From: Anaerolineales bacterium
GTDB lineage: Bacteria; Chloroflexota; Anaerolineae; Anaerolineales; UBA4823
Direction of reading: 5' to 3'
DNA: 64,000 nucleotides
Assembly: GCA_003105035.1 (NCBI GenBank)
Contig: PQAL01000002.1
Span: 1 to 64,000 of the forward strand
A program made the translations under genes and the position numbers. Shown piece by piece: positions 1 to 64,000 of the stretch (positions are counted from its first letter, which is position 1; each line of letters opens with the position of its first letter). The notes under the pieces are model-generated. The model saw only the letters and a list, made by a program, of their open reading frames with translations. It did not search any database and was not told the DNA's origin.

Positions 1-126
1 GGATTCGAGCAGTTAATCACGCATTTTATCAACTGTGTACAGCAGCGCACCACACCACTTACCTCGGCTCAGGAAGCTTATCGCACCCAGCTGCTCTTGG
101 AACAGATGGTAGCAGCCGGTTCGTGA
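1..126 (+). CDS. C-terminal fragment of a probable Gfo/Idh/MocA oxidoreductase (cut by window start)
   Basis: An open frame runs from the first base to a TGA at 124-126 and encodes 41 residues. The end of the protein (a helix with CVQQRTTPL, then AQEAYRTQLLLEQM) resembles the usual C-terminal tail of Gfo/Idh/MocA dehydrogenases, where a Pro-containing turn is followed by a helix of the type A..a..ll.A...S. That assignment rests on a short stretch and is tentative. It lies 72 bases before the KDPG aldolase fusion on the same strand, so the two are probably co-transcribed. Confidence 0.5.
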   Translation, partial: GFEQLITHFINCVQQRTTPLTSAQEAYRTQLLLEQMVAAGS

Positions 127-146
127 GCTTCAATCCAAGAAAACCC

Positions 147-173
147 GACCGCGTTCTGAACAAGCACGCGGTC
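147..173 (+). terminator. Short hairpin between the first two genes
   Basis: GACCGCGT (147-154) and ACGCGGTC (166-173) form an 8-bp stem with an 11-nt loop. Only a weak T/A-rich stretch follows, and the ribosome binding site of the next gene begins 14 bases later. It could be a weak terminator or an intercistronic processing hairpin. Confidence 0.35.
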
Positions 174-198
174 TTATATTATCTTTAGGAGATTAGAC

Positions 199-1221
199 AT
201 GGCAAATCATAACCGCCTCACCGTGCTCAACACGATTGTAGAAACCGGTCTCATCCCGGTGTTCTATCATCGGGATGTTGAGGTGGCAAAAAAGATCGTA
301 GCAGCCTGCGTGGCTGGAGGGGCACGTGTGGCAGAGTTTACCAACCGGGGCGACTTTGCGCCACATGTGTTCCATGAGCTTTCACAGCACTTCGCCAAGG
401 CTGACCCGAAGGTGATCCTGGGGGCGGGCTCCATTGTAGATGCGCCGACGACTGCCCTGTACATAGCTTCAGGTGCCAGCTTTGTTGTCGGCCCAAACCT
501 AAATCCTGAAGTAGCCCGGCTGTGCAACCGCCGCAAGATCTCTTACAGCCCAGGCTGCGGCAGCGCCTCAGAGATCGCTGAGGCTGAAGAGCTGGGTGTG
601 GAGATTGTCAAAGTTTTTCCAGGCGATTCGGTCGGTGGTCCACAGTTCGTAAAATCGATCCTGGGTCCTTGCCCCTGGACGCGTATCATGCCCACCGGCG
701 GCGTGAGTGATACCCGTGAAAGTATCTTCGCCTGGTTTAACGCTGGGGTAGCAGCGGTTGGGATCGGCGGCAACCTGATCAGGAAGGAATGGCTGGCGGA
801 AGGCAACTATGATGCAATTTCGGAGCGCGTGGCACAGGTCTTAGCCTGGATTCGCGAGGCGCGCGGCATGTCTCCCATCGCGGGGATTGAACATGTGGCC
901 TTGTATCCTTACGCTGGGTCTTCCGCGCAAAGCCTGGCAGAATGGTACGGGCAGGTATTTGGCTTCAAGGTTCAAGATGGCAAATCGAGTATCATGCTGG
1001 AAGCCAGCGGTCCTGGCCGGATTGAGCTCATGAAAGAGGGTCAAACAGACCGTTGCCACATCGCGGTAAGGGTGTTTGACTTTGACAAGGCAGCTGAAAT
1101 GCTCAGAGCTAAGGGAGTCGAGCTGGAAGAACCCAAGGTGGGTCAGGATTTTAAAGCCGCATTTTTAAAGCAGACGGACCCGGCCGGAAATCAGGTCCAT
1201 CTGCTATGGAGACGCGTCTGA
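199..1221 (+). CDS. KDPG/KHG aldolase fused to a VOC (glyoxalase-like) domain
   Basis: The 340-residue protein has two parts. Residues 1 to about 220 match the class I 2-keto-3-deoxy-6-phosphogluconate aldolase family, which splits KDPG into pyruvate and glyceraldehyde 3-phosphate. The Schiff-base lysine is K138 in VKVFPG, the catalytic glutamate is E46 in AEFTNR, and the phosphate site is the TGGV motif near 166. Residues 230-340 form a single VOC unit with candidate metal ligands H232, E276, H287 and H334 (the last position is more often Glu). Family aldolases are about 205-215 residues, so the C-terminal domain is an addition. The start has AGGAG at 188-192. The next gene is a convergent KduD-like dehydrogenase, which fits hexuronate/ketodeoxygluconate breakdown. 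Confidence 0.85.
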   Translation: MANHNRLTVLNTIVETGLIPVFYHRDVEVAKKIVAACVAGGARVAEFTNRGDFAPHVFHELSQHFAKADPKVILGAGSIVDAPTTALYIASGASFVVGPNLNPEVARLCNRRKISYSPGCGSASEIAEAEELGVEIVKVFPGDSVGGPQFVKSILGPCPWTRIMPTGGVSDTRESIFAWFNAGVAAVGIGGNLIRKEWLAEGNYDAISERVAQVLAWIREARGMSPIAGIEHVALYPYAGSSAQSLAEWYGQVFGFKVQDGKSSIMLEASGPGRIELMKEGQTDRCHIAVRVFDFDKAAEMLRAKGVELEEPKVGQDFKAAFLKQTDPAGNQVHLLWRRV

Positions 1222-1262
1222 GTGAATTGACGCCTGTCTATTTTGAAAACGGGATGGATTCG

Positions 1263-1302
1263 TCCCTGGTCAACTTATCGGCAGAAGACCAGGGATTTTT
1301 TT
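1263..1302 (+). terminator. Intrinsic terminator of the aldolase gene
   Basis: TCCCTGGTC (1263-1271) and GACCAGGGA (1287-1295) pair perfectly over 9 bp and are followed at once by seven T residues. It sits between convergent genes and closes the upstream + strand transcript. Confidence 0.85.
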
Positions 1303-1311
1303 ACGATTTGA

Positions 1312-2085
1312 CTACCAGGCAAGCCACCCACCATCTACTGCAATATTGGTTCCATGGATATAAGCACCGGCTTCCGAGGCAAGTAGCAGGGCTGCACCTT
1401 GCAGGTCTTCGATCGTACCCCAACGCCCCATCGGGATGCGTGCCTCGATGTCGATTTTCTCACGGTGGTATTCAGGGTCATTCACCAGCGGGTCGGTTAA
1501 ATCGGTATGCATATAGCCGGGGGTGATCGAGTTCACGTTAATGCCCTTGGGTGCCAGATCATTCGACATGGCTCTGGTGAAGCCCAGGACACCGTGCTTG
1601 GAAGCCGTATAGGCAGGGACGAGTAAACCACCCTGGTGTGACAATAGCGAGGCGATGTTGATGATTTTCCCCTGGCCTTGCTTTACCATCTGCCGGGCAG
1701 CAGCCTGAGCGAGGAACCAGGGCGCATTCAGGTTGACCTGGAGTGTATTCTGCCAGTTTTTCACGGAGTATTCTAAGATCGGTTGACGTGGGCAGATGCC
1801 AGCGTTATTTACCAAGATATCCAGCTTGCCAAATTCGGTCACTACCTCATCAATCAGGCGTGCGAAGTCATCTGGGGTAGCAGTCAGTAAATCCACTTGT
1901 TTCCAGGCGTGCTTGTGACCCAAGGCCAGTACTTTAGAGCGCAACTCGATTGGATCATTACGATCAAAACTCACAATATCAGCTCCCGCTTCAGCCAGGC
2001 AAAGGGCAATCCCTTTTCCCAGGCCACGGCGGCTCCCAGTGACGACTGCAACTTTCCCATCGATGCGAAATTTGTCCAGAATCAT
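1312..2085 (-). CDS. kduD: SDR dehydrogenase, KduD-like (2-deoxy-D-gluconate 3-dehydrogenase / 2-dehydro-3-deoxy-D-gluconate 5-dehydrogenase type)
   Basis: A classical short-chain dehydrogenase of 257 residues. It has the nucleotide-binding TGSRRGLG near residue 16, NNAG, an active-site serine in IASLLS, and the catalytic YTASK pair. Features typical of KduD are the N-terminal phrase FRIDGKVAVVTG, the CPRQPILEY loop after NNAG, and the C-terminal GTNIAVDGGWLAW. KduD enzymes interconvert keto-deoxy uronic acid derivatives in pectin and glycosaminoglycan breakdown. The start has GAGGAG on the minus strand. It converges with the KDPG aldolase gene and diverges from the large redox operon. The exact substrate is not settled by sequence. 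Confidence 0.8.
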   Translation of the reverse strand: MILDKFRIDGKVAVVTGSRRGLGKGIALCLAEAGADIVSFDRNDPIELRSKVLALGHKHAWKQVDLLTATPDDFARLIDEVVTEFGKLDILVNNAGICPRQPILEYSVKNWQNTLQVNLNAPWFLAQAAARQMVKQGQGKIINIASLLSHQGGLLVPAYTASKHGVLGFTRAMSNDLAPKGINVNSITPGYMHTDLTDPLVNDPEYHREKIDIEARIPMGRWGTIEDLQGAALLLASEAGAYIHGTNIAVDGGWLAW

Positions 2086-2367
2086 CTTGATCGCTCCTCA
2101 GATTAGTATCGTTGTACGTTTATCACCTTGCGGTGGCTTGTTTGCAAACTTAGCTCAGCGGCTGAAAATATGCCAGCATTTAGCAACAATGCAGGAAGGC
2201 ATAATTCAATTATCTGAGAAAGTTCTTTCCTTTCGCATGGTCAGGTAAATATTAACTTAGTGCAGTATTGCTCATTTGGATTATAGCATCTCCGATTAAT
2301 GAAGAGAAGTAGTGAAACAGATTAAAGAGTAAGCTAATTGTAAAGTCTGAGTGACAAAGGTAATTAC

Positions 2368-2395
2368 TTGACAGCATGAAGAAGTCTGTTATACT
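2368..2395 (+). promoter_or_regulatory. Sigma-70-type promoter of the redox operon
   Basis: A perfect TTGACA (2368-2373) and TATACT (2390-2395) are separated by 16 bases. It is the best promoter match in the gap and points towards the ten-gene operon starting at 2828. Confidence 0.7.
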
Positions 2396-2400
2396 CCAAA

Positions 2401-2414
2401 GTTGTAATTACAAC
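2401..2414. promoter_or_regulatory. Perfect 14-bp palindromic operator at the predicted start site
   Basis: GTTGTAATTACAAC is its own reverse complement and starts 5 bases after the -10 box, so a bound protein would block initiation. The TTGT...ACAA form is typical of GntR-family operators. No GntR gene lies in the window, so the regulator is unknown. Confidence 0.6.
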
Positions 2415-2827
2415 ATAACATTACTACAATTTGAGCATTTTGTAAACCCGAATTAATATCGTCTTTGATTGTTCCTTGAGCATGTAGCATTATTGGTTAC
2501 ATGAATACCCAAGCGTTGGCTGCCAGGAGTTTCTACCCCACTTTTTCATCATGTCTCGGAATGAATTCTTCGCACAGCTTTTGTATTCTCGGCACATCAT
2601 TTAAACACCCGGTCCAGGTAATTTCGGGTCATATTTTTGATAAGGCTTCGCAGGTTGAGCAGGGTGCGGACGAGGGTTCCTCTTTTCAAGAATTAGTTAT
2701 CATGCAGGTTCTCTTGAGTTATCACCTGACCCTTTCTCACAATCCAGGCATAATCAGTGGTTCTACCGCACACTCATAATGATATACTTCCTTTCCAAAC
2801 GGTAGGAACGAGAATGAGGAAACCCCG

Positions 2828-3070
2828 ATGTCTGTCCGAGTCGATCTCAACCCAATTTTGAGAAGAATGTACCAGCCAGGTTACGACCCTGACAAAGGGT
2901 TGATCCTTACCGATGCGGTGGGGAAAACATTGCACGAGATAGTCACCGGCTTGGGTATTCCTCCTGACGAAGTATCTTCGATCCTGGTAAATCATCGTGT
3001 TGAACAGCCAAATTACAAAGTGCAAGACGATGACGTGATCCATCTCTCGGTTGCTATTAGTGGCGGGTGA
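2828..3070 (+). CDS. MoaD/ThiS-family sulfur carrier-like protein
   Basis: A small protein of 80 residues that ends in SGG, the C-terminal Gly-Gly of beta-grasp sulfur carriers (MoaD, ThiS) that is adenylated and thiocarboxylated. The middle and end (DAVGKTLHEIV, then DDDVIHLSVAISGG) follow the usual layout. MoaD donates sulfur for molybdopterin, and this gene leads an operon with a molybdenum hydroxylase, so a role in cofactor making or maturation for that enzyme is likely. No adenylating partner (MoeB) or MoaE lies beside it. The start has GAGGAAACC upstream. Confidence 0.7.
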   Translation: MSVRVDLNPILRRMYQPGYDPDKGLILTDAVGKTLHEIVTGLGIPPDEVSSILVNHRVEQPNYKVQDDDVIHLSVAISGG

Positions 3071-3096
3071 CGGAAGATACTGGGCGAGGTAAGCAT

Positions 3097-3753
3097 ATGA
3101 CAGAAGTACAGCTAACAATAAATGGTAAAGCAACCCGCTGCCAGGAGGACCTAACCATCTTACAAGCTGCCGAGCAGATCGGTATCGAGATTCCGACGCT
3201 CTGTTATAGCCCTGACCTGCATGCCACAGGTGTCTGCCGCATTTGTGCCGTAGAAGTGGAAGGTTCACGGACACTGGTTGGCGCTTGCCATACTCCGGTT
3301 GCACCTGGGATGGTGGTTCGCACACATTCCCCCAAGGTTTTAGCTGCGCGGCGAGCTAACGTCGAGCTTTTGCAAGCCGCACACGATGCCATCTGCGTCA
3401 CCGACCCCACCTGCGAGCTGTGCGATCTTCATAAATTGTGCTCCGATTTGCAGGTACGGCGTAGTGGATTCCGTGTCAGGCAGCGCCGTTCTTATCCTAT
3501 AGAGGTAGACAATCCCTATGTTCTCCGCGACATGTCAAAATGCATTCTATGCCGCAGATGTGTTTCGGTATGCAATGAAATTGCTAAAAAGAATATCTTC
3601 TCCATCGCGTATCGAGGCTATGGCTCTAAAGTGGTGGTGGATTGTGATGTAGCCCTGGTCACCGAAGCCTGTCGAGATTGCGGAAAATGCATCGATTACT
3701 GCCCGACCCAGGCCTTGAGGCTACCGGAGAAAGTAGAGGTAACCAATGCCTGA
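3097..3753 (+). CDS. NuoG N-terminal-like iron-sulfur protein ([2Fe-2S] plus [4Fe-4S] clusters)
   Basis: The 218-residue protein carries a plant-type [2Fe-2S] domain (CYSPDLHATGVCRIC, then GACHTPV), then a Cys-rich region (CVTDPTCELCDLHKLC) at the place of the NuoG His/Cys cluster, then two ferredoxin motifs (CILCRRCVSVC and CRDCGKCIDYC). This is the layout of the N-terminal electron-wire part of complex I NuoG, of bidirectional hydrogenase HoxU and of formate dehydrogenase partners. The catalytic part of NuoG is missing. The chosen ATG at 3097 has GAGGT seven bases upstream; a GTG at 3067 overlapping the previous stop is less likely. It probably links the molybdenum enzyme to the NuoE/NuoF-like pair that follows. 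Confidence 0.85.
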   Translation: MTEVQLTINGKATRCQEDLTILQAAEQIGIEIPTLCYSPDLHATGVCRICAVEVEGSRTLVGACHTPVAPGMVVRTHSPKVLAARRANVELLQAAHDAICVTDPTCELCDLHKLCSDLQVRRSGFRVRQRRSYPIEVDNPYVLRDMSKCILCRRCVSVCNEIAKKNIFSIAYRGYGSKVVVDCDVALVTEACRDCGKCIDYCPTQALRLPEKVEVTNA

Positions 3754-4177
3754 AAAGTTGACCGTCAAAGGACGTGAGCAACTGCTGTCATTGCTGCAAG
3801 CTGAGCATGAGCGTAACAGCCACATCTCTGAGAAATTTATTGAGCAGACCGCAGTATCATTAGGTCTTTCTGTCAGCGAAGTGTACGGCGTAGCAACTTT
3901 CTACCACTTACTCTCGATCAAGCCATTAGGCCGGAATGTCATCCGGGTATGCAAGTGCTTTCCTTGTTACCTCAAAAGTTCGCAGCTGGTGGTGGAGACC
4001 ATCCAGAAAGAGTTGGGCATCTCACCCGGTGAGACAACTCCAGACGGCAGGTTTTCCTTTCAATTAACCAATTGCATTGGCGCATGCGACCAGGCCCCGG
4101 CGATGTTACTGAACCATGATCTGCACGGCTGCCTGACCCCCGCCAAGATTGTTAAGGTCCTTCAGGCGTATCCGTAG
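3746..4177 (+). CDS. NuoE-like [2Fe-2S] subunit (24 kDa subunit family)
   Basis: A thioredoxin-fold ferredoxin of 143 residues. It has an N-terminal helical part (VSEVYGVATFYHLLS) and the four cluster cysteines in the NuoE spacing: C-x4-C in CKCFPC, which contains one extra cysteine, and C-x3-C in NCIGAC followed by DQAP. The family passes electrons between NADH-bound flavin in NuoF and other clusters. The gene overlaps the NuoG-like gene by eight bases and lies just before NuoF-like, which suggests translational coupling. As in related hydrogenase and formate dehydrogenase systems, the trio likely forms a soluble NAD(P)H module and not complex I, since no membrane subunits are present. Confidence 0.85.
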   Translation: MPEKLTVKGREQLLSLLQAEHERNSHISEKFIEQTAVSLGLSVSEVYGVATFYHLLSIKPLGRNVIRVCKCFPCYLKSSQLVVETIQKELGISPGETTPDGRFSFQLTNCIGACDQAPAMLLNHDLHGCLTPAKIVKVLQAYP

Positions 4178-4188
4178 AGCGGAAAAGA

Positions 4189-5421
4189 ATGCCAGAAAAG
4201 CAACTTGTTCTCAAAAATTGTCAGGTTATAGATCCCAGGGACATCAACACTTACCTGGAACAGGATGGATTCAAGGCATTAAATCGGGCATTGGGTATGA
4301 CACCCGAAGCGGTTATCGCTGAGGTCAAAGCTTCAAATTTAAAGGGCCGCGGGGGGGCGGGTTTTCCCTGTGGATTGAAGTGGGAGCTTACCCGAAAATC
4401 TGCCGGTGACGAGAAATATTTTATTTGCAATGCGGATGAAGGTGAGGTAGGGACGTTTAAGGATCGTTACATCTTGCAACAAGATCCTTTCACCCTGATT
4501 GAGGCGATCGCGATCGCAGCCTATGCCATAGGCGCGCAACGAGCTTTCATGTACCTCCGCGCAGAGTATCACTATTTGCTTGATCAATTGTTGGATGCAA
4601 TTGCCCAGGTAAAAGCCACGGGGTTCCTGGCGCATGTAAATATAGAAATTTTCGAGGGTGCAGGTGCGTACATTTGTGGAGAAGAGTCTGCGCTCATGGA
4701 CTCGATCGAGGGCAAACGGGGTGAAGCCCGTTTCAAACCCCCCTATCCGCCGAGCAAGGGCTTGTGGGGTAAACCGACGGTAATCAATAACGTCGAAACC
4801 CTGATGAACATTCCCCTGATTATGCTGCATGGCGCGGCATGGTTCAATCAAATTGGGACCGAAAAGAGTAAAGGCACCAAGGTTTTTTCCGTCAGTGGAG
4901 ACGTGGCAAGGCCCGGCGTGTGTGAGTTTGTAATGGGCAGCCGGCTCGATGAAATCGTCCTGGATTGGGCTGGGGCCAAAGATATCAAGATGGTCCAGGT
5001 TGGTGGAGCGACAGGTGCGGTCATCCCGTTTGCGTCGCTCAAGACACCTCTGGCGTTTGAGACGGTGCTGGGTTCAGGTGCAATCACTGTCTTGAATAAC
5101 AGCCGAGACACATTGGATTTTGTCACCCGCACTATCCAGTTTCTCGCTGAAGAATCGTGCGGGAAATGCACTCCTTGCAGGGAGGGGAGTGAGGTAATGC
5201 TCGAAATTCTGGAACGACTGGCCAAGGCGGATGGTCAACCCGAAGATATCAACACTCTGTCGGAATTATCCACGGTATTGTCTCTTACCTCGTTGTGTGG
5301 GTTGGGGCAGGCCACTTCGATCCCGGTGCTGGATACCCTCAAATATTTCAGAAACGATTATGATGCTCGCATAAGACAATCCGTTCTCTTACGCGCTGTG
5401 CGGCGCCAGACAAACCAGTGA
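4189..5421 (+). CDS. NuoF-like NAD(H)/FMN-binding subunit (51 kDa subunit family)
   Basis: The 410-residue protein shows the FMN motif GRGGAGFPCGLKW (Cys where NuoF usually has Thr), the CNADEGEVGTFKDR motif, the NADH-site GAGAYICGEESAL, and the [4Fe-4S] cysteines in ESCGKCTPC plus a fourth in SLTSLCGLG near residue 370. These are the full set of sites for hydride transfer between NAD(H) and FMN. It lacks the extra ferredoxin domains found at the ends of HydB or bifurcating NfnB-like proteins. Its position between NuoE-like and the molybdenum hydroxylase subunits suggests it is the NAD(P) exit or entry point of that enzyme. Confidence 0.88.
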   Translation: MPEKQLVLKNCQVIDPRDINTYLEQDGFKALNRALGMTPEAVIAEVKASNLKGRGGAGFPCGLKWELTRKSAGDEKYFICNADEGEVGTFKDRYILQQDPFTLIEAIAIAAYAIGAQRAFMYLRAEYHYLLDQLLDAIAQVKATGFLAHVNIEIFEGAGAYICGEESALMDSIEGKRGEARFKPPYPPSKGLWGKPTVINNVETLMNIPLIMLHGAAWFNQIGTEKSKGTKVFSVSGDVARPGVCEFVMGSRLDEIVLDWAGAKDIKMVQVGGATGAVIPFASLKTPLAFETVLGSGAITVLNNSRDTLDFVTRTIQFLAEESCGKCTPCREGSEVMLEILERLAKADGQPEDINTLSELSTVLSLTSLCGLGQATSIPVLDTLKYFRNDYDARIRQSVLLRAVRRQTNQ

Positions 5422-5451
5422 TGGGATGAGATACGAAAGGTGCTCAACCAG

Positions 5452-6027
5452 ATGACGGACTCCTATCTGTGCCCTTACTGTGCGGTAACGGTCGATGCAT
5501 TCGATGCACTGAAAACACATGTCATCGCCGAACACTCGACAGAACCGCTTCCATTGCCTGATGGCGTGATCCAGCTCACGATAAATAAACAAGCCTATCA
5601 GCTTTATGTAGAGCCAGAATGGACACTGCACCATGTCATCCATGACCGCTTAGGGCTTACCGGAACGAAGACGTTTTGCGACCGAGGCGCCTGTGGCTCC
5701 TGCACGGTCAACATTGATAGCCGGCCGGTACTCTCCTGCATGACGCTTGCGATCGAGTGTAAGGGCAAGACCATCGAGACCATTGAAGGGATTTCAGCTG
5801 ACCACCATCCTTTGATTGAAGCGTATGTCACGCAGCATGCCATGCAGTGCGGCTATTGCACGCCCGGTTTTATTGTGACTGGCAAGGCGTTGCTTGACCA
5901 CAATGCCGATCCAACTGAGGAAGAAATTAAGGAAGCATTGGCGGGTAACCTTTGCCGCTGCGGTACCTACCCTCAACATCCCAAAGCAGTGCTTGAGGCA
6001 GCTCAGGTTCTCAGGGAAGGAAGATGA
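5452..6027 (+). CDS. Molybdenum hydroxylase [2Fe-2S] subunit with N-terminal C2H2 zinc-finger-like extension
   Basis: The body is the small subunit of the xanthine dehydrogenase/CO dehydrogenase family, with the first cluster in CDRGACGSC plus LSCMTLA and the second in CGYC...CRC. Its roughly 155-residue core is normal. The unusual part is the N-terminus: C7, C10, H23 and H28 follow the spacing C-x2-C-x12-H-x4-H of a classical zinc finger, with aromatic and leucine residues at expected places. The ATG at 5452 was chosen; a GTG at 5440 would add four residues. The gene overlaps the catalytic subunit gene by four bases. The finger might mediate docking to the Nuo-like module. Confidence 0.85.
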   Translation: MTDSYLCPYCAVTVDAFDALKTHVIAEHSTEPLPLPDGVIQLTINKQAYQLYVEPEWTLHHVIHDRLGLTGTKTFCDRGACGSCTVNIDSRPVLSCMTLAIECKGKTIETIEGISADHHPLIEAYVTQHAMQCGYCTPGFIVTGKALLDHNADPTEEEIKEALAGNLCRCGTYPQHPKAVLEAAQVLREGR

Positions 6028-8453
6028 CCATGGCGGACGAACCGGGATCCTATCAGAAGCTACGCACAGAAGGGCAGTACAACGTCGGTCCTGAGCCGCT
6101 GGATATAGCCTTCAGGGAGATTGGCAAGCGTGGTCAACGTCGTTTGGATGGCTATGAGAAGGCGACCGGAAAAGCACTTTACACGCGCGACATGGAACTC
6201 CCCGGGACATTATATGCGCGAGTACTGCGCTCACCCTATCCCCATGCAAGAATCATATCGATGGATACCCAACAGGCGGAGACGTTTCCCGGGGTCAGGG
6301 CTGTGTTACGTTATGATGATCCAGAAATCAGCGGCCGGATATTGAATGGCAGTTATTTTGCCCAGGGATGGTCACGCCCAAAGTTGGCTGGATGGGCTCT
6401 AAAACCAATTCACCTGGTCTTGGCAGATGAAGCCTGGTACGAAGGACAACCGATGGGTGCCGCGGTCGCCGCTGAAAGTGAAGATATCGCACAGCAAGCT
6501 TTGAGCCTCATCCGCATTGAATGGGAGGAGCTGCCCTTTGTCCTTGACCAGGAAGAGGCGCTTAAACCTGATGCACCTATCTTGCGCCTAGGTGCTTCGA
6601 GTAATGAGGTTCATGACCCGCGCAAGTTTTTTGAGGTGGGTGATGTGGCGCAAGGTTTTAAGGAAGCTGATCAGGTGATAGAATTCAAAGCCCGACGCCG
6701 GCCGCACCTGTGGGCTGGTGCGGAGATGCCCAGCGCCTTGGTGCGCTGGCTGGACGGCCGCTTGGAGCTGTGGGTGCACCAGCAACAACCTTACATCGCC
6801 AAGCAGCTGATCGCTGAATGGCACAACCTCCCCATGGACAAAGTCACCGTCAACACCCTCTATCAGGGTTGCTCATTCGGTGGTCGTGGCAACCCGGCCA
6901 ACCACTCTGAAAACGGCATCAATATTTTAGCCAGCCTGTTATCGAAGGCAACGGGACGTCCGGTCAAGATGCTCTACGACCGGCGCGACACTTTCTTCGG
7001 TGAATCTGGTGATATGGCGGTAAGCGATTTTAAGGTGGGCTTCAAGAATGACGGAACCATCACCGCGGTTCAGATGAAAAACATCTTCGCTGTCTACCTG
7101 GCTGCCACAGGGATTGACCATTTTGTGGATAACACGCGCATCAAGAACCTGGCATGCGAGGCAACCCCGGTGGATGTGAGCATTGGTCCAGCCTGGTGGG
7201 CACGTTGTGAGCATCTGACCAGTTGCCTGGCCTTGACGCTGATCTTTGATCATGTCGCGGCGACATTGAAGATGGATCCCATTGAGGTAGCTCTATTAAA
7301 TGATGGTAGCCATGGGCATGATACCAGCTATCTAGACGAGTACAAACGTGAGTATGGATTCCCCGCTCGCGATAGTCTCAAGGAATGTGTCGAAACCGGT
7401 AAACGGGTTATTGGCTGGAATGAGAAATGGCACTTGCCGGGTACCCGGCGATTAGAGAATGGCAAGCTGCATGGGATTGCCTTCACCTGGTCTCACAACT
7501 GGGACGATACACGCGGCGCAGGTTCAGCTGCCGTGATGATCGAAAATGACGGCTCGGTCACCATCATTGGACAGCATGTGGACATTGGCCCGAATCCGTG
7601 GACGCCACTGTGCCAGATTGTGGCTGATGAGATCGGGGTTCCCTTCGAAAGCGTGCATATCAAGCCCTGGACCGGCGATACCGGATTTGTGCTCATGTCA
7701 CCTGATGGCTCCTGCAATTTAGTCACCAATGGAAACATTGTGCGCAAGGCCGCCCACAAAGCCAGGCAGATGCTTCTTGAACTGGCGGCTGAAAAGTTCA
7801 AAGTAGAAAATCCCGAAGAGCTTGAGATCCAGGATGGGCTAGTTTTTCTCAGGGCCGATCCTACGCAGGCCCTTCCAGTCCGGGAGATTGTGGCCCGCTC
7901 GGTACCCATGCATGTTTCTAGTGCCTTCTGGACTCAGCCGCCCATCATCGGTTGGGCATGGCACAATCAGGGTATCTGGGGTCAGGCGAATGAAACCGGA
8001 CGACCACGCTTATGCCGTCAGGTACATTTCATGGAAGTCGAAGTCGACCCCGACACAGGCCAGGTGGAGGTGACCCGCGTGGTCAACGTTAATGATGTGG
8101 GCAAAGCAGTCTCGCCTGAAGGAGTAGAGGGGCAGATGTATGGTGGCACGGTCATGGGTGTGAGCCGTGGGACAACCGAAGAGATGATTTGGGACCCCAA
8201 TACGGGTGTGCTGCTCAATGGCAACCTGCTGGATTATAAATATGCCACGATCCTCGACTGCGGGCCAATCGACACACCGTTTATTGAGACCGGATTAGGG
8301 CACGGCCCATATGGAGCATCAGGTATTGGTGAAGCCACGGCTACGATCATCCCGGCATTGGTTGGCCCGGCTGTATATAACGCGATCGGCTGCTGGGTGG
8401 ACGATTTTCCTATCACTCCAGACAAAGTACTAAAAGCTCTGGGGAAGATCTAA
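6024..8453 (+). CDS. Molybdenum hydroxylase catalytic subunit (xanthine dehydrogenase family)
   Basis: An 809-residue molybdopterin-binding subunit of the xanthine dehydrogenase/aldehyde oxidase/4-hydroxybenzoyl-CoA reductase family, which hydroxylates carbon with water or runs the reverse reduction. It has the N-terminal a/b-hammerhead domain (GYEKATGKALYTRDMELPG), the molybdopterin loop GCSFGGRGNPANH near residue 283, and the catalytic glutamate E770 in GIGEA. No signal peptide is visible, so it acts in the cytoplasm. AAGGAAG just before the start and the ATGA overlap with the small subunit gene support this start. Which substrate it uses cannot be read from sequence; an aldehyde, N-heterocycle or aromatic acyl-CoA are all possible. 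Confidence 0.88.
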   Translation: MTMADEPGSYQKLRTEGQYNVGPEPLDIAFREIGKRGQRRLDGYEKATGKALYTRDMELPGTLYARVLRSPYPHARIISMDTQQAETFPGVRAVLRYDDPEISGRILNGSYFAQGWSRPKLAGWALKPIHLVLADEAWYEGQPMGAAVAAESEDIAQQALSLIRIEWEELPFVLDQEEALKPDAPILRLGASSNEVHDPRKFFEVGDVAQGFKEADQVIEFKARRRPHLWAGAEMPSALVRWLDGRLELWVHQQQPYIAKQLIAEWHNLPMDKVTVNTLYQGCSFGGRGNPANHSENGINILASLLSKATGRPVKMLYDRRDTFFGESGDMAVSDFKVGFKNDGTITAVQMKNIFAVYLAATGIDHFVDNTRIKNLACEATPVDVSIGPAWWARCEHLTSCLALTLIFDHVAATLKMDPIEVALLNDGSHGHDTSYLDEYKREYGFPARDSLKECVETGKRVIGWNEKWHLPGTRRLENGKLHGIAFTWSHNWDDTRGAGSAAVMIENDGSVTIIGQHVDIGPNPWTPLCQIVADEIGVPFESVHIKPWTGDTGFVLMSPDGSCNLVTNGNIVRKAAHKARQMLLELAAEKFKVENPEELEIQDGLVFLRADPTQALPVREIVARSVPMHVSSAFWTQPPIIGWAWHNQGIWGQANETGRPRLCRQVHFMEVEVDPDTGQVEVTRVVNVNDVGKAVSPEGVEGQMYGGTVMGVSRGTTEEMIWDPNTGVLLNGNLLDYKYATILDCGPIDTPFIETGLGHGPYGASGIGEATATIIPALVGPAVYNAIGCWVDDFPITPDKVLKALGKI

Positions 8454-8463
8454 GGGTACCGCG

Positions 8464-9432
8464 ATGAATAAATTCACCCACATAAATGCCACCAGCATCG
8501 AAGAAGCCGTCTTGCTCTTGCAGCGCTATAGAGGCAGGGCAAATCTCATCGCGGGAGGGACTGATCTCCTTGGAAAATTGAAGGATGAGGTCATGCCAGC
8601 CTATCCCGAGGCGATCATTAATCTCAAGTCGATCCCAGGTCTGGATTTTATCCACTACGAAAATGAAATGCTCAAGATAGGTGCATTGACCCGGTTAGCA
8701 GATATTGCCGCTGAGCCGATCATTCAAAGCCAGTACTCTGCATTAGCCCAAGCAGCCAGTCGAACCGCATCGCCTCACCTGCGTGAGATGGGCACGCTGG
8801 GCGGTAATCTTTGCCAGGATATCCGCTGCTGGTATTATCGCAGCCCCAATAACCGCTTCCCCTGCTTGCGGAAAAGCGCCGGTCGCTGCTACGCACTTAC
8901 TGGCGACGATCGCTATCACTCCATCTTTGGCGGAAGTGTGGAAGAAGGCTGTATCGCGGTACACCCGAGCGATACCGCACCAGCACTCATTGCGTTGAAT
9001 GCTCAGATAAAGACCTCCAGGCGTATCATCCGCGCTCAGAATTTTTTCCAAGTCGATGAGTGCCGGACTACCATACTGGAGGACGATGAAATTGTGACTG
9101 AGATCCATGTGCCAAAGCCGCACGGCAAGAGCGCCTTTGAAAAATTCGCCCTCCGCAAAGCGATTGATTTTCCGATCGTAAATGGAGCAGCTGCGATTGA
9201 AGTACAAGATGGTTTAGTGAAGACTGCCAGAATTTGCCTTAATGCGGTTTATGTCATTCCTTACAAAGCAACCTTGGCTGAGCAAGCCCTTGTTGGCCAA
9301 CCGCTCAATATTTCCAGCGCCCAGGCGGCTGCAGATGCGACCGTTTCAAATGCTCTACCCCGCCATCGCAACCAATTTATGGTCGAGTTCACCCGGGCGT
9401 TGGTGAAGAGATTGGTTCTGGCCTGCCAATAA
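8464..9432 (+). CDS. Molybdenum hydroxylase FAD subunit with HcrB-like extra [4Fe-4S] loop
   Basis: The 322-residue protein has the FAD-binding motifs of CoxM-type subunits: IAGGTDLLG near 30 and TLGGNLCQD near 111-119. Between the two FAD subdomains lies a roughly 40-residue insertion with cysteines at 122, 134, 142 and 163 and a following HPSD. This pattern matches the beta subunit of 4-hydroxybenzoyl-CoA reductase, where the same loop binds a [4Fe-4S] cluster; ordinary xanthine dehydrogenases lack it. The cluster could lower the potential at which electrons leave or enter. It follows the catalytic subunit by ten bases. Confidence 0.85.
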   Translation: MNKFTHINATSIEEAVLLLQRYRGRANLIAGGTDLLGKLKDEVMPAYPEAIINLKSIPGLDFIHYENEMLKIGALTRLADIAAEPIIQSQYSALAQAASRTASPHLREMGTLGGNLCQDIRCWYYRSPNNRFPCLRKSAGRCYALTGDDRYHSIFGGSVEEGCIAVHPSDTAPALIALNAQIKTSRRIIRAQNFFQVDECRTTILEDDEIVTEIHVPKPHGKSAFEKFALRKAIDFPIVNGAAAIEVQDGLVKTARICLNAVYVIPYKATLAEQALVGQPLNISSAQAAADATVSNALPRHRNQFMVEFTRALVKRLVLACQ

Positions 9433-9480
9433 TGATCTGTTTTTATAACCTTTATTTTATTTAGAGATGGGAGAAAAATC

Positions 9481-10365
9481 TTGAAAGAAATACGGCTTCA
9501 TGGAAGAGGTGGCCAGGGTGCAGTCCTGGCGGCTGAATTAATGGTTGTGGCAGCCTTCGAGGATGGTAAGTATGGTCAGGCGTTCCCTGCCTTCGGAGGC
9601 GAGCGTAGAGGTGCTCCGGTACAGGCGTTCGTCCGCCTGGACGAGCATCCGGTGCGAGTGCGCTACCGCGTCAATCAGCCTGACCATGTCATCATCATGG
9701 ATCATACCCTGCCAAACATGGTGGATGTGTTGGATGGTCTTAAACCTGGCGGGCTGGCACTGATCGACAGTGAAAAATCACCAGCCGACTTGCTGTGGTC
9801 CGTCGATGCACCGGTTTATGCAGTTCCAGCCACGCGCATCGCCCTCGAGGTATTCGGCCATCCGTTCGTTAATCCCGCCATGCTAGGTGCCTGGGCTGCC
9901 GTTACCGGTGAGGTCAGCCTTGAAGCAATCACACATGCGTTCCAGCATCGCTTTCCCGGTTCACTGGGTGAAAAGAATGGCCGCGCCGCAAAGCTGGGTT
10001 ATGAATTTATCCGTGACGGGGCAGCCCCAGTTCAGGTAAAGAAAGCCGCCCAGGCAGTGGGGCGTCCCTCCGTATGGCTGCGGGAAGAGGTGGCAGGCGT
10101 ACCGGGGCAACCCTTGCATTTCGCTTCAGTAGTAGCTGCACGCACCTCCCTGGCATACCCAACGGGGAGCTGGCGTTACAGCCGACCCGAAATCGACCTG
10201 GAAGCTTGTAATGGTTGCACGATCTGTGAAACGTTCTGCCCCGACAGCTGTATGGCCATCGTGGACGAGAAAGCTGTTGTTGACTTCGAGTTTTGTAAAG
10301 GCTGTGGTATTTGTGCCGAAGTATGTGCTCGGGATGCAATTCAAATGGTGAGCGAGGAGGCGTGA
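9481..10365 (+). CDS. 2-oxoacid:ferredoxin oxidoreductase, fused gamma-delta subunit
   Basis: Residues 1 to about 185 form the gamma domain (HGRGGQGAV and AFPAFGGERRGAPV), and residues 235-294 form a delta-type ferredoxin with two [4Fe-4S] motifs (CNGCTICETFC and CKGCGICAEVC). In pyruvate or ketoisovalerate oxidoreductases these are often separate PorC/PorD or VorC/VorD genes; here they are one chain. Translation starts at TTG (9481) behind GGGAG. Alpha and beta genes follow, so the complex is complete. It decarboxylates a 2-oxoacid to an acyl-CoA and reduces ferredoxin, in the cytoplasm of an anaerobe. Confidence 0.88.
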   Translation: MKEIRLHGRGGQGAVLAAELMVVAAFEDGKYGQAFPAFGGERRGAPVQAFVRLDEHPVRVRYRVNQPDHVIIMDHTLPNMVDVLDGLKPGGLALIDSEKSPADLLWSVDAPVYAVPATRIALEVFGHPFVNPAMLGAWAAVTGEVSLEAITHAFQHRFPGSLGEKNGRAAKLGYEFIRDGAAPVQVKKAAQAVGRPSVWLREEVAGVPGQPLHFASVVAARTSLAYPTGSWRYSRPEIDLEACNGCTICETFCPDSCMAIVDEKAVVDFEFCKGCGICAEVCARDAIQMVSEEA

Positions 10366-10368
10366 GAA

Positions 10369-11577
10369 ATGGCAAAAGGTAAACTATCTGTAATGGAAGG
10401 CTCAATGGCAGTCGCGCAGGCTGTCAGAGCCTGCCGACCAGCAGTGGTCTCTGCTTATCCTATCACGCCCCAAACCCACATCATCGAGTTTCTCGCCCAG
10501 ATGGTTGCCAATGGCGAGCTCGAGGCTGAGTACATCCGGGCAGACTCAGAATTTTCTGCAATTTCTATTTTAGCAGGTGCCAGTGCCACAGGCGTGCGCA
10601 CCTACACCGCCTCATCGTCACAAGGTCTGCTCTTGATGACCGAGATGATCTATTACCTGGCTGGCACAAGGTTACCGGTGGTATTAACCGGTGCGAATCG
10701 CCAGATCACTGCCCCGATTGGTTTACAGCCTGACCACCAGGACACGATGAGTTTTCGCGATGCAGGCCTTATCGAGCTCTATGTGGAGGATGTTCAAGAA
10801 GCTTATGATACCCATATCCAGGCGTTCAAAATTGCCGAGGATCACGATATTTTGTTGCCGATCATGGTATGCATGGACGGCTTCGTTTTGACGCATGTTT
10901 ATGAGCCGGTAAAGACCTTTAACCAGGAAGATGTAGATGCTTTCCTGCCTCCATACGTACCCATCCATTATATGACCCCTGAAAAGCCCATGGTCTTTGG
11001 TTCCGGAACCGATGAGCCAAACACCATGGAATTTCATTACATGGGTCAGCAGGCTGCACTGCGGGCCATCAACAAAATCGAAGTTGTGGCGCGTGAGTTT
11101 GAAGCCAGCTTTGGGCATTATCGGGGTGGCCTGATTGACACGTATGCCACGGAGGATGCAGAAGTAATCCTGGTAGCCATGGGCTCTGTGATCGGTACCC
11201 TGCGCGAAGCTGTAGATATCCTGCGGAGTGAGGGGACAAAGGTCGGGTTGGTCAAAGTGCGCAGTTTCCGACCTTTTCCAGCTGAAGCACTAAGGCAAGC
11301 GATCAGCCATGCAGGTGCGGTGGCTGTGTTGGATCGGGCCCTGTCTTTCGGTTTCGAAGGGATACTTGCCACCGATGTCAAATCGGCACTATACGATGCA
11401 CCCAAACGCCCCCTGATATTAGGCATGATGGTCGGTTTTGGTGGGCGAGAAGTAAATCTGGAAACCATTCGTGAGGTTGTCCAACGCACTCAGCGGGCGT
11501 TGGATACCGGCAGTGTTCCCAACCAGGCCGAATTCATCGGATTGAAGACGGATACCCTGCCATCGTTTAGAGTATAG
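10369..11577 (+). CDS. 2-oxoacid:ferredoxin oxidoreductase, alpha subunit
   Basis: A 402-residue PorA/VorA-type subunit. The N-terminus has EGSMAVAQAVRACRP and SAYPITPQTHI, followed by TASSSQGL, a pyrimidine-binding thiamine domain pattern, and a C-terminal transketolase-like domain (VKVRSFRPFPAEAL). The family binds thiamine diphosphate with the beta subunit. The substrate may be pyruvate, 2-oxoisovalerate or another short oxoacid; sequence alone does not decide. It starts three bases after the gamma-delta stop, behind GAGGCGTGAG. Confidence 0.88.
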   Translation: MAKGKLSVMEGSMAVAQAVRACRPAVVSAYPITPQTHIIEFLAQMVANGELEAEYIRADSEFSAISILAGASATGVRTYTASSSQGLLLMTEMIYYLAGTRLPVVLTGANRQITAPIGLQPDHQDTMSFRDAGLIELYVEDVQEAYDTHIQAFKIAEDHDILLPIMVCMDGFVLTHVYEPVKTFNQEDVDAFLPPYVPIHYMTPEKPMVFGSGTDEPNTMEFHYMGQQAALRAINKIEVVAREFEASFGHYRGGLIDTYATEDAEVILVAMGSVIGTLREAVDILRSEGTKVGLVKVRSFRPFPAEALRQAISHAGAVAVLDRALSFGFEGILATDVKSALYDAPKRPLILGMMVGFGGREVNLETIREVVQRTQRALDTGSVPNQAEFIGLKTDTLPSFRV

Positions 11578-11658
11578 CCTGCCTGGCATATTCGATATTT
11601 TCTCCGAGCGTTTCTACGCCGGACGACCTATTTTCATTATCGTAGATGAGGATGTTTT

Positions 11659-12558
11659 ATGGATCAACTCTTGCTTGACAAATATGACAAAATGCTCTTC
11701 ACACCTGGTCATCGCGCCTGCCCTGGCTGCGGGGCTACCATTGCCGTGCGCGCCATCCTGGAAGCGACCGGACCGGACGTGATTGTGGTCAGCCCGACAG
11801 GTTGCCTGGAGACTTTTTCCGCTCAATATCCCTACTCGCCCTGGGGTGTCCCCTGGTTGCATGTCCTGTTTGAAAACGCAGGAGCAGTCGCCTCAGGGGT
11901 TGAAGCCGCCCTCAAAAAACGCGGGCTTGCCGATAAGGTTAAGGTTGTCATCATCGGTGGCGATGGTGGCACGCACGATATTGGTCTGGGCGCACTCTCA
12001 GGCATGTTGGAACGTGGTCATAATGTGACCTATATCTGCTATGACAACGAAGCATACATGAATACCGGTGTGCAGCGTTCCAGCTCCACGCCTGTGGGCG
12101 CTTCCACAGCGACCAGCCCGGTGGGTAAACAGTCCTGGGGCAAAGAACGCCCGAAGAAAAACCTGCCTGCTATCGTCATGGCACATGGCGCTCCGTACGT
12201 AGCTACCGCGTCGATTGCCTATCCCAAGGATATCACCCGCAAAGTAAAGCAAGCTTTGTCGATTGAGGGGCCGAAATATATCGAAATTCACAGCCCATGC
12301 CCTATCGGGTGGGGGTTTGAATCCGCATCAACCATCGAGCTGGCCAAGTTAGCTGTCCAAACAGGTCTTGTGCCAATCTATGAGGCTTTTCAGGGCCAAC
12401 CTCTCAAGGTACGCAAAATCCCCAAGCGTGTCCCCGTGACCGAATATCTGCGGGGGCAAAAGCGGTTTCGTCACCTCGTTGAAGGTGAAGGCGATGAGCT
12501 ACATATCGCGCAAATACAAGCGATTGCCGATGCAAATGCGGCTCACTACGGGTTGTAA
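11659..12558 (+). CDS. 2-oxoacid:ferredoxin oxidoreductase, beta subunit
   Basis: A 299-residue PorB/VorB-type subunit. It has the N-terminal CPGCG that gives two cluster cysteines, SPTGCLE, and the thiamine diphosphate motif GGDGGTHDIG ending in YDNEAYMNTGVQRS. The length is normal for PorB. It lies 81 bases after the alpha gene, the widest gap within the operon, and is the last gene before a convergent sugar kinase gene. The oxidoreductase may use the acid produced by the molybdenum enzyme path, or supply reduced ferredoxin to it. Confidence 0.88.
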   Translation: MDQLLLDKYDKMLFTPGHRACPGCGATIAVRAILEATGPDVIVVSPTGCLETFSAQYPYSPWGVPWLHVLFENAGAVASGVEAALKKRGLADKVKVVIIGGDGGTHDIGLGALSGMLERGHNVTYICYDNEAYMNTGVQRSSSTPVGASTATSPVGKQSWGKERPKKNLPAIVMAHGAPYVATASIAYPKDITRKVKQALSIEGPKYIEIHSPCPIGWGFESASTIELAKLAVQTGLVPIYEAFQGQPLKVRKIPKRVPVTEYLRGQKRFRHLVEGEGDELHIAQIQAIADANAAHYGL

Positions 12559-12636
12559 CATTGGCGTAATTGAATTGAAATCAGAGGTTGATTTACACAG
12601 GTTGTAATAAACCTGAGTTTGGTGTGCGGTGCCAGA

Positions 12637-13554
12637 TCATTTAGATAAATGTTGAGGTGGCACCGCATACTCGTATTTATCCAGCAATAATTCTTCCACC
12701 TCGCTGATCGGGCGATCGAACGGGCCCAGTCTTTCCATTTTCAGGCTGGTGACTGCCGCAGCCCACACCATGGCCTGGTATGGCTGCATGGACAGGCGCA
12801 TGGCCATGTACGCCCCGATACAGGTATCCCCACGGCCACTCCGGCCGTCCATCTGCTGCGAGTAGAACCCGGCCGAATAAAATTCACCACCAGCAAATAA
12901 CAGCAGCCCATCTCGATGGGTGACAATGATTTCCTTTGCCCCCAGGCCGGCAAACATTTCAGCGGCTTTGTGGATATCCCTTTCGCCAGTGAGGTGCTCC
13001 GCTTCGACTGCATCGCTCTTAAGCACGTCAATATAAGGTAGCGCTTCGGGCATCTCGTCCCATGCTTCGTATTTCAAGCTTTGACCTCTCAGCACGCGTA
13101 CGAATCCCTGCATGTCAGCCCCCAGCAGGACTTGCTTTTCGTTAAGAAAGCGTATGACATCCAGGCCGACCTCACCCCGCAGGCTTGTGCCGATCACCGC
13201 TGCCTTCATCTGCAGCGTAGCCACCTCCTCAACCGTGATCGACCCGGCGGTACTGGCTACGGACAGGGAGCGGAAATCCGGGTCAAGCGTGGGGTATTCC
13301 AATCGCATCGTAGTCGATGTGGGTGTATAGGTGGCGAAGCAGTCAATCCCCGCCTGAGTGAATTTATCCACCACGCGCTGGTCCTCTTTGGCCAGGCGAG
13401 TCACCACAGCGACTTTTATTCCAAGCCGATTGGCAGCATGCGCAGCATAGTTCATTGCACCGCCATCCACGTAGCGTGTACCAGCCGGAGAAATGATTGT
13501 ATCCTTGGTGTAATTGCCAATACACACCAGGTCATATTTTGGAATGTTATTCAT
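12637..13554 (-). CDS. PfkB-family carbohydrate kinase
   Basis: A ribokinase-fold protein of 305 residues. It has an N-terminal GGAMNYAAHAANRLG substrate-lid segment and a C-terminal GRGD motif (in SGRGDTCIGAYMA), whose Asp is the catalytic base and whose loop is the anion hole. The family phosphorylates sugars or sugar acids. Candidates include 2-keto-3-deoxygluconate, fructose or inositol, and no residue settles this. It is the last gene of the minus-strand cluster behind the Pit transporter, 17 bases away. A KDG kinase role would join the KDPG aldolase at the start of the window, but this is only a guess. Confidence 0.75.
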   Translation of the reverse strand: MNNIPKYDLVCIGNYTKDTIISPAGTRYVDGGAMNYAAHAANRLGIKVAVVTRLAKEDQRVVDKFTQAGIDCFATYTPTSTTMRLEYPTLDPDFRSLSVASTAGSITVEEVATLQMKAAVIGTSLRGEVGLDVIRFLNEKQVLLGADMQGFVRVLRGQSLKYEAWDEMPEALPYIDVLKSDAVEAEHLTGERDIHKAAEMFAGLGAKEIIVTHRDGLLLFAGGEFYSAGFYSQQMDGRSGRGDTCIGAYMAMRLSMQPYQAMVWAAAVTSLKMERLGPFDRPISEVEELLLDKYEYAVPPQHLSK

Positions 13555-13571
13555 ATGCGGTTTCAGTATTA

Positions 13572-14567
13572 TTAATTAAATAGACCGATGATCAAGCTGA
13601 TCACCCAATAAATGCCAGCCCCCACCAGCGCAGTAGCCGGGATGGTCAGGAGCCAGGCCATGCCGATTTCCTGCGCAACGCCCCAGCGTACCTTGTTCTT
13701 TCTCTCAGCAGCCCCGACACCCATGATGGATGAGCTGACCACCTGGGTGGTGCTTACCGGACCTCCTACTAATGAAGCGCTCAAGATCACGACCGAGGAA
13801 GCGAGCTGAGAAGAAAATCCATCCACGGGTCGGATGCGGAAAAATTTCGCGCCCAGGGTCTTGATCAACCTCCACCCGCCCAGGGCTGTACCGGCCGCTA
13901 TCATCGTTGCACAAGCTAGGATGACCCATTTGGGCACTTCAAAAGTTGATAAATATCCTCCGGTGACCAATGCCAGGGTGATGATGCCCATCGTCTTTTG
14001 AGCATCATTGGTACCGTGGGAGAGCGCCAGAGAAAGAGAAGTGAGAATCTGACCACGATTGAAGTATTTATTGACCCTTGGCGATGCATTCCAGCAGGCC
14101 AGGTAGATCAAGCGTAAGACAATGAAACCGAAGGCGAAGCCAATCATCGGGGATAGGAACAAGGAGAGCAAGACTTTGAGCAAGCCTGGCAGCATGATGG
14201 CACTCCAGCCTGCATCGATGAGCACCGCGCCGATCAAACCGCCGATCAATGCGTGTGACGAGCTGCTGGGGAACCCCAAGTACCAGGTGAGCAGGTTCCA
14301 TAATATGGCACTGGTCAGGGCGGCCAAGATCACCAGCAGGTTAATCGCCGCCGATTCAACCACCTCATTGCCGATCGTCTCCGCGACTGCCACGCCAAAA
14401 ATGAACGGGCCAACAAAATTCGCAGCCGCAGTCATCCACAAGGCAACCCGAGGGGGTAATGCCCGTGAAGAGATCATGGTCGCCACGACGTTGCTCGAAT
14501 CGTGGACTCCATTTAAGAAATCGAAGACCAGAGCCAAGATGATGATGACGATAATTAATGGGCTCAT
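13572..14567 (-). CDS. pit: PiT-family inorganic phosphate transporter
   Basis: An integral membrane protein of 331 residues with about ten hydrophobic segments. It carries the two inverted PiT signature regions, DFLNGVHDSSNVVATMISSR near the N-terminus and SHGTNDAQKTMG in the middle. PiT proteins move phosphate (often as metal-phosphate) with protons or sodium. The gene follows a DUF47/PhoU-like gene by 13 bases, a very common pair. In this cluster it may move phosphate released from imported phosphorylated compounds. Confidence 0.9.
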   Translation of the reverse strand: MSPLIIVIIILALVFDFLNGVHDSSNVVATMISSRALPPRVALWMTAAANFVGPFIFGVAVAETIGNEVVESAAINLLVILAALTSAILWNLLTWYLGFPSSSSHALIGGLIGAVLIDAGWSAIMLPGLLKVLLSLFLSPMIGFAFGFIVLRLIYLACWNASPRVNKYFNRGQILTSLSLALSHGTNDAQKTMGIITLALVTGGYLSTFEVPKWVILACATMIAAGTALGGWRLIKTLGAKFFRIRPVDGFSSQLASSVVILSASLVGGPVSTTQVVSSSIMGVGAAERKNKVRWGVAQEIGMAWLLTIPATALVGAGIYWVISLIIGLFN

Positions 14568-14580
14568 TGGTATGGTCTTC

Positions 14581-15198
14581 CTACGTGATCTTCACGACGA
14601 TATCGGCGATGACATTGGCAGCTTCGTCACCCCTGTCAGCCGCATTACTGAGATGACGATAAACCTCGCGCGATTTCAACATCTTCATCACATGCTTGAT
14701 ATCCTCCGCACCGCTGAAGAGATCGGCCAGTGCCTCTCGGTAGACTTCCTCAACCCGGTTTTCAAGGGTCTTAGCCCGCTGGGCATGCTCATTGGCAACT
14801 TCAGGATGGAGCTCCAGGCGGTCAACCGCCATCAACAATTCATAAGCCGCATCCCTGAGTAATGATGCAATTCGCAGCATGAACGCTGTTGGGCGCACGC
14901 GTAGGACTTCCATCTCGGTCACCGTGCTGTAAGCATAATCCAGCACATCATCTATGGTGCGTGATAGTGAAAAGATATCCTCCCGATCGAAGGGGGTGAC
15001 GAAGGTCTTATTCAGCTCAGAAATCAGGATTCTCCGGGCTTCATCAGCTTCTTTCTCATTGGTTTCCAATCGTGCAGCCGCGGTCGTGTCTTCAGCCATG
15101 TAGGCTTTCAGGGCTTCTAAGCCTTGCAAGGTTAGCGCGGCTTGATCATGGATCAGCTTGATGAAGACGCTCTCTCGCTTTTTAAAATAACTGCGCAT
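14581..15198 (-). CDS. DUF47 (PhoU-like) Pit accessory protein
   Basis: A helical protein of 205 residues resembling the Pit-accessory family: N-terminal KKRESVFIKLIHDQAAL, central DREDIFSLSRTIDDVLDYAYS, and KNRVEEVY-like positions near 145. The DREDI motif is typical. These proteins associate with PiT transporters, and related PhoU proteins bind metal clusters. The start at 15198 is preceded by GAGGAG; an earlier ATG at 15216 has no such site and would abut the upstream stop codon. Confidence 0.85.
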   Translation of the reverse strand: MRSYFKKRESVFIKLIHDQAALTLQGLEALKAYMAEDTTAAARLETNEKEADEARRILISELNKTFVTPFDREDIFSLSRTIDDVLDYAYSTVTEMEVLRVRPTAFMLRIASLLRDAAYELLMAVDRLELHPEVANEHAQRAKTLENRVEEVYREALADLFSGAEDIKHVMKMLKSREVYRHLSNAADRGDEAANVIADIVVKIT

Positions 15199-15216
15199 AA
15201 TACCACTCCTCACCAA

Positions 15217-16149
15217 CTACAGATATTTAATACAGCCAGCCTCAACCAGAAGAAGTAATCCATGTTTAACCTGTGCAAGTGTGTTGCCAGGTCGGAGCTC
15301 AAGGGTCCGAAATGCAGTATCCGGCAGGTAATGTGCGATTATACCAAAATCAATCTCTCCCAACCCAGGTGCAAGGTGATCGGTCAAACCGTTCACATCA
15401 TGCAGGTGGCATCCAACCATGCGGGAAGCGTACCGTTTAAGCCAATCCTCGTGCTTAAAAAACCCCAGGCGGTCAAGTGCCTGGGCATGCCCCACATCGT
15501 AGATAAAACCCAGCCGGCCTGGGTCTGCCAGGTCAAGCAGCTCTTCCATTTCATCCATGACGGGGATATCCATATAGTGATAACGATTTTCTAACCCGAG
15601 TATGACATTACGGGTCGCAGCATACTTGAGTAGCTCATCCAGGCTTTTTCTGACAGCATCCAGACGTGGAGCAGCCTTCGCCGTACGTGCTTGACTGATT
15701 TCAATTTTATACTTTTGGTATTCAGTCGTGTGCGTTTCGCTCTTCTTGAATAATCCTCGTAATTTGTTTTCGTGTCCCATGTCGGCAGCCACGTTCCCAC
15801 AATGGACGACGACTATTGGTGCGCCTCTTTCTGATGCCAGCTGGATGCTATTCATCACCGCTCGCACACCTTGCCTGCGGCAGTCTTCATCATTGGATGA
15901 AATCACCCAATCACGATTGACCAGTTCCTTGGTGGAGACGTCCGCCGGGCAGGGTTCGTGGATACTACTGAGTTGATAGTGATTCCAATTCACAATAGAT
16001 AACATTAGTGAATCAATCTGGTGATTCAGCTCAATTTTTGTTGCCCCCAGGGTCTTTGCAATCCGAAAAAATTCATTCAGATCGGAATAATTGGTGATAG
16101 CCCACATGGTCGACATCGAGGCAGTGGTGGGTAGGTTTTCAGCTGTCAT
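15217..16149 (-). CDS. Sugar phosphate isomerase/epimerase-like TIM-barrel protein
   Basis: A 310-residue protein of the xylose-isomerase-like/AP endonuclease 2 family. Visible elements are PIVVVHCGN, LGLENRYHYMDIP, the strand FIYDVGHAQ, and CHLHDVNG, which give the usual Glu, Asp, His metal-site pattern of these epimerases and isomerases. Its substrate is unknown. It sits between the tandem HAD gene and the phosphate transporter pair and may reshape the carbon skeleton of an imported sugar phosphate. No strong ribosome binding site is visible at the chosen start; a start about 11 or 14 codons later is possible. Confidence 0.7.
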   Translation of the reverse strand: MTAENLPTTASMSTMWAITNYSDLNEFFRIAKTLGATKIELNHQIDSLMLSIVNWNHYQLSSIHEPCPADVSTKELVNRDWVISSNDEDCRRQGVRAVMNSIQLASERGAPIVVVHCGNVAADMGHENKLRGLFKKSETHTTEYQKYKIEISQARTAKAAPRLDAVRKSLDELLKYAATRNVILGLENRYHYMDIPVMDEMEELLDLADPGRLGFIYDVGHAQALDRLGFFKHEDWLKRYASRMVGCHLHDVNGLTDHLAPGLGEIDFGIIAHYLPDTAFRTLELRPGNTLAQVKHGLLLLVEAGCIKYL

Positions 16150-16194
16150 GATACGTTCACATCAAAATCCAGTGCTCAGGTTCAAATATGATAG

Positions 16195-17625
16195 CTACTT
16201 TAGTATTTCCAATTGACTCAAGTCAGAAAATTGCCTAATAAAAATGTCAGCTTTAGCGCCTGGCTCATAATTGTACGCCACCGTGGTTATGCCACTATTC
16301 TGGGCTCCTTCCAACTCGGAGGACTTATGACCAACAAATATTGCCTGATCGGCTTCGATTCCCAATTGAGCTAACGCCAACCGGTATATCCGGGGATCCG
16401 GCTTTTGCACACCTACCTCACTGGATGGAATGATCGAATCCCACAGGTTTCCAATACCGCCGCGCTCTAATTTGCTGAGTTTGAAATGCAAAGGGTGAGC
16501 TGTGTCAGTAATGATCCCAAGATATAACCCACGTGCTTTCAGTATTTTCAAAGTCTCAAGCGTATCGTTCCAAAAGTGGACCTGTTCTTTTTCCCGGATT
16601 GCTGTGGCGATCCCTTCAGCCACTAGATTGGGGTCGGTGATACCATACAGGTTAAGGACGCCAGCTTTGTATTGTTCAAAGGACATCTGTCCGACGAATG
16701 CCTGATGGCGGAGTTTAGCGATCTCTGACTCTAAATTGTCGGGGCAAGGAATCCCGTGTTGTTTTATAAAGGGGGCTAACTCCTGATCCTTGTTTTTTCG
16801 ATAGTAAAGCACCCCATCTGCATCAAATAAAACCGCTTTAATCTTGCGGGACAGCTTTGTTCCCTTGGCTTTCTGTAAGCGGTTGCGATATTCACGTTTA
16901 AGCAGGTCCAGCAGCTCGATCATGTTGCTAATGATGAGATCAGGTATAGCCCCGTCATCGCTCTCACCATGGTTAAAAGCGTGCCTGATCTGGATGGCGA
17001 GCTTGAAACCGGCTCGCTTTGAACCCACGATATCTCTTGATATGCGATCTCCAATATATATGCATTCACTAGTGGGGCTATTCGATAGACGGGCTGCATA
17101 GTGAAATATTGCTGGGTCAGGTTTTCGTCGCCCATATTCACTCGATAATACAATCGGATTGAAATACTGTTTTATTCCATATTGGCATAAATTTTGAGGC
17201 ACCTGCCCATGGCTGGTGACATTACTGATCAGACCGATTTTGTATCCCAGATTTTGAATTTCAGCTAACACTGATGGCATTTCGGGCCGCATCTGTCTGC
17301 AATAATAGTGAGTTTCAATCCAGACCATCAAGTCATCGGCATTTGCATCCAGCCGAGGGAAGTCATACGGATAATCAGCCAAGATATAATTACGCCAAAC
17401 CGCACTCACTGGTAGTTCTTCGAGGGTTTCCAGCCTCCATTGGTGATAGCGTGCAAGCCCACCTGTAACCAGGTCATATAAATGCGCATCGGATAGGTGT
17501 AGATCTATCCCATGAGCCGAAAGAAGCTGTTGAAGTCCAGGTGTAGCCTGCAGACGCATTTCTGGTGAATACCAAAATGTTTCTATTGTGCCACCCATAT
17601 CGAAGAATACGGTCTTGACAGTCAT
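16195..17625 (-). CDS. Tandem HAD-superfamily protein (two HAD domains in one chain)
   Basis: Two complete HAD units occur in 476 residues. Domain 1 (about 1-240) starts FFDMGGT with nucleophile D9 but Gly at D+2 (position 11), then GLISNV and GRRKPDP and IYIGDRISRD. Domain 2 (about 262-476) starts LFDADGV with both D268 and D270, then GIITDT, GVQKPDP and FVGHKSSE. The second Asp normally acts as acid/base in phosphatases, so domain 1 may be altered or regulatory. Domain 1 is closest to the two separate HAD genes at 30592-32127. A good AAGGGA precedes the start. It follows the ABC lipoprotein gene and a strong hairpin. Confidence 0.8.
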   Translation of the reverse strand: MTVKTVFFDMGGTIETFWYSPEMRLQATPGLQQLLSAHGIDLHLSDAHLYDLVTGGLARYHQWRLETLEELPVSAVWRNYILADYPYDFPRLDANADDLMVWIETHYYCRQMRPEMPSVLAEIQNLGYKIGLISNVTSHGQVPQNLCQYGIKQYFNPIVLSSEYGRRKPDPAIFHYAARLSNSPTSECIYIGDRISRDIVGSKRAGFKLAIQIRHAFNHGESDDGAIPDLIISNMIELLDLLKREYRNRLQKAKGTKLSRKIKAVLFDADGVLYYRKNKDQELAPFIKQHGIPCPDNLESEIAKLRHQAFVGQMSFEQYKAGVLNLYGITDPNLVAEGIATAIREKEQVHFWNDTLETLKILKARGLYLGIITDTAHPLHFKLSKLERGGIGNLWDSIIPSSEVGVQKPDPRIYRLALAQLGIEADQAIFVGHKSSELEGAQNSGITTVAYNYEPGAKADIFIRQFSDLSQLEILK

Positions 17626-17741
17626 TTATATTTTCCCTTAAAACCAGAATCTAAATCCTTCCCATCTGGATTAATTCGAATTCCGGTATTCAAAAAGACA
17701 AAATAACAATAATAATTATTTGACAAACAATTACGTTATTG

Positions 17742-17778
17742 TTTTGGGACACGGACAGACTGCGTCCGTGTCCCAAAA
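17742..17778. repeat. 15-bp perfect inverted repeat, intercistronic hairpin
   Basis: TTTTGGGACACGGAC (17742-17756) and GTCCGTGTCCCAAAA (17764-17778) pair perfectly around a 7-nt loop. It lies between the ABC binding-protein gene and the tandem HAD gene. There is no T-run after the stem on either strand. A transcript-stabilising or processing hairpin fits best; a dispersed palindromic repeat is the alternative. Confidence 0.7.
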
Positions 17779-17819
17779 GCACAGCGAGCTAGGGTTAAGT
17801 TATGAGCAGCTTATTCTGA

Positions 17820-19079
17820 TTAAGGAGCAACAAGCAAGCTAGCCGCCCAAAAATCGCGTACTTTACTAACGTTTTCCCAGTCGAAGACTGGATCCATCTC
17901 CCAGACCTGAGGCAGTAGCTCATCCAAAGGCAGGTTGTCTTCAAAGACTGGAAGACCTTCAGCCGCTGGGTATGTACCAATCTCGTTCCAGGGTTCAAAA
18001 CCTGCTTCCGAGAGAATAAAACGGATGAAGAGTTTGGCTGCGTTAGGATGTGGGGCATTGTTGGCTACAGCAAGGAAGCTGGTCTTGAAGATGCCCATGA
18101 CCGGTTCCATACCAAAACAAGGAGCCATGTTCAATTCGCCTTCTTGGGTAGCTTCGTAGCTCGAGTAGCCTGTCCAACCAAAACCAGGTTCTTCGCCTTC
18201 GGGTAATTCAAGCCCGGCAAAGGCTGCATCCACCATATCGCCATCGTCAAGAACCACCACATCGTTATACGCCAGTTTCTTGAGCCACAGATAGCCGGCA
18301 TTCTCCGGGACCATACCAGAAGCATCCGCTACTGCAAGCTCATCGGCAGTCCAGTCTTTGCCATAAAGATCCTTATAAGCCTGGGCCATTTCGTCTGCAT
18401 TTTGAACGAAAGTGGCAATCTTTGCCATGGTGCTGACGTCTGACATCGGGTCTTCCATGAAGAATTTACCCTTGTAAACGGGTTCTGTTAGCTGCCAGAT
18501 GTTGGTGAGTGGACAGCCATCCGGGTGGATCTTGTTGTTATACCCGATTACATCGGTCGAGTGGCGCGCGACTGCAAACGGACGCTCATCAGTTAGCTCA
18601 GGGATAGACACATCCCTTGGAACGAACGACCATAACCACTGGTTTGGAACGAATTGGCCAAACAGGATGTGCCCATCGCTGTTGAACCAAACATCCCCAA
18701 CCACATTCCCGCTTTCCTGCTCTGCAGCCATCTTGGTATCGATGCCATCGGTGTCAGCAACATCGAATTCAATGTCTGGGTATAGGGCATACCATGCATC
18801 AGGCAAATCCTCAACTCCGCCTGAATTGGCATAGACTGTCACCTTCCCTTCCTTAATTGCCGCAGCTTCGATAGCCTCCCAGTCATCAGTGGCTGGCTGG
18901 TAAGGACCAAAACCGTTATCCTTTGCCCATTGTTCGTTCGGGGTGAGTGATGGCTCAGGGACAGTCGTGGATGCTACTGGCTCGATTGCAGGCGCTGTTG
19001 TTGGGGTAGCCGTGGTAGTACAACTGGTAATGATACTGAACAAAATGCAAATTACTAAAAACCTCACAAAAATCTTCAT
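17820..19079 (-). CDS. ABC transporter substrate-binding lipoprotein (family 1, AfuA/FbpA-like)
   Basis: A 419-residue secreted lipoprotein. It starts MKIFVRF with a hydrophobic stretch and a lipobox ending ITSC, then a Thr/Pro/Ala linker. The mature part has the family 1 binding-protein pattern (EGKVTVYANSGG, KMAAEQESGNVVGDVWF, later SEAGFEPWNEIGTYPA). Such proteins are often labelled ferric-binding, but the neighbouring Tyr pair used for iron is not evident. The related AfuA binds hexose phosphates. The start has TAAGGAGGA; earlier ATG codons lack a site. ATPase and fused permease genes lie upstream in the same cluster. Confidence 0.85.
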   Translation of the reverse strand: MKIFVRFLVICILFSIITSCTTTATPTTAPAIEPVASTTVPEPSLTPNEQWAKDNGFGPYQPATDDWEAIEAAAIKEGKVTVYANSGGVEDLPDAWYALYPDIEFDVADTDGIDTKMAAEQESGNVVGDVWFNSDGHILFGQFVPNQWLWSFVPRDVSIPELTDERPFAVARHSTDVIGYNNKIHPDGCPLTNIWQLTEPVYKGKFFMEDPMSDVSTMAKIATFVQNADEMAQAYKDLYGKDWTADELAVADASGMVPENAGYLWLKKLAYNDVVVLDDGDMVDAAFAGLELPEGEEPGFGWTGYSSYEATQEGELNMAPCFGMEPVMGIFKTSFLAVANNAPHPNAAKLFIRFILSEAGFEPWNEIGTYPAAEGLPVFEDNLPLDELLPQVWEMDPVFDWENVSKVRDFWAASLLVAP

Positions 19080-19241
19080 TACATCCTCCTTACTGTTAGT
19101 TAGCCTGAAAATAAGTGAAAAAATCCAAAGCACTGAGTTTATTTTGAGTTCGTTTGAATAGTCCTCCTTTCAATGGTTTTTTCTCCCATTTCATTAATTA
19201 CAACTGTCATTAATTCATCTAGTGATTCCCATGATCCTTGA

Positions 19242-20330
19242 TTAATTATTGGGGGTAATCAAATTTCCGCTTGCTTTATCGTAGAGGTTTAGCGTTTCAG
19301 GATTAAATTTTAACCAGATCCGGTCATCCATCTGGATTTTGCTGATGCCCATGACTCTAACGGTCAGTTCCATCTCACCCAGGCGAGCAATAATGGTCGA
19401 GTCTGCTCCGGAGGGCAGGACGGAATAGGCGCTGAACTCCACTGCTTCAGGGAGAGGTTGGGAGAATATGGCGATATCTTCAGGCCGAATGCCTACTACT
19501 ACGCTGCCATATGCGTTACCGGTATTTATCGTGATCATAAATTTCCCTAGGTCGACAGAATTCTTCCCACTAACCACACCATCCAGCAAGTTCACTTTTG
19601 GATTACCAATGAAATCCGCTACGAAAAGATTAGCGGGGAAATGGTAGACCCTATCGGGGGTATCATACTGTTGCACAACACCTCCTTTCATGATAGCAAT
19701 GATGGTGGACATGGTTAATGCTTCCACCTGGTCGTGGGTCACATAGATGGTGGTAGCGCCGGAAAGATGATGCAACCGTTTGAGTTCGGTGCGCATGTCC
19801 ATGCGCAGGCGGGCATCCAGATTTGAGAGCGGTTCGTCCATCAGGAACACCTTCGGGCGATAGGCGAGCATACGAGCTAATGCAATGCGCTGCTGTTGGC
19901 CTCCACTCATTTCGCGTGGATAACGATCTTCAAAGCCTTCCATCTGTACTTCTTTGAGCGATTCTTTCACCCGCTTTTCCATCTCAGCCTTGGGCATTTT
20001 CTGGATTTCCAGGGCAAAAGTAATGTTCTTATCCACCTTCATATGCGGCCATAAGGCATAATTCTGGAAAACCAACCCTAAATCGCGCTTACTGGAGGCA
20101 AGCGAAATACCCTTGTCGTAAGAAAAAACCAACTTATTACCAATATAGATCTCGCCGCCATCTGGGTCTTCCAAACCAGCCACGCAGCGCAGCAGCGTCG
20201 TCTTGCCGCACCCAGATGGCCCCAAAAGTGTTACGAAGTTCCCTGGTTCGATTTCCAAGCTGACATGATCCAGGGCAACCACTTTACCAAATTTTTTTGT
20301 TAAATTTTTTATACTGATGGTTGTTTCCAT
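19242..20330 (-). CDS. ABC transporter ATP-binding protein (FbpC/AfuC/PotA type)
   Basis: A 362-residue ATPase. It has Walker A GPSGCGKTT, the signature MSGGQQQRIALAR, Walker B VFLMDEP, the D-loop SNLDARLR and switch histidine in VTHDQ, followed by a C-terminal TOBE regulatory domain from about residue 240. It energises the fused permease encoded 12 bases upstream and works with the lipoprotein encoded after it. A clear GAGGAC site precedes the start. Confidence 0.9.
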   Translation of the reverse strand: METTISIKNLTKKFGKVVALDHVSLEIEPGNFVTLLGPSGCGKTTLLRCVAGLEDPDGGEIYIGNKLVFSYDKGISLASSKRDLGLVFQNYALWPHMKVDKNITFALEIQKMPKAEMEKRVKESLKEVQMEGFEDRYPREMSGGQQQRIALARMLAYRPKVFLMDEPLSNLDARLRMDMRTELKRLHHLSGATTIYVTHDQVEALTMSTIIAIMKGGVVQQYDTPDRVYHFPANLFVADFIGNPKVNLLDGVVSGKNSVDLGKFMITINTGNAYGSVVVGIRPEDIAIFSQPLPEAVEFSAYSVLPSGADSTIIARLGEMELTVRVMGISKIQMDDRIWLKFNPETLNLYDKASGNLITPNN

Positions 20331-20342
20331 GAAGTCCTCGCT

Positions 20343-22178
20343 TTACATCCCGAGACCCTTTTTTAGACTGCCGCCTGAGAAGCGACTGATGATGGCGTTC
20401 CCTATGATTGTGATGATTATCAAGATCAGGACGACAATGTTCCCCATTTGATCTCTTCCGGCTTCGATATACCTCATGGTCAGGCTTGCCAGCAACTGGG
20501 TGTCACGGGTGACAAGCAGGATAATTAAGGACAGCTCGCGCATGGTAGTGATAAACGTCAGCAGGAAACCGGAAATGAAACCACTCATGGTTAGCGGAAA
20601 GATGACACGTCTGAAACGCTGCCAGACACTAGCACCGGACACTTGGGCAGCCTCCTCCAGTTCGTGCCCCACCTGCATCATAGCTGAGACCCCTGAACGC
20701 GAAGAGTAGGGGATGTGTTTAGCCACCGAGACAATCACCAACAGGGCAAATGTTCCATATAAGGAAGGCAATGGTCCTATCTTCTTGGCGAACATGGCAA
20801 TATAAACCGCGCCAAAAGCGATGCCCGGGATGACATACGGAATGTATGCAAGCTGGTCGATCAGCTTAGCAAGCCGGGTACCACGGCCTTTAACGATGGA
20901 ATATCCAAGCAGGACACCAAGCAGGGCGGTGAAAAACGATGTATACAAGGCAAGCCGTATGGAATTCCAGGCGGTTTTGTAGATTTTCGGGTTAAGAAGG
21001 ACTCCCGGTTCGCCGTCGTTGTACAACGGGTTAGGTTGTCCGATCCAGTTCTGCAAAGTCAGATTGCTTAAGCTGTAATCCCCCGTCCGCAGCAGGAATG
21101 TGTCATAAATCAGCAATCCCAACGGTACTACAAGAACCATCAGCTGAAAACTGATCACGACCACAAAGAGAACCTTCTTCATATTCCTTAATTTACTTGG
21201 ATTGGAGACAAACCCTCGCCCCCCGATTGTCTCATAACTCCTGCGCGTACCGGTCAGTCTCTGGTTGAGCGAAATGGTTACCATGGAGAACATGATCAGG
21301 ACGATCGCCAGCACGAAGGCATCAGCCTTGTCTCCAGCTGCCAGACTGCCTCGGATCATGGTAGCAACCACATAATACCGAACCGGTGAGCCCAGGATAT
21401 TCGGTCCGCCGAACGTGCCCATCACCTTGGAGAAAGTCATAATGAAACCAGACAGTAAAGCCGGTAGAACCAACGGCAGGGTGATCTTCCGTAAGATACG
21501 CCATCGGTCAGCACCCATCAGTTCTCCTGCTTCTTCAAGGTTGGAATCGATCGACATCAGCGCTGCTGAAACAAATAGAAAAAAGAAGGTGTAATAGTGC
21601 AGCGCACAACAAATGATAATCGGCACGGGTCCATACGACAACCAGTCGGGCGGACTTACTCCAAAAATGGATTCAATCATTCCCGGGGCTCCACCGACTG
21701 TCCTATTCTTGAACAGCACCAGCCAGGCTTGAGCTAATGTCCAGGAAGGCATAATGTAGGGCAAAACCGCTAGTGAGGTGACAAGCTTTCTACCAGGCAT
21801 ATCGGTACGCACAACCAGCCAAGCCAGCGAACCGCCGATGATTAGAGCAAGGACAACCGTGCCCATGGCGATGGTCATCGAATGCATCAGGGGGGTGTAG
21901 GTATATATTCGGCCAAATATCCCCGTCGACATCCTGATCCAGTGAAAAAGCGTGAATTCACCGTTCACAGCACCAGGGATACGGCTGGTATCAACAGGCT
22001 GCCAGGTAAACGTGGTCTCAACCAGTTGATATAGAGGGTTGACGACCATTATGGCCATCAGCCCGAGCATGATCAAAGCTAAGACGACGTGTGGTTTGGT
22101 CAGCCAGTGAAAGAATCTACGGGAACTAGCCTGAAGCTTCAGTAAGAAGGGTTGTGAGGAGGTCGCAGGGATTTGCAT
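20343..22178 (-). CDS. ABC transporter permease, two fused membrane domains (FbpB/AfuB type)
   Basis: A 611-residue membrane protein with two homologous halves, each with about six membrane segments and an EAA loop that contacts the ATPase: EEAGELMGADRWRILRKI in the first half and EEAAQVSGASVWQRFRRV in the second. Fused permeases of this kind occur in ferric, thiamine and sugar-phosphate importers. An unusually large extracytoplasmic loop follows the first membrane segment (residues about 55-95), as in AfuB. It is transcribed after the RpiR regulator with a 27-base gap. Confidence 0.88.
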   Translation of the reverse strand: MQIPATSSQPFLLKLQASSRRFFHWLTKPHVVLALIMLGLMAIMVVNPLYQLVETTFTWQPVDTSRIPGAVNGEFTLFHWIRMSTGIFGRIYTYTPLMHSMTIAMGTVVLALIIGGSLAWLVVRTDMPGRKLVTSLAVLPYIMPSWTLAQAWLVLFKNRTVGGAPGMIESIFGVSPPDWLSYGPVPIIICCALHYYTFFFLFVSAALMSIDSNLEEAGELMGADRWRILRKITLPLVLPALLSGFIMTFSKVMGTFGGPNILGSPVRYYVVATMIRGSLAAGDKADAFVLAIVLIMFSMVTISLNQRLTGTRRSYETIGGRGFVSNPSKLRNMKKVLFVVVISFQLMVLVVPLGLLIYDTFLLRTGDYSLSNLTLQNWIGQPNPLYNDGEPGVLLNPKIYKTAWNSIRLALYTSFFTALLGVLLGYSIVKGRGTRLAKLIDQLAYIPYVIPGIAFGAVYIAMFAKKIGPLPSLYGTFALLVIVSVAKHIPYSSRSGVSAMMQVGHELEEAAQVSGASVWQRFRRVIFPLTMSGFISGFLLTFITTMRELSLIILLVTRDTQLLASLTMRYIEAGRDQMGNIVVLILIIITIIGNAIISRFSGGSLKKGLGM

Positions 22179-22205
22179 GAATAAGCTCCGAGTAATCCAC
22201 TCTAC

Positions 22206-23087
22206 CTAGTAAAGTGTTTCATTGGTTTTCTTCAGGCGCGCGCGCATTTGATCCAGCTTATCCAGGTTTGTCATTACATACCCCTGGTCTTCCTGAGCAA
22301 CTGCCAATAGAAGAGTATTAATAATAGTCATAGGCACAACCAAGGAATGGAACTCTGAAACAGGACCGCGCTTTGCAGAGAGCACCACGTCTGCTTTATC
22401 ACCTATGATTGAGCCAAGCGTGTCGGTTAAGATGATCACCGGGCATTTGATTTCATTCGCATAATCCAGGATTAGCTGCAGAGTCCCCGAGATATCAAAA
22501 AAACATATCGCAAACAAGAGGTCCTGATCGGTCATTGACAACAGCGGTTCCAGCATTTCTCTACCGGCAGTGGTCAGTGGAACAACTTGCCACCCAAAAC
22601 GACCTAACCGAATTTCCATTAAATTTACCAGTGAGACAGATGGTCCAACTCCAAAGATAAAAATGCGTTTACGTGAGCGGATCATCTCCACAGCCCGATT
22701 CAGAGATTGACGATCAATTGTCTCAAGGGATAAGGTCAGGTAATCGATCTCGGAAACGACCAGCCGCTCAAAGATATCGCCGCCCTGGCGCAGGTCTTCA
22801 AGCCTGCCGCGCAGGCGGGCTGAATGGGTGACTCTTTGCCTGAAAGCCTCCTGAATAACAGTCCGCATGGCCGGGTAGCTGGCGAACCCAAGGGTACGGG
22901 CGAAGCGTACCAGGGTAGCCTCGCTTAAACCCAACCGGTCGGCAATCTCACCCGCGGAAAGAAAGGCAGATTCCTCCTGGTTTTTCCGCAGGTAATTGGC
23001 AATACGCTTCTCACTTTTGGTAAGTTGTTGGTAGTGATCGCTGATGATCTGGCTGAAATCAATGATTCTTTGATCGCTTGTTTCCAT
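22206..23087 (-). CDS. RpiR/MurR-family transcriptional regulator (HTH + SIS)
   Basis: A 293-residue regulator. The N-terminal HTH (about 25-85) contains LTKSEKRIANYLRKN and ADRLGLSEATLVRFARTLGF, which is the RpiR pattern. The C-terminal SIS domain (about 120-250) has RIFIFGVGPSVSL and would bind a phosphosugar. Family members control sugar-phosphate, sialic acid and MurNAc-phosphate use. It is the first gene of the ABC cluster, supporting a phosphosugar signal. The start at 23087 has AGAGGGA; an ATG 12 codons earlier lacks a site. Confidence 0.88.
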   Translation of the reverse strand: METSDQRIIDFSQIISDHYQQLTKSEKRIANYLRKNQEESAFLSAGEIADRLGLSEATLVRFARTLGFASYPAMRTVIQEAFRQRVTHSARLRGRLEDLRQGGDIFERLVVSEIDYLTLSLETIDRQSLNRAVEMIRSRKRIFIFGVGPSVSLVNLMEIRLGRFGWQVVPLTTAGREMLEPLLSMTDQDLLFAICFFDISGTLQLILDYANEIKCPVIILTDTLGSIIGDKADVVLSAKRGPVSEFHSLVVPMTIINTLLLAVAQEDQGYVMTNLDKLDQMRARLKKTNETLY

Positions 23088-23162
23088 AGCGTCCCTCTTC
23101 CGTATATCGGTAGCAAGAATCATACAATTCAGGAAAACATGAAAGTTCTGTTACATTTGAAG

Positions 23163-23191
23163 ATGATACATCATTTTTGTTAACTATGCAA
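23163..23191 (-). promoter_or_regulatory. Candidate promoter of rpiR/ABC operon
   Basis: On the minus strand TTGCAT (23191-23186) and TATCAT (23168-23163) are 17 bases apart. The -10 box lies within an inverted repeat, ATGATACATCAT (23163-23174), which could be an operator. Confidence 0.45.
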
Positions 23192-23295
23192 GCAATCTTT
23201 CAGAATTCATCTAAGATTAATGTTTAATTTGCTGCACTCAGCTCTACAGCACAAAAATACCCCATTTTGAGACAGGTCTTCGATGGAAAAGCGCA

Positions 23296-24252
23296 TCACA
23301 GCTGAGACGCCTTGCCTTTTTCCAGGTATTCACCTGACTTTACATTTTCAAGCAGCGTTTCAATGAGTGGAAGCGTTCCCACAGCGGTGCCGTCCAGGCT
23401 GGCTGCTGCTGCTCCGCAAGCCACCCCCCAACGCAAGGTGTCCTCTCCTGGCAGCTGTTGGGATAAGCCGTAGATCATGCCTGCCAGCATGGCATCTCCT
23501 GCCCCAATGGGATTGTGTTCTTCAATCGTGGGTGGGATTGCCCACCAAACCCGATTGCCATCCGAATAGACAGCCCCTGCTTTCCCCAGCGAAATCACTG
23601 CTTGCCTCGTACCGAGGTCATGAATCTTAAACAGAGTCCTGGCTGCGCGGGTGGTTGTGGATGTGTCCCTTCCCGTCAAGCCTGCGGCTTCGTAGGCGTT
23701 CGGTTTGACCAGGAATGCACCCGCTTTACAGGCCGTTAGAAGGCAAGCGCCTTCCATGTCCACAGCAGCATAGGCGCCCACAGATTGAATCCGGTTGATA
23801 ATCTTAGTAATGAAGGAGGGCTGTATGCCAGGCGGCATGCTCCCCGCCAGGATCCACCAATCCCCTGGGCTTGCCAGGGCGCTGATCTTTCCCAGCAGGG
23901 CTGCCGTTTCAACCTCAGATACCCACGGACCAGGCTCATTTACTTTGAGGTAATTACGATGATCCGCATCCACCACGCTCAAGTTGGTGCGCGTTTCACC
24001 CTGGATGTGCACGAAGTCGGTGTGGATTCCCAGGCTGGATATTCCTGCCGCCAATTGAGCGCCCACGCTTCCCCCGATAAATCCCAGGGCGGTGCTTTTA
24101 ACTCCCAGGGCAAGCAAGGCGCGCGAGACATTAAACCCCTTGCCTCCATAATCGATCTGAATGGACTGGGAGCGCAGGACGCGGTTCAGCTCAATCTGGT
24201 GAACCGTCAATTCACGGTCAAGGGCAGGATTAAGCGTAATGGTGTAAATCAT
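23296..24252 (-). CDS. 1-phosphofructokinase / tagatose-6-phosphate kinase family (FruK/LacC type)
   Basis: A 318-residue kinase starting with the hallmark MIYTITLNPALDRE of FruK/LacC enzymes. It has GGKGFNVSRAL (substrate lid), NEPGP, and the catalytic IGAGDAM. These enzymes phosphorylate a phosphosugar such as fructose 1-phosphate or tagatose 6-phosphate. Lengths and motifs are standard. It is the last gene of a tight minus-strand operon with the PHP gene seven bases upstream. There is no PTS gene in the window, so its substrate may come from another route. Confidence 0.85.
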   Translation of the reverse strand: MIYTITLNPALDRELTVHQIELNRVLRSQSIQIDYGGKGFNVSRALLALGVKSTALGFIGGSVGAQLAAGISSLGIHTDFVHIQGETRTNLSVVDADHRNYLKVNEPGPWVSEVETAALLGKISALASPGDWWILAGSMPPGIQPSFITKIINRIQSVGAYAAVDMEGACLLTACKAGAFLVKPNAYEAAGLTGRDTSTTTRAARTLFKIHDLGTRQAVISLGKAGAVYSDGNRVWWAIPPTIEEHNPIGAGDAMLAGMIYGLSQQLPGEDTLRWGVACGAAAASLDGTAVGTLPLIETLLENVKSGEYLEKGKASQL

Positions 24253-24258
24253 CGCTAC

Positions 24259-25107
24259 CTAAATAGGGAATGCGGATTTTTCGCGATGTGAAAAACTCGT
24301 CAGCATGCTCACCTGGTATTTCTGCAGTGTCTGAATGACCCCTGAGATGCCATAGCCCACATCCTGGGCTTTATGCGCATCTGACCCGACGGTGATGATC
24401 GGGTCATTTCCTAGCTCTTTCGCCCGGGCAAGATATCGCTCCAAGAATTGATCCGAAGGATAGGTCTCCTGAACAGGCAGTTTCAGCCCTTTGGTATTGA
24501 TCTCGATCCCAACCCCGTTGGAGATGAGTTCCTTGATATATGCCTCAATCTGATCTGCGTAACTTTCCCATGGTACCGGTGAGGTCAGCAGGTAGGTATA
24601 TTTTTTTATCAGGTCAGGGTGCGCCATGATGTCGAAAAGCTTGGATTGCGCCGCACAGGCTGCCAGCTGGTAGTATTCGCGATACGTGGTCACCAGGTCG
24701 CGCATTTCGAAGAACCCCACCGCTACAGCTTTATTTGAAAAGAAGCCACCGTGAATATCATGGATAGATCCAAGAACCAGATCAAAGGATCGGTTAATGA
24801 GACCTTCATAGAACTGAATTTTTTTGCGAATTTCACCCTCACGACCCGGATAATAATCCATCTCAATCCCCAGGCGGATGCGTATATTCGGATACCGCGC
24901 CTGGCAAGCCTGGATGTTCTCCCAGTGTCGTATGAAGGCATCTGGCGCTATCAAATAGTCCGACTGGTTGAGCATGACATGGTTGGTAAAGGCGATTTCC
25001 TGGATGCCTAATGCCATGGCGCGCTCACAGGCTTCAAGCTCGGACATGTTGCCATCAACCGTCACCGCCGTATGGAGATGGTAGTCCATATGCTTTGCCA
25101 ACGCCAT
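24259..25107 (-). CDS. PHP-domain phosphoesterase (histidinol-phosphatase-like)
   Basis: A 282-residue PHP domain protein. Metal-site residues are visible in DYHLHTAVT, TNHVML, RLGIEMDYYPG, LGSIHDI, MAHPDLIKKY and TVGSDAHK, close to HisK-type histidinol phosphatases. These enzymes hydrolyse small phosphate esters with a trinuclear metal site. Whether this one acts on histidinol phosphate is doubtful because no histidine genes are near; its neighbours are a kinase and a P-loop protein, which suggests a sugar-phosphate or cyclic phosphate substrate. Confidence 0.8.
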   Translation of the reverse strand: MALAKHMDYHLHTAVTVDGNMSELEACERAMALGIQEIAFTNHVMLNQSDYLIAPDAFIRHWENIQACQARYPNIRIRLGIEMDYYPGREGEIRKKIQFYEGLINRSFDLVLGSIHDIHGGFFSNKAVAVGFFEMRDLVTTYREYYQLAACAAQSKLFDIMAHPDLIKKYTYLLTSPVPWESYADQIEAYIKELISNGVGIEINTKGLKLPVQETYPSDQFLERYLARAKELGNDPIITVGSDAHKAQDVGYGISGVIQTLQKYQVSMLTSFSHREKSAFPI

Positions 25108-25117
25108 AACTCAGTCC

Positions 25118-26329
25118 CTATTCTGCCTCAGGGGCATCATCCAAAACAGCTTTTATCTCCGGAGTGGTCCACAATGCCGCACCGGTCGTATCCACCAGCA
25201 GGTCGCAGGTTTCCATCTGGGGGATGAATGCAATTTGAGCCATGATAAATTGCTCTTTAAAAAAGCGGTTGCGAAAGTAGGTGGGTTCATATTTCTTGCG
25301 ATAATCGATATCCCGCTTCCATTTGCGTTTTATCCTGACAGGGTCATCGGTGAGATAAACGACTTTGATGTTTATCAGATAGGCGATTTCTTCGAGTAAG
25401 AAGGGAAAATTCCCTTCCATAAAAATGATATCTGCGGGTTCTACCTCAATAGGCACACCGCCCGGCTTCAAGTTACCATCCAGGTCATGGCTTGAAGTGG
25501 CATAGATGAAATCATACCTCGGGATGCTGATCTTTTGCCCCCGACAGATCTGGGCCAGGCATGATTTTAATAATTCAAAGTGCAAAGCGGCCTTACCCTG
25601 GGTATGGATACCCTTGGCCTCCCGGTAATCCCGGTCGGTCAGGAAGTTATCCATCTCAATCGAAGTGGTCTTCTGACCCACTTTACGGAATGCAGTGTGT
25701 AAACGCTCCACGATTTCGGTTTTGCCGGCTGCGGTAGGCCCGGCAATGGCAAGCAGTACCGGGGTTCCCTGCTTCGTGATCAACTTTTTTACGGTTTCGA
25801 TAAAGAGGGCGTCAATCTCCTGGTTGGCATGTTTGAAATCGCGGTATCCGATGTCCTGGCAACGCTCTAACCGTTTCTGCTTTGGCTCAAACTGCCGGTA
25901 AGGTTGGTTGCCCAGGTGGGATAGAACCTTTTCAGTGAAATAATGGGTGCGGTGGAGAAAGTAAAACCCACGCACGTCAAAGTAGAAGTGCTGGTTTACC
26001 CACTCGGGTGGGTAATCGCCAGTGACCAGGCCGACGAAGATCATATTAGTCAGATTGATGATCTTCTCATCCAGAACGATGCGACCGTCGATAATGGGCT
26101 TGATCTGGATACCGTCATAAAACGGCCGTGAATTTACCCGTTGCTCAATCTCCGCAGTCGAGTCCAACATGACTGATGACCAGCCTGTATCAGGAATCAG
26201 GTTATTTAATCCATACCGAAACTCATATAGTTCCATGCCTCCGACTGCGGGGGCGAGTATTTTCATCTTGCGGAACAATCGTTGGGTAAAGTCATCCAGG
26301 TTATTCAGAGCCCTTCCAGCCTTAGTCAT
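25118..26329 (-). CDS. Uridine kinase-like P-loop protein with unknown N-terminal domain
   Basis: A 403-residue protein. The C-terminal half has a Walker A GPTAAGKT near residue 200 and further features of the phosphoribulokinase/uridine kinase family (IEMDNFLTDRDYREAKG, IPRYDF, IIFMEGNFPFL, and RKWKRDIDYRKKY). The first 170 residues, rich in aromatic and charged residues, are not recognised. The start at 26329 is preceded by GGAGGG; a longer reading frame would overlap the MFS gene by about 100 bases and lacks a site. It likely phosphorylates a nucleoside or sugar, but the substrate is unknown. Confidence 0.7.
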   Translation of the reverse strand: MTKAGRALNNLDDFTQRLFRKMKILAPAVGGMELYEFRYGLNNLIPDTGWSSVMLDSTAEIEQRVNSRPFYDGIQIKPIIDGRIVLDEKIINLTNMIFVGLVTGDYPPEWVNQHFYFDVRGFYFLHRTHYFTEKVLSHLGNQPYRQFEPKQKRLERCQDIGYRDFKHANQEIDALFIETVKKLITKQGTPVLLAIAGPTAAGKTEIVERLHTAFRKVGQKTTSIEMDNFLTDRDYREAKGIHTQGKAALHFELLKSCLAQICRGQKISIPRYDFIYATSSHDLDGNLKPGGVPIEVEPADIIFMEGNFPFLLEEIAYLINIKVVYLTDDPVRIKRKWKRDIDYRKKYEPTYFRNRFFKEQFIMAQIAFIPQMETCDLLVDTTGAALWTTPEIKAVLDDAPEAE

Positions 26330-26358
26330 ACTGCAAGACCCTCCGACCGCATCATGAT

Positions 26359-27687
26359 TTATGCCATTTCCCGCACGCGCGGGAACTTGAAGAAAACGAA
26401 GATTCCATAAAGCAAGGAAAGCGTGGCACCGATTGCCACCGATAATGGTGCGCCGATCCAATCGGCGACAATGCCAGCCTGTAAGCCACCCAGCTGGTGC
26501 ATCCCTTGCGTCACCAGCGAATATTGGCTCATCACCCGGCCGCGCAGGTTATCGGGAGAATTAATCTGCACCAGGGTGTTGGCTAGCGTGTTCTGGAACA
26601 CCTGTGCCATACCTACCAATGCCATGAGCACTAAGGAGGTGATGAATAGCTGCGAAGAGACAAAAGCTAGCAACAAGACCGGCAGGCCCAGATTTCCCAC
26701 CGATAGCAGCCGCCCACGCCGTGCGGCCGGCGGGAGTGAGGCTACTAACACTGCCCCTGCCACCGCGCCGATCCCGATGGCAGAATATAGCAATCCCAGC
26801 GGCAGGGCTTCCGGCTGCTGGCAGGTCAGCGTCCGCAAGGGTCCGTTACAGAAAAAATCGACCAGTGGCTGGGCACTGCCACCCAGCATGTTATCGGCGA
26901 AAACGGGTAGCAAGGTCTGGTAAGGCCGCGACAGAAAAGAGGTGACCGCCACCAGGCTCATCAGCACAAGCAGCAATTGCTGTTTGATCACAAAGCGGAT
27001 GCCTTCACGCGCATCGGCGAGTACCTGTGACAGATGCTGTTTCGAGCTGGTCGGTTGAGGCAGGTTACGCATGAACAGTAAGCTGATGATCACCGCCAGG
27101 AAGCTCAGGCTGTTCAGGAAGAACGCTACTGCTTCACCCCGCGTGGCAACCACTATACCCGCGATCACCGGTCCCAGGGTACGGGCTGTGTTGTGGATGG
27201 CCGAATTCAAGCCTATGGCGCTGGTCAGGTCATCTTTACCCTCCACCATCTCCACCACGAAGGACTGTCGAGGCGGCATGTCAACTGCCTTCAACACCCC
27301 CAACAGGAAAGCCATCAGATAAACCTGCCAGACTTGAACAAGCCCCGTCCAGGTGAGGGCTGCCAGGATGACTGCCTGGATCAGCATGAGGCTCTGGGTG
27401 ATTAACAATATCTTGCGCTTGGAAACCCGATCGGCCAGCGTGCCACCCCAGAAGGAAAAGGGCAGGAGGGGGAGCACGGTCATCAGGTTTACGATGCCAA
27501 GCGACACCGCTGAACCAGTCAGGCGGTAGACCAGCACCTGTTGAGCGACTGACTGCATCCAGGTGCCGATCAGCGAGACCCCCTGCCCAAAGAACCACAG
27601 TTTATAGTTGCGGTGCCGCAAGGCCCGAAAAGTCGTGCCTGCTTTCGACCCAGGATTAATTCCAGGCGGATGGATCCTAAGCGCCAT
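26359..27687 (-). CDS. MFS transporter (MFS_3/EntS-like)
   Basis: A 442-residue membrane protein with about 12 hydrophobic segments. The start FRALRHRNYKLWFFGQGVSLIGTWMQ and the cytoplasmic loop GGTLADRVSKRKIL are typical of the MFS_3 drug/siderophore exporter group. A second conserved loop, NLRGRVMSQYSLV, lies in the C half. An unusual loop with two cysteines (FFCNGPLRTLTCQQ) follows the seventh segment. The ATG at 27687 overlaps the end of apgM by 11 bases. Export of a sugar or metabolite is likely; the substrate is unknown. Confidence 0.85.
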   Translation of the reverse strand: MALRIHPPGINPGSKAGTTFRALRHRNYKLWFFGQGVSLIGTWMQSVAQQVLVYRLTGSAVSLGIVNLMTVLPLLPFSFWGGTLADRVSKRKILLITQSLMLIQAVILAALTWTGLVQVWQVYLMAFLLGVLKAVDMPPRQSFVVEMVEGKDDLTSAIGLNSAIHNTARTLGPVIAGIVVATRGEAVAFFLNSLSFLAVIISLLFMRNLPQPTSSKQHLSQVLADAREGIRFVIKQQLLLVLMSLVAVTSFLSRPYQTLLPVFADNMLGGSAQPLVDFFCNGPLRTLTCQQPEALPLGLLYSAIGIGAVAGAVLVASLPPAARRGRLLSVGNLGLPVLLLAFVSSQLFITSLVLMALVGMAQVFQNTLANTLVQINSPDNLRGRVMSQYSLVTQGMHQLGGLQAGIVADWIGAPLSVAIGATLSLLYGIFVFFKFPRVREMA

Positions 27688-28882
27688 ATTTTTCCAGCCG
27701 CCGGGCATTGGCCAGGGCGATGGGCATGATGGAGGTTGCCGGGATGGTTCCCAGGCTACCCCTGGAACAGGCGCGCTCACCGAACTCAGCCGTCCCATCC
27801 GGGCAGATAAAATGTGAGTAGACCAGAAGCGGCACAGGGTGCCACGAGTGAAATTTCATGACTGCCGGAGAGGAGTGATCACCACCCACAATAACCACAT
27901 CGGGCCGCAGAGCCATCAGCCGCGGCAGGAATGCATCCACCGTCTCAATCGCCTTGACCTTACCTTCGAAATCTCCCTGCTCGCCGCAGGTATCCGTCTG
28001 CTTCACATGGAGGTAAAAGAAATCAAATTGATCCCAGTGCTGCTCAAGGGCCTCGAATTCATCCTGCAGAGAGGGCCCTGCTAGCGGGAGTACCTGCATG
28101 CCCACTAGGCGGGCAACCCCGCGGTACATACCATTCACCGCGATCGCTGCTGCATGCAGTCCGTAGCGTTCCTGGAAAGCGGGCAGCGCCGGCGGCCGGG
28201 CAAAGCCACGCAGCAGGATCATGTTGGCGGGTGATTGTCCTTCCAGTAGCTTTTGCGCTCGATCGATGAACTGATTGGCCAGGCTGGCTGCTTTTTGCGA
28301 CCGACCATCCAGGGCGCGTACTGGCCAGGGAGCTATGCCTGTTTTTTGAGGGTCGGTTTCGGTTAGCGCATCATCCAGGCCCGCTGCCCGTAGGATGAAT
28401 GCAAAGCGATGTTCTTTGACAGGCTCGATGAAGGTTTCAGCCTCTGCCAGCTTTATCGTGGAAAGAAGACTGGATAAATGCCGGTTGACCTCGGTGGAGA
28501 TACGGCCGGCGCGGCGGTCGATGATGCACCCATCTGAACCGACCGTGCAGTAATTGCCGCGCGCTGCCAGGTCGTCTGGCCCAAGCTCAAAATCTACCCC
28601 CAGGGCTTCCATGGCACCCCGTCCTATCTCGTGCTGGATGGGATCGTACCCAAACAAAGCCAGGTGACCCGGCCCACTGCCAGGGGTGATGCCAGGGGCA
28701 ACCGGGATGGTCAGGCCCAGGTTGGACCGTTCTGCCAGAGCTTCCAGGTTGGGGGTGTTGGCAGTCTCCAGCTCGGTCTTGCCGCCGGGTTCACGTGGCA
28801 AGCCTCCCAGGCCGTCCATGATGAGCATGACGATTTTGGTCTGAGCAGGGGTGACTAATCTCTGGATCAGGTCCGAATCCAT
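27677..28882 (-). CDS. apgM: Archaeal-type 2,3-bisphosphoglycerate-independent phosphoglycerate mutase (ApgM family)
   Basis: A 401-residue member of the alkaline phosphatase superfamily. It has the metal-binding MLIMDGLGG near residue 20, TANTPNLEALA, the nucleophile serine in GSGPGHLALFGYDP, GEQGDFEGKV, and the GGDHSSPA plus HSWHPVP metal sites. These are hallmarks of ApgM, which interconverts 3- and 2-phosphoglycerate; some relatives are phosphonate or homoserine-path enzymes. The next gene upstream encodes a second, unrelated-type iPGM, so this pair is unusual. GAGG precedes the start. Confidence 0.85.
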   Translation of the reverse strand: MDSDLIQRLVTPAQTKIVMLIMDGLGGLPREPGGKTELETANTPNLEALAERSNLGLTIPVAPGITPGSGPGHLALFGYDPIQHEIGRGAMEALGVDFELGPDDLAARGNYCTVGSDGCIIDRRAGRISTEVNRHLSSLLSTIKLAEAETFIEPVKEHRFAFILRAAGLDDALTETDPQKTGIAPWPVRALDGRSQKAASLANQFIDRAQKLLEGQSPANMILLRGFARPPALPAFQERYGLHAAAIAVNGMYRGVARLVGMQVLPLAGPSLQDEFEALEQHWDQFDFFYLHVKQTDTCGEQGDFEGKVKAIETVDAFLPRLMALRPDVVIVGGDHSSPAVMKFHSWHPVPLLVYSHFICPDGTAEFGERACSRGSLGTIPATSIMPIALANARRLEKYGA

Positions 28883-28975
28883 CCATTCGCCTCAATATTT
28901 CAGGATGCAATCCGTATTAAGATCACTACTCATAATTGGAGGCCCCGGCCTTTCATGTATATCCTGAGCTCTGGC

Positions 28976-30568
28976 TCAGCCCTTCTCAATGCTGTGATGT
29001 CTGCCCGTTCCATACACCAGGGCTTCATATACACGGCGGGTTTTCTGGTAATTCCCATCGCGATCAAGCGCTATGCCGCGCCCGACGCCGGTAACGATCC
29101 TCCCGATACCAATCTCCCGGACTTTGCTTTCAAATAATCGAAGCAGCTCCGGTGCGCTGCCTGGTTCCGTGCTGCGCCCGTCAAAGATCACATGGATGTA
29201 GACATCGTTGAGTTCCTGTTTTTTTGCCATGCGTAGCAACGCCAGGGGATAATCGATCGTACCGTGTGAGCTCTTTTCGCTTAGCAGGCAGATCAGGTGC
29301 AAGCAGGTGTGCCTGTCCTTTACGCCGCTAATTGTTTTCAGGAATATTGGGTTGGTATAGAATGATCCATCCTGCATGGCGGCATCCAGCCTGACATCAT
29401 CCTGCTCGATGACCCGGCCTGCCCCCAGGTTGATATGCCCGGCTTCTGAGTTACCATTTTTACCAGCTTGCAAGCCGACTGCTTCACCAGCCGCTTCCAG
29501 CTGTGTATGAGGGTATGACGTTAACAGGCTATCCCAGTAGGGTGTACGGGCTTGATGAATCGGGTTAGTTTCATCAGGCTGGCCAATTCCCCACCCATCC
29601 AGGATCACCAATAGCACCTTCATCGCTATGGGCATGCCAGCCTGGGTGATCAAGCATCGCCCACTCATTTCTGCTGGAGTATCGATGCCCTGGATCGACA
29701 GGATGGTAGGAGCCACATCCGCAAGCTTCCCCTCCATCAGCTCGATCGGATTCAAATCGCTCGGTGTAGCCAGTATGAAAGGCACAGGGTTTGTGGTATG
29801 CGAGACATGCGGGGAGCCATCTGTAGTGAAAAGCTCTTCCAGGTTGCCGTGATCTGCGGTGATCAGCACGGCATATTCCGCCGGCAGGGAAGCCTGCACC
29901 ACCTGTTGTAAATAATGGTCGATAGCTTCAGCGCACAGGATCTTGGCTGCGCTCGATTGGGTGTGCCCGATAACGTCGCCGTTGGCAAAGTTGACCACAA
30001 TCAGGTTGTATCCTTTGTTAATCCCCTCCACCACCTGTCGGGAAATCTCCGCCAAACGTAATTCCGGGTTCTGCTCCAGCGGACTATCTCTTAGCGATGG
30101 TACGTGAACATCTGTCTCGCCAGCAAAAGGCTGGTTGGTGCCCCCATTGAAGAAAAATGTGACGTGGGCGAACTTTTCCGATTCCGATATGTGCAGTTGG
30201 CGTAACCCTGCCCGGCTGATCGTTTCAGCCAGTGTGTGCTTGATTTGCGTTGGGGCAAACGCTACCGGCAGGTCTTTAAACTTCTCGTGGTAAAGGGTGA
30301 GGATGACAAAGGGCTGGTTTTCAAATTTACAGCGCGGGAAACCACCTGTTTCAGGCTCAACAAAAGCTTCCGTTAGCTGGATCTCCCGCTCGCCGCGGCG
30401 CAGGCAGAAGATGACTGCATCACCATCCTGGATGCGCCCCAATGGCCTGTCAAGCGCATCTGCCAGGATTACCGGCTCGAAGGAGTAATCGGTCTGGCCG
30501 AGCGCATAGAGCTCAGCCAGTGCCTCAGCCAGCGCTGCACCTCCAAAGGGCGGATGATCTACGCACAT
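28976..30568 (-). CDS. gpmI: Circularly permuted cofactor-independent phosphoglycerate mutase (GpmI family)
   Basis: The 530-residue protein has every part of GpmI in swapped order. Residues 1-315 match the canonical C-terminal part: R58 and R61 in the substrate region, SEKFAHVTFFFNGG with K132, metal ligands D198 and H202 in NGDVIGH, D239 and H240 in TADHGN, H257, and the usual end (LADVAPTIL, MSGRCLI). From M316 the normal start begins, MKVLLVILDGWG with D324, then the nucleophile S374 in NGNSEAGH, H435, DGRST (canonical DGRDT) and the DRDGNY..RVYEALVYG segment, where the protein stops. One continuous frame covers both, so it is neither split nor frameshifted. Length equals a normal GpmI (about 510). 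The start at 30568 (or 30574) lies about 20 bases after the HAD stop, behind AAGGAA. Confidence 0.85.
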   Translation of the reverse strand: MCVDHPPFGGAALAEALAELYALGQTDYSFEPVILADALDRPLGRIQDGDAVIFCLRRGEREIQLTEAFVEPETGGFPRCKFENQPFVILTLYHEKFKDLPVAFAPTQIKHTLAETISRAGLRQLHISESEKFAHVTFFFNGGTNQPFAGETDVHVPSLRDSPLEQNPELRLAEISRQVVEGINKGYNLIVVNFANGDVIGHTQSSAAKILCAEAIDHYLQQVVQASLPAEYAVLITADHGNLEELFTTDGSPHVSHTTNPVPFILATPSDLNPIELMEGKLADVAPTILSIQGIDTPAEMSGRCLITQAGMPIAMKVLLVILDGWGIGQPDETNPIHQARTPYWDSLLTSYPHTQLEAAGEAVGLQAGKNGNSEAGHINLGAGRVIEQDDVRLDAAMQDGSFYTNPIFLKTISGVKDRHTCLHLICLLSEKSSHGTIDYPLALLRMAKKQELNDVYIHVIFDGRSTEPGSAPELLRLFESKVREIGIGRIVTGVGRGIALDRDGNYQKTRRVYEALVYGTGRHHSIEKG

Positions 30569-30591
30569 GCTCATTTCCTTATCACAGACGG

Positions 30592-31320
30592 CTACCTGCC
30601 CGGAAACACATCCAGCAATTCGCTGAACCCATGGATGATCAGGTCTGGCATCGTTTCTCCCTTTGGTGGATCCTTGGCAAGGGCCTGAGCATTCATCAAA
30701 AGGATGATCATGCCGAACCCGGCATCGCGAGTGCCCACCACGTCTCGGGCCGGGTTGTCGCCCACGTAGACGCATTTTTCGGGAACGACTCCGATTCTCC
30801 GGGCTGCCTCCCAGTAAACTTCCGGGTCAGGCTTGCGCCGACCTAGCAGCGAGGAAAGGATTACGGATTTGAAATACGGGCTGAAGCCATCTGCTTCCAG
30901 CCAGTCAGGAATCTCCTTGCTGGAAATGACGTTGCTGATGATTCCTAAACGATAACCGCGCCGGTCCAGCTCGACAACCACCTGCCTGGCATCCTTCTGA
31001 AGCTCCCGTCGGCCATTCGACTGGCGGAACTGGTAGGTCAGCTCGGCGGCGATTGGAGCGAGCTGTTCAGCCGGGTATTCGGGCAGCAGCCAACGGCTCC
31101 AAAGCTCGCTTTCAGGCGCTTCAATCATGGTTTGAAACGCCCACTTCCGATAGGTTTTATAGCCTTCATCGATGCGCTGGCAAAGTTCTTCTGGGCTCTC
31201 CTGGCTTCCAACCAGCTCGGCGATTTTCTTTCTGGCTTGTGATTGGTGGGCTTCATCCTTGACCAGGACGCGCATGGTGTTTCCAAGGTCAATAAAAATA
31301 GCTTCGATTTCAGGTCTCAT
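30592..31320 (-). CDS. HAD-superfamily hydrolase with DxG motif
   Basis: A 242-residue HAD protein. Motif I is FIDLGNT, with nucleophile D11 but Gly at position 13 where phosphatases have the second Asp. Motif II is GIISNV, the lysine motif GRRKPDPEVYW, and motif IV YVGDNPARDVVG. The cap contains TYRKWAF and LPEYPAE, shared with its neighbour gene at 31393. The start at 31320 aligns with that paralogue; an earlier ATG at 31368 lacks a good site. It may be a phosphatase with unusual acid/base chemistry or another phosphotransferase. Confidence 0.8.
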   Translation of the reverse strand: MRPEIEAIFIDLGNTMRVLVKDEAHQSQARKKIAELVGSQESPEELCQRIDEGYKTYRKWAFQTMIEAPESELWSRWLLPEYPAEQLAPIAAELTYQFRQSNGRRELQKDARQVVVELDRRGYRLGIISNVISSKEIPDWLEADGFSPYFKSVILSSLLGRRKPDPEVYWEAARRIGVVPEKCVYVGDNPARDVVGTRDAGFGMIILLMNAQALAKDPPKGETMPDLIIHGFSELLDVFPGR

Positions 31321-31392
31321 GCGTTCCACCTTCGGGAGGTTATCGGGTAAGCTTTGGAACTTATCCATTCAAACCAGGTCGGCTGAGGTTGA

Positions 31393-32127
31393 TTACAGCA
31401 CACGCGCAGGAAAAATCTCTAGCAGGTCGCTGCAATCGCGGATGATGTGGTCGGGACGGTTCTCTCCCTGCGGTGGTTCTTTGGCTTCTTTCTCCGGGGA
31501 CATCAGGATGATTACCATGCCAAAACCTGCTTTGCGGGTGCCGACCACATCTCTCAACGGGTTATCGCCAACATATACGCAGTGGGCTGGCTCAATTCCC
31601 AGGCGGCGTGCTCCTTCCCAGTAGATTTCCGGTCCGGGTTTGCGGTAACGGATCTTGGAGGAAAGCACCACGGCTTTGAAGTAACGCGTCAGCTGGTCAT
31701 GTTCCAACCAATCGGGGATCTCTGTCTCAGTGATCGTGTTGGCGATGATCCCCAATGTGTAGCCGCGCCGGTCCAACTCGATGACAACCTGCTTGACATC
31801 CGGGCGGGGGATACGTCGTCCGTCCTTGTCCCGCCAAAGGCGGGTGAGTCGCCCGGATTGCGGGGCGATCGCCTCAGCCGGGAAATCCGGCAGCAGGAAA
31901 TGGGTCCACAGCTCTTTCTCAGAGGCTTCGGTCAGGTTTTCGAAAGACCATTTACGGTAGGCTTTCCAGCGCTGATCCAGCTTTTCAAAAAATATCGCCT
32001 CCGGTTCATTGGCTCCCACCAGGTGCATGAGGTTCTGGCGTGCCTGAACCTGGAAGGCTTCGTCTTCAACCACAATCCTCAGGGTATTTCCCACATCCAG
32101 GAAGATTGCCTTGATATCCAGCTGCAT
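31393..32127 (-). CDS. HAD-superfamily hydrolase with DxG motif (paralogue of the next gene)
   Basis: A 244-residue HAD protein closely similar throughout to the gene at 30592-31320. It has FLDVGNT (D11, G13), GIIANT, YRKPGPEIYW and YVGDNPLRDVVG. Shared phrases such as VVIELDRRGY-like and EIPDWLE show a tandem duplication. It is the first gene of the minus-strand operon; AAGGAGGAGG precedes its ATG, and the predicted promoter at 32183-32210 lies just upstream. Confidence 0.8.
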   Translation of the reverse strand: MQLDIKAIFLDVGNTLRIVVEDEAFQVQARQNLMHLVGANEPEAIFFEKLDQRWKAYRKWSFENLTEASEKELWTHFLLPDFPAEAIAPQSGRLTRLWRDKDGRRIPRPDVKQVVIELDRRGYTLGIIANTITETEIPDWLEHDQLTRYFKAVVLSSKIRYRKPGPEIYWEGARRLGIEPAHCVYVGDNPLRDVVGTRKAGFGMVIILMSPEKEAKEPPQGENRPDHIIRDCSDLLEIFPARVL

Positions 32128-32182
32128 GCCTCCTCCTTATTCTATTTACGCAATGTAAGTATACAAAAATGGAAAACATGAA

Positions 32183-32210
32183 ATTATACTTTCATTTGTA
32201 TATCATACAA
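32183..32210 (-). promoter_or_regulatory. Promoter and overlapping inverted repeat of the HAD/iPGM operon
   Basis: On the minus strand TTGTAT (32210-32205) and a perfect TATAAT (32188-32183) are 16 bases apart. The -35 box is one arm of TTGTATGATATACAA (32196-32210), arms of 6 with a 3-base centre, a likely operator. Confidence 0.6.
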
Positions 32211-32249
32211 CATTCTGATAAAAAATGCAATCAGTCTTTCAAAAAACGG

Positions 32250-32278
32250 TTGACTTTTCTCACCGAATCCTGTACACT
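32250..32278 (+). promoter_or_regulatory. Promoter of the lacI-uxaE-inositol operon
   Basis: TTGACT (32250-32255) and TACACT (32273-32278) with a 17-base spacer lie 36 bases before the LacI start codon. The palindrome at 32287-32300 overlaps the expected start site. Confidence 0.65.
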
Positions 32279-32286
32279 ATATTGGG

Positions 32287-32300
32287 TGCACACGTGTGCA
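32287..32300. promoter_or_regulatory. LacI-type operator palindrome
   Basis: TGCACACGTGTGCA is a perfect 14-bp palindrome with a central CG, the form bound by LacI-family proteins. It sits between the -10 box and the gene for a LacI regulator, so autoregulation of that operon is likely. Confidence 0.7.
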
Positions 32301-32314
32301 TAACGAGCTAAACG

Positions 32315-33349
32315 ATGGCTACAACCATTAAGGATATTGCCAGGCAGGCCGGGGTTTCTCACACCACGGTATCGCGCGCCTTGCACCATAGTCCGCTCAT
32401 CTCCCAGGAAACTACCCGGCGGATACATGCCATTGCCCTGGAGCTCAACTACCATCCGAGTTTTGCAGCCCGTAGCTTGAAAACCAACCGTAGTCAGGCC
32501 CTGGGGGTGATCGTCAGTCACATCGACGATCCATTTTTCAGTGAAATCCTGCAGGGGATTGATGATGTGGCTCAGGCAAATGGCTATAGCCTGTTCATCG
32601 CCGCCTCCCAGCATGAGCTTGGGCGTGAAAAGGCTATTGTACAGACCATGCGCGAGCACCGCGTGGATGGCGTCATCCTGTGTTCTCCCCGCTTTGCAAG
32701 GGAGCAGGGACATCCGCTGTACTCATTCGATATCCCCCTGGTGGCCATTAACAACCAGGCAGAGGATGAATATCCCTTCTCGATCTACCACGATGATGTG
32801 GATGGTGCCCGGCAGGCATGTGAGCATTTGCTTGGTCTTGGCCACCAGCAGATTGCCTTTCTGGGTGATGCTACTTCCGGGCGCACGACCCAGGAGCGGC
32901 TGGCAGGCTTTCAGCAGACGATGCAAAGATCCGGATTAAAAATATCTGCAGAAGATATCCACCTGGTAGCTGGCAGCGGTGCCAGGCAAGGATATGAGGC
33001 CGTGGAATATTTCCTGGGCTTGGAGCATGTTCCCTCCGCTTTGATTTGTTATAACGATATGCTGGCAGTCGGAGTGCTCAAGGGGTTACGCCAGGCTGGC
33101 CTGCGGGTGCCGGAAGACATCTCCGTTACCGGCTTTGACAACATCGTTGTGTCAGACTATACCACTCCACCGCTTACCACCATCGACCAGCCCAAACGTT
33201 TTCTTGGTGCGGAGGCGGCGCGCATGATGCTTGAACAGCTTGGTGAAATACCTGGTCCTGGCGATGGATCAGTTAAGGTTAAACGGCTCAAGGGGATGCT
33301 GCTGATCAGGCAATCCACCTGTCGTGTGGCGCACACTGAGGTTCTATGA
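32315..33349 (+). CDS. LacI-family transcriptional regulator
   Basis: A 344-residue regulator. It starts with the standard LacI HTH (TTIKDIARQAGVSHTTVSRAL) and the hinge helix HPSFAARSLKTNRS, followed by a periplasmic-binding-protein-like effector domain (LGVIVSHIDDPFFSEIL to GADNIV-type TGFDNIVVSDYTTPPLTTI). It is the first gene of the uronate/inositol operon and overlaps the next gene by four bases (ATGA). The effector may be tagaturonate, fructuronate or an inositol derivative. Confidence 0.88.
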   Translation: MATTIKDIARQAGVSHTTVSRALHHSPLISQETTRRIHAIALELNYHPSFAARSLKTNRSQALGVIVSHIDDPFFSEILQGIDDVAQANGYSLFIAASQHELGREKAIVQTMREHRVDGVILCSPRFAREQGHPLYSFDIPLVAINNQAEDEYPFSIYHDDVDGARQACEHLLGLGHQQIAFLGDATSGRTTQERLAGFQQTMQRSGLKISAEDIHLVAGSGARQGYEAVEYFLGLEHVPSALICYNDMLAVGVLKGLRQAGLRVPEDISVTGFDNIVVSDYTTPPLTTIDQPKRFLGAEAARMMLEQLGEIPGPGDGSVKVKRLKGMLLIRQSTCRVAHTEVL

Positions 33350-34821
33350 AAAAACGATTGGCATCAGCCAGACTCAATCTACTCACGCACTCGTTGGTTA
33401 TCACAGACCAGGCTGAATATGGCCTGGTGGCAACATCCCAGGGCCTCCGCCTTGCGGTATGGATGCCAGCAGATGCGAAGGCGATCAGGAAGTTTCGAGG
33501 TGAGACATCCGAATTTGAGGGGGGTACGCTGCTCATTGGTGAGCTCAGCCATGCCAATGCTGTTTCCTTACGCTCGCGCTTGGAATGGCTGTGCCCGGCT
33601 TTACTGGGGTTGAAAACTTCCGCCGGCCTGGGCGACCGTATCGGGGTCGCCACACCCGGACATGTGCGTTCTGTGCGAGATATGAATGGGTCAATCGCCC
33701 CGATCTTTGCCCAACAGTCGATACGTGAGATGCAGCGTACTGGTCGCAGCCCGCAACAGGTGCTGGATGATGCCACCTGGGGCATTTTTGAAGAGGGATG
33801 GCAAACCGGGACCGGGGCAGATGCCGATCATTTGAAGACTAACCAGGATATTGATGCCTGCTTCGAGGCTGGGTTCTCTTTCTTTACCTTTGATCCCGGC
33901 GAATATGTCGATGCGACTGCCCAGCAGGCGCACAAGAAAACGCTGGAAGAAAAACTGAACGGTATCCCCGAATATCTACAGCCCTGCGCAACTGGGCTGG
34001 TTGGAACGTCGCTGGAGGTTGAGGGGCATCATATTCATCTCAGCAAGGAAGCGGTAGTCAGGGCGGCAGTCAAATATGGCCGGGCCATCGACCATGTTGT
34101 AGATATGTACGAGCACCTGAAATATGTGGCAGGTTATCTGCCATTCGAGGTGGAGGTATCGATGGACGAGACAGTCTCACCTACCACTCCAGCCGAGCAT
34201 GTATACATCGCCAGTGAGCTTAAGCGCATGGGGGTCAGGTGGGTCAGTTTTGCCCCACGCTTCGTGGGTCAATTTGAAAAAGGCGTGGAATATATCGGTG
34301 ATCTCCTGGCTTTCCGGGCTGATATCGCGGTACACGCTGCCATTGCCAGGCGGTTCGGCCCCTATAAACTAAGCTTGCACTCCGGGTCCGATAAATTCAG
34401 CCTCTATCCCCTGTTCGTGGAAGCCACGCGTGGCCTGGCTCACCTGAAAACCGCTGGCACCAGTTATCTTGAGGCTTTGCGGACCATTGCAGCGATTGCC
34501 CCGGTATTTTTTAAGGAAATCTATGCCTTTGCCCGGGAGCATTTTGAGGCCGACCGTCTCAGCTATCACCTTTCGGCGGAACTTAGGCGGGCACCCATGC
34601 CAGCTGATATTAAAGATGCTGGCATCCTTTTTGAGCAATTCGACGCCCGCCAGGTTCTGCACGTCACTTTTGGATCGGTTTTAACTGAGAAAAACGACGA
34701 TGGAAGTCCCCGGTTTTACGATCGCCTCATGGAGATCCTGCGACAGAATCGTGAAGCTTACTTTGACAACCTGGAGAGACATTTCAGGCGCCATTTAGAG
34801 CCATTTCGATATATCGAATAA
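33346..34821 (+). CDS. uxaE: Tagaturonate/fructuronate epimerase
   Basis: A 491-residue protein that I recognise as the UxaE family, first described in Thermotoga maritima, where it epimerises D-tagaturonate to D-fructuronate at C2. Family features include GLGDRIGVATPGHVR, the ADADHLKTNQDIDACFEAGF stretch, TFDPGEYVD, and DFHLHSGSDK-like LSLHSGSDKFSLYP near residue 345. The protein has a large TIM-like body and no signal peptide. It replaces the two-enzyme route used by E. coli. The next gene encodes an SDR of the type that reduces fructuronate to mannonate. Confidence 0.85.
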   Translation: MKKRLASARLNLLTHSLVITDQAEYGLVATSQGLRLAVWMPADAKAIRKFRGETSEFEGGTLLIGELSHANAVSLRSRLEWLCPALLGLKTSAGLGDRIGVATPGHVRSVRDMNGSIAPIFAQQSIREMQRTGRSPQQVLDDATWGIFEEGWQTGTGADADHLKTNQDIDACFEAGFSFFTFDPGEYVDATAQQAHKKTLEEKLNGIPEYLQPCATGLVGTSLEVEGHHIHLSKEAVVRAAVKYGRAIDHVVDMYEHLKYVAGYLPFEVEVSMDETVSPTTPAEHVYIASELKRMGVRWVSFAPRFVGQFEKGVEYIGDLLAFRADIAVHAAIARRFGPYKLSLHSGSDKFSLYPLFVEATRGLAHLKTAGTSYLEALRTIAAIAPVFFKEIYAFAREHFEADRLSYHLSAELRRAPMPADIKDAGILFEQFDARQVLHVTFGSVLTEKNDDGSPRFYDRLMEILRQNREAYFDNLERHFRRHLEPFRYIE

Positions 34822-34832
34822 GAGACGGAAAT

Positions 34833-35666
34833 ATGAAGAAAAACCCTACTCAAACATTATTTAACCTTTCCAACCAGGTGGCAGTGGTTACGGGTGGGGC
34901 AGGCATCCTGTGTGCGGCCATCTGCCGTTATTTAGCTGACCAGGAAGTGAAAGTAGCCATACTGGATATCAACCGCCAGGCTACGGATTGGCTAGCAAAT
35001 GATATTATCCGGTCGGGGGGTGAAGCGATCGGCGTTCCATGTGATGTGTGCGACCGTTCCAGCCTGGAAGCGGCTGCCAGCCAGGTAATCAGCACCTGGG
35101 GAAAGGTCGACATGCTCATCAACGGGGTCGGTGGCAATCGTCCGAGCGCCACCACCCGACCTGACCTGCCATTTTTTGATATCTCCGCCGAAGCGCTGGA
35201 GGGGGTATTCAATCTCAACCTCATGGGGACGATCCTGGCCTCGCAGGTATTTGGACGGTTGATGACAGCCCATAAAAAAGGCACCATCCTCAACCTGTCT
35301 TCGATGAATGCCTACCGGCCGTTGACCAGAATCCCAGCTTATTCAGCAGCCAAGGCAGCCGTGAGCAACTTCACCCAGTGGCTGGCGGTACACATGGCTC
35401 TGGAATACTCAGCTTCAATCCGCGTGAACGCCATCGCACCAGGTTTTTTCCTCACCAATCAGAACCACGATTTGCTCATCGACAGAGAGAGCGGTGAGCT
35501 AACGGAGCGCGGGCAATCGATCACTACCCATACTCCGATGAAACGGTTTGGCATCCCAGAAGACCTGTTGGGGGCGGTGTTGTGGCTGCTTTCACCAGCT
35601 TCCAGCTTCGTAACTGGGATCGTAGTACCTGTTGATGGAGGTTTCTCCGCCTACAGTGGTGTATAA
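34833..35666 (+). CDS. SDR-type D-mannonate oxidoreductase (fructuronate reductase) candidate
   Basis: A short-chain dehydrogenase of 277 residues with TGGAGILCAAICRYLA, NGVGGNRPSATT, an active-site Ser in LSSMNAYRP, and YSAAKAA. The phrases GVGGNRP and APGFFLTNQNHDLL are typical of the SDR-type D-mannonate oxidoreductases, which do the job of UxuB, a member of a different family in E. coli. It follows UxaE by eleven bases, which supports the order tagaturonate to fructuronate to mannonate. Mannonate dehydratase is not in the window. Confidence 0.75.
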   Translation: MKKNPTQTLFNLSNQVAVVTGGAGILCAAICRYLADQEVKVAILDINRQATDWLANDIIRSGGEAIGVPCDVCDRSSLEAAASQVISTWGKVDMLINGVGGNRPSATTRPDLPFFDISAEALEGVFNLNLMGTILASQVFGRLMTAHKKGTILNLSSMNAYRPLTRIPAYSAAKAAVSNFTQWLAVHMALEYSASIRVNAIAPGFFLTNQNHDLLIDRESGELTERGQSITTHTPMKRFGIPEDLLGAVLWLLSPASSFVTGIVVPVDGGFSAYSGV

Positions 35667-35729
35667 AAAACAGCCATCGTTTGGTCTGTACTAGATCGAG
35701 ACATTATGTTGATTCATACGAGATAGGTA

Positions 35730-36995
35730 ATGTCAGCAGTTCTTGGTAAGGGTAACTCGGAAGGTTATCTCACTCCATCGGAGATCCACGCCATCCTCAA
35801 GGAGGGGCTGGCTTTGTTACATCTGGAAGGCAAGCGGGTGTTGTTCGTGGTCCCCGATGCAACCCGCACCATGCCCATGCCGCTGATCTTTGAATACCTT
35901 CAGGAGCTGCTCGAAGGCTGTATCAAACAGCTGGATTTCCTGGTGGCCCTGGGAACCCACCAGCCGTTAAGCGATGCCCAACTCAGCAAATTGGTAGGGA
36001 CGCCGGTGAACCATGGGAAGGTGGGCAACATCAGGCTTATCAATCACGCGTGGGACAGACCCGATACGTTCACCCACATCGGAACGATCTCGGCTGAAGA
36101 AATCAGCCAGATTTCAGGGGGATTGTTCTCGCAGGAAGTACCCGTCCAAATCAATAAGCTGGTCTATGAGTATGACCAGGTCATCATCTGCGGGCCAGTC
36201 TTTCCACATGAGGTAGCCGGGTTCTCCGGGGGCAATAAATATTTCTTCCCGGGCATCGCCGGGCCCGAGATCATCAACTTCACCCACTGGCTGGGAGCTC
36301 TTATCACCAGCTATGCGGTTATCGGCAGGCTGGATACACCGGTGCGCCAAACCATTGAAAGGGCAGCTGAGTTCATCCAGTGCCCAACCGCCTGTTTCAG
36401 CTTTGTGGTGGATCACCAGGGCGTGGCTGGGCTGTTCTGCGGTCCCCCCAAGCAAGCCTGGAAAGAGGCAGCGCGCCTCTCTATGGTACGGCATGTCACC
36501 TATATGCCGAGACCGTTCCAAAGGGTGCTATCGATCATGCCACCCATGTATGATGACCTGTGGACGGCCGCCAAAGGTATGTATAAGCTTGAGCCAGTGG
36601 TTGCCGATGGAGGTGAGGTGGTGCTCTACGCCCCCCATATCAACGAAGTGAGCTACACGCATGGAAAGCTGATCGATGAGATCGGTTATCACTGCCGTGA
36701 TTACTACCTGGGGCAATGGGAAAAATTCAAGGGATATCCTGGAGGTGTCCTGGCACACTCCACTCACCTAAAGGGTCAGGGCACGTACGATCCTGCCAGT
36801 GGAATTGAGTGCCCACGCATTAAAGTGACTCTGGCCACCGCTATCCCTGAGAAGCGTTGCCAGCAACTCAACCTGGGATACCTGTCCTACCAGGAGGTTT
36901 CCATTAAAGAATGGCGCGACCGGGAAGATGAGGGCGTCCTGGTGGTGCCACGGGCTGGCGAGATGTTGTATCGCCTCAGGGATGATCAGCGGTGA
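35730..36995 (+). CDS. LarA-family (nickel-pincer-type racemase/epimerase-like) protein
   Basis: A 421-residue protein with the LarA/DUF2088 N-terminal features: VVPDATRTMPMP, LGTHQPLSDAQ, and a FSGGNKYFFPGIAG segment in which the lysine corresponds to the lysine that holds the nickel-pincer nucleotide, followed by a His in FTHW. Lactate racemase and relatives interconvert 2-hydroxy acid stereocentres by hydride transfer. In this operon a sugar-acid epimerase role would make sense. No LarB, LarC or LarE maturation gene is near. AGATAGGTA precedes the start. Confidence 0.75.
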   Translation: MSAVLGKGNSEGYLTPSEIHAILKEGLALLHLEGKRVLFVVPDATRTMPMPLIFEYLQELLEGCIKQLDFLVALGTHQPLSDAQLSKLVGTPVNHGKVGNIRLINHAWDRPDTFTHIGTISAEEISQISGGLFSQEVPVQINKLVYEYDQVIICGPVFPHEVAGFSGGNKYFFPGIAGPEIINFTHWLGALITSYAVIGRLDTPVRQTIERAAEFIQCPTACFSFVVDHQGVAGLFCGPPKQAWKEAARLSMVRHVTYMPRPFQRVLSIMPPMYDDLWTAAKGMYKLEPVVADGGEVVLYAPHINEVSYTHGKLIDEIGYHCRDYYLGQWEKFKGYPGGVLAHSTHLKGQGTYDPASGIECPRIKVTLATAIPEKRCQQLNLGYLSYQEVSIKEWRDREDEGVLVVPRAGEMLYRLRDDQR

Positions 36996-37028
36996 TGAAG
37001 TTTTTGGTATTAAGCACAGGAGGCAGAT

Positions 37029-38495
37029 ATGGATAAAGCAGACCTCGGATTGATCGGCCTGGCAGTGATGGGGCAAAACCTGGTGATGAATATGAATGAC
37101 CATGGTTTCAAAGTGGCAGTGTTCAACCGCACCACCTCGAAGGTGGATGATTTCCTGAAAGGTCCGGCGCGGAGGTCGCAGGTGATCGGCACCCATTCGC
37201 TTGAGGAGCTGATCAACAGCCTAACGAAGCCCCGGCGAGTGATGCTAATGATTCAGGCCGGGAAACCGGTGGATGATTTTATTGACCTGCTGATCCAATA
37301 TCTGGAACCGGGCGATATCATCATTGACGGCGGAAATTCCAACTACAACGATACGATCCGGCGAACTGCCTACGTCGAATCGAAAGGCCTGTATTACGTA
37401 GGCACTGGCGTATCCGGTGGGGAGGAAGGTGCTCGCCACGGTCCTTCGATAATGCCTGGTGGGTCTGCGCAAGCCTGGCCTCATATCAAGCCGATTTTCC
37501 AGGCCATTGCCGCCAAGGTAAAACGCCCTGACGGTGGAGAGGACGCCTGCTGCGATTGGGTGGGTGAAAACGGGGCTGGCCACTACGTCAAGATGGTGCA
37601 TAACGGCATCGAGTATGGTGACATGCAGCTGATCTGTGAGGCTTACCAGCTGATGCATGAAGGCCTGGGATTGTCAGCCGATAAGATGTCGGTCGTTTTT
37701 AAGGAATGGAATAAAGGCAAGCTCGAATCTTATCTGATAGAGATTACCGGCGATATCCTGGCTTATAAAGATGAAGATGATCAACCCCTGGTGGATAAAA
37801 TCCTGGATGTAGCCGAGCAGAAGGGCACCGGCAAATGGACAGGCATCTCCGCCCTTGATATGGGGGTGCCGCTGACCATGGTGGTTGAAGCCGTGTTCGG
37901 GCGGGCGCTCTCCTCCCTTAAGGATGAACGTACTCGGGCCGCCAAAGCCTTGTCTGGTCCCCACGGCCAGTTCAAGACCGACCCATCCAGCTTTATCTCT
38001 GACCTGGAGCAGGCAGTATATGCTTCCAAGATCATGTCTTATACGCAAGGCTATATGCTCTTCCGGGCTGCTGCACAGGAATACCATTGGAACCTGAATT
38101 ATGGTGGCATCGCCCTGATGTGGCGAGGTGGTTGTATCATCCGCTCGGCTTTCCTGGGAAAGATCAAAGAAGCCTTTGAGGTTGAGCCTGCCTTGGAAAA
38201 CCTGTTATTAGCGCCGTATTTCACTGAACAAGTGACCTCTGCCCAGGCAGGCTGGCGCCGGGTAGTAGAAGCGGCAGTAAAAGGCGGCATACCCGTCCCG
38301 GCCATGTCCAGTGCCCTGGCATTCTTTGACGGATATCGCCATGCGCGCCTGCCTGCTAACCTGCTGCAGGCCCAGCGCGATTATTTCGGTGCTCACACCT
38401 ACCAGCGGGTGGATCGCCCGCGCGGCGAGTATTACCACACCAACTGGACCGGCCATGGCGGCCAGGTGACTTCCACAGTGTGGAAAAAGCCATAA
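37029..38495 (+). CDS. gnd: 6-phosphogluconate dehydrogenase, decarboxylating
   Basis: A 488-residue enzyme that oxidises and decarboxylates 6-phosphogluconate to ribulose 5-phosphate. It shows the Rossmann start LGLIGLAVMGQNL, the NRTTSK segment that prefers NADP, VGTGVSGGEEGARHGPS, the catalytic lysine in GAGHYVKMVHNGIEYGD, and the C-terminal tail HTNWTG found in the long form. Full length. AGGAGG precedes the start. It may have been recruited to this operon to balance pentose-phosphate supply during sugar-acid use. Confidence 0.92.
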   Translation: MDKADLGLIGLAVMGQNLVMNMNDHGFKVAVFNRTTSKVDDFLKGPARRSQVIGTHSLEELINSLTKPRRVMLMIQAGKPVDDFIDLLIQYLEPGDIIIDGGNSNYNDTIRRTAYVESKGLYYVGTGVSGGEEGARHGPSIMPGGSAQAWPHIKPIFQAIAAKVKRPDGGEDACCDWVGENGAGHYVKMVHNGIEYGDMQLICEAYQLMHEGLGLSADKMSVVFKEWNKGKLESYLIEITGDILAYKDEDDQPLVDKILDVAEQKGTGKWTGISALDMGVPLTMVVEAVFGRALSSLKDERTRAAKALSGPHGQFKTDPSSFISDLEQAVYASKIMSYTQGYMLFRAAAQEYHWNLNYGGIALMWRGGCIIRSAFLGKIKEAFEVEPALENLLLAPYFTEQVTSAQAGWRRVVEAAVKGGIPVPAMSSALAFFDGYRHARLPANLLQAQRDYFGAHTYQRVDRPRGEYYHTNWTGHGGQVTSTVWKKP

Positions 38496-38569
38496 GCGTG
38501 TGAAACTTTGGATATCGCCTGATTCAATGATAGATACTTGATGGTCTATTCGATTAAGAAGGAGGAAGA

Positions 38570-39616
38570 ATGCAAACCATGAAGGCGCTTGTGTTCAGGG
38601 AGGTCGGCAAGATCGAGTTTTGTGAAATACCGATCCCCGAAGTGACCCAACCGGATGACGTGTTGATCAAGATTTCTGCCGTGGGAATCTGCGGCTCAGA
38701 TATCAAGATCCTGGAAGGCAAGCATCATTATAAGGAGAACACCGTGTTGGGCCACGAATTCTGTGGGACTGTGGTCGAGATCGGCAGCCACGTGACCCAT
38801 TTCAAGGTGGGTGACCGCGTGGCCGTGGATAATAATATCCGCTGCGGGTTCTGTTCCTTCTGCCGCATGGGGCTCACCAGCCAGTGCGTGGAGATCAAAT
38901 TCAATGCCATTGGTGTGATGCGGAATGGCGGATATGCCGAATACTGCCTGGTGCCCGAGAAACAGTGCTATGCGATACCTGACGAGCTCGATGACATGCT
39001 GGGGACACAGGTCGAAACCCTGGCCACTGTTATCAATGGGATGAACACCCTGCTCATGCTGCCATACGATTATGTATTGATCTTAGGATTTGGCCCGATC
39101 GGATACCTGTTTGCCCAGTTTGCGAAGAATATTGCTGCCAAGGTGGCGGTGACTGAGATTGATCCGTTTCGCATCGGTGTTGCCCGACAGTGCGGCCTGA
39201 CGGTGTGGAACCCGCTTGAAGAGGATATTGTGGCAAATATCACCGAGTTCACCTATGGGCGCAAGGCTGATATCGTGATTGAAGCCACCGGCAATGCCAT
39301 TGAGCAAGCTTTGCAGTGCGTCACTCCGGGAGGCAAGGTGCTGCCGTTTGGGATGGATTCGAGCATCCAGGCGACGGTGATCCCCAATGACATCACCCGC
39401 TGGGCGACCAAGATCCTGGGCCTTTACCTGGGGCAGAACACTATGCTGCCTGCCATCCGCATCTACCAGGAGAAGCGCTTAAATATGGAGCCTTTCTTCA
39501 CTAAAGTCATCCGTTTGGAAGACGGCTTACAGGCGTTTGACGACCTGGGGCTGGATATAAAGACTTTGACACACCATCCAAAGAGCGCCATGAAGCTTGT
39601 GATGAAGGTACAGTGA
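38570..39616 (+). CDS. Zinc-dependent polyol/alcohol dehydrogenase (MDR family)
   Basis: A 348-residue medium-chain dehydrogenase. Zinc ligands are Cys in GICGSD and His-Glu in GHEFCGTV, and the structural zinc cysteines are in CGFCSFCRMGLTSQC. The nucleotide-binding phrase LILGFGPIGYLFAQF follows. It resembles sorbitol, galactitol or threonine dehydrogenases and would oxidise a polyol or sugar hydroxyl with NAD(P). It has a strong AAGGAGG site. The second dehydrogenase of the operon (41895) fits the IolM step better, so the function here is open. Confidence 0.8.
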   Translation: MQTMKALVFREVGKIEFCEIPIPEVTQPDDVLIKISAVGICGSDIKILEGKHHYKENTVLGHEFCGTVVEIGSHVTHFKVGDRVAVDNNIRCGFCSFCRMGLTSQCVEIKFNAIGVMRNGGYAEYCLVPEKQCYAIPDELDDMLGTQVETLATVINGMNTLLMLPYDYVLILGFGPIGYLFAQFAKNIAAKVAVTEIDPFRIGVARQCGLTVWNPLEEDIVANITEFTYGRKADIVIEATGNAIEQALQCVTPGGKVLPFGMDSSIQATVIPNDITRWATKILGLYLGQNTMLPAIRIYQEKRLNMEPFFTKVIRLEDGLQAFDDLGLDIKTLTHHPKSAMKLVMKVQ

Positions 39617-39623
39617 GGTGACT

Positions 39624-40643
39624 ATGAAACGACAGGTTAATATGGCAGTGATTGGCACGGGGCGCATTGGCAGCGTGCATACGCGTAACCTGGTACGCAG
39701 CGTCCATGAGGCCAACGTGGTGGCGGTCTGTGATATCCGCCTGGAGGTGGCTCAGGCAGTGGCAGATGAGCTGGGCATCGCACGTGTGGTGAGGGATTAT
39801 CACGAGCTGCTTGAAGACAAGGATATTGAAGCCCTCTTGATCGCCACCAACACCGATACGCATGCGTTTATTGTCAAGGATGCCGCCCTGGCCGGTAAGC
39901 AGATATTCTGTGAAAAGCCACTTGCCCTGCATCTCGAGGATATCGATGAGGTGATGAAAACGATCGAAACCACCGGTGTGAAGCTCCAGGTGGGATATAA
40001 CCGCCGCTTTGATAAAAGCTTCCAGCGTGTTCACCAATTGGTAGCCTCTGGCGAGATTGGTCGGCCATGCATCCTGCACATCACCAACCGCGACCCCGAA
40101 CCGCCCTCCCTGGAATATGCGCGCACCTCTGGGGGCATGTTCCTCGATATGAGCATCCATGACTTTGATATGGTGCGCTACCAGATCGGTGAGGTAGATG
40201 AGATCTACGCCGTCGGCAACGTGCTGGTGACCCCTTACCTGAAGGACATCGGCGATATAGACGTGGACATCATCACCCTGAAATTCTCCAATGGAGCCAT
40301 GGGCACGATCGATAACAGCCGCCAGTGTGTCTATGGGTATGACCAGCGCCTGGAAGTCTTCTGTTCGCTTGGCACAGCTATGGCTGGCAACGAATATGAG
40401 AATACCGGCCTGATGGGTGATAAAGCGGGCTTCCACTCAGCCAAAGTGCCCTACTCATTTATCGAACGCTACGCCGAGTGTTATATTGCCGAAGTGCGCC
40501 AATTCGTCCAAAATGTACGCGATAGCAAGCCCGTGTCGCCGACCGGTTACGACAGCCGGGCATCCGTATTGCTGGGCATGGCCGCCTGGGAATCTTACCG
40601 GCAGAACCGGCCGATCAGCATGAAAGAATTTACCGGCAATTAG
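39624..40643 (+). CDS. iolG: myo-Inositol 2-dehydrogenase (Gfo/Idh/MocA family)
   Basis: A 339-residue Rossmann dehydrogenase. It has VIGTGRIGSVHTRNL, the FCEKPLAL motif with the catalytic Lys, and the inositol-dehydrogenase pattern GGMFLDMSIHDFDMVRY that gives the active-site Asp and His. It would oxidise myo-inositol to scyllo-inosose with NAD. The order with IolN, IolM and IolO downstream matches the Thermotoga inositol pathway. The ATG at 39624 has GAGG five bases upstream; a GTG two codons earlier is possible. Confidence 0.85.
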   Translation: MKRQVNMAVIGTGRIGSVHTRNLVRSVHEANVVAVCDIRLEVAQAVADELGIARVVRDYHELLEDKDIEALLIATNTDTHAFIVKDAALAGKQIFCEKPLALHLEDIDEVMKTIETTGVKLQVGYNRRFDKSFQRVHQLVASGEIGRPCILHITNRDPEPPSLEYARTSGGMFLDMSIHDFDMVRYQIGEVDEIYAVGNVLVTPYLKDIGDIDVDIITLKFSNGAMGTIDNSRQCVYGYDQRLEVFCSLGTAMAGNEYENTGLMGDKAGFHSAKVPYSFIERYAECYIAEVRQFVQNVRDSKPVSPTGYDSRASVLLGMAAWESYRQNRPISMKEFTGN

Positions 40644-40710
40644 CGAGACATTTGTCTCATTTGGATTAAGCAACGGCACGAGAATTCATAAATTATCGAG
40701 GAGTAATCAG

Positions 40711-41835
40711 ATGAAAGAAAATAATCCACCCAATGGATTTATCCCTACCAACCAACCCGATTTATTTTTTGAAGATAACCCCACCGGACGAATGAAAAAG
40801 GAAATCTGGGAAGCCACAGACCATGAGATTGATACCATCCTGACTGACTACGGCATCCCTTCACCCGTAGAATGGGGTAAACCGGGCTCTTACATCCAAA
40901 CCACTACCCGCTGGCAGGTGGAAGAAAACCGTAAGCGCAACGATGTCGTTTTCATTCCGGTCGGCTGTACCGAGCTGCACGGACGGCATCTCCCCAGCGC
41001 AGCTGATACGCTATACGTCTCTGCGATCTGTGAAGGGGTTCGGCGCTACACTGCCAGGCGGGGAGCAGCAGTCAACCTTGCCCTGCCGCCTTTGATGTAC
41101 GGAGGCCACCCATATCACCACCTGGGCATGCCTGGCACCGTGATTGTCAGGGAGCATGTGGTGCGCGAGATGATGATCGATGTAATGCTGGGGCTGTGGA
41201 ATGATGGCTTTCGCAAGCAGCTGATCGTCAACAACCATGGTCAGCTGTGGATGCTCGAATCAGCCGTGCAGGAATTTCAGAAGCGTTACCAGCTCCCTGG
41301 TATCTACCGGGTGATCGACTGGCACCGAGGCGTGCGCGAGTTCTTCCGCACCTCTGAGCGTGGCGGCCAAATGGGCACGAATTTCGTGCACGCAGACGAG
41401 TGCGAGACTTCTCTCAGCTTGCTCCTGCACCCCGAGATGGTGGATATGGGTTATGCGGTGAACACTGAGGGCAAGAATTACTTGCCTGATGGTCATTTTG
41501 ACAAATCAGTCGATCCCTTTGGGCGACCCAGCCGGTGGTCTGAAGGCGAAGGCCATTTTGCGATTGAGATCAAATCTACACCCGAAGGGGTGGTGGGCAA
41601 GGCCAAAGATGGCTCCGCCTATAAGGCCAGGCGCCCGATTGCAGCCATCCTGAAATACCTTACCCTGTGGAATGATGATATCCTGGCCGCTTTTCCGCCG
41701 GGAAAAGTACCACCTGTAGAAGAGGTGACACTGCGGTCCGCTGAAGAGATGGAACCGTTCTTGCGTGAGCCGCTAAGCCCGGGGTGGAAAACAGTCTATT
41801 CCATCCCGCGCATCGGGCAGGGGACGGAAGTGTGA
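40711..41835 (+). CDS. iolN: 3-Dehydro-scyllo-inosose hydrolase (creatininase family, IolN-like)
   Basis: A 374-residue creatininase-family hydrolase. Metal-site motifs are visible: PVGCTELHGRHLPSAADT (usual E..HG.HLP..TD), GGHPYHHLGMPGT, NNHGQLWML and HADECETS. In Thermotoga a protein of this family opens the ring of the diketo-inositol to give 5-keto-L-gluconate. The position between IolG and an IolM-like dehydrogenase is the main reason to prefer this role to creatininase, which is shorter (about 260 residues). CGAGGAG precedes the start. Confidence 0.75.
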   Translation: MKENNPPNGFIPTNQPDLFFEDNPTGRMKKEIWEATDHEIDTILTDYGIPSPVEWGKPGSYIQTTTRWQVEENRKRNDVVFIPVGCTELHGRHLPSAADTLYVSAICEGVRRYTARRGAAVNLALPPLMYGGHPYHHLGMPGTVIVREHVVREMMIDVMLGLWNDGFRKQLIVNNHGQLWMLESAVQEFQKRYQLPGIYRVIDWHRGVREFFRTSERGGQMGTNFVHADECETSLSLLLHPEMVDMGYAVNTEGKNYLPDGHFDKSVDPFGRPSRWSEGEGHFAIEIKSTPEGVVGKAKDGSAYKARRPIAAILKYLTLWNDDILAAFPPGKVPPVEEVTLRSAEEMEPFLREPLSPGWKTVYSIPRIGQGTEV

Positions 41836-41894
41836 TGCAGACGTTGATTGGTCGAATACACATGGATTGGTCCTTTTGATCAAGGAGAGTAATT

Positions 41895-43088
41895 ATGAAA
41901 GGTAAAATGCCGGGTGTGACCCTGGTCGCAGATTGGGATCCAAAACCAGGGTTTAAGCTGGGATCCAAAGATATCGAAGGCCGCCAGACCTACCTGGGGA
42001 GCCAGGTGTGGCGGAACCCGCGGCTCGAAATCAGAGAGTACGACATCCCTACGCCTGGGCCTGAACAGGTGCTGCTGGAGGTGAAAGCGTGCGGGATCTG
42101 TGGCTCGGACGTGCACATGGCCCAGGCTGACAAGGATGGCTATATCTTTTACCCCGGGCTGACAGGGTTCCCGAGCATCCTGGGGCATGAGTTTTCAGGG
42201 GTGGTGGTGGAGGCCGGCAAGAATGCCATCAACAAGCGCACCAACCAGCCATTTAAAGGTGGCGAGTTTGTCACCTCGGAGGAGATGCTGTGGTGCGGGC
42301 AATGTAAACCCTGCGCGGATGGCCAGCCCAATCACTGTGAACGCCTGGACGAGGTCGGTTTCAATGTCAATGGAGCGTATACCAAATACCTGCTCCTGCC
42401 CTCCCGCACGGTATGGAGCCTGGAGCCACTTAAAGGGCGCTATGCTGAAAAGGATATTTTTATCGCTGGCAGCCTGGTAGAGCCCACCGCAGTAGCCTAT
42501 AATGCCGTGATCGAACGGGCGGGAGGCATTCGGCCTGGCGACCGGGCGGTTATTTTAGGCGGTGGGCCGGTTGGGATTGCTGCCTGCGCCATCATGAAGC
42601 GCGCCGGCGCCTCCAAGGTCATCATTTCAGAGACCCAGACTGAACGCGCCCAGATGGCCTTGAAACTAGGCGCAGATTATCACATCAACCCGCTCAAAGA
42701 GGATTTCGCTTCGCGCGTCCTGGAGATAACGGAAGGGATGGGTGCTGATCTATTCATGGAGGCAACTGGCTTGCCTGAGCTGGTCTATCCGGGGATCGAG
42801 CGCGTGATCTGGGAGGGTCGTACGATCAACAGCACCGTGGTGGTGACAGCCCGGGCTGACACCAAAATGCCGGTCATGGGAGAGGTGCTGCAGGTCAGGA
42901 AGGCCCGTATTGTCGGTGCCCAGGGCCATTCGGGGCACGGGAATTTCCCGCGCGTGATCGATTGCTTGGCTTCAGGGATGGACATGACCCCGATGAGCAC
43001 TAAAAAAATCAGCCTGGAAGAGCTTCCGGAGAATATCCTCAAGCTGCAGACCGACCGAACCGAGTGCAAGATCACTTACCTGGCCTGA
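41895..43088 (+). CDS. iolM: scyllo-Inosose 3-dehydrogenase (zinc MDR family, IolM-like)
   Basis: A 397-residue zinc dehydrogenase with an N-terminal extension of about 40 residues compared with common alcohol dehydrogenases. It has CGICGSDVHM, GHEFSGVV, structural-zinc cysteines in CGQCKPCADGQPNHC, and AVILGGGPVGIAACA for NAD. The length and the extended start agree with the Thermotoga scyllo-inosose 3-dehydrogenase, which makes 3-dehydro-scyllo-inosose from IolG's product. It lies between IolN and IolO, which supports that assignment. CAAGGAGAG precedes the start. Confidence 0.75.
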   Translation: MKGKMPGVTLVADWDPKPGFKLGSKDIEGRQTYLGSQVWRNPRLEIREYDIPTPGPEQVLLEVKACGICGSDVHMAQADKDGYIFYPGLTGFPSILGHEFSGVVVEAGKNAINKRTNQPFKGGEFVTSEEMLWCGQCKPCADGQPNHCERLDEVGFNVNGAYTKYLLLPSRTVWSLEPLKGRYAEKDIFIAGSLVEPTAVAYNAVIERAGGIRPGDRAVILGGGPVGIAACAIMKRAGASKVIISETQTERAQMALKLGADYHINPLKEDFASRVLEITEGMGADLFMEATGLPELVYPGIERVIWEGRTINSTVVVTARADTKMPVMGEVLQVRKARIVGAQGHSGHGNFPRVIDCLASGMDMTPMSTKKISLEELPENILKLQTDRTECKITYLA

Positions 43089-43138
43089 CCGGATCGGCTA
43101 TACGGCCTTGTAATCAAGCAATCTCGTGAATTGGGAGC

Positions 43139-43984
43139 ATGATGGATCACACCTCTGAGCTGAAGCTTTCGATTGTCCTTTCCACCCACCAGGCGCAGTT
43201 CGAGGCAGTGGCTTTCAAAGGTGATTTGGAAGCCAACCTGGCTAAGGTTGCTGGGTGGGGATATAGCGGGGTCGAGTTGGCCATTCGCGATCCTGATCTT
43301 GTGGATGGTGAAGTGCTGGATGGGCTCCTGAGGCGTTATAGCCTGCGGGTACCCGCCATTGGCACCGGGCAAGCCTGGGGGGAGGAACGGTTGTCTTTCA
43401 CCAGCCCTGACCGCGCAGTGCGGGAAGCGGCTGTCAGGCGTATCAAGCGACACTTGCCTCTTGCGCACCATTTAAACGCATTCGTCATTATTGGACTGAT
43501 CCGGGGGGTAACCCCTCCCGGTCAGTCCAGGACTGAGTCAATGAAATTTCTCATCGGCTGTTTGCAGGAATGTGCCGAGGCTGCATCGGTTGAAGGTGTA
43601 TGCCTGGCGTTCGAGCCTCTCAACCGCTATGAGACCGACCTGGTCCATACCGTTAGCGAGGGTCTGGAATTGATTCGCCAGGTGGATGCGAACAGCCTGG
43701 GCTTGTTGCTGGACACATTCCACATGAACATTGAAGAGCCGGATATAGAAGAAAGCATTCAGCGCGCCGGCGAGAACATTTACCACTTTCACGTGGCTGA
43801 TTCCAACCGCTGGTATCCTGGGGCAGGGCATCTTGACTTCAGAAAAATTTTCAAAGCCCTGTATTCGACCGGGTATACCAGCTGGATTTCAGGCGAGTTC
43901 CTGCCTGCACCCAATGCTGACAGCGCAGCAGAGCTTGCGATAAAAACGCTGACCCGCATGCTAACCTCGGAAAACTCCCAATAA
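43139..43984 (+). CDS. iolO: 5-Keto-L-gluconate epimerase (IolO)
   Basis: A 281-residue TIM-barrel protein that matches the Thermotoga IolO family through its length: FKGDLEANL, AIRDPDLVD, AIGTGQAW, EPLNRYETD, DTFHMNIEE, YHFHVADSNRW and HLDFRKIF. IolO converts 5-keto-L-gluconate to D-tagaturonate, which is the substrate of UxaE encoded at the head of the same operon. Metal ligands of the family (Glu, Asp, His, Glu) are all present. It is the last gene before a strong terminator. Confidence 0.88.
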   Translation: MMDHTSELKLSIVLSTHQAQFEAVAFKGDLEANLAKVAGWGYSGVELAIRDPDLVDGEVLDGLLRRYSLRVPAIGTGQAWGEERLSFTSPDRAVREAAVRRIKRHLPLAHHLNAFVIIGLIRGVTPPGQSRTESMKFLIGCLQECAEAASVEGVCLAFEPLNRYETDLVHTVSEGLELIRQVDANSLGLLLDTFHMNIEEPDIEESIQRAGENIYHFHVADSNRWYPGAGHLDFRKIFKALYSTGYTSWISGEFLPAPNADSAAELAIKTLTRMLTSENSQ

Positions 43985-44012
43985 ACCTGGTAAATCCTTT
44001 GGAAAGCAGGTA

Positions 44013-44050
44013 TCTCCTATGCTGCTGAAGCATAGGAGAATATTTTTGTT
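44013..44050 (+). terminator. Intrinsic terminator of the uronate/inositol operon
   Basis: TCTCCTATGCT (44013-44023) and AGCATAGGAGA (44029-44039) form a perfect 11-bp stem with a 5-nt loop, followed by ATATTTTTGTT. It lies 29 bases after the IolO stop. Confidence 0.88.
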
Positions 44051-44070
44051 ACCCGACATACCGATTGTGA

Positions 44071-44099
44071 TTAGTTTATGGTTGCAGTAAGCTTATAAT
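44071..44099 (+). promoter_or_regulatory. Candidate guaB promoter
   Basis: TTAGTT (44071-44076) and a perfect TATAAT (44094-44099) are separated by 17 bases. It follows the operon terminator and precedes guaB by about 110 bases. Confidence 0.5.
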
Positions 44100-44215
44100 G
44101 CATTAAAGCATGAAGTCAACGCTAATTCGTGATGTGCGGTTGGGTGCGATCCAAACCCGGTGTTATAAATCAGGAATTGACTGTACAATTGAGGTATCCC
44201 AATGAAGGACTGCCT

Positions 44216-45658
44216 ATGAAAATACGACCTGATCTTGGTTTAACCTTCGATGATGTCCTGCTGGTTCCACAGCGTTCGGCGATCAAAAGCCGTAAAGACG
44301 TGTCCACCTCGACGAGCCTCGTGCCGGGCATACAGCTATCCATTCCCATCCTTTCTGCAAATATGGATACCGTGACCGAGTCGCGCATGGCAATCGCCAT
44401 GGCCCAGCTAGGCGGCATCGGTATCCTGCACCGCTTTATGACTATTGAGCAACAAGCCGATTGTGTAGCGCGGGTCAAACGCTCAGAAAGCCTGATTGTT
44501 GAATCACCGCTCGCCATCTCGCCCGTAGCCACCATCGGAGAAGCCCGCCTGCGCATGGAAAGAGACGATGTGGGTGGCTTAATGGTAGTCGATGAAGAAA
44601 ACATCCTGCTCGGAATTATCACCAGCCGTGATGTGCTACTTGCGCCGGATACTGAGATGCCCATCGATAAAGTGATGACTCCCCGTGAGCAGCTGGTAAC
44701 AGCTTCCAAAGTAGAATCGCCAGAAGAGGCGCGGCGCAAGCTGTTTGAGCACCGCATTGAAAAATTGCCCCTGGTGGATGAAGCAGGTCACCTGGCTGGC
44801 TTGATCACCGCCCAGGATATTGTCAAGATCCAGCAGCACCCGCATGCCACGAAAGACAACCGTGGTCGCCTGCGCGTGGGGGCGGCGGTGGGTGTGCGCC
44901 CGGAAGATATGGACCGGGCAGCCAGCTGTCAGGCGGCTGGCGTGGATGTGCTGGTGGTGGATATCGCCCACGGACATTCAGAGCACGTCATCCACATGCT
45001 GCGTGGCTTAAAGCAGCGCTTCCCGAGCCTGCCGGTCATTGTCGGGAATGTGGCCACCGCCCAAGGGGTAAAGGACCTGGCGGAGGCGGGTGCGGATGCG
45101 GTCAAGGTGGGGGTGGGGTCGGGCTCGATTTGTACCACCCGGGTGGTGACCGGTTTCGGAGTGCCCCAGCTGAGCGCCATCCTGGAATGTGCTGATGCGA
45201 GGAGAGTCCTGGGTGTGCCGATCATCGCTGATGGAGGCATCCGCAACTCAGGTGACCTGACCAAATCCATAGCTGCAGGAGCAAGTACGGTCATGATCGG
45301 AGGCATGTTTGCCGGGACCGACGAGAGCCCTGGAGCAACGGTCATTCGTGAGGGTCGGCGTTACAAAATTGTGCGCGGCATGGCTTCTCTATCAGCAAAT
45401 ATTGAACGCCGGCTGCTGGCCAATGGTGAGCTGGCGATTGAAGAGTGGGGTGAGGTTGTGCCGGAGGGAGTGGAAGCCACGGTACCATACAAGGGGGCGG
45501 TGGCAGATGTGGTCTACCAGCTGGTGGGTGGATTGCGCTCCGGGCTGAGCTATGCCGGCGCTTGTTCGATCGAGGAACTCTGGCAGGCAGCTGAGTTCAT
45601 CCGTATCACTCCCTCGGGGGTACAGGAATCCCATGCCCACGACGTGGAGCTGATCTAA
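44216..45658 (+). CDS. guaB: IMP dehydrogenase
   Basis: A 480-residue enzyme that oxidises IMP to XMP for guanine nucleotide synthesis. It has [20 protein letters not shown], two CBS domains (about 90-205), DIAHGHS, the catalytic cysteine in GSICTTR, and DGGIRNSGD. The start at 44216 has GAAGG nine bases upstream; 29 codons of open frame before it do not resemble GuaB. This housekeeping gene has its own promoter and is not part of the sugar operon. Confidence 0.95.
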
Positions 45659-45694
45659 AAATAGTGGGTGGGGATCAGACGATCACCCACCCAC
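45656..45694 (-). terminator. Terminator downstream of the subtilisin gene
   Basis: GTGGGTG (45664-45670) pairs with CACCCAC (45684-45690, or 45688-45694), with a GATC/GATC extension inside. On the minus strand the stem is followed by TATTTTTA. It lies between the convergent guaB and protease genes. Confidence 0.6.
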
Positions 45695-45754
45695 CAAAAA
45701 TTATTGATTCAATCCTGACCGGTCTTTATGATCAGGAATTTGCCCTGTATTCGC

Positions 45755-47623
45755 TTACCGTTTTGGCGTCGTTGCTGTAGCGATGTTCGAATAGGCCGAG
45801 TTACCGCTTTCATTGTAGGCATAGACGCGGTATTGATAGGTTGTGTTGGCGTTTAGTTTGGTATTAGAAAAGCTGGTGACATTGGCGCCCACAGTAGTGA
45901 TCAACGAAAAATTCGTGCAGGTCGACCCCTTGCAGCGCTCGATCTTGAAACCAGTCTCGTTGCTCGAGTTATCCGTCCAGCTCAGGTTAATCTGGTTCTT
46001 CGATACTGCGGTTGCCGCCAGGTTGGATGGTGGATACGGTACGGCTGGGGCTGCTTGGGTTACTGCGCTGGCGGTACTTGAATAATCCGAATCGCCGGCC
46101 CCATTAAAAGCCCTCACCCGGTAGCTATAACTTGTGGATGCGGTCAGACCAGTATTTGAAAAACTGGTAATGTTCGAGCCAACCGTAGCGATCTGGGCAA
46201 AATCTGTGCAGCTTGCACCAGTGCAACGTTCGACTTTAAAACCAGTTTCATTATCAGAGGCATCCCCCCAGGTCACGTTGATCTGGCTGCTGGATACGGC
46301 TGTGGCAATCAAGTTGCTGGGTGCTGCAGGAGGCATGCCGCCTGTTCCAGGAACCAGTGTCGGGTTGAAGATTGCGGTGTTGCTGACGTCCAGCAGTGGC
46401 TCCTGGATGCCATCACCTGAATCATCCGTCCAGTTGTTGTTTCCCGCTGCCTTCACCTGGTTATAAAGGTTATAGACATCCGTAGCATTAGAAGGGTTAT
46501 TGACACTTGCCAGTAGCGCCAGAGCACCTGCCGCGTGGGGGCTGGCCATGGAGGTGCCACTGATCGTCCCGTATTCACCTTTTTCGAGTGGGTAGGTGCT
46601 TAGGATGCACACACCCGGTGCCGCAACATCAACTTCAGGGCCCCAATTGCTAAAATCAGCCAGGGTATCGTCCAGGTCAGTCCGGCAGGTGGGGCTGCCC
46701 AGGCCACCAGGCAGGCCATCGAAATCGGCTAAAGCACTCACCGAGAGGACGTTATCAAAACCACCTGGGCTGTAGTTGTTGGCGTCGTCATCTTCGTTAC
46801 CTGCTGCCACGGCAAAAGCCACTCCAGCGTTCACCGCACCCTGGATAGCATCATACTCGGCCTGGCTGAAACCACTTCCGCCCAGGCTCATATTAGCCAC
46901 TTCGATCGTGTTGGCGTTGTCTGCAACCCAGTCAATCCCAGCGATGATCCAGGATGAATAACCACTTCCCTGTTTATTGAGCACCTTGACCGGATACAGG
47001 CGGGCTCCGGGTGCCACGCCAACCACGCCAATGCCGTTGTCGAGCGCACCGATGGTTCCGGCAACGTGGGTGCCATGGTAATGATCATCATCACCACCCG
47101 CAACGCAGCTGGGGAAGAAAATACTGGTGGTGCAGTTCACCCCGTTCATTACATTAAGGTCGGGATGTTGGAGGTCGATCCCCGTATCGATCACGGCCAC
47201 ATCGACGTCCACCCGGTAATCATCCACGCCGTTTATGGCGATTTCCGGATTGGTATCGGCGAAGATGCGCTGGATGCCGGTGGGCATGCTCTGGGCATCG
47301 ATTGAGCGCGGCAGGTCTTCCACCACATACGCCACGCGTGGGTCATGCTGCAATGCCACCAGCCGGCCTTCTGGAACCACGGCAGACATCCCCTTCAACG
47401 CGTGCTGGTAAATGAAACCCGTTTGCAGGCCATACGCTTTGGCTACTTCTGGGGCCTGCGCAGCTGAATTGACTTCATCTTTGAATACAATAATATAAGA
47501 ACTGCCAGCTGTAGTACCTGCATTTGCCAGGCCGGCTGGCACGATCAGACTAACCATAATGACAATAATAAATATGATGGATAATACTGGTCTAGATATT
47601 CGATTTTTACTTGTATGGATCAT
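45755..47623 (-). CDS. Secreted subtilisin-like serine protease (S8) with two fibronectin type III domains
   Basis: A 622-residue exported protease. A signal peptide (about 1-36, ending ANAG) is followed by an I9 propeptide (about 43-108: SYIIVFKDEV). The S8 domain has the triad in VIDTGID, HGTHVAGT and SGTSMASPHAAG, plus the oxyanion Asn in AAGNED. Two Fn3 domains (about 440-525 and 535-620) share PSNLxATAVS, DNxTGFKxERC and YRVxAxN patterns, each with a C-x4-C pair, so they arose by duplication. It likely degrades external protein. It sits apart from the sugar genes. Confidence 0.9.
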   Translation of the reverse strand: MIHTSKNRISRPVLSIIFIIVIMVSLIVPAGLANAGTTAGSSYIIVFKDEVNSAAQAPEVAKAYGLQTGFIYQHALKGMSAVVPEGRLVALQHDPRVAYVVEDLPRSIDAQSMPTGIQRIFADTNPEIAINGVDDYRVDVDVAVIDTGIDLQHPDLNVMNGVNCTTSIFFPSCVAGGDDDHYHGTHVAGTIGALDNGIGVVGVAPGARLYPVKVLNKQGSGYSSWIIAGIDWVADNANTIEVANMSLGGSGFSQAEYDAIQGAVNAGVAFAVAAGNEDDDANNYSPGGFDNVLSVSALADFDGLPGGLGSPTCRTDLDDTLADFSNWGPEVDVAAPGVCILSTYPLEKGEYGTISGTSMASPHAAGALALLASVNNPSNATDVYNLYNQVKAAGNNNWTDDSGDGIQEPLLDVSNTAIFNPTLVPGTGGMPPAAPSNLIATAVSSSQINVTWGDASDNETGFKVERCTGASCTDFAQIATVGSNITSFSNTGLTASTSYSYRVRAFNGAGDSDYSSTASAVTQAAPAVPYPPSNLAATAVSKNQINLSWTDNSSNETGFKIERCKGSTCTNFSLITTVGANVTSFSNTKLNANTTYQYRVYAYNESGNSAYSNIATATTPKR

Positions 47624-48068
47624 GGCTTCGTCCTTTCTTAATATTAGATTAATACTATTATAGCGATACTACCAAGAGAATTCAAGCTTATTTAACTATT
47701 TAGTTCCTGGCAGCTGCCTCACCCAATTTAAAGTGGTAGATGCGCAAGGTCCTGAAAATCGCATCGATGAGCTTTAGCCAGCACATACGCTGAAGGTGTG
47801 GCTCAGGCTCGTCGAAAAAACCTCCGCTCGTCGAGCAAGTGGATGTCATTGCTCCAGCGCTCAACCTGCTCGTCTTGCCAAATGCCCTGGTGAGCCCGCG
47901 TGAATACCTTAAAGCCTGAAGTCTGCAGGTTGTGGTGCCAGACATGGATTGGCTAATAAATGTCAAAGACCAGCTACAAGCCTGGGAAATGATCGAGCAG
48001 CTAATGTTTCTGGTATCCCGCTGATCTTGGGCCGTGCAGCCTCAGGCATTGCTACCTCCCCGGGGTTT
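47624..48068. other. 445-base gap between the subtilisin and SDR genes
   Basis: The part next to the protease holds its promoter (47657-47685). The rest contains a short minus-strand frame (47700-47966) and a short plus-strand frame ending near 47914 (phrase VDVIAPALNLLVLPNALV), neither with a ribosome binding site or recognisable domain. Decayed gene remnants are possible, but I do not annotate a gene. Confidence 0.4.
47657..47685 (-). promoter_or_regulatory. Promoter of the subtilisin gene
   Basis: On the minus strand TTGAAT (47685-47680) and a perfect TATAAT (47662-47657) are 17 bases apart, 34 bases before the start codon. Confidence 0.65.
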
Positions 48069-48920
48069 CTATTCCCGTTTTGCCTGGGCTTCCCTGGCGC
48101 GACGGGCGGCTGGTTCCAGGAAGATTTTGATTGATAGCCAGTCCAGGAAACCCGGGGCGATCAGTTTTAGCCACACCGCCAGAAGCCCTGGGCCCATCAG
48201 CACCTCGCGGCGACGCTTGTATGCCGCTTGCAGGGCGATCTCCGCGCAACGGTCGGCGGTCATGGTCTTGCTGGTGTAGTAGTCTTTGCCACGCGGCGCT
48301 CCACGTGGCACACCATCCTTATTCAACTGGGCGGCGTGGAACTCGGTTGCCACCCACCAGGGGCAGACCACAGTGACACTCACCTCGTGTGGCTTCAATT
48401 CCATACGCAAGGCGTCGCAAAACCCATGCAGGCCATACTTGCTGGCACAATAGGGCGTGTTATAGGGGATGGCGGTTTTACCGCCCAGGCTGGAGACGGC
48501 CAGGATACGGCCCTTGCTTTGCTTGAGGTATGGCAAGGCGTAGTAAGTGCAATTAACAGCCCCAAACAAATTAACATCCATCGTGTGGCGAAATAGATCC
48601 AAATTGTGATAATCGTCAAACAACGCCGAAGCCGCCAGCCCGGCATTATTCACCAGCATGTCCAGCCGGCCAAAGGTTGATAGGGTGTTATCCACAAGTG
48701 CTTTACACTGGCTTTCTTCGCCGACATCGGTGGGGGCAACCAGCACCTCCGCCCCCGAAGCACGGCAGGCAGCCGCCAGTTCCTCCAGGCACTCGGCCCT
48801 GCGTGCGGCAATCGCCACCCTGGCTCCCTGGCGGGCCAGCTGAACTGCCATAGCATGGCCAATCCCAGCCGATGCCCCGGTGATGATCACTACCTGGTCA
48901 CGAAAAGTAGCAGACTCCAT
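48069..48920 (-). CDS. SDR-family NAD(P)-dependent oxidoreductase
   Basis: A 283-residue short-chain dehydrogenase with TGASAGIGHAMA, NNAGLAASA, an active-site Ser in VSSLGG, and YCASKYG. The ARR after the second strand suggests NADP. The C-terminal tail includes a hydrophobic segment (VWLKLIAPGFLDWLS) that may lie on the membrane, as in DHRS7-like and 3-ketosphinganine-reductase-like enzymes; a lipid substrate is possible. It is preceded by GGGAGAT. The neighbouring M24 gene also runs on the minus strand upstream, separated by a terminator. Confidence 0.8.
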   Translation of the reverse strand: MESATFRDQVVIITGASAGIGHAMAVQLARQGARVAIAARRAECLEELAAACRASGAEVLVAPTDVGEESQCKALVDNTLSTFGRLDMLVNNAGLAASALFDDYHNLDLFRHTMDVNLFGAVNCTYYALPYLKQSKGRILAVSSLGGKTAIPYNTPYCASKYGLHGFCDALRMELKPHEVSVTVVCPWWVATEFHAAQLNKDGVPRGAPRGKDYYTSKTMTADRCAEIALQAAYKRRREVLMGPGLLAVWLKLIAPGFLDWLSIKIFLEPAARRAREAQAKRE

Positions 48921-49018
48921 AGGTTATCTCCCTTTTGCATGCCTTCGAGAAGGTTGCCTGAATATAAGTATAGAGCAACTTCGCTATTTTGTTCCCGACG
49001 ATTCAACGCTCCACTCAA

Positions 49019-49046
49019 CAAAAAAAACCTACCGGAATGGCAGGTT
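49019..49046 (-). terminator. Terminator downstream of the M24-family gene
   Basis: AACCTGCC and GGTAGGTT on the minus strand (49046-49039 and 49033-49026) form an 8-bp stem (one G-U pair) with a 5-nt loop, followed by at least six T residues. Confidence 0.75.
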
Positions 49047-49079
49047 TGATAACGATCAAGGTTGGAAAGCTGGTATCTT

Positions 49080-50156
49080 TTACATAACCAGGATGGCTGG
49101 ACGGTCAAATCCATCGACGGTGATCATCGGCCAGCCTGCGATCTCGGTCAGGACCTCGTTTTTCTTCTCGCCGATGAGGATCGTGTCTTCCGACTTATAG
49201 CCGGTGATCGAAGGGTTCCAGGCATAAGCCTGTCCGACTGCCACGCAGTCGGTTGAGCCAGGCACCGCCAGGTACTCGCGCGGCTCGTAACCCGAGGTAC
49301 CACCCTGGTGGTGAAGTTGCCACTCATTTGGATAGCCTGATTCGGCATAGGCAGCAATGGCTTTATCGAAGATGCTCCCCAGGGTTACATTTGGCCGGGT
49401 GGAGTTAATAAAGGTGGCGTCAACCCTGGCGCAGGCAGCCATTTTACGCATTAGGTCATCCGGCAACGGGCCAAAATGGACCAGGCGTGTTAATGAACAG
49501 ATCAAACCATGTTTACGGCCGCACAGGATCAGCATAGCATATTTCTCCAACTTCTTCCCGGTCGGCAGCGGATGGCGATAAGAAAAGATACGCTCATCAG
49601 TGGCGATGAGATTCACGACTGCTTGCACACCCTGGCTCTCCGCCTCTGCCGCCAGGATAGCGGCGATCTGGTATTCGGTTTGCCCGTGCCTGACGGCCTG
49701 GCAGGCTGCCAGCATAGCCTGGGCACAGGATTTCCCCAATTCGATAAATCGCATGCCCTCTTCAGGGGTTAAATTCGCACGCAGCCTGGCTAAATCAGTT
49801 GAGAGATTGACAGCACCCGGATATGCTCCATCCGAAGCCAAGGTAAGACCATGGCTCACCTGATCAAGTGTCGGTGGGGCCTCATACCACGGGTTGGCTA
49901 AAAATTCCCAGCCCTGGGGTCCCAGGTGTTCTTCTATTTCCAGGCGAGGGGCTTCAATGTTGGTCGTAAGTACATACTGATGCTCGTGGGTGATCAACAG
50001 GGCTGCCAGCCCGTTCGTCGATGCCGTATTGATATAAGAAGACGCTCCACAGGTGGCCCAGGCGAAGCTACCAGCGGTCTGCAGGTAGAGCGCACCCAGC
50101 TTGCGGGTGGACATCCAGGTACGGATGATTTCAAGCTTGCTTTCTTGTTCATTCAC
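49080..50156 (-). CDS. M24-family (creatinase/aminopeptidase P-fold) protein, metal ligands not conserved
   Basis: A 358-residue protein with an N-terminal creatinase-type domain (about 1-130) and a pita-bread C domain (about 135-358). Active aminopeptidases carry Asp-Asp-His-Glu-Glu metal ligands. Here the first two Asp positions read LILCGRKHG and CSLTRL, so both Asp are lost, while HHQGG and KSEDTI remain. This points to a metal-free activity such as creatinase-like hydrolysis, or a non-enzymatic role. GAGGTGAG precedes the start. It is co-directional with the TIM-barrel cluster upstream. Confidence 0.7.
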   Translation of the reverse strand: MNEQESKLEIIRTWMSTRKLGALYLQTAGSFAWATCGASSYINTASTNGLAALLITHEHQYVLTTNIEAPRLEIEEHLGPQGWEFLANPWYEAPPTLDQVSHGLTLASDGAYPGAVNLSTDLARLRANLTPEEGMRFIELGKSCAQAMLAACQAVRHGQTEYQIAAILAAEAESQGVQAVVNLIATDERIFSYRHPLPTGKKLEKYAMLILCGRKHGLICSLTRLVHFGPLPDDLMRKMAACARVDATFINSTRPNVTLGSIFDKAIAAYAESGYPNEWQLHHQGGTSGYEPREYLAVPGSTDCVAVGQAYAWNPSITGYKSEDTILIGEKKNEVLTEIAGWPMITVDGFDRPAILVM

Positions 50157-50257
50157 AATCTCACCTCGGTCTCTGGTGCAGGGTGTGTTGCCTTAAAGTG
50201 TGCTTTGCTAAAAAACGACCTGCTCCGCGGATTATTCTTAAATCGTTACTGGCCTCT

Positions 50258-51220
50258 TCACGCCCAGAACATCTCACCAGGGCTCTCCACAGTGACTACC
50301 TCACGTAACGCCGCTAACCCCTTCTGCACTCCCTCGTCGAATGACATCATGCCATCTTCGTGCTCGAGCGAGATGACGTGATCATAACCCACCATGCGTA
50401 GCGCAGAGACGATGTCTTTCCACACTTTCAGGTCATGACCATATCCGATGGTGCGGAAGGTCCAAGAGCGGTGAGGGATGTCGGTGTAATTCTTTTGGTC
50501 GTTGCAGCCGTTCACGGCTACGTTATACGGGTCAACGTAGCAATCCTTGGCATGCACGTGCACGATTGCCTCACCCAGTTTATGGATAGCCGCCACAGGA
50601 TCCACTCCATTCCAGAACAGGTGGCTGGGATCGAAATTACAGCCCATGGCTGGACCGCAGGCGTCGCGCATCCGTAGCATGGTTTCAACATTGTAGATCA
50701 GCATACCCGGGTGCATCTCAACGCCGATCTTTACATGGTGGTCTTCGGCAAATTTCGCCGCTGGCTGCCAGTACGGGATGGCAACCTGGTTCCACTGGTA
50801 ATCCAGGATTTCGAGAAAATGTGGCGGCCATGGGCAGGTTACCCAATTAGGCATCTTGTCGGTGGCAGAGCCCGCTGGAAGGCCAGCCATCAAATTAATG
50901 GCAGGCACTCCGCACATTTCCGCCAGCCTGACGGTCTTGCGAAAGAGCTCATCCGAAGCCCTGGCGATATCCGGGTTGGGGTCAAGCGGGTTCCAGTGGC
51001 AGCTGAAGGCACTGATGATCATACCCCGTTGCTCAACAGCCTTCAAATATCCCCTCAGTTTTTCAGGGCTGGCCAGCAGCTCATCGATCGGGCAGTGGTG
51101 AGCACCAGGCAGTCCGCCAGTGCCGATTTCCACGGCCGTGGCTCCATAAGATAAGATTTTGTCCAGGGCTTGTTGAAAAGGGAGTTGTTGGAAGATCACT
51201 GAAAATACACCAATGCGCAT
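50258..51220 (-). CDS. Sugar phosphate isomerase/epimerase-like TIM-barrel protein
   Basis: A 320-residue xylose-isomerase-like protein. It has AVEIGTGGLPGAHHCPI, ISAFSCHWNPLDP, VKIGVEMHPGML, CNFDPSHLFW, VHVHAKDCY and VISLEHEDG, which give the full metal-site series. The start MRIGVFS at 51220 has GGAG seven bases upstream; the longer frame has none. It resembles proteins that act on keto-inositol or keto-sugars, but the substrate is unknown. A terminator-like hairpin separates it from the next gene upstream. Confidence 0.75.
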   Translation of the reverse strand: MRIGVFSVIFQQLPFQQALDKILSYGATAVEIGTGGLPGAHHCPIDELLASPEKLRGYLKAVEQRGMIISAFSCHWNPLDPNPDIARASDELFRKTVRLAEMCGVPAINLMAGLPAGSATDKMPNWVTCPWPPHFLEILDYQWNQVAIPYWQPAAKFAEDHHVKIGVEMHPGMLIYNVETMLRMRDACGPAMGCNFDPSHLFWNGVDPVAAIHKLGEAIVHVHAKDCYVDPYNVAVNGCNDQKNYTDIPHRSWTFRTIGYGHDLKVWKDIVSALRMVGYDHVISLEHEDGMMSFDEGVQKGLAALREVVTVESPGEMFWA

Positions 51221-51262
51221 AATAACTCCGTCAAGTGGATAGTACAAAGAGTAGGATAGGGT

Positions 51263-51310
51263 AAAAATCGTGAGGCGCCTGCGCAGGTTTGAGAAGCCTG
51301 CCGGCACCTC
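51263..51310 (-). terminator. Terminator-like hairpin between two TIM-barrel genes
   Basis: On the minus strand an imperfect long stem (GAGG...CCTC outer, GCAGG...CCTGC inner) is followed by GATTTTTACC. It lies just after the stop of the gene ending at 51339 and may end or dampen the transporter operon. Confidence 0.55.
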
Positions 51311-51338
51311 GGCTGGGCACTTAAATAATTAAGTAAGT

Positions 51339-52166
51339 TTAAATCAGCTTGCTCAGGTGCTCGTAGCTGCGGATAGCATCGGCCACAGTGCCGCACTCAA
51401 CGCTGAAGACGATATCATTGGGGCATTTCTTGACGATATCAATCATCCGCTTCCAATCTACCACGCCATCACCACAAGCACAACCGGTTGGCGTGCCGGT
51501 CACCTTGCCGTGCTCAGCTTCGCTCTGCTTGATGCTGATATCCTTGGCATGCAGGTGTACCAGGCGGTCGACCACATGGGTGAGCCACTCATAGGTGTCA
51601 TCGGTTCCTGCCAGGTAGCTGTTCCCGGTGTCGTAGTTGATACCAATCGCAGGGCTCTTCACCAGGGCATAGATGCTATCCAGCCCTGCCTTGGATTTTG
51701 AATATTGCTGGTGGGGTTCCAGGCCGATTTTTATCCCATGCCGTTCGGCCACGCGGGCAGCTTCAGTGAGGGTATAGGTCATCAAGGTGTAATCCATCTC
51801 CTTGGTGGTCCACAGTTGCTTGGGGCCCTCGTCCGTGTTTACCACGGGTGCGCCTGCATCGGCGGCCCAGCGGATGGCGAGCTTGAGATACTCTACGCTG
51901 ATCTCCGGCTTGCACAATGGGGTATGCGCTGATAGACCGGACAGCTTGATATTGTGCTTGTCGCATAGCTCGCGCACCCATAGGGGGTCATCGTACATGG
52001 AAACACTGTGAAAATAACCGGCTTCACTTAATAATTCACGGCCCCAATGGACCATCGGCTCAATATACTCATAACCAATTTCCGCAGCCTTCTCAACGCC
52101 CCAGGCGAACGGCTTGTCGTGCGAGCGAATGAACTCCATGTTCACACCTAAAGATATCTTGCCCAT
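51339..52166 (-). CDS. Sugar phosphate isomerase/epimerase-like TIM-barrel protein
   Basis: A 275-residue TIM-barrel protein of the AP endonuclease 2 family. It has SGLSAHTPL, VVNTDEGP, IKIGLEPHQQYSK, GINYDTGNSYLAG, and LHAKDI, with final VFSVECG; this is the usual Glu-Asp-His-Glu set. It is one of three such genes in a row behind the sugar-binding-protein gene, so each likely handles a different intermediate of the same polyol or keto-sugar. GGAGG precedes its ATG. Confidence 0.75.
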   Translation of the reverse strand: MGKISLGVNMEFIRSHDKPFAWGVEKAAEIGYEYIEPMVHWGRELLSEAGYFHSVSMYDDPLWVRELCDKHNIKLSGLSAHTPLCKPEISVEYLKLAIRWAADAGAPVVNTDEGPKQLWTTKEMDYTLMTYTLTEAARVAERHGIKIGLEPHQQYSKSKAGLDSIYALVKSPAIGINYDTGNSYLAGTDDTYEWLTHVVDRLVHLHAKDISIKQSEAEHGKVTGTPTGCACGDGVVDWKRMIDIVKKCPNDIVFSVECGTVADAIRSYEHLSKLI

Positions 52167-52196
52167 TGCTCCTCCAACACTCTTCGAATTTGATGA

Positions 52197-53072
52197 TTAT
52201 TTTGCTGCCAACCTGCGGTTGGCGTCATTTACGAGCTCTTTGACAAAGACCAGGCTCTTTTCGATCATTGGGCCACCCTGGCCTTCACATTCCAGGCTGA
52301 CGACCCCGTCATATCCGATATCCACCAGGATATCGAAGCATTTTTTAATGTTATCCCGGTTCACGCCGTCACCGATGGCGCATTGGCTGACTGCAATGCC
52401 GGTCAATTCCCCACGCAATGATGCTGCCAGCGATGCGCTGACATCCTTCACATGGACATGACTGACCTTGTTTTTAAATTTATTCAGGAAAGCCACCGGA
52501 TCCTGTCCGGCGATGAAGGTATTCCCCGTATCCATGTTCATGCGCAGGTATGGGCTGTCGACAAAGGTCAGCATTTTCTCCATGAATTCGGGCTTGGTAG
52601 TGTAATACCCGTGTGGTTCTATGTCGATAATCATTTTATAGCGTTCAGCGATATCAATGATCTGTGCATAAGCGCGTTTCATGATATCGAGGGCTTCTTC
52701 GTCGGTTAAGCCCTTGGGTGCAAAGCGGTCATCGGTGGTATCGATGTGATCGCACCCAGCCAGGTATGCCCAGCGGATGGTACGCAACACATATTCCACA
52801 CCCAGGCTCGTGCCATTAGGCAGCGACATGGGGTAGGCGGCATCAATTTGCGAGAACCTCACGCCATAGCTGGCTGCTTTTTCCTTCCACACCATGGGGT
52901 CCTCCCACATGGCCACATGCGGCTGGTAGCCCAATCCATGGATCCAGCTCACACCATCGATCATGCCGCATTCGATCCAATGCACATCGTTCTTTTGGGC
53001 CCATTGTAAGGCCTGTTCAAAACTCCAGTAACTGCTATTGAAAGCATCTGTATGAAATCCGATCTCGATCAT
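52197..53072 (-). CDS. Sugar phosphate isomerase/epimerase-like TIM-barrel protein
   Basis: A 291-residue TIM-barrel protein related to its downstream neighbour. It shows HWIECGMIDGV, IDTTDDRFAP, KMIIDIEPHGYYTT, LRMNMDTGNTFIAG, SHVHVKDV and GVVSLECEGQG. The start at 53072 is an ATG with AGGAG eight bases upstream; a GTG three codons earlier is less likely. It follows the binding-protein gene after an intercistronic hairpin. Confidence 0.75.
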   Translation of the reverse strand: MIEIGFHTDAFNSSYWSFEQALQWAQKNDVHWIECGMIDGVSWIHGLGYQPHVAMWEDPMVWKEKAASYGVRFSQIDAAYPMSLPNGTSLGVEYVLRTIRWAYLAGCDHIDTTDDRFAPKGLTDEEALDIMKRAYAQIIDIAERYKMIIDIEPHGYYTTKPEFMEKMLTFVDSPYLRMNMDTGNTFIAGQDPVAFLNKFKNKVSHVHVKDVSASLAASLRGELTGIAVSQCAIGDGVNRDNIKKCFDILVDIGYDGVVSLECEGQGGPMIEKSLVFVKELVNDANRRLAAK

Positions 53073-53111
53073 GTGTTGCACTCCTGCTGGTGATTTTCTA
53101 TATATTTTAGT

Positions 53112-53140
53112 TGAGCCTGCTCAAACTTCGAGCAGGCTCA
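53112..53140 (-). repeat. 11-bp perfect hairpin after the sugar-binding-protein gene
   Basis: TGAGCCTGCTC (53112-53122) and GAGCAGGCTCA (53130-53140) pair perfectly around a 7-nt loop. No T-run follows on the minus strand. Position suggests a transcript-end-protecting hairpin for the highly needed binding protein. Confidence 0.6.
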
Positions 53141-53166
53141 CATTTACACGCTTACATGCTTACAAA

Positions 53167-54492
53167 TTACGGCATCACGTCCACGTACTTGTTGATGTCG
53201 GGGTTCTTCCAGGAATCTGGGTAGTTGGTCATATCTTCACAGCCACACAGTGCGTAGTGCAGAGGGGGCATCTCGGTGTTGATGTAGGTATCCAGGTTTT
53301 CATTGGTGACATCCGGCTGGGGCATATACCAGTGATGCTGGACAGTCTTGCCTTGCAGGAACATGACCGCAGAAAGGACAGCAGTGCGCCACTGGAAGGT
53401 GGGGAAGGTGGGGGCGATGGCGAGCTTCAGGTTAGCTTTCCAATACTGCAGGTAGTCTTCCTGGTCTTCACCTACCATAACGGTCGGATAGGGGGCTCCA
53501 GCATCCTTGAAGGCTTCCAGGATGGTGACGGCGGTACCACCAGCGTCCATCCAGACTGCATCAATGGTGCCGTACTTGGCCAGGTAATCACTCACCACGG
53601 TGTTGGCTTTGAAGGAGTCGTAACCAACGAATTCAACACCAATGATATTCAGCTGAGGATTCTCCTCAAAGATCTTGCGGGCTGCACCCCATCGCTGTTC
53701 AAGCACGTCCACGCCGGGTAGGATGCGGAAGGCAAGCACGTTACCGCCCTTAGGCAGGTTGTTAACAATGTACTCGGCGCCGGAGATACCGAAGGCATAA
53801 CCACCGATGGTGCGCTCTGATACAACCGGGCAGTCAGTCTGGGCGTAGCGGTCAAACTGGACTACTGGCATGACCTCGCAGGCCTTCTCGACGATGGGGG
53901 TCAGGGCTTCACTGGTGTTGGAAGCAACGATTAAGATGTCGCATTTCCCTGGGGTGTTGATGATGTCTTGGATGTCAGCGATCTGCTTGGCATCATCACC
54001 CTGGGCATCCAGGTGGTAGAAGTTCTTGACCAGGCCTTCAGTGCGCAGCTGCTCAACCTGCTCGCGGATGTCGATGTAACCGACCACACGCCATGGATTG
54101 TTAACGCCAGCATTCGAGAAGCACACATTGTAGGGGGGCTGCTTCTTAGCGAATTCAGCATATTGCGGGAACTTGGTGATGTCAGTGGCAGTGCTGTCAT
54201 CCAGGTACTGCAGGTAAATGGGATCGTTCGGATTCAGCGCAGTCTTGGTCATCAGTTCTTTGGATTTATTGTATTCGTCGTCGCTCCAGAACTGTGGTGC
54301 TACCTGAGCCGATTCCATCTGTAGACCAGGATTTGCTGCTGGGGCTTCAGTGGCTGCCGCGGGAGCTTCGGTAGCAGCAGCAGGAGCCTCAGTGGCAGCC
54401 GCAGGGGCTTCGGTCGCAGCTGGTGCACAAGCAGCCAGGATCATGCTGAATGCGACCAACAAAGAAACAACTAAAAACCAACTCTTTTTCAT
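53167..54492 (-). CDS. ABC sugar transporter substrate-binding lipoprotein (PBP type 1)
   Basis: A 441-residue lipoprotein. It has a signal ending in the lipobox LAAC, then a low-complexity linker of repeated Ala-Thr-Glu-Ala-Pro-Ala-Ala heptads (about four copies), then a periplasmic binding domain: PYNVCFSNAGVNNPWR, CDILIVASNTSEAL, PVVQFDRYAQTDCPVV, and IDAVWMDAGGTAVTI. Such proteins bind ribose, galactose, inositol or other monosaccharides. The start at 54492 is preceded by AGGAGA. Two permease genes and the ATPase gene lie upstream in the same operon. The linker style is common in Anaerolineae. Confidence 0.88.
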   Translation of the reverse strand: MKKSWFLVVSLLVAFSMILAACAPAATEAPAAATEAPAAATEAPAAATEAPAANPGLQMESAQVAPQFWSDDEYNKSKELMTKTALNPNDPIYLQYLDDSTATDITKFPQYAEFAKKQPPYNVCFSNAGVNNPWRVVGYIDIREQVEQLRTEGLVKNFYHLDAQGDDAKQIADIQDIINTPGKCDILIVASNTSEALTPIVEKACEVMPVVQFDRYAQTDCPVVSERTIGGYAFGISGAEYIVNNLPKGGNVLAFRILPGVDVLEQRWGAARKIFEENPQLNIIGVEFVGYDSFKANTVVSDYLAKYGTIDAVWMDAGGTAVTILEAFKDAGAPYPTVMVGEDQEDYLQYWKANLKLAIAPTFPTFQWRTAVLSAVMFLQGKTVQHHWYMPQPDVTNENLDTYINTEMPPLHYALCGCEDMTNYPDSWKNPDINKYVDVMP

Positions 54493-54638
54493 TAGGAAAT
54501 CTCCTCCATAAAATTTTGTTTTAACGTTTGTGTTGCTTAATGGTTTGATGGATGTCTCTTGTCTATTTTCGGTGTTCACCTCCTGTATCGTACCTGTTCT
54601 CGCGTTTTAATCATTCAATGCAAGTGCTCAGCGAGTTT

Positions 54639-55646
54639 CTATTTCTTTCTCTGTGACGATAAACCGACATATGCGACTGCACCGATAATGATCAAACCCT
54701 GTACCACATCGGTATAGGGTTTGGGCAAACCGAGCATATTAAGCAAGTTAACGATCGCCTGCAGGGTAAATGCCCCGAATATTACGTTAAGCACTGAACC
54801 CTTTCCTCCACCAAGCAACACGCCGCCAACCACGCAAGCTGCGATAGCGTTCATTTCGTACCCTTCACCAATGGTAACGTTGACGCCCCCATACCCGCCG
54901 GTCATGATGCCCCCGATGATTGCAAAGACTGCACAGAGGATGAAAGTTAGCACACGTACTAAGCGCACCCTCACTCCCGAGAGTTGGCTGGCACGCACGT
55001 TATCGCCAATCGCCAGGATTTCCTTACCAAAGTTCATGCGGTTGAACAGCATAATGGCAATGAAGGCTACGATGATCAAAACGATCAGGCCGTACGGCAC
55101 CCGCCCGAATAGTGGGACATTCTCAATATAATTTCGGCCGAATGCCCGCCAGTTATCTGTCAGGTAACCCTGAGGTGCTCCACCCACATAATACAGGGCA
55201 GCCCCACGGACTAACAGCATCATTCCCAGCGTGGTGATGAAGGAAGGTACCTTTAAATAACTGACAATTACGCCATTCAAGAACCCGATCAATACCCCAA
55301 TCCCCAACATCAGAAGGATTGCCGGGTAGGCATTGGCAGGATCATTGGCAAGCACTTTTGAGCTCACCAGGACTACAAATGTGACGATTGCGCCTACCGT
55401 TAAATCAAAACCACCGATCGCTAAAACAAACATCTCGCCTACTGCGATCACGGCCAGGGGTGAAGCTGTGCGCAGGAAGGTCATGATGCCGTTCATCGAC
55501 TGGTATTTCACCGGGTTCAGGAACCCTAGCACGATGAAGATAATTAAGAAGACCGGGTAGACAGGCGGGATTTTCTTGATCCATGCCCAGGTATTGCGCA
55601 TGGCGTTGGAGAAACCACCTGGTGAGGTATATGTCGTAGACGTCAT
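54639..55646 (-). CDS. ABC sugar transporter permease (RbsC type)
   Basis: A 335-residue membrane protein with eight to ten hydrophobic segments of the branched-chain/ribose permease family. Typical phrases are AVGEMFVLAIGGFDLTVGAI, GLINGL-like GFLNGVIVSYLKVPSFITTLGMM and CVVGGVLLGGGKGSVL. It pairs with the adjacent permease to form a heterodimeric channel. ATG at 55646 has AAGGAG eight bases upstream; a GTG three codons earlier is less likely. Confidence 0.88.
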   Translation of the reverse strand: MTSTTYTSPGGFSNAMRNTWAWIKKIPPVYPVFLIIFIVLGFLNPVKYQSMNGIMTFLRTASPLAVIAVGEMFVLAIGGFDLTVGAIVTFVVLVSSKVLANDPANAYPAILLMLGIGVLIGFLNGVIVSYLKVPSFITTLGMMLLVRGAALYYVGGAPQGYLTDNWRAFGRNYIENVPLFGRVPYGLIVLIIVAFIAIMLFNRMNFGKEILAIGDNVRASQLSGVRVRLVRVLTFILCAVFAIIGGIMTGGYGGVNVTIGEGYEMNAIAACVVGGVLLGGGKGSVLNVIFGAFTLQAIVNLLNMLGLPKPYTDVVQGLIIIGAVAYVGLSSQRKK

Positions 55647-55658
55647 TCGATGCACTCC

Positions 55659-56654
55659 TTACGCTGCTTCTTTCTTTGAGCGTATCGTGTAGGAAGCCAC
55701 AGCCAATACAATGATCGCACCACGGAAGACCATCTTGAGGTATGGATTGACACCCAGCTGGTTGAACGTCGTGTCGAGGATGCCGAAGATCAACACACCC
55801 GCCAGGGTACCCCATACGCCACCTTTGCCACCAGAGAGGGCAGTACCGCCGATCACTGTCGTGGCAATCGAATTAAGGTCATAAATACCGTTCGGACCAA
55901 CCCACGGTGCACCAGAACGCATCTGGCTGACCAGGAATAAACCTGCCAGGATGGCGGTCATACTGCACAAGATATGGGCACCGATCAGCACTCGGTCGGT
56001 TCGCACGCCTGATAAGCGGGCAACTTCGGCGTTCCCACCTACCCCATACAGGTGGGCGCCAAATTTCGTCCGTGCCAGCAGGAACCACCCCAACACAAAC
56101 ACCAGCAGCATAATAATGATCGAAACCGGGATGGATCCGATCGTACCGTATCCGAAATACTCGAAGCTCTTTGGCACACTGCCAGTGTAGTTGGAAAAGG
56201 TTGCGTTGATGATGCCTTTGATGATCAGGCTCATGCCCAGGGTGGCGATGAAGGGATTTACTTTTAGTTTCGTAATCACCAGCCCATTCACCAGGCCAAT
56301 CCCGATCCCAATCACGAAGACCGCGGGAATTGCCCAAGGCAGGTTGGCTGTTTCACCCTGCATGAGGTAAGATGACATCACTGCGGTGATGCTGATGGTA
56401 TACGCTACCGACAGATCGATGGAAGCGCCCAGGATTACCAGGGTTTGCCCGACCGCCACGATACCCAGAGCCACCGACCGCACCACGATGTTGAGCATGA
56501 TGGCAGGATTGGTAAATATCTGGCCATCAGCCATCACCTGATCCAAAATTCCACTAACCAGGAAAACGACGATCAGGAAGAAATAAACAGGAGGGATATG
56601 GATAGAGCGGGCAGTCCGCTTGAACCAACTGTCAGTTGCAGGTATGGTTGTCAT
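55659..56654 (-). CDS. ABC sugar transporter permease (RbsC type)
   Basis: A 331-residue permease related to its neighbour, with AVGQTLVILGASIDLSVAYTI, VNGLVITKLKVNPFIATLGM and TTVIGGTALSGGKGGVW. It lies between the ATPase gene (4 bases) and the other permease gene (12 bases). Together with these it forms a ribose-type importer. AGGAG precedes its ATG. Confidence 0.88.
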   Translation of the reverse strand: MTTIPATDSWFKRTARSIHIPPVYFFLIVVFLVSGILDQVMADGQIFTNPAIMLNIVVRSVALGIVAVGQTLVILGASIDLSVAYTISITAVMSSYLMQGETANLPWAIPAVFVIGIGIGLVNGLVITKLKVNPFIATLGMSLIIKGIINATFSNYTGSVPKSFEYFGYGTIGSIPVSIIIMLLVFVLGWFLLARTKFGAHLYGVGGNAEVARLSGVRTDRVLIGAHILCSMTAILAGLFLVSQMRSGAPWVGPNGIYDLNSIATTVIGGTALSGGKGGVWGTLAGVLIFGILDTTFNQLGVNPYLKMVFRGAIIVLAVASYTIRSKKEAA

Positions 56655-56658
56655 TTCA

Positions 56659-58245
56659 TCAGGCTCCTACTGTGGCAGGTGCCTCTGCCTGGGTCTCTTT
56701 TGCATGTCCGATAGCCATCAACATGATCTCCTGTTCCGTCGATCTGGCTGGAAGCTCTCCGGCGATCCGATGGTCTGCCATGACCAGCACCCGGTCGCTC
56801 ATCCCGATGACCTCAGGCAGCTCCGACGAGATCATCAGAACGGCAATCCCCTTCTTGGTTAATTCGCGGATCATATCGTGAATACCCGCCTTCGACTCCA
56901 CATCAATCCCGCGCGTCGGCTCATCAAAAATAAATACATCCGCATCTGAGGCCAGCCACTTGGCGAGCACCACCTTTTGCTGGTTTCCACCACTCAGGAA
57001 TTGTGCCTCTCGGTCGAAGGAATCTGTGCGAATATCCACCTGTTTGCCGAGCATGGGTACGAGTTTACGGGAACTTCGGATACCATCCTTAAAAATGAGT
57101 CCAAATAAGAATTGAACAGCCCTTACTGTCAATAGCATGTTATCTCTGATTGGCTGCCGCGAAGCGAGTCCTTCCGATTTTCGATCTTCAGTGACAAAGC
57201 CGATTTTATTCTTGATCGCTTTGGCCGGACTCTTAAGCGCCATTACCTTGCCATGCAGCTCTAAGGTGCCAGTTTTAAAAGGCATAACCCCGAACAAAGC
57301 CTGGGCCAATTCTGTTCGCCCCGATCCTTGCAGGCCAGCTACCCCAAGCACTTCACCGCTGCGTAGCTCAAAGTTAATATCCTTCAAGATCTGGTTGGAA
57401 GCATTCGATACTTTTAACACTACCTCACCAAAGTCCTCCGGCTTGCCCAGGGGCGGGAAGTAGTGGTCAAGGGTACGTCCGACCATCAAATACACCACAT
57501 CAGCCGGGGCGACGTCTTTTTTCATGACCGTCTTAATCAGCTTGCCATCTTTCAAGACCGTGATCTTTTCCGCTAGATCAAACACCTCTCTCAAGCGGTG
57601 GGAGATAAAAATGATTGAAATGCCTTTTTGCTTCAGCCGCCCAACCAGGTCATTGAGCAGACCTACTTCGGTGTAGGTTAATGCGGCAGTGGGCTCATCC
57701 ATGATCAGCACTTTTGCCTTGAAGGAGATGGCCTTGGCAATCTCAACCAGCTGTTGCTCTGCCACTGACAGGCTGCTTACTAAAGCGGTTGGTGAGATCA
57801 ATTTCTCCACACCCAGATCTTTCAATACTTCCACGGCTTCCTTGTTCATTTTGCGGATGTCGAGTGTCCCTAGTTTAGACGATTCACGCGCCAGGAAGAT
57901 ATTATGGGCCACGGTACGTTCGGGAAGCAGGTTGAACTCTTGATAGATAATGCTGACGCCTTTCATCTGGGCTTCGCGCGGGTGAGAAAATGATACTTTT
58001 TCTCCACCCAGGTGCATCGTCCCAGAATCAGGGATATACGCGCCAGACATAACTTTCATCAGTGTAGACTTACCTGCGCCGTTCTCTCCCACCACAGCAT
58101 GAATTTCTCCAGGGAAGAATTGTAATGACACATCGTCCAGGGCAACTACACCTGGGAAACGTTTGGAGATATTCTGCACTTCCATCGTGGGCTGGATGGT
58201 TTCGGGTGGTATTTGTTCGGTTTCTGCTACAGCTACATTTTCCAT
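56659..58245 (-). CDS. ABC sugar transporter ATP-binding protein (RbsA/MglA type, two ABC domains)
   Basis: A 528-residue ATPase with two nucleotide-binding domains. The N domain (about 20-255) has Walker A GENGAGKST, signature LSVAEQQLVEIAKAI and VLIMDEP. The C domain (about 275-520) has the altered Walker A GLQGSGRTE, signature LSGGNQQKVVLAKWL and FIFDEPTRGID. This asymmetry is normal in RbsA-type proteins. It powers the two permeases encoded after it. GAGGAT precedes the start. Confidence 0.92.
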   Translation of the reverse strand: MENVAVAETEQIPPETIQPTMEVQNISKRFPGVVALDDVSLQFFPGEIHAVVGENGAGKSTLMKVMSGAYIPDSGTMHLGGEKVSFSHPREAQMKGVSIIYQEFNLLPERTVAHNIFLARESSKLGTLDIRKMNKEAVEVLKDLGVEKLISPTALVSSLSVAEQQLVEIAKAISFKAKVLIMDEPTAALTYTEVGLLNDLVGRLKQKGISIIFISHRLREVFDLAEKITVLKDGKLIKTVMKKDVAPADVVYLMVGRTLDHYFPPLGKPEDFGEVVLKVSNASNQILKDINFELRSGEVLGVAGLQGSGRTELAQALFGVMPFKTGTLELHGKVMALKSPAKAIKNKIGFVTEDRKSEGLASRQPIRDNMLLTVRAVQFLFGLIFKDGIRSSRKLVPMLGKQVDIRTDSFDREAQFLSGGNQQKVVLAKWLASDADVFIFDEPTRGIDVESKAGIHDMIRELTKKGIAVLMISSELPEVIGMSDRVLVMADHRIAGELPARSTEQEIMLMAIGHAKETQAEAPATVGA

Positions 58246-58277
58246 AAGCGAATCCTCGTTGCTTTTCTAACGACCGA

Positions 58278-59126
58278 TCAAGCAAATAAGGTTTTCAAGA
58301 ATTGCAGACCTTGTTGGGCGATCGCATCCTGGCTTGGGGCGATTTCACGCCAGATACAGACTGCACGGGCGATCTCTTTTACTTGCGAAGTAAATGATTC
58401 GATTACAACCTGCCCTTGATAATTGGCGCTCTTGAGTGCCTGGGCGATTTCCTGCCAGTGTACCTGGCCGGTACCAGGCACGCCGCGGTCATTTTCGCAG
58501 GCATGGAAATGGAAAATCCTATTTCCTGCCAGGCGGATTGCTTCAGCGCTGTTCTTTTCTTCCAGGTGCATGTGGAAAGTGTCCAGGTGGAATCCGATGT
58601 TATCCCTTCCAACATCCTGGATGAAATTTAGTCCTTGTGAGACAGTGTTGATCATGTCGGTTTCAAAACGGTTTAATGGCTCGAGGGCTAATTTTACCCC
58701 GTTTAATGACGCAAAGTCACAACAATCGCGAAGCTCTAATACTGCAGTCGACCACTCCACTGCTCTGGCCCGGTCATCTTCCAGGTGAGGTTTACCGACC
58801 GCCGAGTACATGGGGCCGCAGATCACTGGAGAGCCAGTCTGGGCCGCCGCATCAATCATCCAGTGGATATATCTACGAGAGTTATCACGGATAGCCGGGT
58901 CGGAACTGCTGATATTGCGGTCGGGGCCAAACACACCGCAGATAATCGTTGATAACTGGTTCTTATCAAGTGCTTCCTTAATACGGGGAACATCGAGCAA
59001 TGCAGGATTTTCGCAGGCGATTTCCAGGATATCGAAACCCATCGCCTTTACCTTGGGAGCCAGGTCGATTACCGCTTCAGTTGTGCTAGGTGACACCCAA
59101 ACAAATGAATTTACACCGAATTTCAT
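58278..59126 (-). CDS. Ketose 3-epimerase-like TIM-barrel protein (D-tagatose/D-psicose 3-epimerase family)
   Basis: A 282-residue protein. It starts MKFGVNSFVWVSP and has GFDILEIACENP, GPMYSAVGKP, LALEPLNRFETD, GFHLDTFHMHLEE, FHFHACENDRGVPGTGQV and VIESFT, which are the features of D-tagatose/psicose 3-epimerases, enzymes that flip C3 of free ketoses. The start at 59126 has GAGGTG; an upstream frame of 28 codons overlaps the ROK gene and is rejected. It lies between ROK and the ATPase gene, so it probably acts on the imported sugar. Confidence 0.82.
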   Translation of the reverse strand: MKFGVNSFVWVSPSTTEAVIDLAPKVKAMGFDILEIACENPALLDVPRIKEALDKNQLSTIICGVFGPDRNISSSDPAIRDNSRRYIHWMIDAAAQTGSPVICGPMYSAVGKPHLEDDRARAVEWSTAVLELRDCCDFASLNGVKLALEPLNRFETDMINTVSQGLNFIQDVGRDNIGFHLDTFHMHLEEKNSAEAIRLAGNRIFHFHACENDRGVPGTGQVHWQEIAQALKSANYQGQVVIESFTSQVKEIARAVCIWREIAPSQDAIAQQGLQFLKTLFA

Positions 59127-59136
59127 CAATTGCACC

Positions 59137-60450
59137 TCATTCAGCAACAACTCCCAACCGGTTGGGTGATAGGGCGAATATGTTGTCCATCGCCAGGTTG
59201 ATGGCTCCAATTACCCCTGCATCCGTGCCGATTTCGGTAAACACGATCAACAGGTCACGCGTTGCCAGGGGCAGGGAGCGGCGTAAGACAGTCTGGCGGA
59301 TGGATGACAACAGCAGGTCACCCAGGTGACTGACCCCTCCGCCGATAACGATCATCCCGGGATTATAGAAATTAACCATGCCAGCCAGTACATCACCGAT
59401 GGCTTGGCCGCTCTCGCGAATGATATGGGTAGCCATGGCATCGCCTTCACCGGAGGCGTTCCCCACGTCTTCTGCTCGCAGGGTGTTGCCATTCGTCTCA
59501 TAGTACTTTTGCAGGATGAGGCTGCTGCCTGCCTGAACGGCGGCGATCGCACGATCAGCAATTGCCGGCCCACCAGCCACCGCTTCCAGGCAGCCGCGGT
59601 TACCGCAGTGACACACAGGACCATTTTTATCGACACAGATATGACCGATATCCCCGGCACAGCCGCTGGCCCCCCGATAGATTTTCCCCTCACAGATGAT
59701 GCCTGCACCGATGCCTGTGCCGATTTTTATAAAGATGAGATTATCCGTCTCCCTACCTGCGCCTTGGTAAATTTCACCCAGGGCCATCAGGTTCACGTCA
59801 TTATCCACGACCACATTCGCCTGGGGAAACCATTGCTGGACTGTTTGAATGATGGGGTAACGGTCCCATCCAGGCATGATGGGTGGCGACACCAGGGTGC
59901 CCACCGAAAAATCCACCGGTCCGGGCACACCGATCCCGATGCCGTTTAATCTGGCAGAATCAGAGCCATTTTCCTGGGTGAGTTTTTCGAGTAAAGAACA
60001 TACCCGGGCCAGGATCCTGATCGGCCCTTCCCTCACCGAAGCAGGCTCTGAATAGCGTACTAGCAGCCTGCCCGAGAAATCTGCAATCCCCAAGTCGATG
60101 CTGGTGGCGCCGATATCCACACCAGCCACCAGTCCGAAATTTCCGTTCAGGCTGAACTTCTTCGAGCGCCGCCCGCCGGTGAATTCGGTATAGTGGTTGG
60201 CTACCAGGATGCGTTGTTCGAGCAATGAGCTGATACAGGTTGTGATCTTTGTTCGAGAATAGTCAGTGAAACTCACCAGATCCGCTTTCGAAAATTCCCC
60301 ATATCTGCGGATCAGGTCTACCAGTACTTTTTCGGAATGAGTAATGAAATATTGATTCGGTGAAGTACCTACCTGAAACTGCCTCACCGGCTTGTCCAGA
60401 GAGGGCACTGTCCGATATTTCTTCTGCAGCACCTCGCGTGCTATACCCAT
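59137..60450 (-). CDS. ROK-family transcriptional regulator
   Basis: A 437-residue protein. The N-terminal part (about 35-95) is a winged HTH (FSKADLVSFTDYSRTKITTCISSLLEQRIL) and the rest a ROK sugar-kinase-like domain with GVDIGATSIDLG, VVVDNDVN, GTGIGAGII, and the zinc site HICVDKNGPVCHCGNRGC. The usual Glu of the AGExGH motif reads AGDIGH. ROK repressors bind sugars directly. In Thermotoga a ROK protein controls inositol genes, so this one may sense the polyol imported by the adjacent transporter. It is the first gene of that operon. Confidence 0.88.
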   Translation of the reverse strand: MGIAREVLQKKYRTVPSLDKPVRQFQVGTSPNQYFITHSEKVLVDLIRRYGEFSKADLVSFTDYSRTKITTCISSLLEQRILVANHYTEFTGGRRSKKFSLNGNFGLVAGVDIGATSIDLGIADFSGRLLVRYSEPASVREGPIRILARVCSLLEKLTQENGSDSARLNGIGIGVPGPVDFSVGTLVSPPIMPGWDRYPIIQTVQQWFPQANVVVDNDVNLMALGEIYQGAGRETDNLIFIKIGTGIGAGIICEGKIYRGASGCAGDIGHICVDKNGPVCHCGNRGCLEAVAGGPAIADRAIAAVQAGSSLILQKYYETNGNTLRAEDVGNASGEGDAMATHIIRESGQAIGDVLAGMVNFYNPGMIVIGGGVSHLGDLLLSSIRQTVLRRSLPLATRDLLIVFTEIGTDAGVIGAINLAMDNIFALSPNRLGVVAE

Positions 60451-60494
60451 AAAGAGTTATGCTCGCTTTTTATTCAGAGATAATTTCGTCATGT

Positions 60495-60514
60495 CTGGCA
60501 CACTAGTATGCCAG
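60495..60514. promoter_or_regulatory. 20-bp near-perfect palindrome
   Basis: CTGGCACACTAGTATGCCAG matches its reverse complement except at one symmetric position. It lies in the leader of the ROK transcript, about 45 bases before its start codon. It could be an operator or a hairpin in the RNA. Confidence 0.45.
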
Positions 60515-60617
60515 GCGTAAAAATCCCATTACTTGATCGGTCTACCCGACCAAAATACGCGCTTTAGATCCAATATAAAGGACCGGAGTTTCCGGATATT
60601 CAACTGTTAATTACAGG

Positions 60618-60641
60618 ATTACAGATGATTATAGCTGTAAT
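60618..60641. promoter_or_regulatory. Inverted repeat over the -10 box
   Basis: ATTACAG (60618-60624) and CTGTAAT (60635-60641) flank a 10-base centre that contains the -10 box. A repressor bound here would block transcription; ROK autoregulation is a fair guess. Confidence 0.5.
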
Positions 60642-60655
60642 TGGGATTCTGTCAA
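60628..60655 (-). promoter_or_regulatory. Promoter of the ROK/transporter operon
   Basis: On the minus strand a perfect TTGACA (60655-60650) and a perfect TATAAT (60633-60628) are 16 bases apart. The predicted start leaves a leader of about 170 bases. Confidence 0.7.
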
Positions 60656-60661
60656 TATCTT

Positions 60662-60679
60662 TTGTTCAAAATAGAACAA
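60662..60679. promoter_or_regulatory. Inverted repeat TTGTTC-N6-GAACAA
   Basis: Six-base arms with a six-base AT-rich spacer lie just upstream of the -35 box on the minus strand. It may be a second regulator site. Confidence 0.45.
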
Positions 60680-60765
60680 GTTATGACAGATTTGGTTATT
60701 AGTTTATCTTTCCCGTAATTAACCGCGTGCGAACTCCAGTCCTTTGTGCATCAGCTCATTATTTG

Positions 60766-62097
60766 CTACAGTGTAATGCACTCCAGGTCAAACACCTTCG
60801 AGACCATTTCTAGCTCATTCAAATTGTGCCCGGTGGTGATGATGTAATGGTGTGAAACCAGGTCATCCACCAGCTTCTTGCCATTCGGCACACGAATAAC
60901 CGCCCCGTTCAGGCAATGAGAATTCTCAAAACCGGCATATTTGGGCAGGCTGCCTTCCACGATTGACCAGCGATCAAATGGCGGCATTAACTTCACCAAG
61001 GTGATGTCTCCTTCGGCGAGGCGTGCATCGATGGCTGTGGCGTTGTCATCCACGATTGCCAGGACCTTTTCCTTGAGCGTCCATTCGGTTGAGAATGATT
61101 GGGGTACCACACCAAGGTAGCCGCAGTGGGCAGCCAGGATATAGTCTTCTGGTGCGCCTTCCACCTCGGGGAAGTATGGGATATGCTCGTGCTTTAATGC
61201 CGCATAGCCCATCTGAAATGGATAAAGGTTAGTCATCATAAATGGCACATCGATGGTCTTACCGATCAAGATCTTGGTCATCATTGAGACCAGGTCAGCC
61301 TCGCAGCCCCATACCAGGCGCTGGTCTTCATAGAGGAAGTTCCAGGCCAGGCAGGGGGTGGTATCGGAAAACATGGATTCATTAAGGCAGTTGATGCCGG
61401 CTGCGAGGATATCCGGGTCCTGGTCGAGATCATTTTTTACCGCCAGGTAAACCTTTACCGCGCTCAAAATGGCGCGACTGGTGAGCTTACCGATCGGAGT
61501 AGTTGCTTTACGCCGGTCCCATTCTATTTGGGCGGTATCATCTGGTATGGCACTGGCTCGCTTGCCTAACTCCTTGAAGCTCTTCTTGATTACCTTGACG
61601 CCATATTTTTCCTCGATGGCTGTGATGCATTCCGGCTCCCACCAGTAGAAGCGCTTGAAGATCTCATCCTGGTTGCCGCCACCGCTGGCAGGCTCGTCCT
61701 GGTAGACAAGGAGTTTCGATTGTTTCAGCTGTCGCCTTAGTGCAAAAGCCCGGCAGACCTGCTTGGTTTTTTCAAGGTTCGTTGGGCCGATCACCTTGAT
61801 ACCCTTGGCGGCCAGGAAACTGTTGATCTCCCAATCCCACATGGATACGGTCCCAAATTCAGAGGTGACGATCAGCAAAGGCTGGGGGAGTTTTTTGATT
61901 TTCTCCACCTCGCGGAAGGCTGCCCCCAGCATTTCCGGGAAGATAACACCGTCCGTATCGGGTAGGGGAGCTCCCAACAGTACCGGCTCTAATATCTCTG
62001 CATCCTCGGCTAGCAGCTCGTGCAGCTTATGCAGCTGGGTAGCGAAATCTGGCGCATCGGGCGACTTGTAGTAAATGGGGACAAGTTTTGCTTTCAT
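60766..62097 (-). CDS. L-fucose/L-arabinose isomerase-fold family protein
   Basis: A 443-residue protein that looks like the L-fucose isomerase-like group often found with Gfo/Idh dehydrogenases and sugar transporters. Supporting parts are the N-terminal Rossmann-like segment (LPQPLLIVTSEFG), the central INCLNESMFSDTTPCLAWNFLYED-type stretch, the GCEADLVSMMTKIL segment with likely metal Glu and Asp, and a C-terminal GHNLNELEMVSKVFD. Its reaction is not known; aldose-ketose isomerisation is the best guess. AGGAGAG precedes the start. It lies upstream of the ROK operon on the same strand. Confidence 0.65.
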   Translation of the reverse strand: MKAKLVPIYYKSPDAPDFATQLHKLHELLAEDAEILEPVLLGAPLPDTDGVIFPEMLGAAFREVEKIKKLPQPLLIVTSEFGTVSMWDWEINSFLAAKGIKVIGPTNLEKTKQVCRAFALRRQLKQSKLLVYQDEPASGGGNQDEIFKRFYWWEPECITAIEEKYGVKVIKKSFKELGKRASAIPDDTAQIEWDRRKATTPIGKLTSRAILSAVKVYLAVKNDLDQDPDILAAGINCLNESMFSDTTPCLAWNFLYEDQRLVWGCEADLVSMMTKILIGKTIDVPFMMTNLYPFQMGYAALKHEHIPYFPEVEGAPEDYILAAHCGYLGVVPQSFSTEWTLKEKVLAIVDDNATAIDARLAEGDITLVKLMPPFDRWSIVEGSLPKYAGFENSHCLNGAVIRVPNGKKLVDDLVSHHYIITTGHNLNELEMVSKVFDLECITL

Positions 62098-62144
62098 GAT
62101 ACTCTCCTAATCACACATCATTTGCTCTGTTACCGGCTAAGGTC

Positions 62145-62185
62145 AAATAAAGGAGGAACAGGATGCTGGTGCAGCCTGCCCCTCC
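62145..62185 (-). terminator. Terminator or attenuator after the Gfo/Idh gene
   Basis: GGAGG (62152-62156) pairs with CCTCC (62181-62185), with CAGG/CCTG inside. On the minus strand the stem is followed by TTTATTTG. Confidence 0.5.
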
Positions 62186-62226
62186 ACGTCGAGTAGCCTT
62201 TATCGATTGGGCAACCAAAAACACAT

Positions 62227-63390
62227 TTACTTAATATCAGCAACCGTTACTTTTTTACCTGTCTCGGCAGATTTAATTCCTGCTTCCAAAACCTGCATGG
62301 CCTTCATTCCGTCATAGAAGTTCGGTGCGATCTTGGTGCCTTTCTCAATGGCACCCAGGAAATCCACCATGGCATGCACAAATTCGTGCTCGTAACCAAT
62401 GATGTGACCGGGCGGCCACCAGGCTGCTACGTATGGGTGGGTGGAATTGGTCACCAGGATGGTCCGGAAGCCCTGTTCATCGGCTGTATCTGACAGGTCA
62501 AGGTACTGAAGTTCATTCATGCGTTCCAGGTTGAAGACCAGACTACCCTTGCTGCCGTAGATTTCGAAGTAGTTGTAGTTCTTGCGCCCATTGGCGAAAC
62601 GGCTGGCCTCGAAGGATCCCAGGGCACCGTTCTCGAATTCCACCAGCATGAAAGCGGCATCATCAACGGTGACTTTACCAACATCCGTAGCGCCGGTGCC
62701 AGCTTTGAAAGTACCTGCACCTTTACCGGGCAAGGGTCGCTCAGGGATGAAGGTCTTCATCAGGGCGGTTACAGCCTGAATGTCACCTACCAGGTAGCGC
62801 CCCAGGTCAACACTATGCGAGTTCAAATCATAGTGCGGTCCGGCACCGGCAAATTTCTTCTGCAAGTGCCAGGTCAATGGAAATTTCGGGTCGGTGATCC
62901 AGTCCTGCAAGTAAGTGCCGCGCCAGTGGTAGATCGTGCCGATCTTTCCTTCTTCGATCAACTTTTTAGCGAAGCTCACTGCTGGAGCACGGCGGTAGTT
63001 GTGGTTCAGGTAGTGTACCACACCGGCTTTTTCGGCAGCTTCGAACATTTCTTTGGCCCCGTCATAGTTCAGCGTGATCGGCTTTTCGCAGAAAATGTGC
63101 TTTCCATGTTTTGCAGCTGCAATGGCCATATCCTGGTGCAGCCAGGTTGGTGTGCAGATATCGATAATATCCACATCCTTGCGTTCGATCACTTTACGCC
63201 AATCGGTCTCGATATCTTCCCAACCCCAGTTCTTGGCAAAATTGGAGGTGCAATCCACTTCTGTGTCACACGCTACCTTCAACACTGGCTCAATTCCCAA
63301 TTGGAAGAACTTTGGCGCCTGTCTCCAGCCGTTGCTGTGGGCTTTACCCATGAAGCCGGTTCCAATAATGGCTACGTTTAGTTTTTTCAA
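62227..63390 (-). CDS. Gfo/Idh/MocA-family oxidoreductase
   Basis: A 387-residue NAD(P)-dependent dehydrogenase. It has [24 protein letters not shown] with the catalytic Lys, YNHNYR-like [11 protein letters not shown], and the [14 protein letters not shown] segment with the active-site His. It is longer than inositol dehydrogenase (about 340) and resembles the group acting on inositol isomers or sugar acids. It starts at TTG (63390) behind GGAGAG. It follows a TIM-barrel gene and likely oxidises a hydroxyl of the imported compound. Confidence 0.85.
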
Positions 63391-63428
63391 GGCATGCTCT
63401 CCTTTTTCTAAAATATTCCCGTTTCTGC

Positions 63429-64000
63429 CTAATTTAAAGCTGCCGCAATTCTCTTCAATTCCGTGACGCTTAGGGCAACCGCTTCATCCTCGCGTTCCGT
63501 CCAATCAGTGTGCGGGTGATCGATTTCTACGGCCAGGAAGCCCTTGAAATTGGCCTTATGAAGCATTTCAGCCAGCGCCTGGTTATTAATCAGGCCCATT
63601 CCCACCGGAACGCCGGCAAAGAAATGCCAGTCGGTTGGCTTGGCATTCTTGTCGGGCATAAGGTCCTTGACGTGCGTTGCCAGGGTATGCGGGGCGAGTT
63701 TTTCCATGCCTTTGACGGGGTCATCCAGCAGGCGCAAGAAGTTGCCGGTATCAAAATTCAATCCGAAATATTCCGAATCGACTGATTCCATCAGTTGGAG
63801 GATTTCCGCCGAGGTAAAGTCGATATGATTCTCAACCGCCAGCTTTACACCGTGGTCTTTAGCTACTACCACTGCTTGCTTGAACATCTTGACCAGTGCT
63901 TCGATTTGCGGACCATGCGGTTCATGGCGGAACATCAGGCTGCTGCCGACCACGCGCATCACGTCGGCGCCGATCTGGACGGCGTTTGGGATGCCTGCCA
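63429..64000 (-). CDS. Sugar phosphate isomerase/epimerase-like TIM-barrel protein (5' part outside the window)
   Basis: The frame is open to the window edge and encodes at least 190 residues of the C-terminal part. It shows the family features [45 protein letters not shown] and FLAVEIDHP. The GTG at 63962 is an internal codon, not the start, because similar sequence continues upstream. It is the first visible gene of the segment and is separated from the Gfo/Idh gene by 38 bases. Confidence 0.8.

Follow-up and report, generated by a model that had tools for sequence, protein, structure and literature searches.

A circularly permuted branch of the cofactor-independent phosphoglycerate mutase lineage and its possible link to inositol phosphates

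Introduction

The 64,000-nucleotide stretch of DNA analysed here (the window) contains a gene whose product resembles GpmI, the cofactor-independent phosphoglycerate mutase (iPGM). The initial annotation described this gene as circularly permuted, with the C-terminal section of GpmI preceding the N-terminal section in a single 530-residue frame. Such an arrangement raises two questions: whether the rearrangement is genuine, and whether the encoded enzyme is still a phosphoglycerate mutase (PGM). The gene proves to encode a true circular permutant of the iPGM lineage. On balance, it is probable that the protein no longer serves as a glycolytic mutase, and that the form found in the window (type A), together with HAD hydrolases and an ABC importer, acts on imported phosphorylated inositols. 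The fold of a glycolytic enzyme has here been permuted in nature, and the permuted form is retained in distant bacterial lineages and comprises two subfamilies, a case in which the rearrangement of a two-domain enzyme accompanies both a changed active-site signature and a changed gene context.

Among the titles and abstracts of open-licence papers retrieved, none described a permuted PGM or a circular permutation in the alkaline phosphatase superfamily. The permutation treated in the relevant portions of two retrieved papers (PMC2876114 and PMC6957218) concerns other proteins, and a term search for the word stem 'permut' gave no occurrence in the searched text of a survey of bacterial PGMs (PMC2964296).

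Results and discussion

Segment order and predicted fold

The permuted gene reads from an ATG at position 30568 of the minus strand and encodes 530 residues in a frame free of stops (Table 1). Its start codon is not certain, as the open frame extends upstream into the neighbouring HAD gene, where an alternative ATG would give an overlapping product of 599 residues; in alignments, the similarity of relatives to the window protein starts at about residue 9. Pfam domains occur in the order Metalloenzyme (best stretch 105-295), then iPGM_N (best stretch 395-524), and a PF01676 score of 198.2 bits, against a gathering score of 24.3, places the protein in the alkaline-phosphatase-like Metalloenzyme superfamily. 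In phmmer comparisons with the chain of PDB entry 1EJJ, residues 16-308 match chain residues 219-510 (182 bits) and residues 318-523 match chain residues 6-211 (170 bits), so nearly the entire canonical iPGM chain is present with its halves swapped. Domain order and phmmer matches thus both agree with the segment order first described for this frame. The old termini are joined through a linker of about 10 residues (308-317), while the new termini fall between two helices near residue 212 of the Geobacillus chain, to which model residue 9 aligns.

The AF2 model of the window protein (pLDDT 94.1, pTM 0.90) has one helix at the new N-terminus (10-22) and another close to the new C-terminus (507-519). 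All 22 of its PDB matches at E<=0.001 are iPGMs, in keeping with a GpmI-like fold. Structure comparison used the unrotated model, with VIA rows at Z 12 and above considered, and the Foldseek and VIA alignments span about half of it (266 to 336 columns; iPGM rows 279 to 299 residues), as is expected when sequential aligners meet a permuted chain. The lowest-rmsd superposition among the top rows places model residues 12-309 on residues 215-505 of 4NWJ (Z 22.4, rmsd 1.9 A, 289 residues aligned).

The best NCBIfam match is the PGM model TIGR01307, which aligns in two stretches and, at 467.8 bits, exceeds its cut-off of 330.65. Scores for NF003897 (380.8 bits, cut-off 862), the apgM model TIGR00306 (36.5 bits, cut-off 320) and the phosphopentomutase model NF009049 (31.7 bits, cut-off 254) fall below their thresholds. 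Curated annotation with TIGR01307 would therefore label permuted genes as phosphoglycerate mutase, which calls for caution. An Rfam scan of the window gave no match at gathering thresholds.

Recurrence in independent genomes

The same order of segments was found in genomes of the window's order, its class and the Bacillota. Another genus of the window's family carries the same single frame at 64% identity, and the gene is present in 2 of the 25 sampled genomes of that family, the window's own included. A sample of 400 genomes from the order yielded 37 with a match at E<=1e-30, and 23 of these, counting the window genome, have the permuted order, the gene of one (G213) being split over two contigs. 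The remaining 14 have separate or C-half matches, and the six that were read (L005, L044-L048) follow the canonical order. Across the class, the 28 genomes of 396 sampled that match at E<=1e-90, again counting the window genome, all carry a full-length, single-piece gene in the permuted order. Ten of these genes are of type A (the window's and others at 60-66% identity to it) and 18 belong to a second form, type B, at 38-44%. In a scan of public genomes, a top-ranked sample rather than a census, seven permuted genes occurred among the best 80 of 593 confirmed loci, all seven in organisms named Clostridia or Bacillota. One belongs to Butyricicoccus pullicaecorum strain ET57, whose record is not marked as a metagenome assembly. 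Within the order of Butyricicoccus, 1 of 394 sampled genomes has the permuted gene, namely the Butyricicoccus genome itself. Viral origin was also considered, and rejected when a scan of viral contigs gave no relative.

The apparent permutation could in principle result from assembly or binning that fused two partial gpmI genes, given that many carriers are fragmented drafts and that, among the named Bacillota, a metagenome origin is indicated in most records. However, dozens of assemblies made independently of one another, as well as a named strain, have the same order and breakpoint. Type A relatives (50-66% identity) and type B relatives (38-44%) occur in independent assemblies as one open frame each, and the permuted proteins have a common motif set that is absent from the 80 canonical proteins compared. 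The recurrence of the permuted order in one frame across independent genomes excludes chance or misassembly, and we regard an artefact as extremely improbable. The reservation attached to the initial annotation, that an assembly join might underlie the gene, is thereby removed, and the circular permutation that it proposed is upheld by segment order, recurrence and the iPGM-like model together.

An altered active site

A residue table of 135 proteins (80 canonical, 37 type A and 18 type B) covered 15 key positions that we take to serve catalysis or to bind metal or substrate in the Geobacillus enzyme. The truncated L075 protein and the split G213 gene were left out of this table and of the trees described below. 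Fourteen of the 15 positions are identical in all 135 proteins. Those kept include H123, R153, R185, R191, R261, R264 and K336, which form the substrate ring. The one exception is the equivalent of Asp154 in the DGRD motif, a position that contacts the substrate in canonical enzymes: it is Asp in 80/80 canonical proteins, Ser in 37/37 of type A and Gly in 18/18 of type B, and is thus replaced in all 55 permuted proteins. The catalytic serine and two-metal site (D12, S62, D403, H407, D444, H445, H462) are the same in all three groups, and PMC5382265, in the portion consulted, lists matching metal residues for the Caenorhabditis elegans enzyme. Further signatures of the permuted family are a D to E change directly before R264, (K/Y)SSHG in place of GGVHS around H123, and an M to L change two residues upstream of R191. 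In type B proteins (L160-L177; 18 of 396 class genomes), an LGRRGE motif stands in place of the DGRDT region. Alignments also agree with the residue-level claims made earlier for the window protein, namely that D198, H202, D239, H240, H257, D324, S374, R58, R61, K132 and R465 are kept and that DGRST replaces DGRDT.

With 14 of 15 key positions invariant, phosphoserine chemistry is probably kept in the permuted family. More specifically, since the nucleophile is retained, as are the two metal sites and the ring of Arg, His and Lys residues around the substrate, the enzyme most likely still moves a phosphoryl group through a phosphoserine. The permuted family resembles GpmI/iPGM (TIGR01307; PDB 1EJJ, 1O98, 4NWJ) in fold, phosphoserine, two-metal site and substrate ring, and it differs in the order of its halves, the replacement of Asp154 by Ser (type A) or Gly (type B), the family motifs SSHG and RGERE, and genome context.

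A single clade of uncertain parentage

In a mixture-model tree of 68 rows (29 permuted and 39 canonical proteins, rotated to canonical order), the permuted proteins form one clade (SH-aLRT 99) that splits into type A (support 99) and type B (support 100). The permuted proteins likewise came out as one clade in a fast tree built earlier, which contained 28 proteins of type A and 80 canonical ones. As types A and B break the chain at the same place, one permutation event would be the simplest history.

The sister group of this clade is unsure, because the two trees disagree. The fast tree placed the permuted proteins nearest Bacteroidota (support 80), whereas in the 68-row tree the nearest canonical-order relatives are divergent gpmI genes of the Patescibacteria-like L077 and L078 (support 82). 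At both of these loci (L077:2518-5664 and L078:791-3934), an ordinary gpmI gene and a divergent one with a GNSEAGH motif form a head-to-tail pair, with gaps of 0 and 3 bases, respectively. An established model derives circular permutations from gene duplication, and such a tandem pair could provide the starting point. The divergent paralogue has the GNSEAGH motif in common with the permuted family but differs from it in its canonical order and in keeping the DGRD aspartate. When the halves were analysed separately, the N-half tree grouped the permuted proteins with the tandem paralogue (support 99), while the free C-half tree separated them. A hybrid origin of the two halves finds no support, since in an AU test joining the C-half to the tandem paralogue was not rejected (p 0.835) and the constrained tree had the higher likelihood. 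The canonical iPGMs of L044 and L045, from the window's order, group with two named Chloroflexota iPGMs (support 90), and the window is taken to come from Chloroflexota, class Anaerolineae.

Other PGM genes in carrier genomes

Another PGM gene is present in 52 of the 53 carriers examined (26 genomes, 23 of the window's order and three Bacillota, plus 27 further genomes of the class, nine with type A and 18 with type B), two of them as partial matches. Among the 26, dPGM (TIGR01258, at least 359 bits) occurs in 21, and in the other five an iPGM of at least 515 residues was found whose iPGM_N domain is contiguous; G252 is the sole genome of the 26 with both. In the 27 class carriers, neither dPGM (E<=1e-30) nor iPGM_N in unpermuted form (E<=1e-5) gave a match. 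ApgM was found at E<=1e-20 in 26 of these 27, in 24 over the cut-off and in G455 and G639 as partial matches below it, and all nine class type A genomes have at least one apgM match at a distance from the permuted gene. In G733 (89% complete), no PGM gene was found besides the permuted one. A role as the sole glycolytic PGM is thus rejected for 52 of the 53, whereas in G733 the permuted gene may have it.

These data bear on whether the protein is simply a functional phosphoglycerate mutase, its order permuted neutrally and the gene retained as an isozyme or regulated copy. The TIGR01307 score, the invariance of 14 key residues, the preserved fold and the case of G733 all speak for such a reading. 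Against it stand the replacement of Asp154 in every permuted protein compared, the presence of another PGM gene in nearly all carriers, the NF003897 score far beneath its cut-off, and the ties of type A to importer, HAD and inositol genes set out below, and we therefore consider it unlikely. The phosphoglycerate mutase label of the initial annotation is thus doubtful, given the other PGM genes, the loss of Asp154 and the genomic surroundings; the permuted enzyme is probably no longer a glycolytic mutase.

The gene cluster in the window

Directly upstream of the permuted gene lie two HAD genes of the same kind. In the other direction the order is apgM, MFS-like, kinase-like, PHP and PfkB proteins, RpiR, ABC permease, ATPase, putative binding protein and HAD-HAD fusion, and inositol-catabolism genes follow on the opposite strand beyond a divergent LacI-type regulator (Table 1).

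Table 1. The permuted gene and features of its neighbourhood, with positions in the window.
Feature	Position	Strand	Evidence or remark
HAD-HAD fusion protein	16198..17625	(-)	TIGR02253 181 bits, cut-off 170, two stretches
Putative solute-binding protein	17823..19133	(-)	recognised through L059 relative; own Pfam match at E<=1e-5 absent
ABC ATPase	19245..20330	(-)	best NCBIfam of L059 relative UgpC, below cut-off
ABC permease, fused type, PhnU2-like	20346..22178	(-)	called on L059 relative, below cut-off
RpiR-type regulator (HTH + SIS)	22209..23123	(-)	domains called on L059 relative
Protein with C-terminal phosphoribulokinase/uridine-kinase-like domain, in many type A clusters	25118..26461	(-)	NCBIfam matches below cut-off
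apgM-type phosphoglycerate-mutase homologue, canonical order, next downstream	27677..28882	(-)	PRK04135 567 bits, cut-off 468
Circularly permuted iPGM-like enzyme, type A	28976..30568	(-)	residues 1-315, canonical C-terminal section; 316-530, canonical N-terminal section
HAD hydrolase, conserved neighbour directly upstream	30592..31368	(-)	best NCBIfam TIGR02253, below cut-off
Second HAD hydrolase, same kind as first	31393..32127	(-)	family scan
LacI-type regulator, divergent from cluster	32315..33349	(+)	reading of sequence, no family scan
UxaE, tagaturonate epimerase	33346..34821	(+)	PF16257 479 bits
IolG, inositol 2-dehydrogenase	39618..40640	(+)	TIGR04380 405 bits, cut-off 355
IolN, 3-dehydro-scyllo-inosose hydrolase	40711..41832	(+)	NF041098 308 bits, cut-off 245
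IolM, scyllo-inosose 3-dehydrogenase	41895..43085	(+)	NF041097 505 bits, cut-off 450
IolO, 5-keto-L-gluconate epimerase	43139..43981	(+)	NF041099 342 bits, cut-off 300

The genome also encodes a dPGM on a different contig (G000:C11), yet the apgM-type gene adjoins the permuted one, and the apgM product may likewise have a non-glycolytic role. ApgM proteins (TIGR00306, PRK04135) belong to the same PF01676 superfamily and in the window to the same cluster, but unlike the permuted enzyme they are of canonical order, about 400 residues long and equipped with a different inserted domain (PF10143). The matches of the importer's solute-binding protein are weak. In L059, the binding protein has as its neighbour a HAD-HAD fusion similar to that at the far end of the cluster. 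A LarA-like protein (35730-36992) is encoded between the UxaE/SDR genes and IolG; it matches best a model for a putative hexonate epimerase that depends on nickel (176 bits, far under the cut-off of 500), and a D-mannonate oxidoreductase is also encoded near the cluster.

Context across type A and type B loci

Thirty-four type A loci were examined: the window, 26 from further members of its order or class, and seven from Bacillota. HAD genes are present in 31 of them, being missing in G352 and L075 (in both, the gene is at a contig end) and in L074, while an ABC permease and an RpiR regulator each occur in 20 of 34. Inositol-catabolism genes were found at 15 of 34 type A loci and at none of the 18 type B loci (Fisher p 0.0008), a comparison that is uneven, since the type A stretches reach further on the LacI side while the type B flanks are shorter (3.5 to 18.5 kb), and in which the p value is overstated and a guide only, related genomes having been counted separately. 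Within these same flanks, none of the 18 type B loci has HAD, ABC permease or RpiR genes either. As type B lacks such a context, the permuted fold itself is not tied to inositol.

Among loci of the window's class with at least 20 kb in hand, 13 of 15 have inositol genes, G385 and G252 being without. Two gene sets are involved, of Bacillus type (IolG/IolB/IolD/IolE) and Thermotoga type (IolG/IolN/IolM/IolO), both encoded beside type A genes. IolD, IolB and IolG occur together at seven loci of the class, and the set of IolN, IolM, IolO, UxaE and IolG is found, whole or in part, at six, the window included. All five genes of the latter are present in the window, G255, G233 and G302, and part of them in G383, where the contig ends, and in G357 (IolG and UxaE only). 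Inositol genes also occur at two Bacillota loci (L070 and L076). Curated models identify IolD and IolG in L052, IolE and IolD in L070, and IolG in L076. At the other 19 of the 34 type A loci, many of them on short contigs, the stretch covered has no inositol gene; the longer stretches among these are G385 and G252 (36 kb each) and G472, G534, G490 and G639 (19.5 kb).

At the genome level, IolG shares a contig with the permuted gene, at most 25 kb away, in 16 of the 38 genomes with type A and in none of the 18 with type B; the distance in Butyricicoccus is 18 kb. Anywhere in the genome, IolG occurs in 32 of 38 type A against 11 of 18 type B genomes, a weak enrichment (Fisher p 0.089, again no more than a guide). 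The inositol link is not universal, since six of the 38 type A genomes (G472, G403, G441, G191, G728 and G1156) have no IolG at E<=1e-60.

A proposed role in the use of phosphorylated inositols

The two inositol gene sets diverge after the first oxidation, with IolG and free inositol common to both. Since the cluster stays much alike while the adjoining pathway changes, what it supplies is most likely inositol. The importer, the RpiR/SIS regulator, the phosphatase-like HADs and the pair of phosphoryl-transfer enzymes are consistent with the import of a phosphorylated inositol. We propose that phosphorylated inositols would enter the cell through the ABC importer, and that the type A enzyme, with the HADs working alongside it, would either shift phosphate on them as a mutase or release it as a phosphatase. 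Free inositol would then reach IolG and the inositol pathway encoded nearby. Substrate, reaction and joint action with the importer and HADs are here inferred from sequence and neighbourhood.

To our knowledge, described inositol gene sets have no permuted mutase, HADs or ABC importer of this kind. More tentatively, an ancient permutation of an iPGM may have founded a new family in which type A became an inositol-phosphate mutase or phosphatase, forming with the HADs and importer an undescribed uptake route that could feed either inositol pathway. If the inositol-phosphate reading is correct, these loci offer testable genes for the uptake and use of phosphorylated inositols.

The importer might instead bring in some other phosphorylated compound, such as a sugar acid phosphate, a phosphonate or a glycerophosphodiester, with inositol genes adjacent merely as fellow carbohydrate clusters. 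The importer's nearest curated models, all below cut-off, are of phosphonate and glycerol-phosphate systems (PhnU2 and UgpC in the L059 cluster); UxaE, the D-mannonate oxidoreductase and the LarA-like protein also lie near in the window; and of the 19 loci without an inositol gene, six have at least 19.5 kb in hand. Such coincidence accounts poorly for a link that recurs with both inositol pathways and in Bacillota as well as the class of the window, and we judge this alternative to be quite improbable. Circumstantial support for inositol phosphates comes from human faecal incubations that degrade phytate fast, where, according to the portion of PMC12482443 consulted, Butyricicoccus and Ruminococcaceae are among the enriched taxa; the former is a carrier genus and the latter the family named for carrier L075.

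Two further regions of the window were recognised by reading of the sequence, outside the family scan. Positions 3067-12555 encode look-alikes of NADH dehydrogenase/molybdenum hydroxylase-type and 2-oxoacid oxidoreductase-type subunits, and positions 50261-58245 hold several sugar isomerase-like genes together with a look-alike of a ribose-type sugar ABC transporter (53170-58245).
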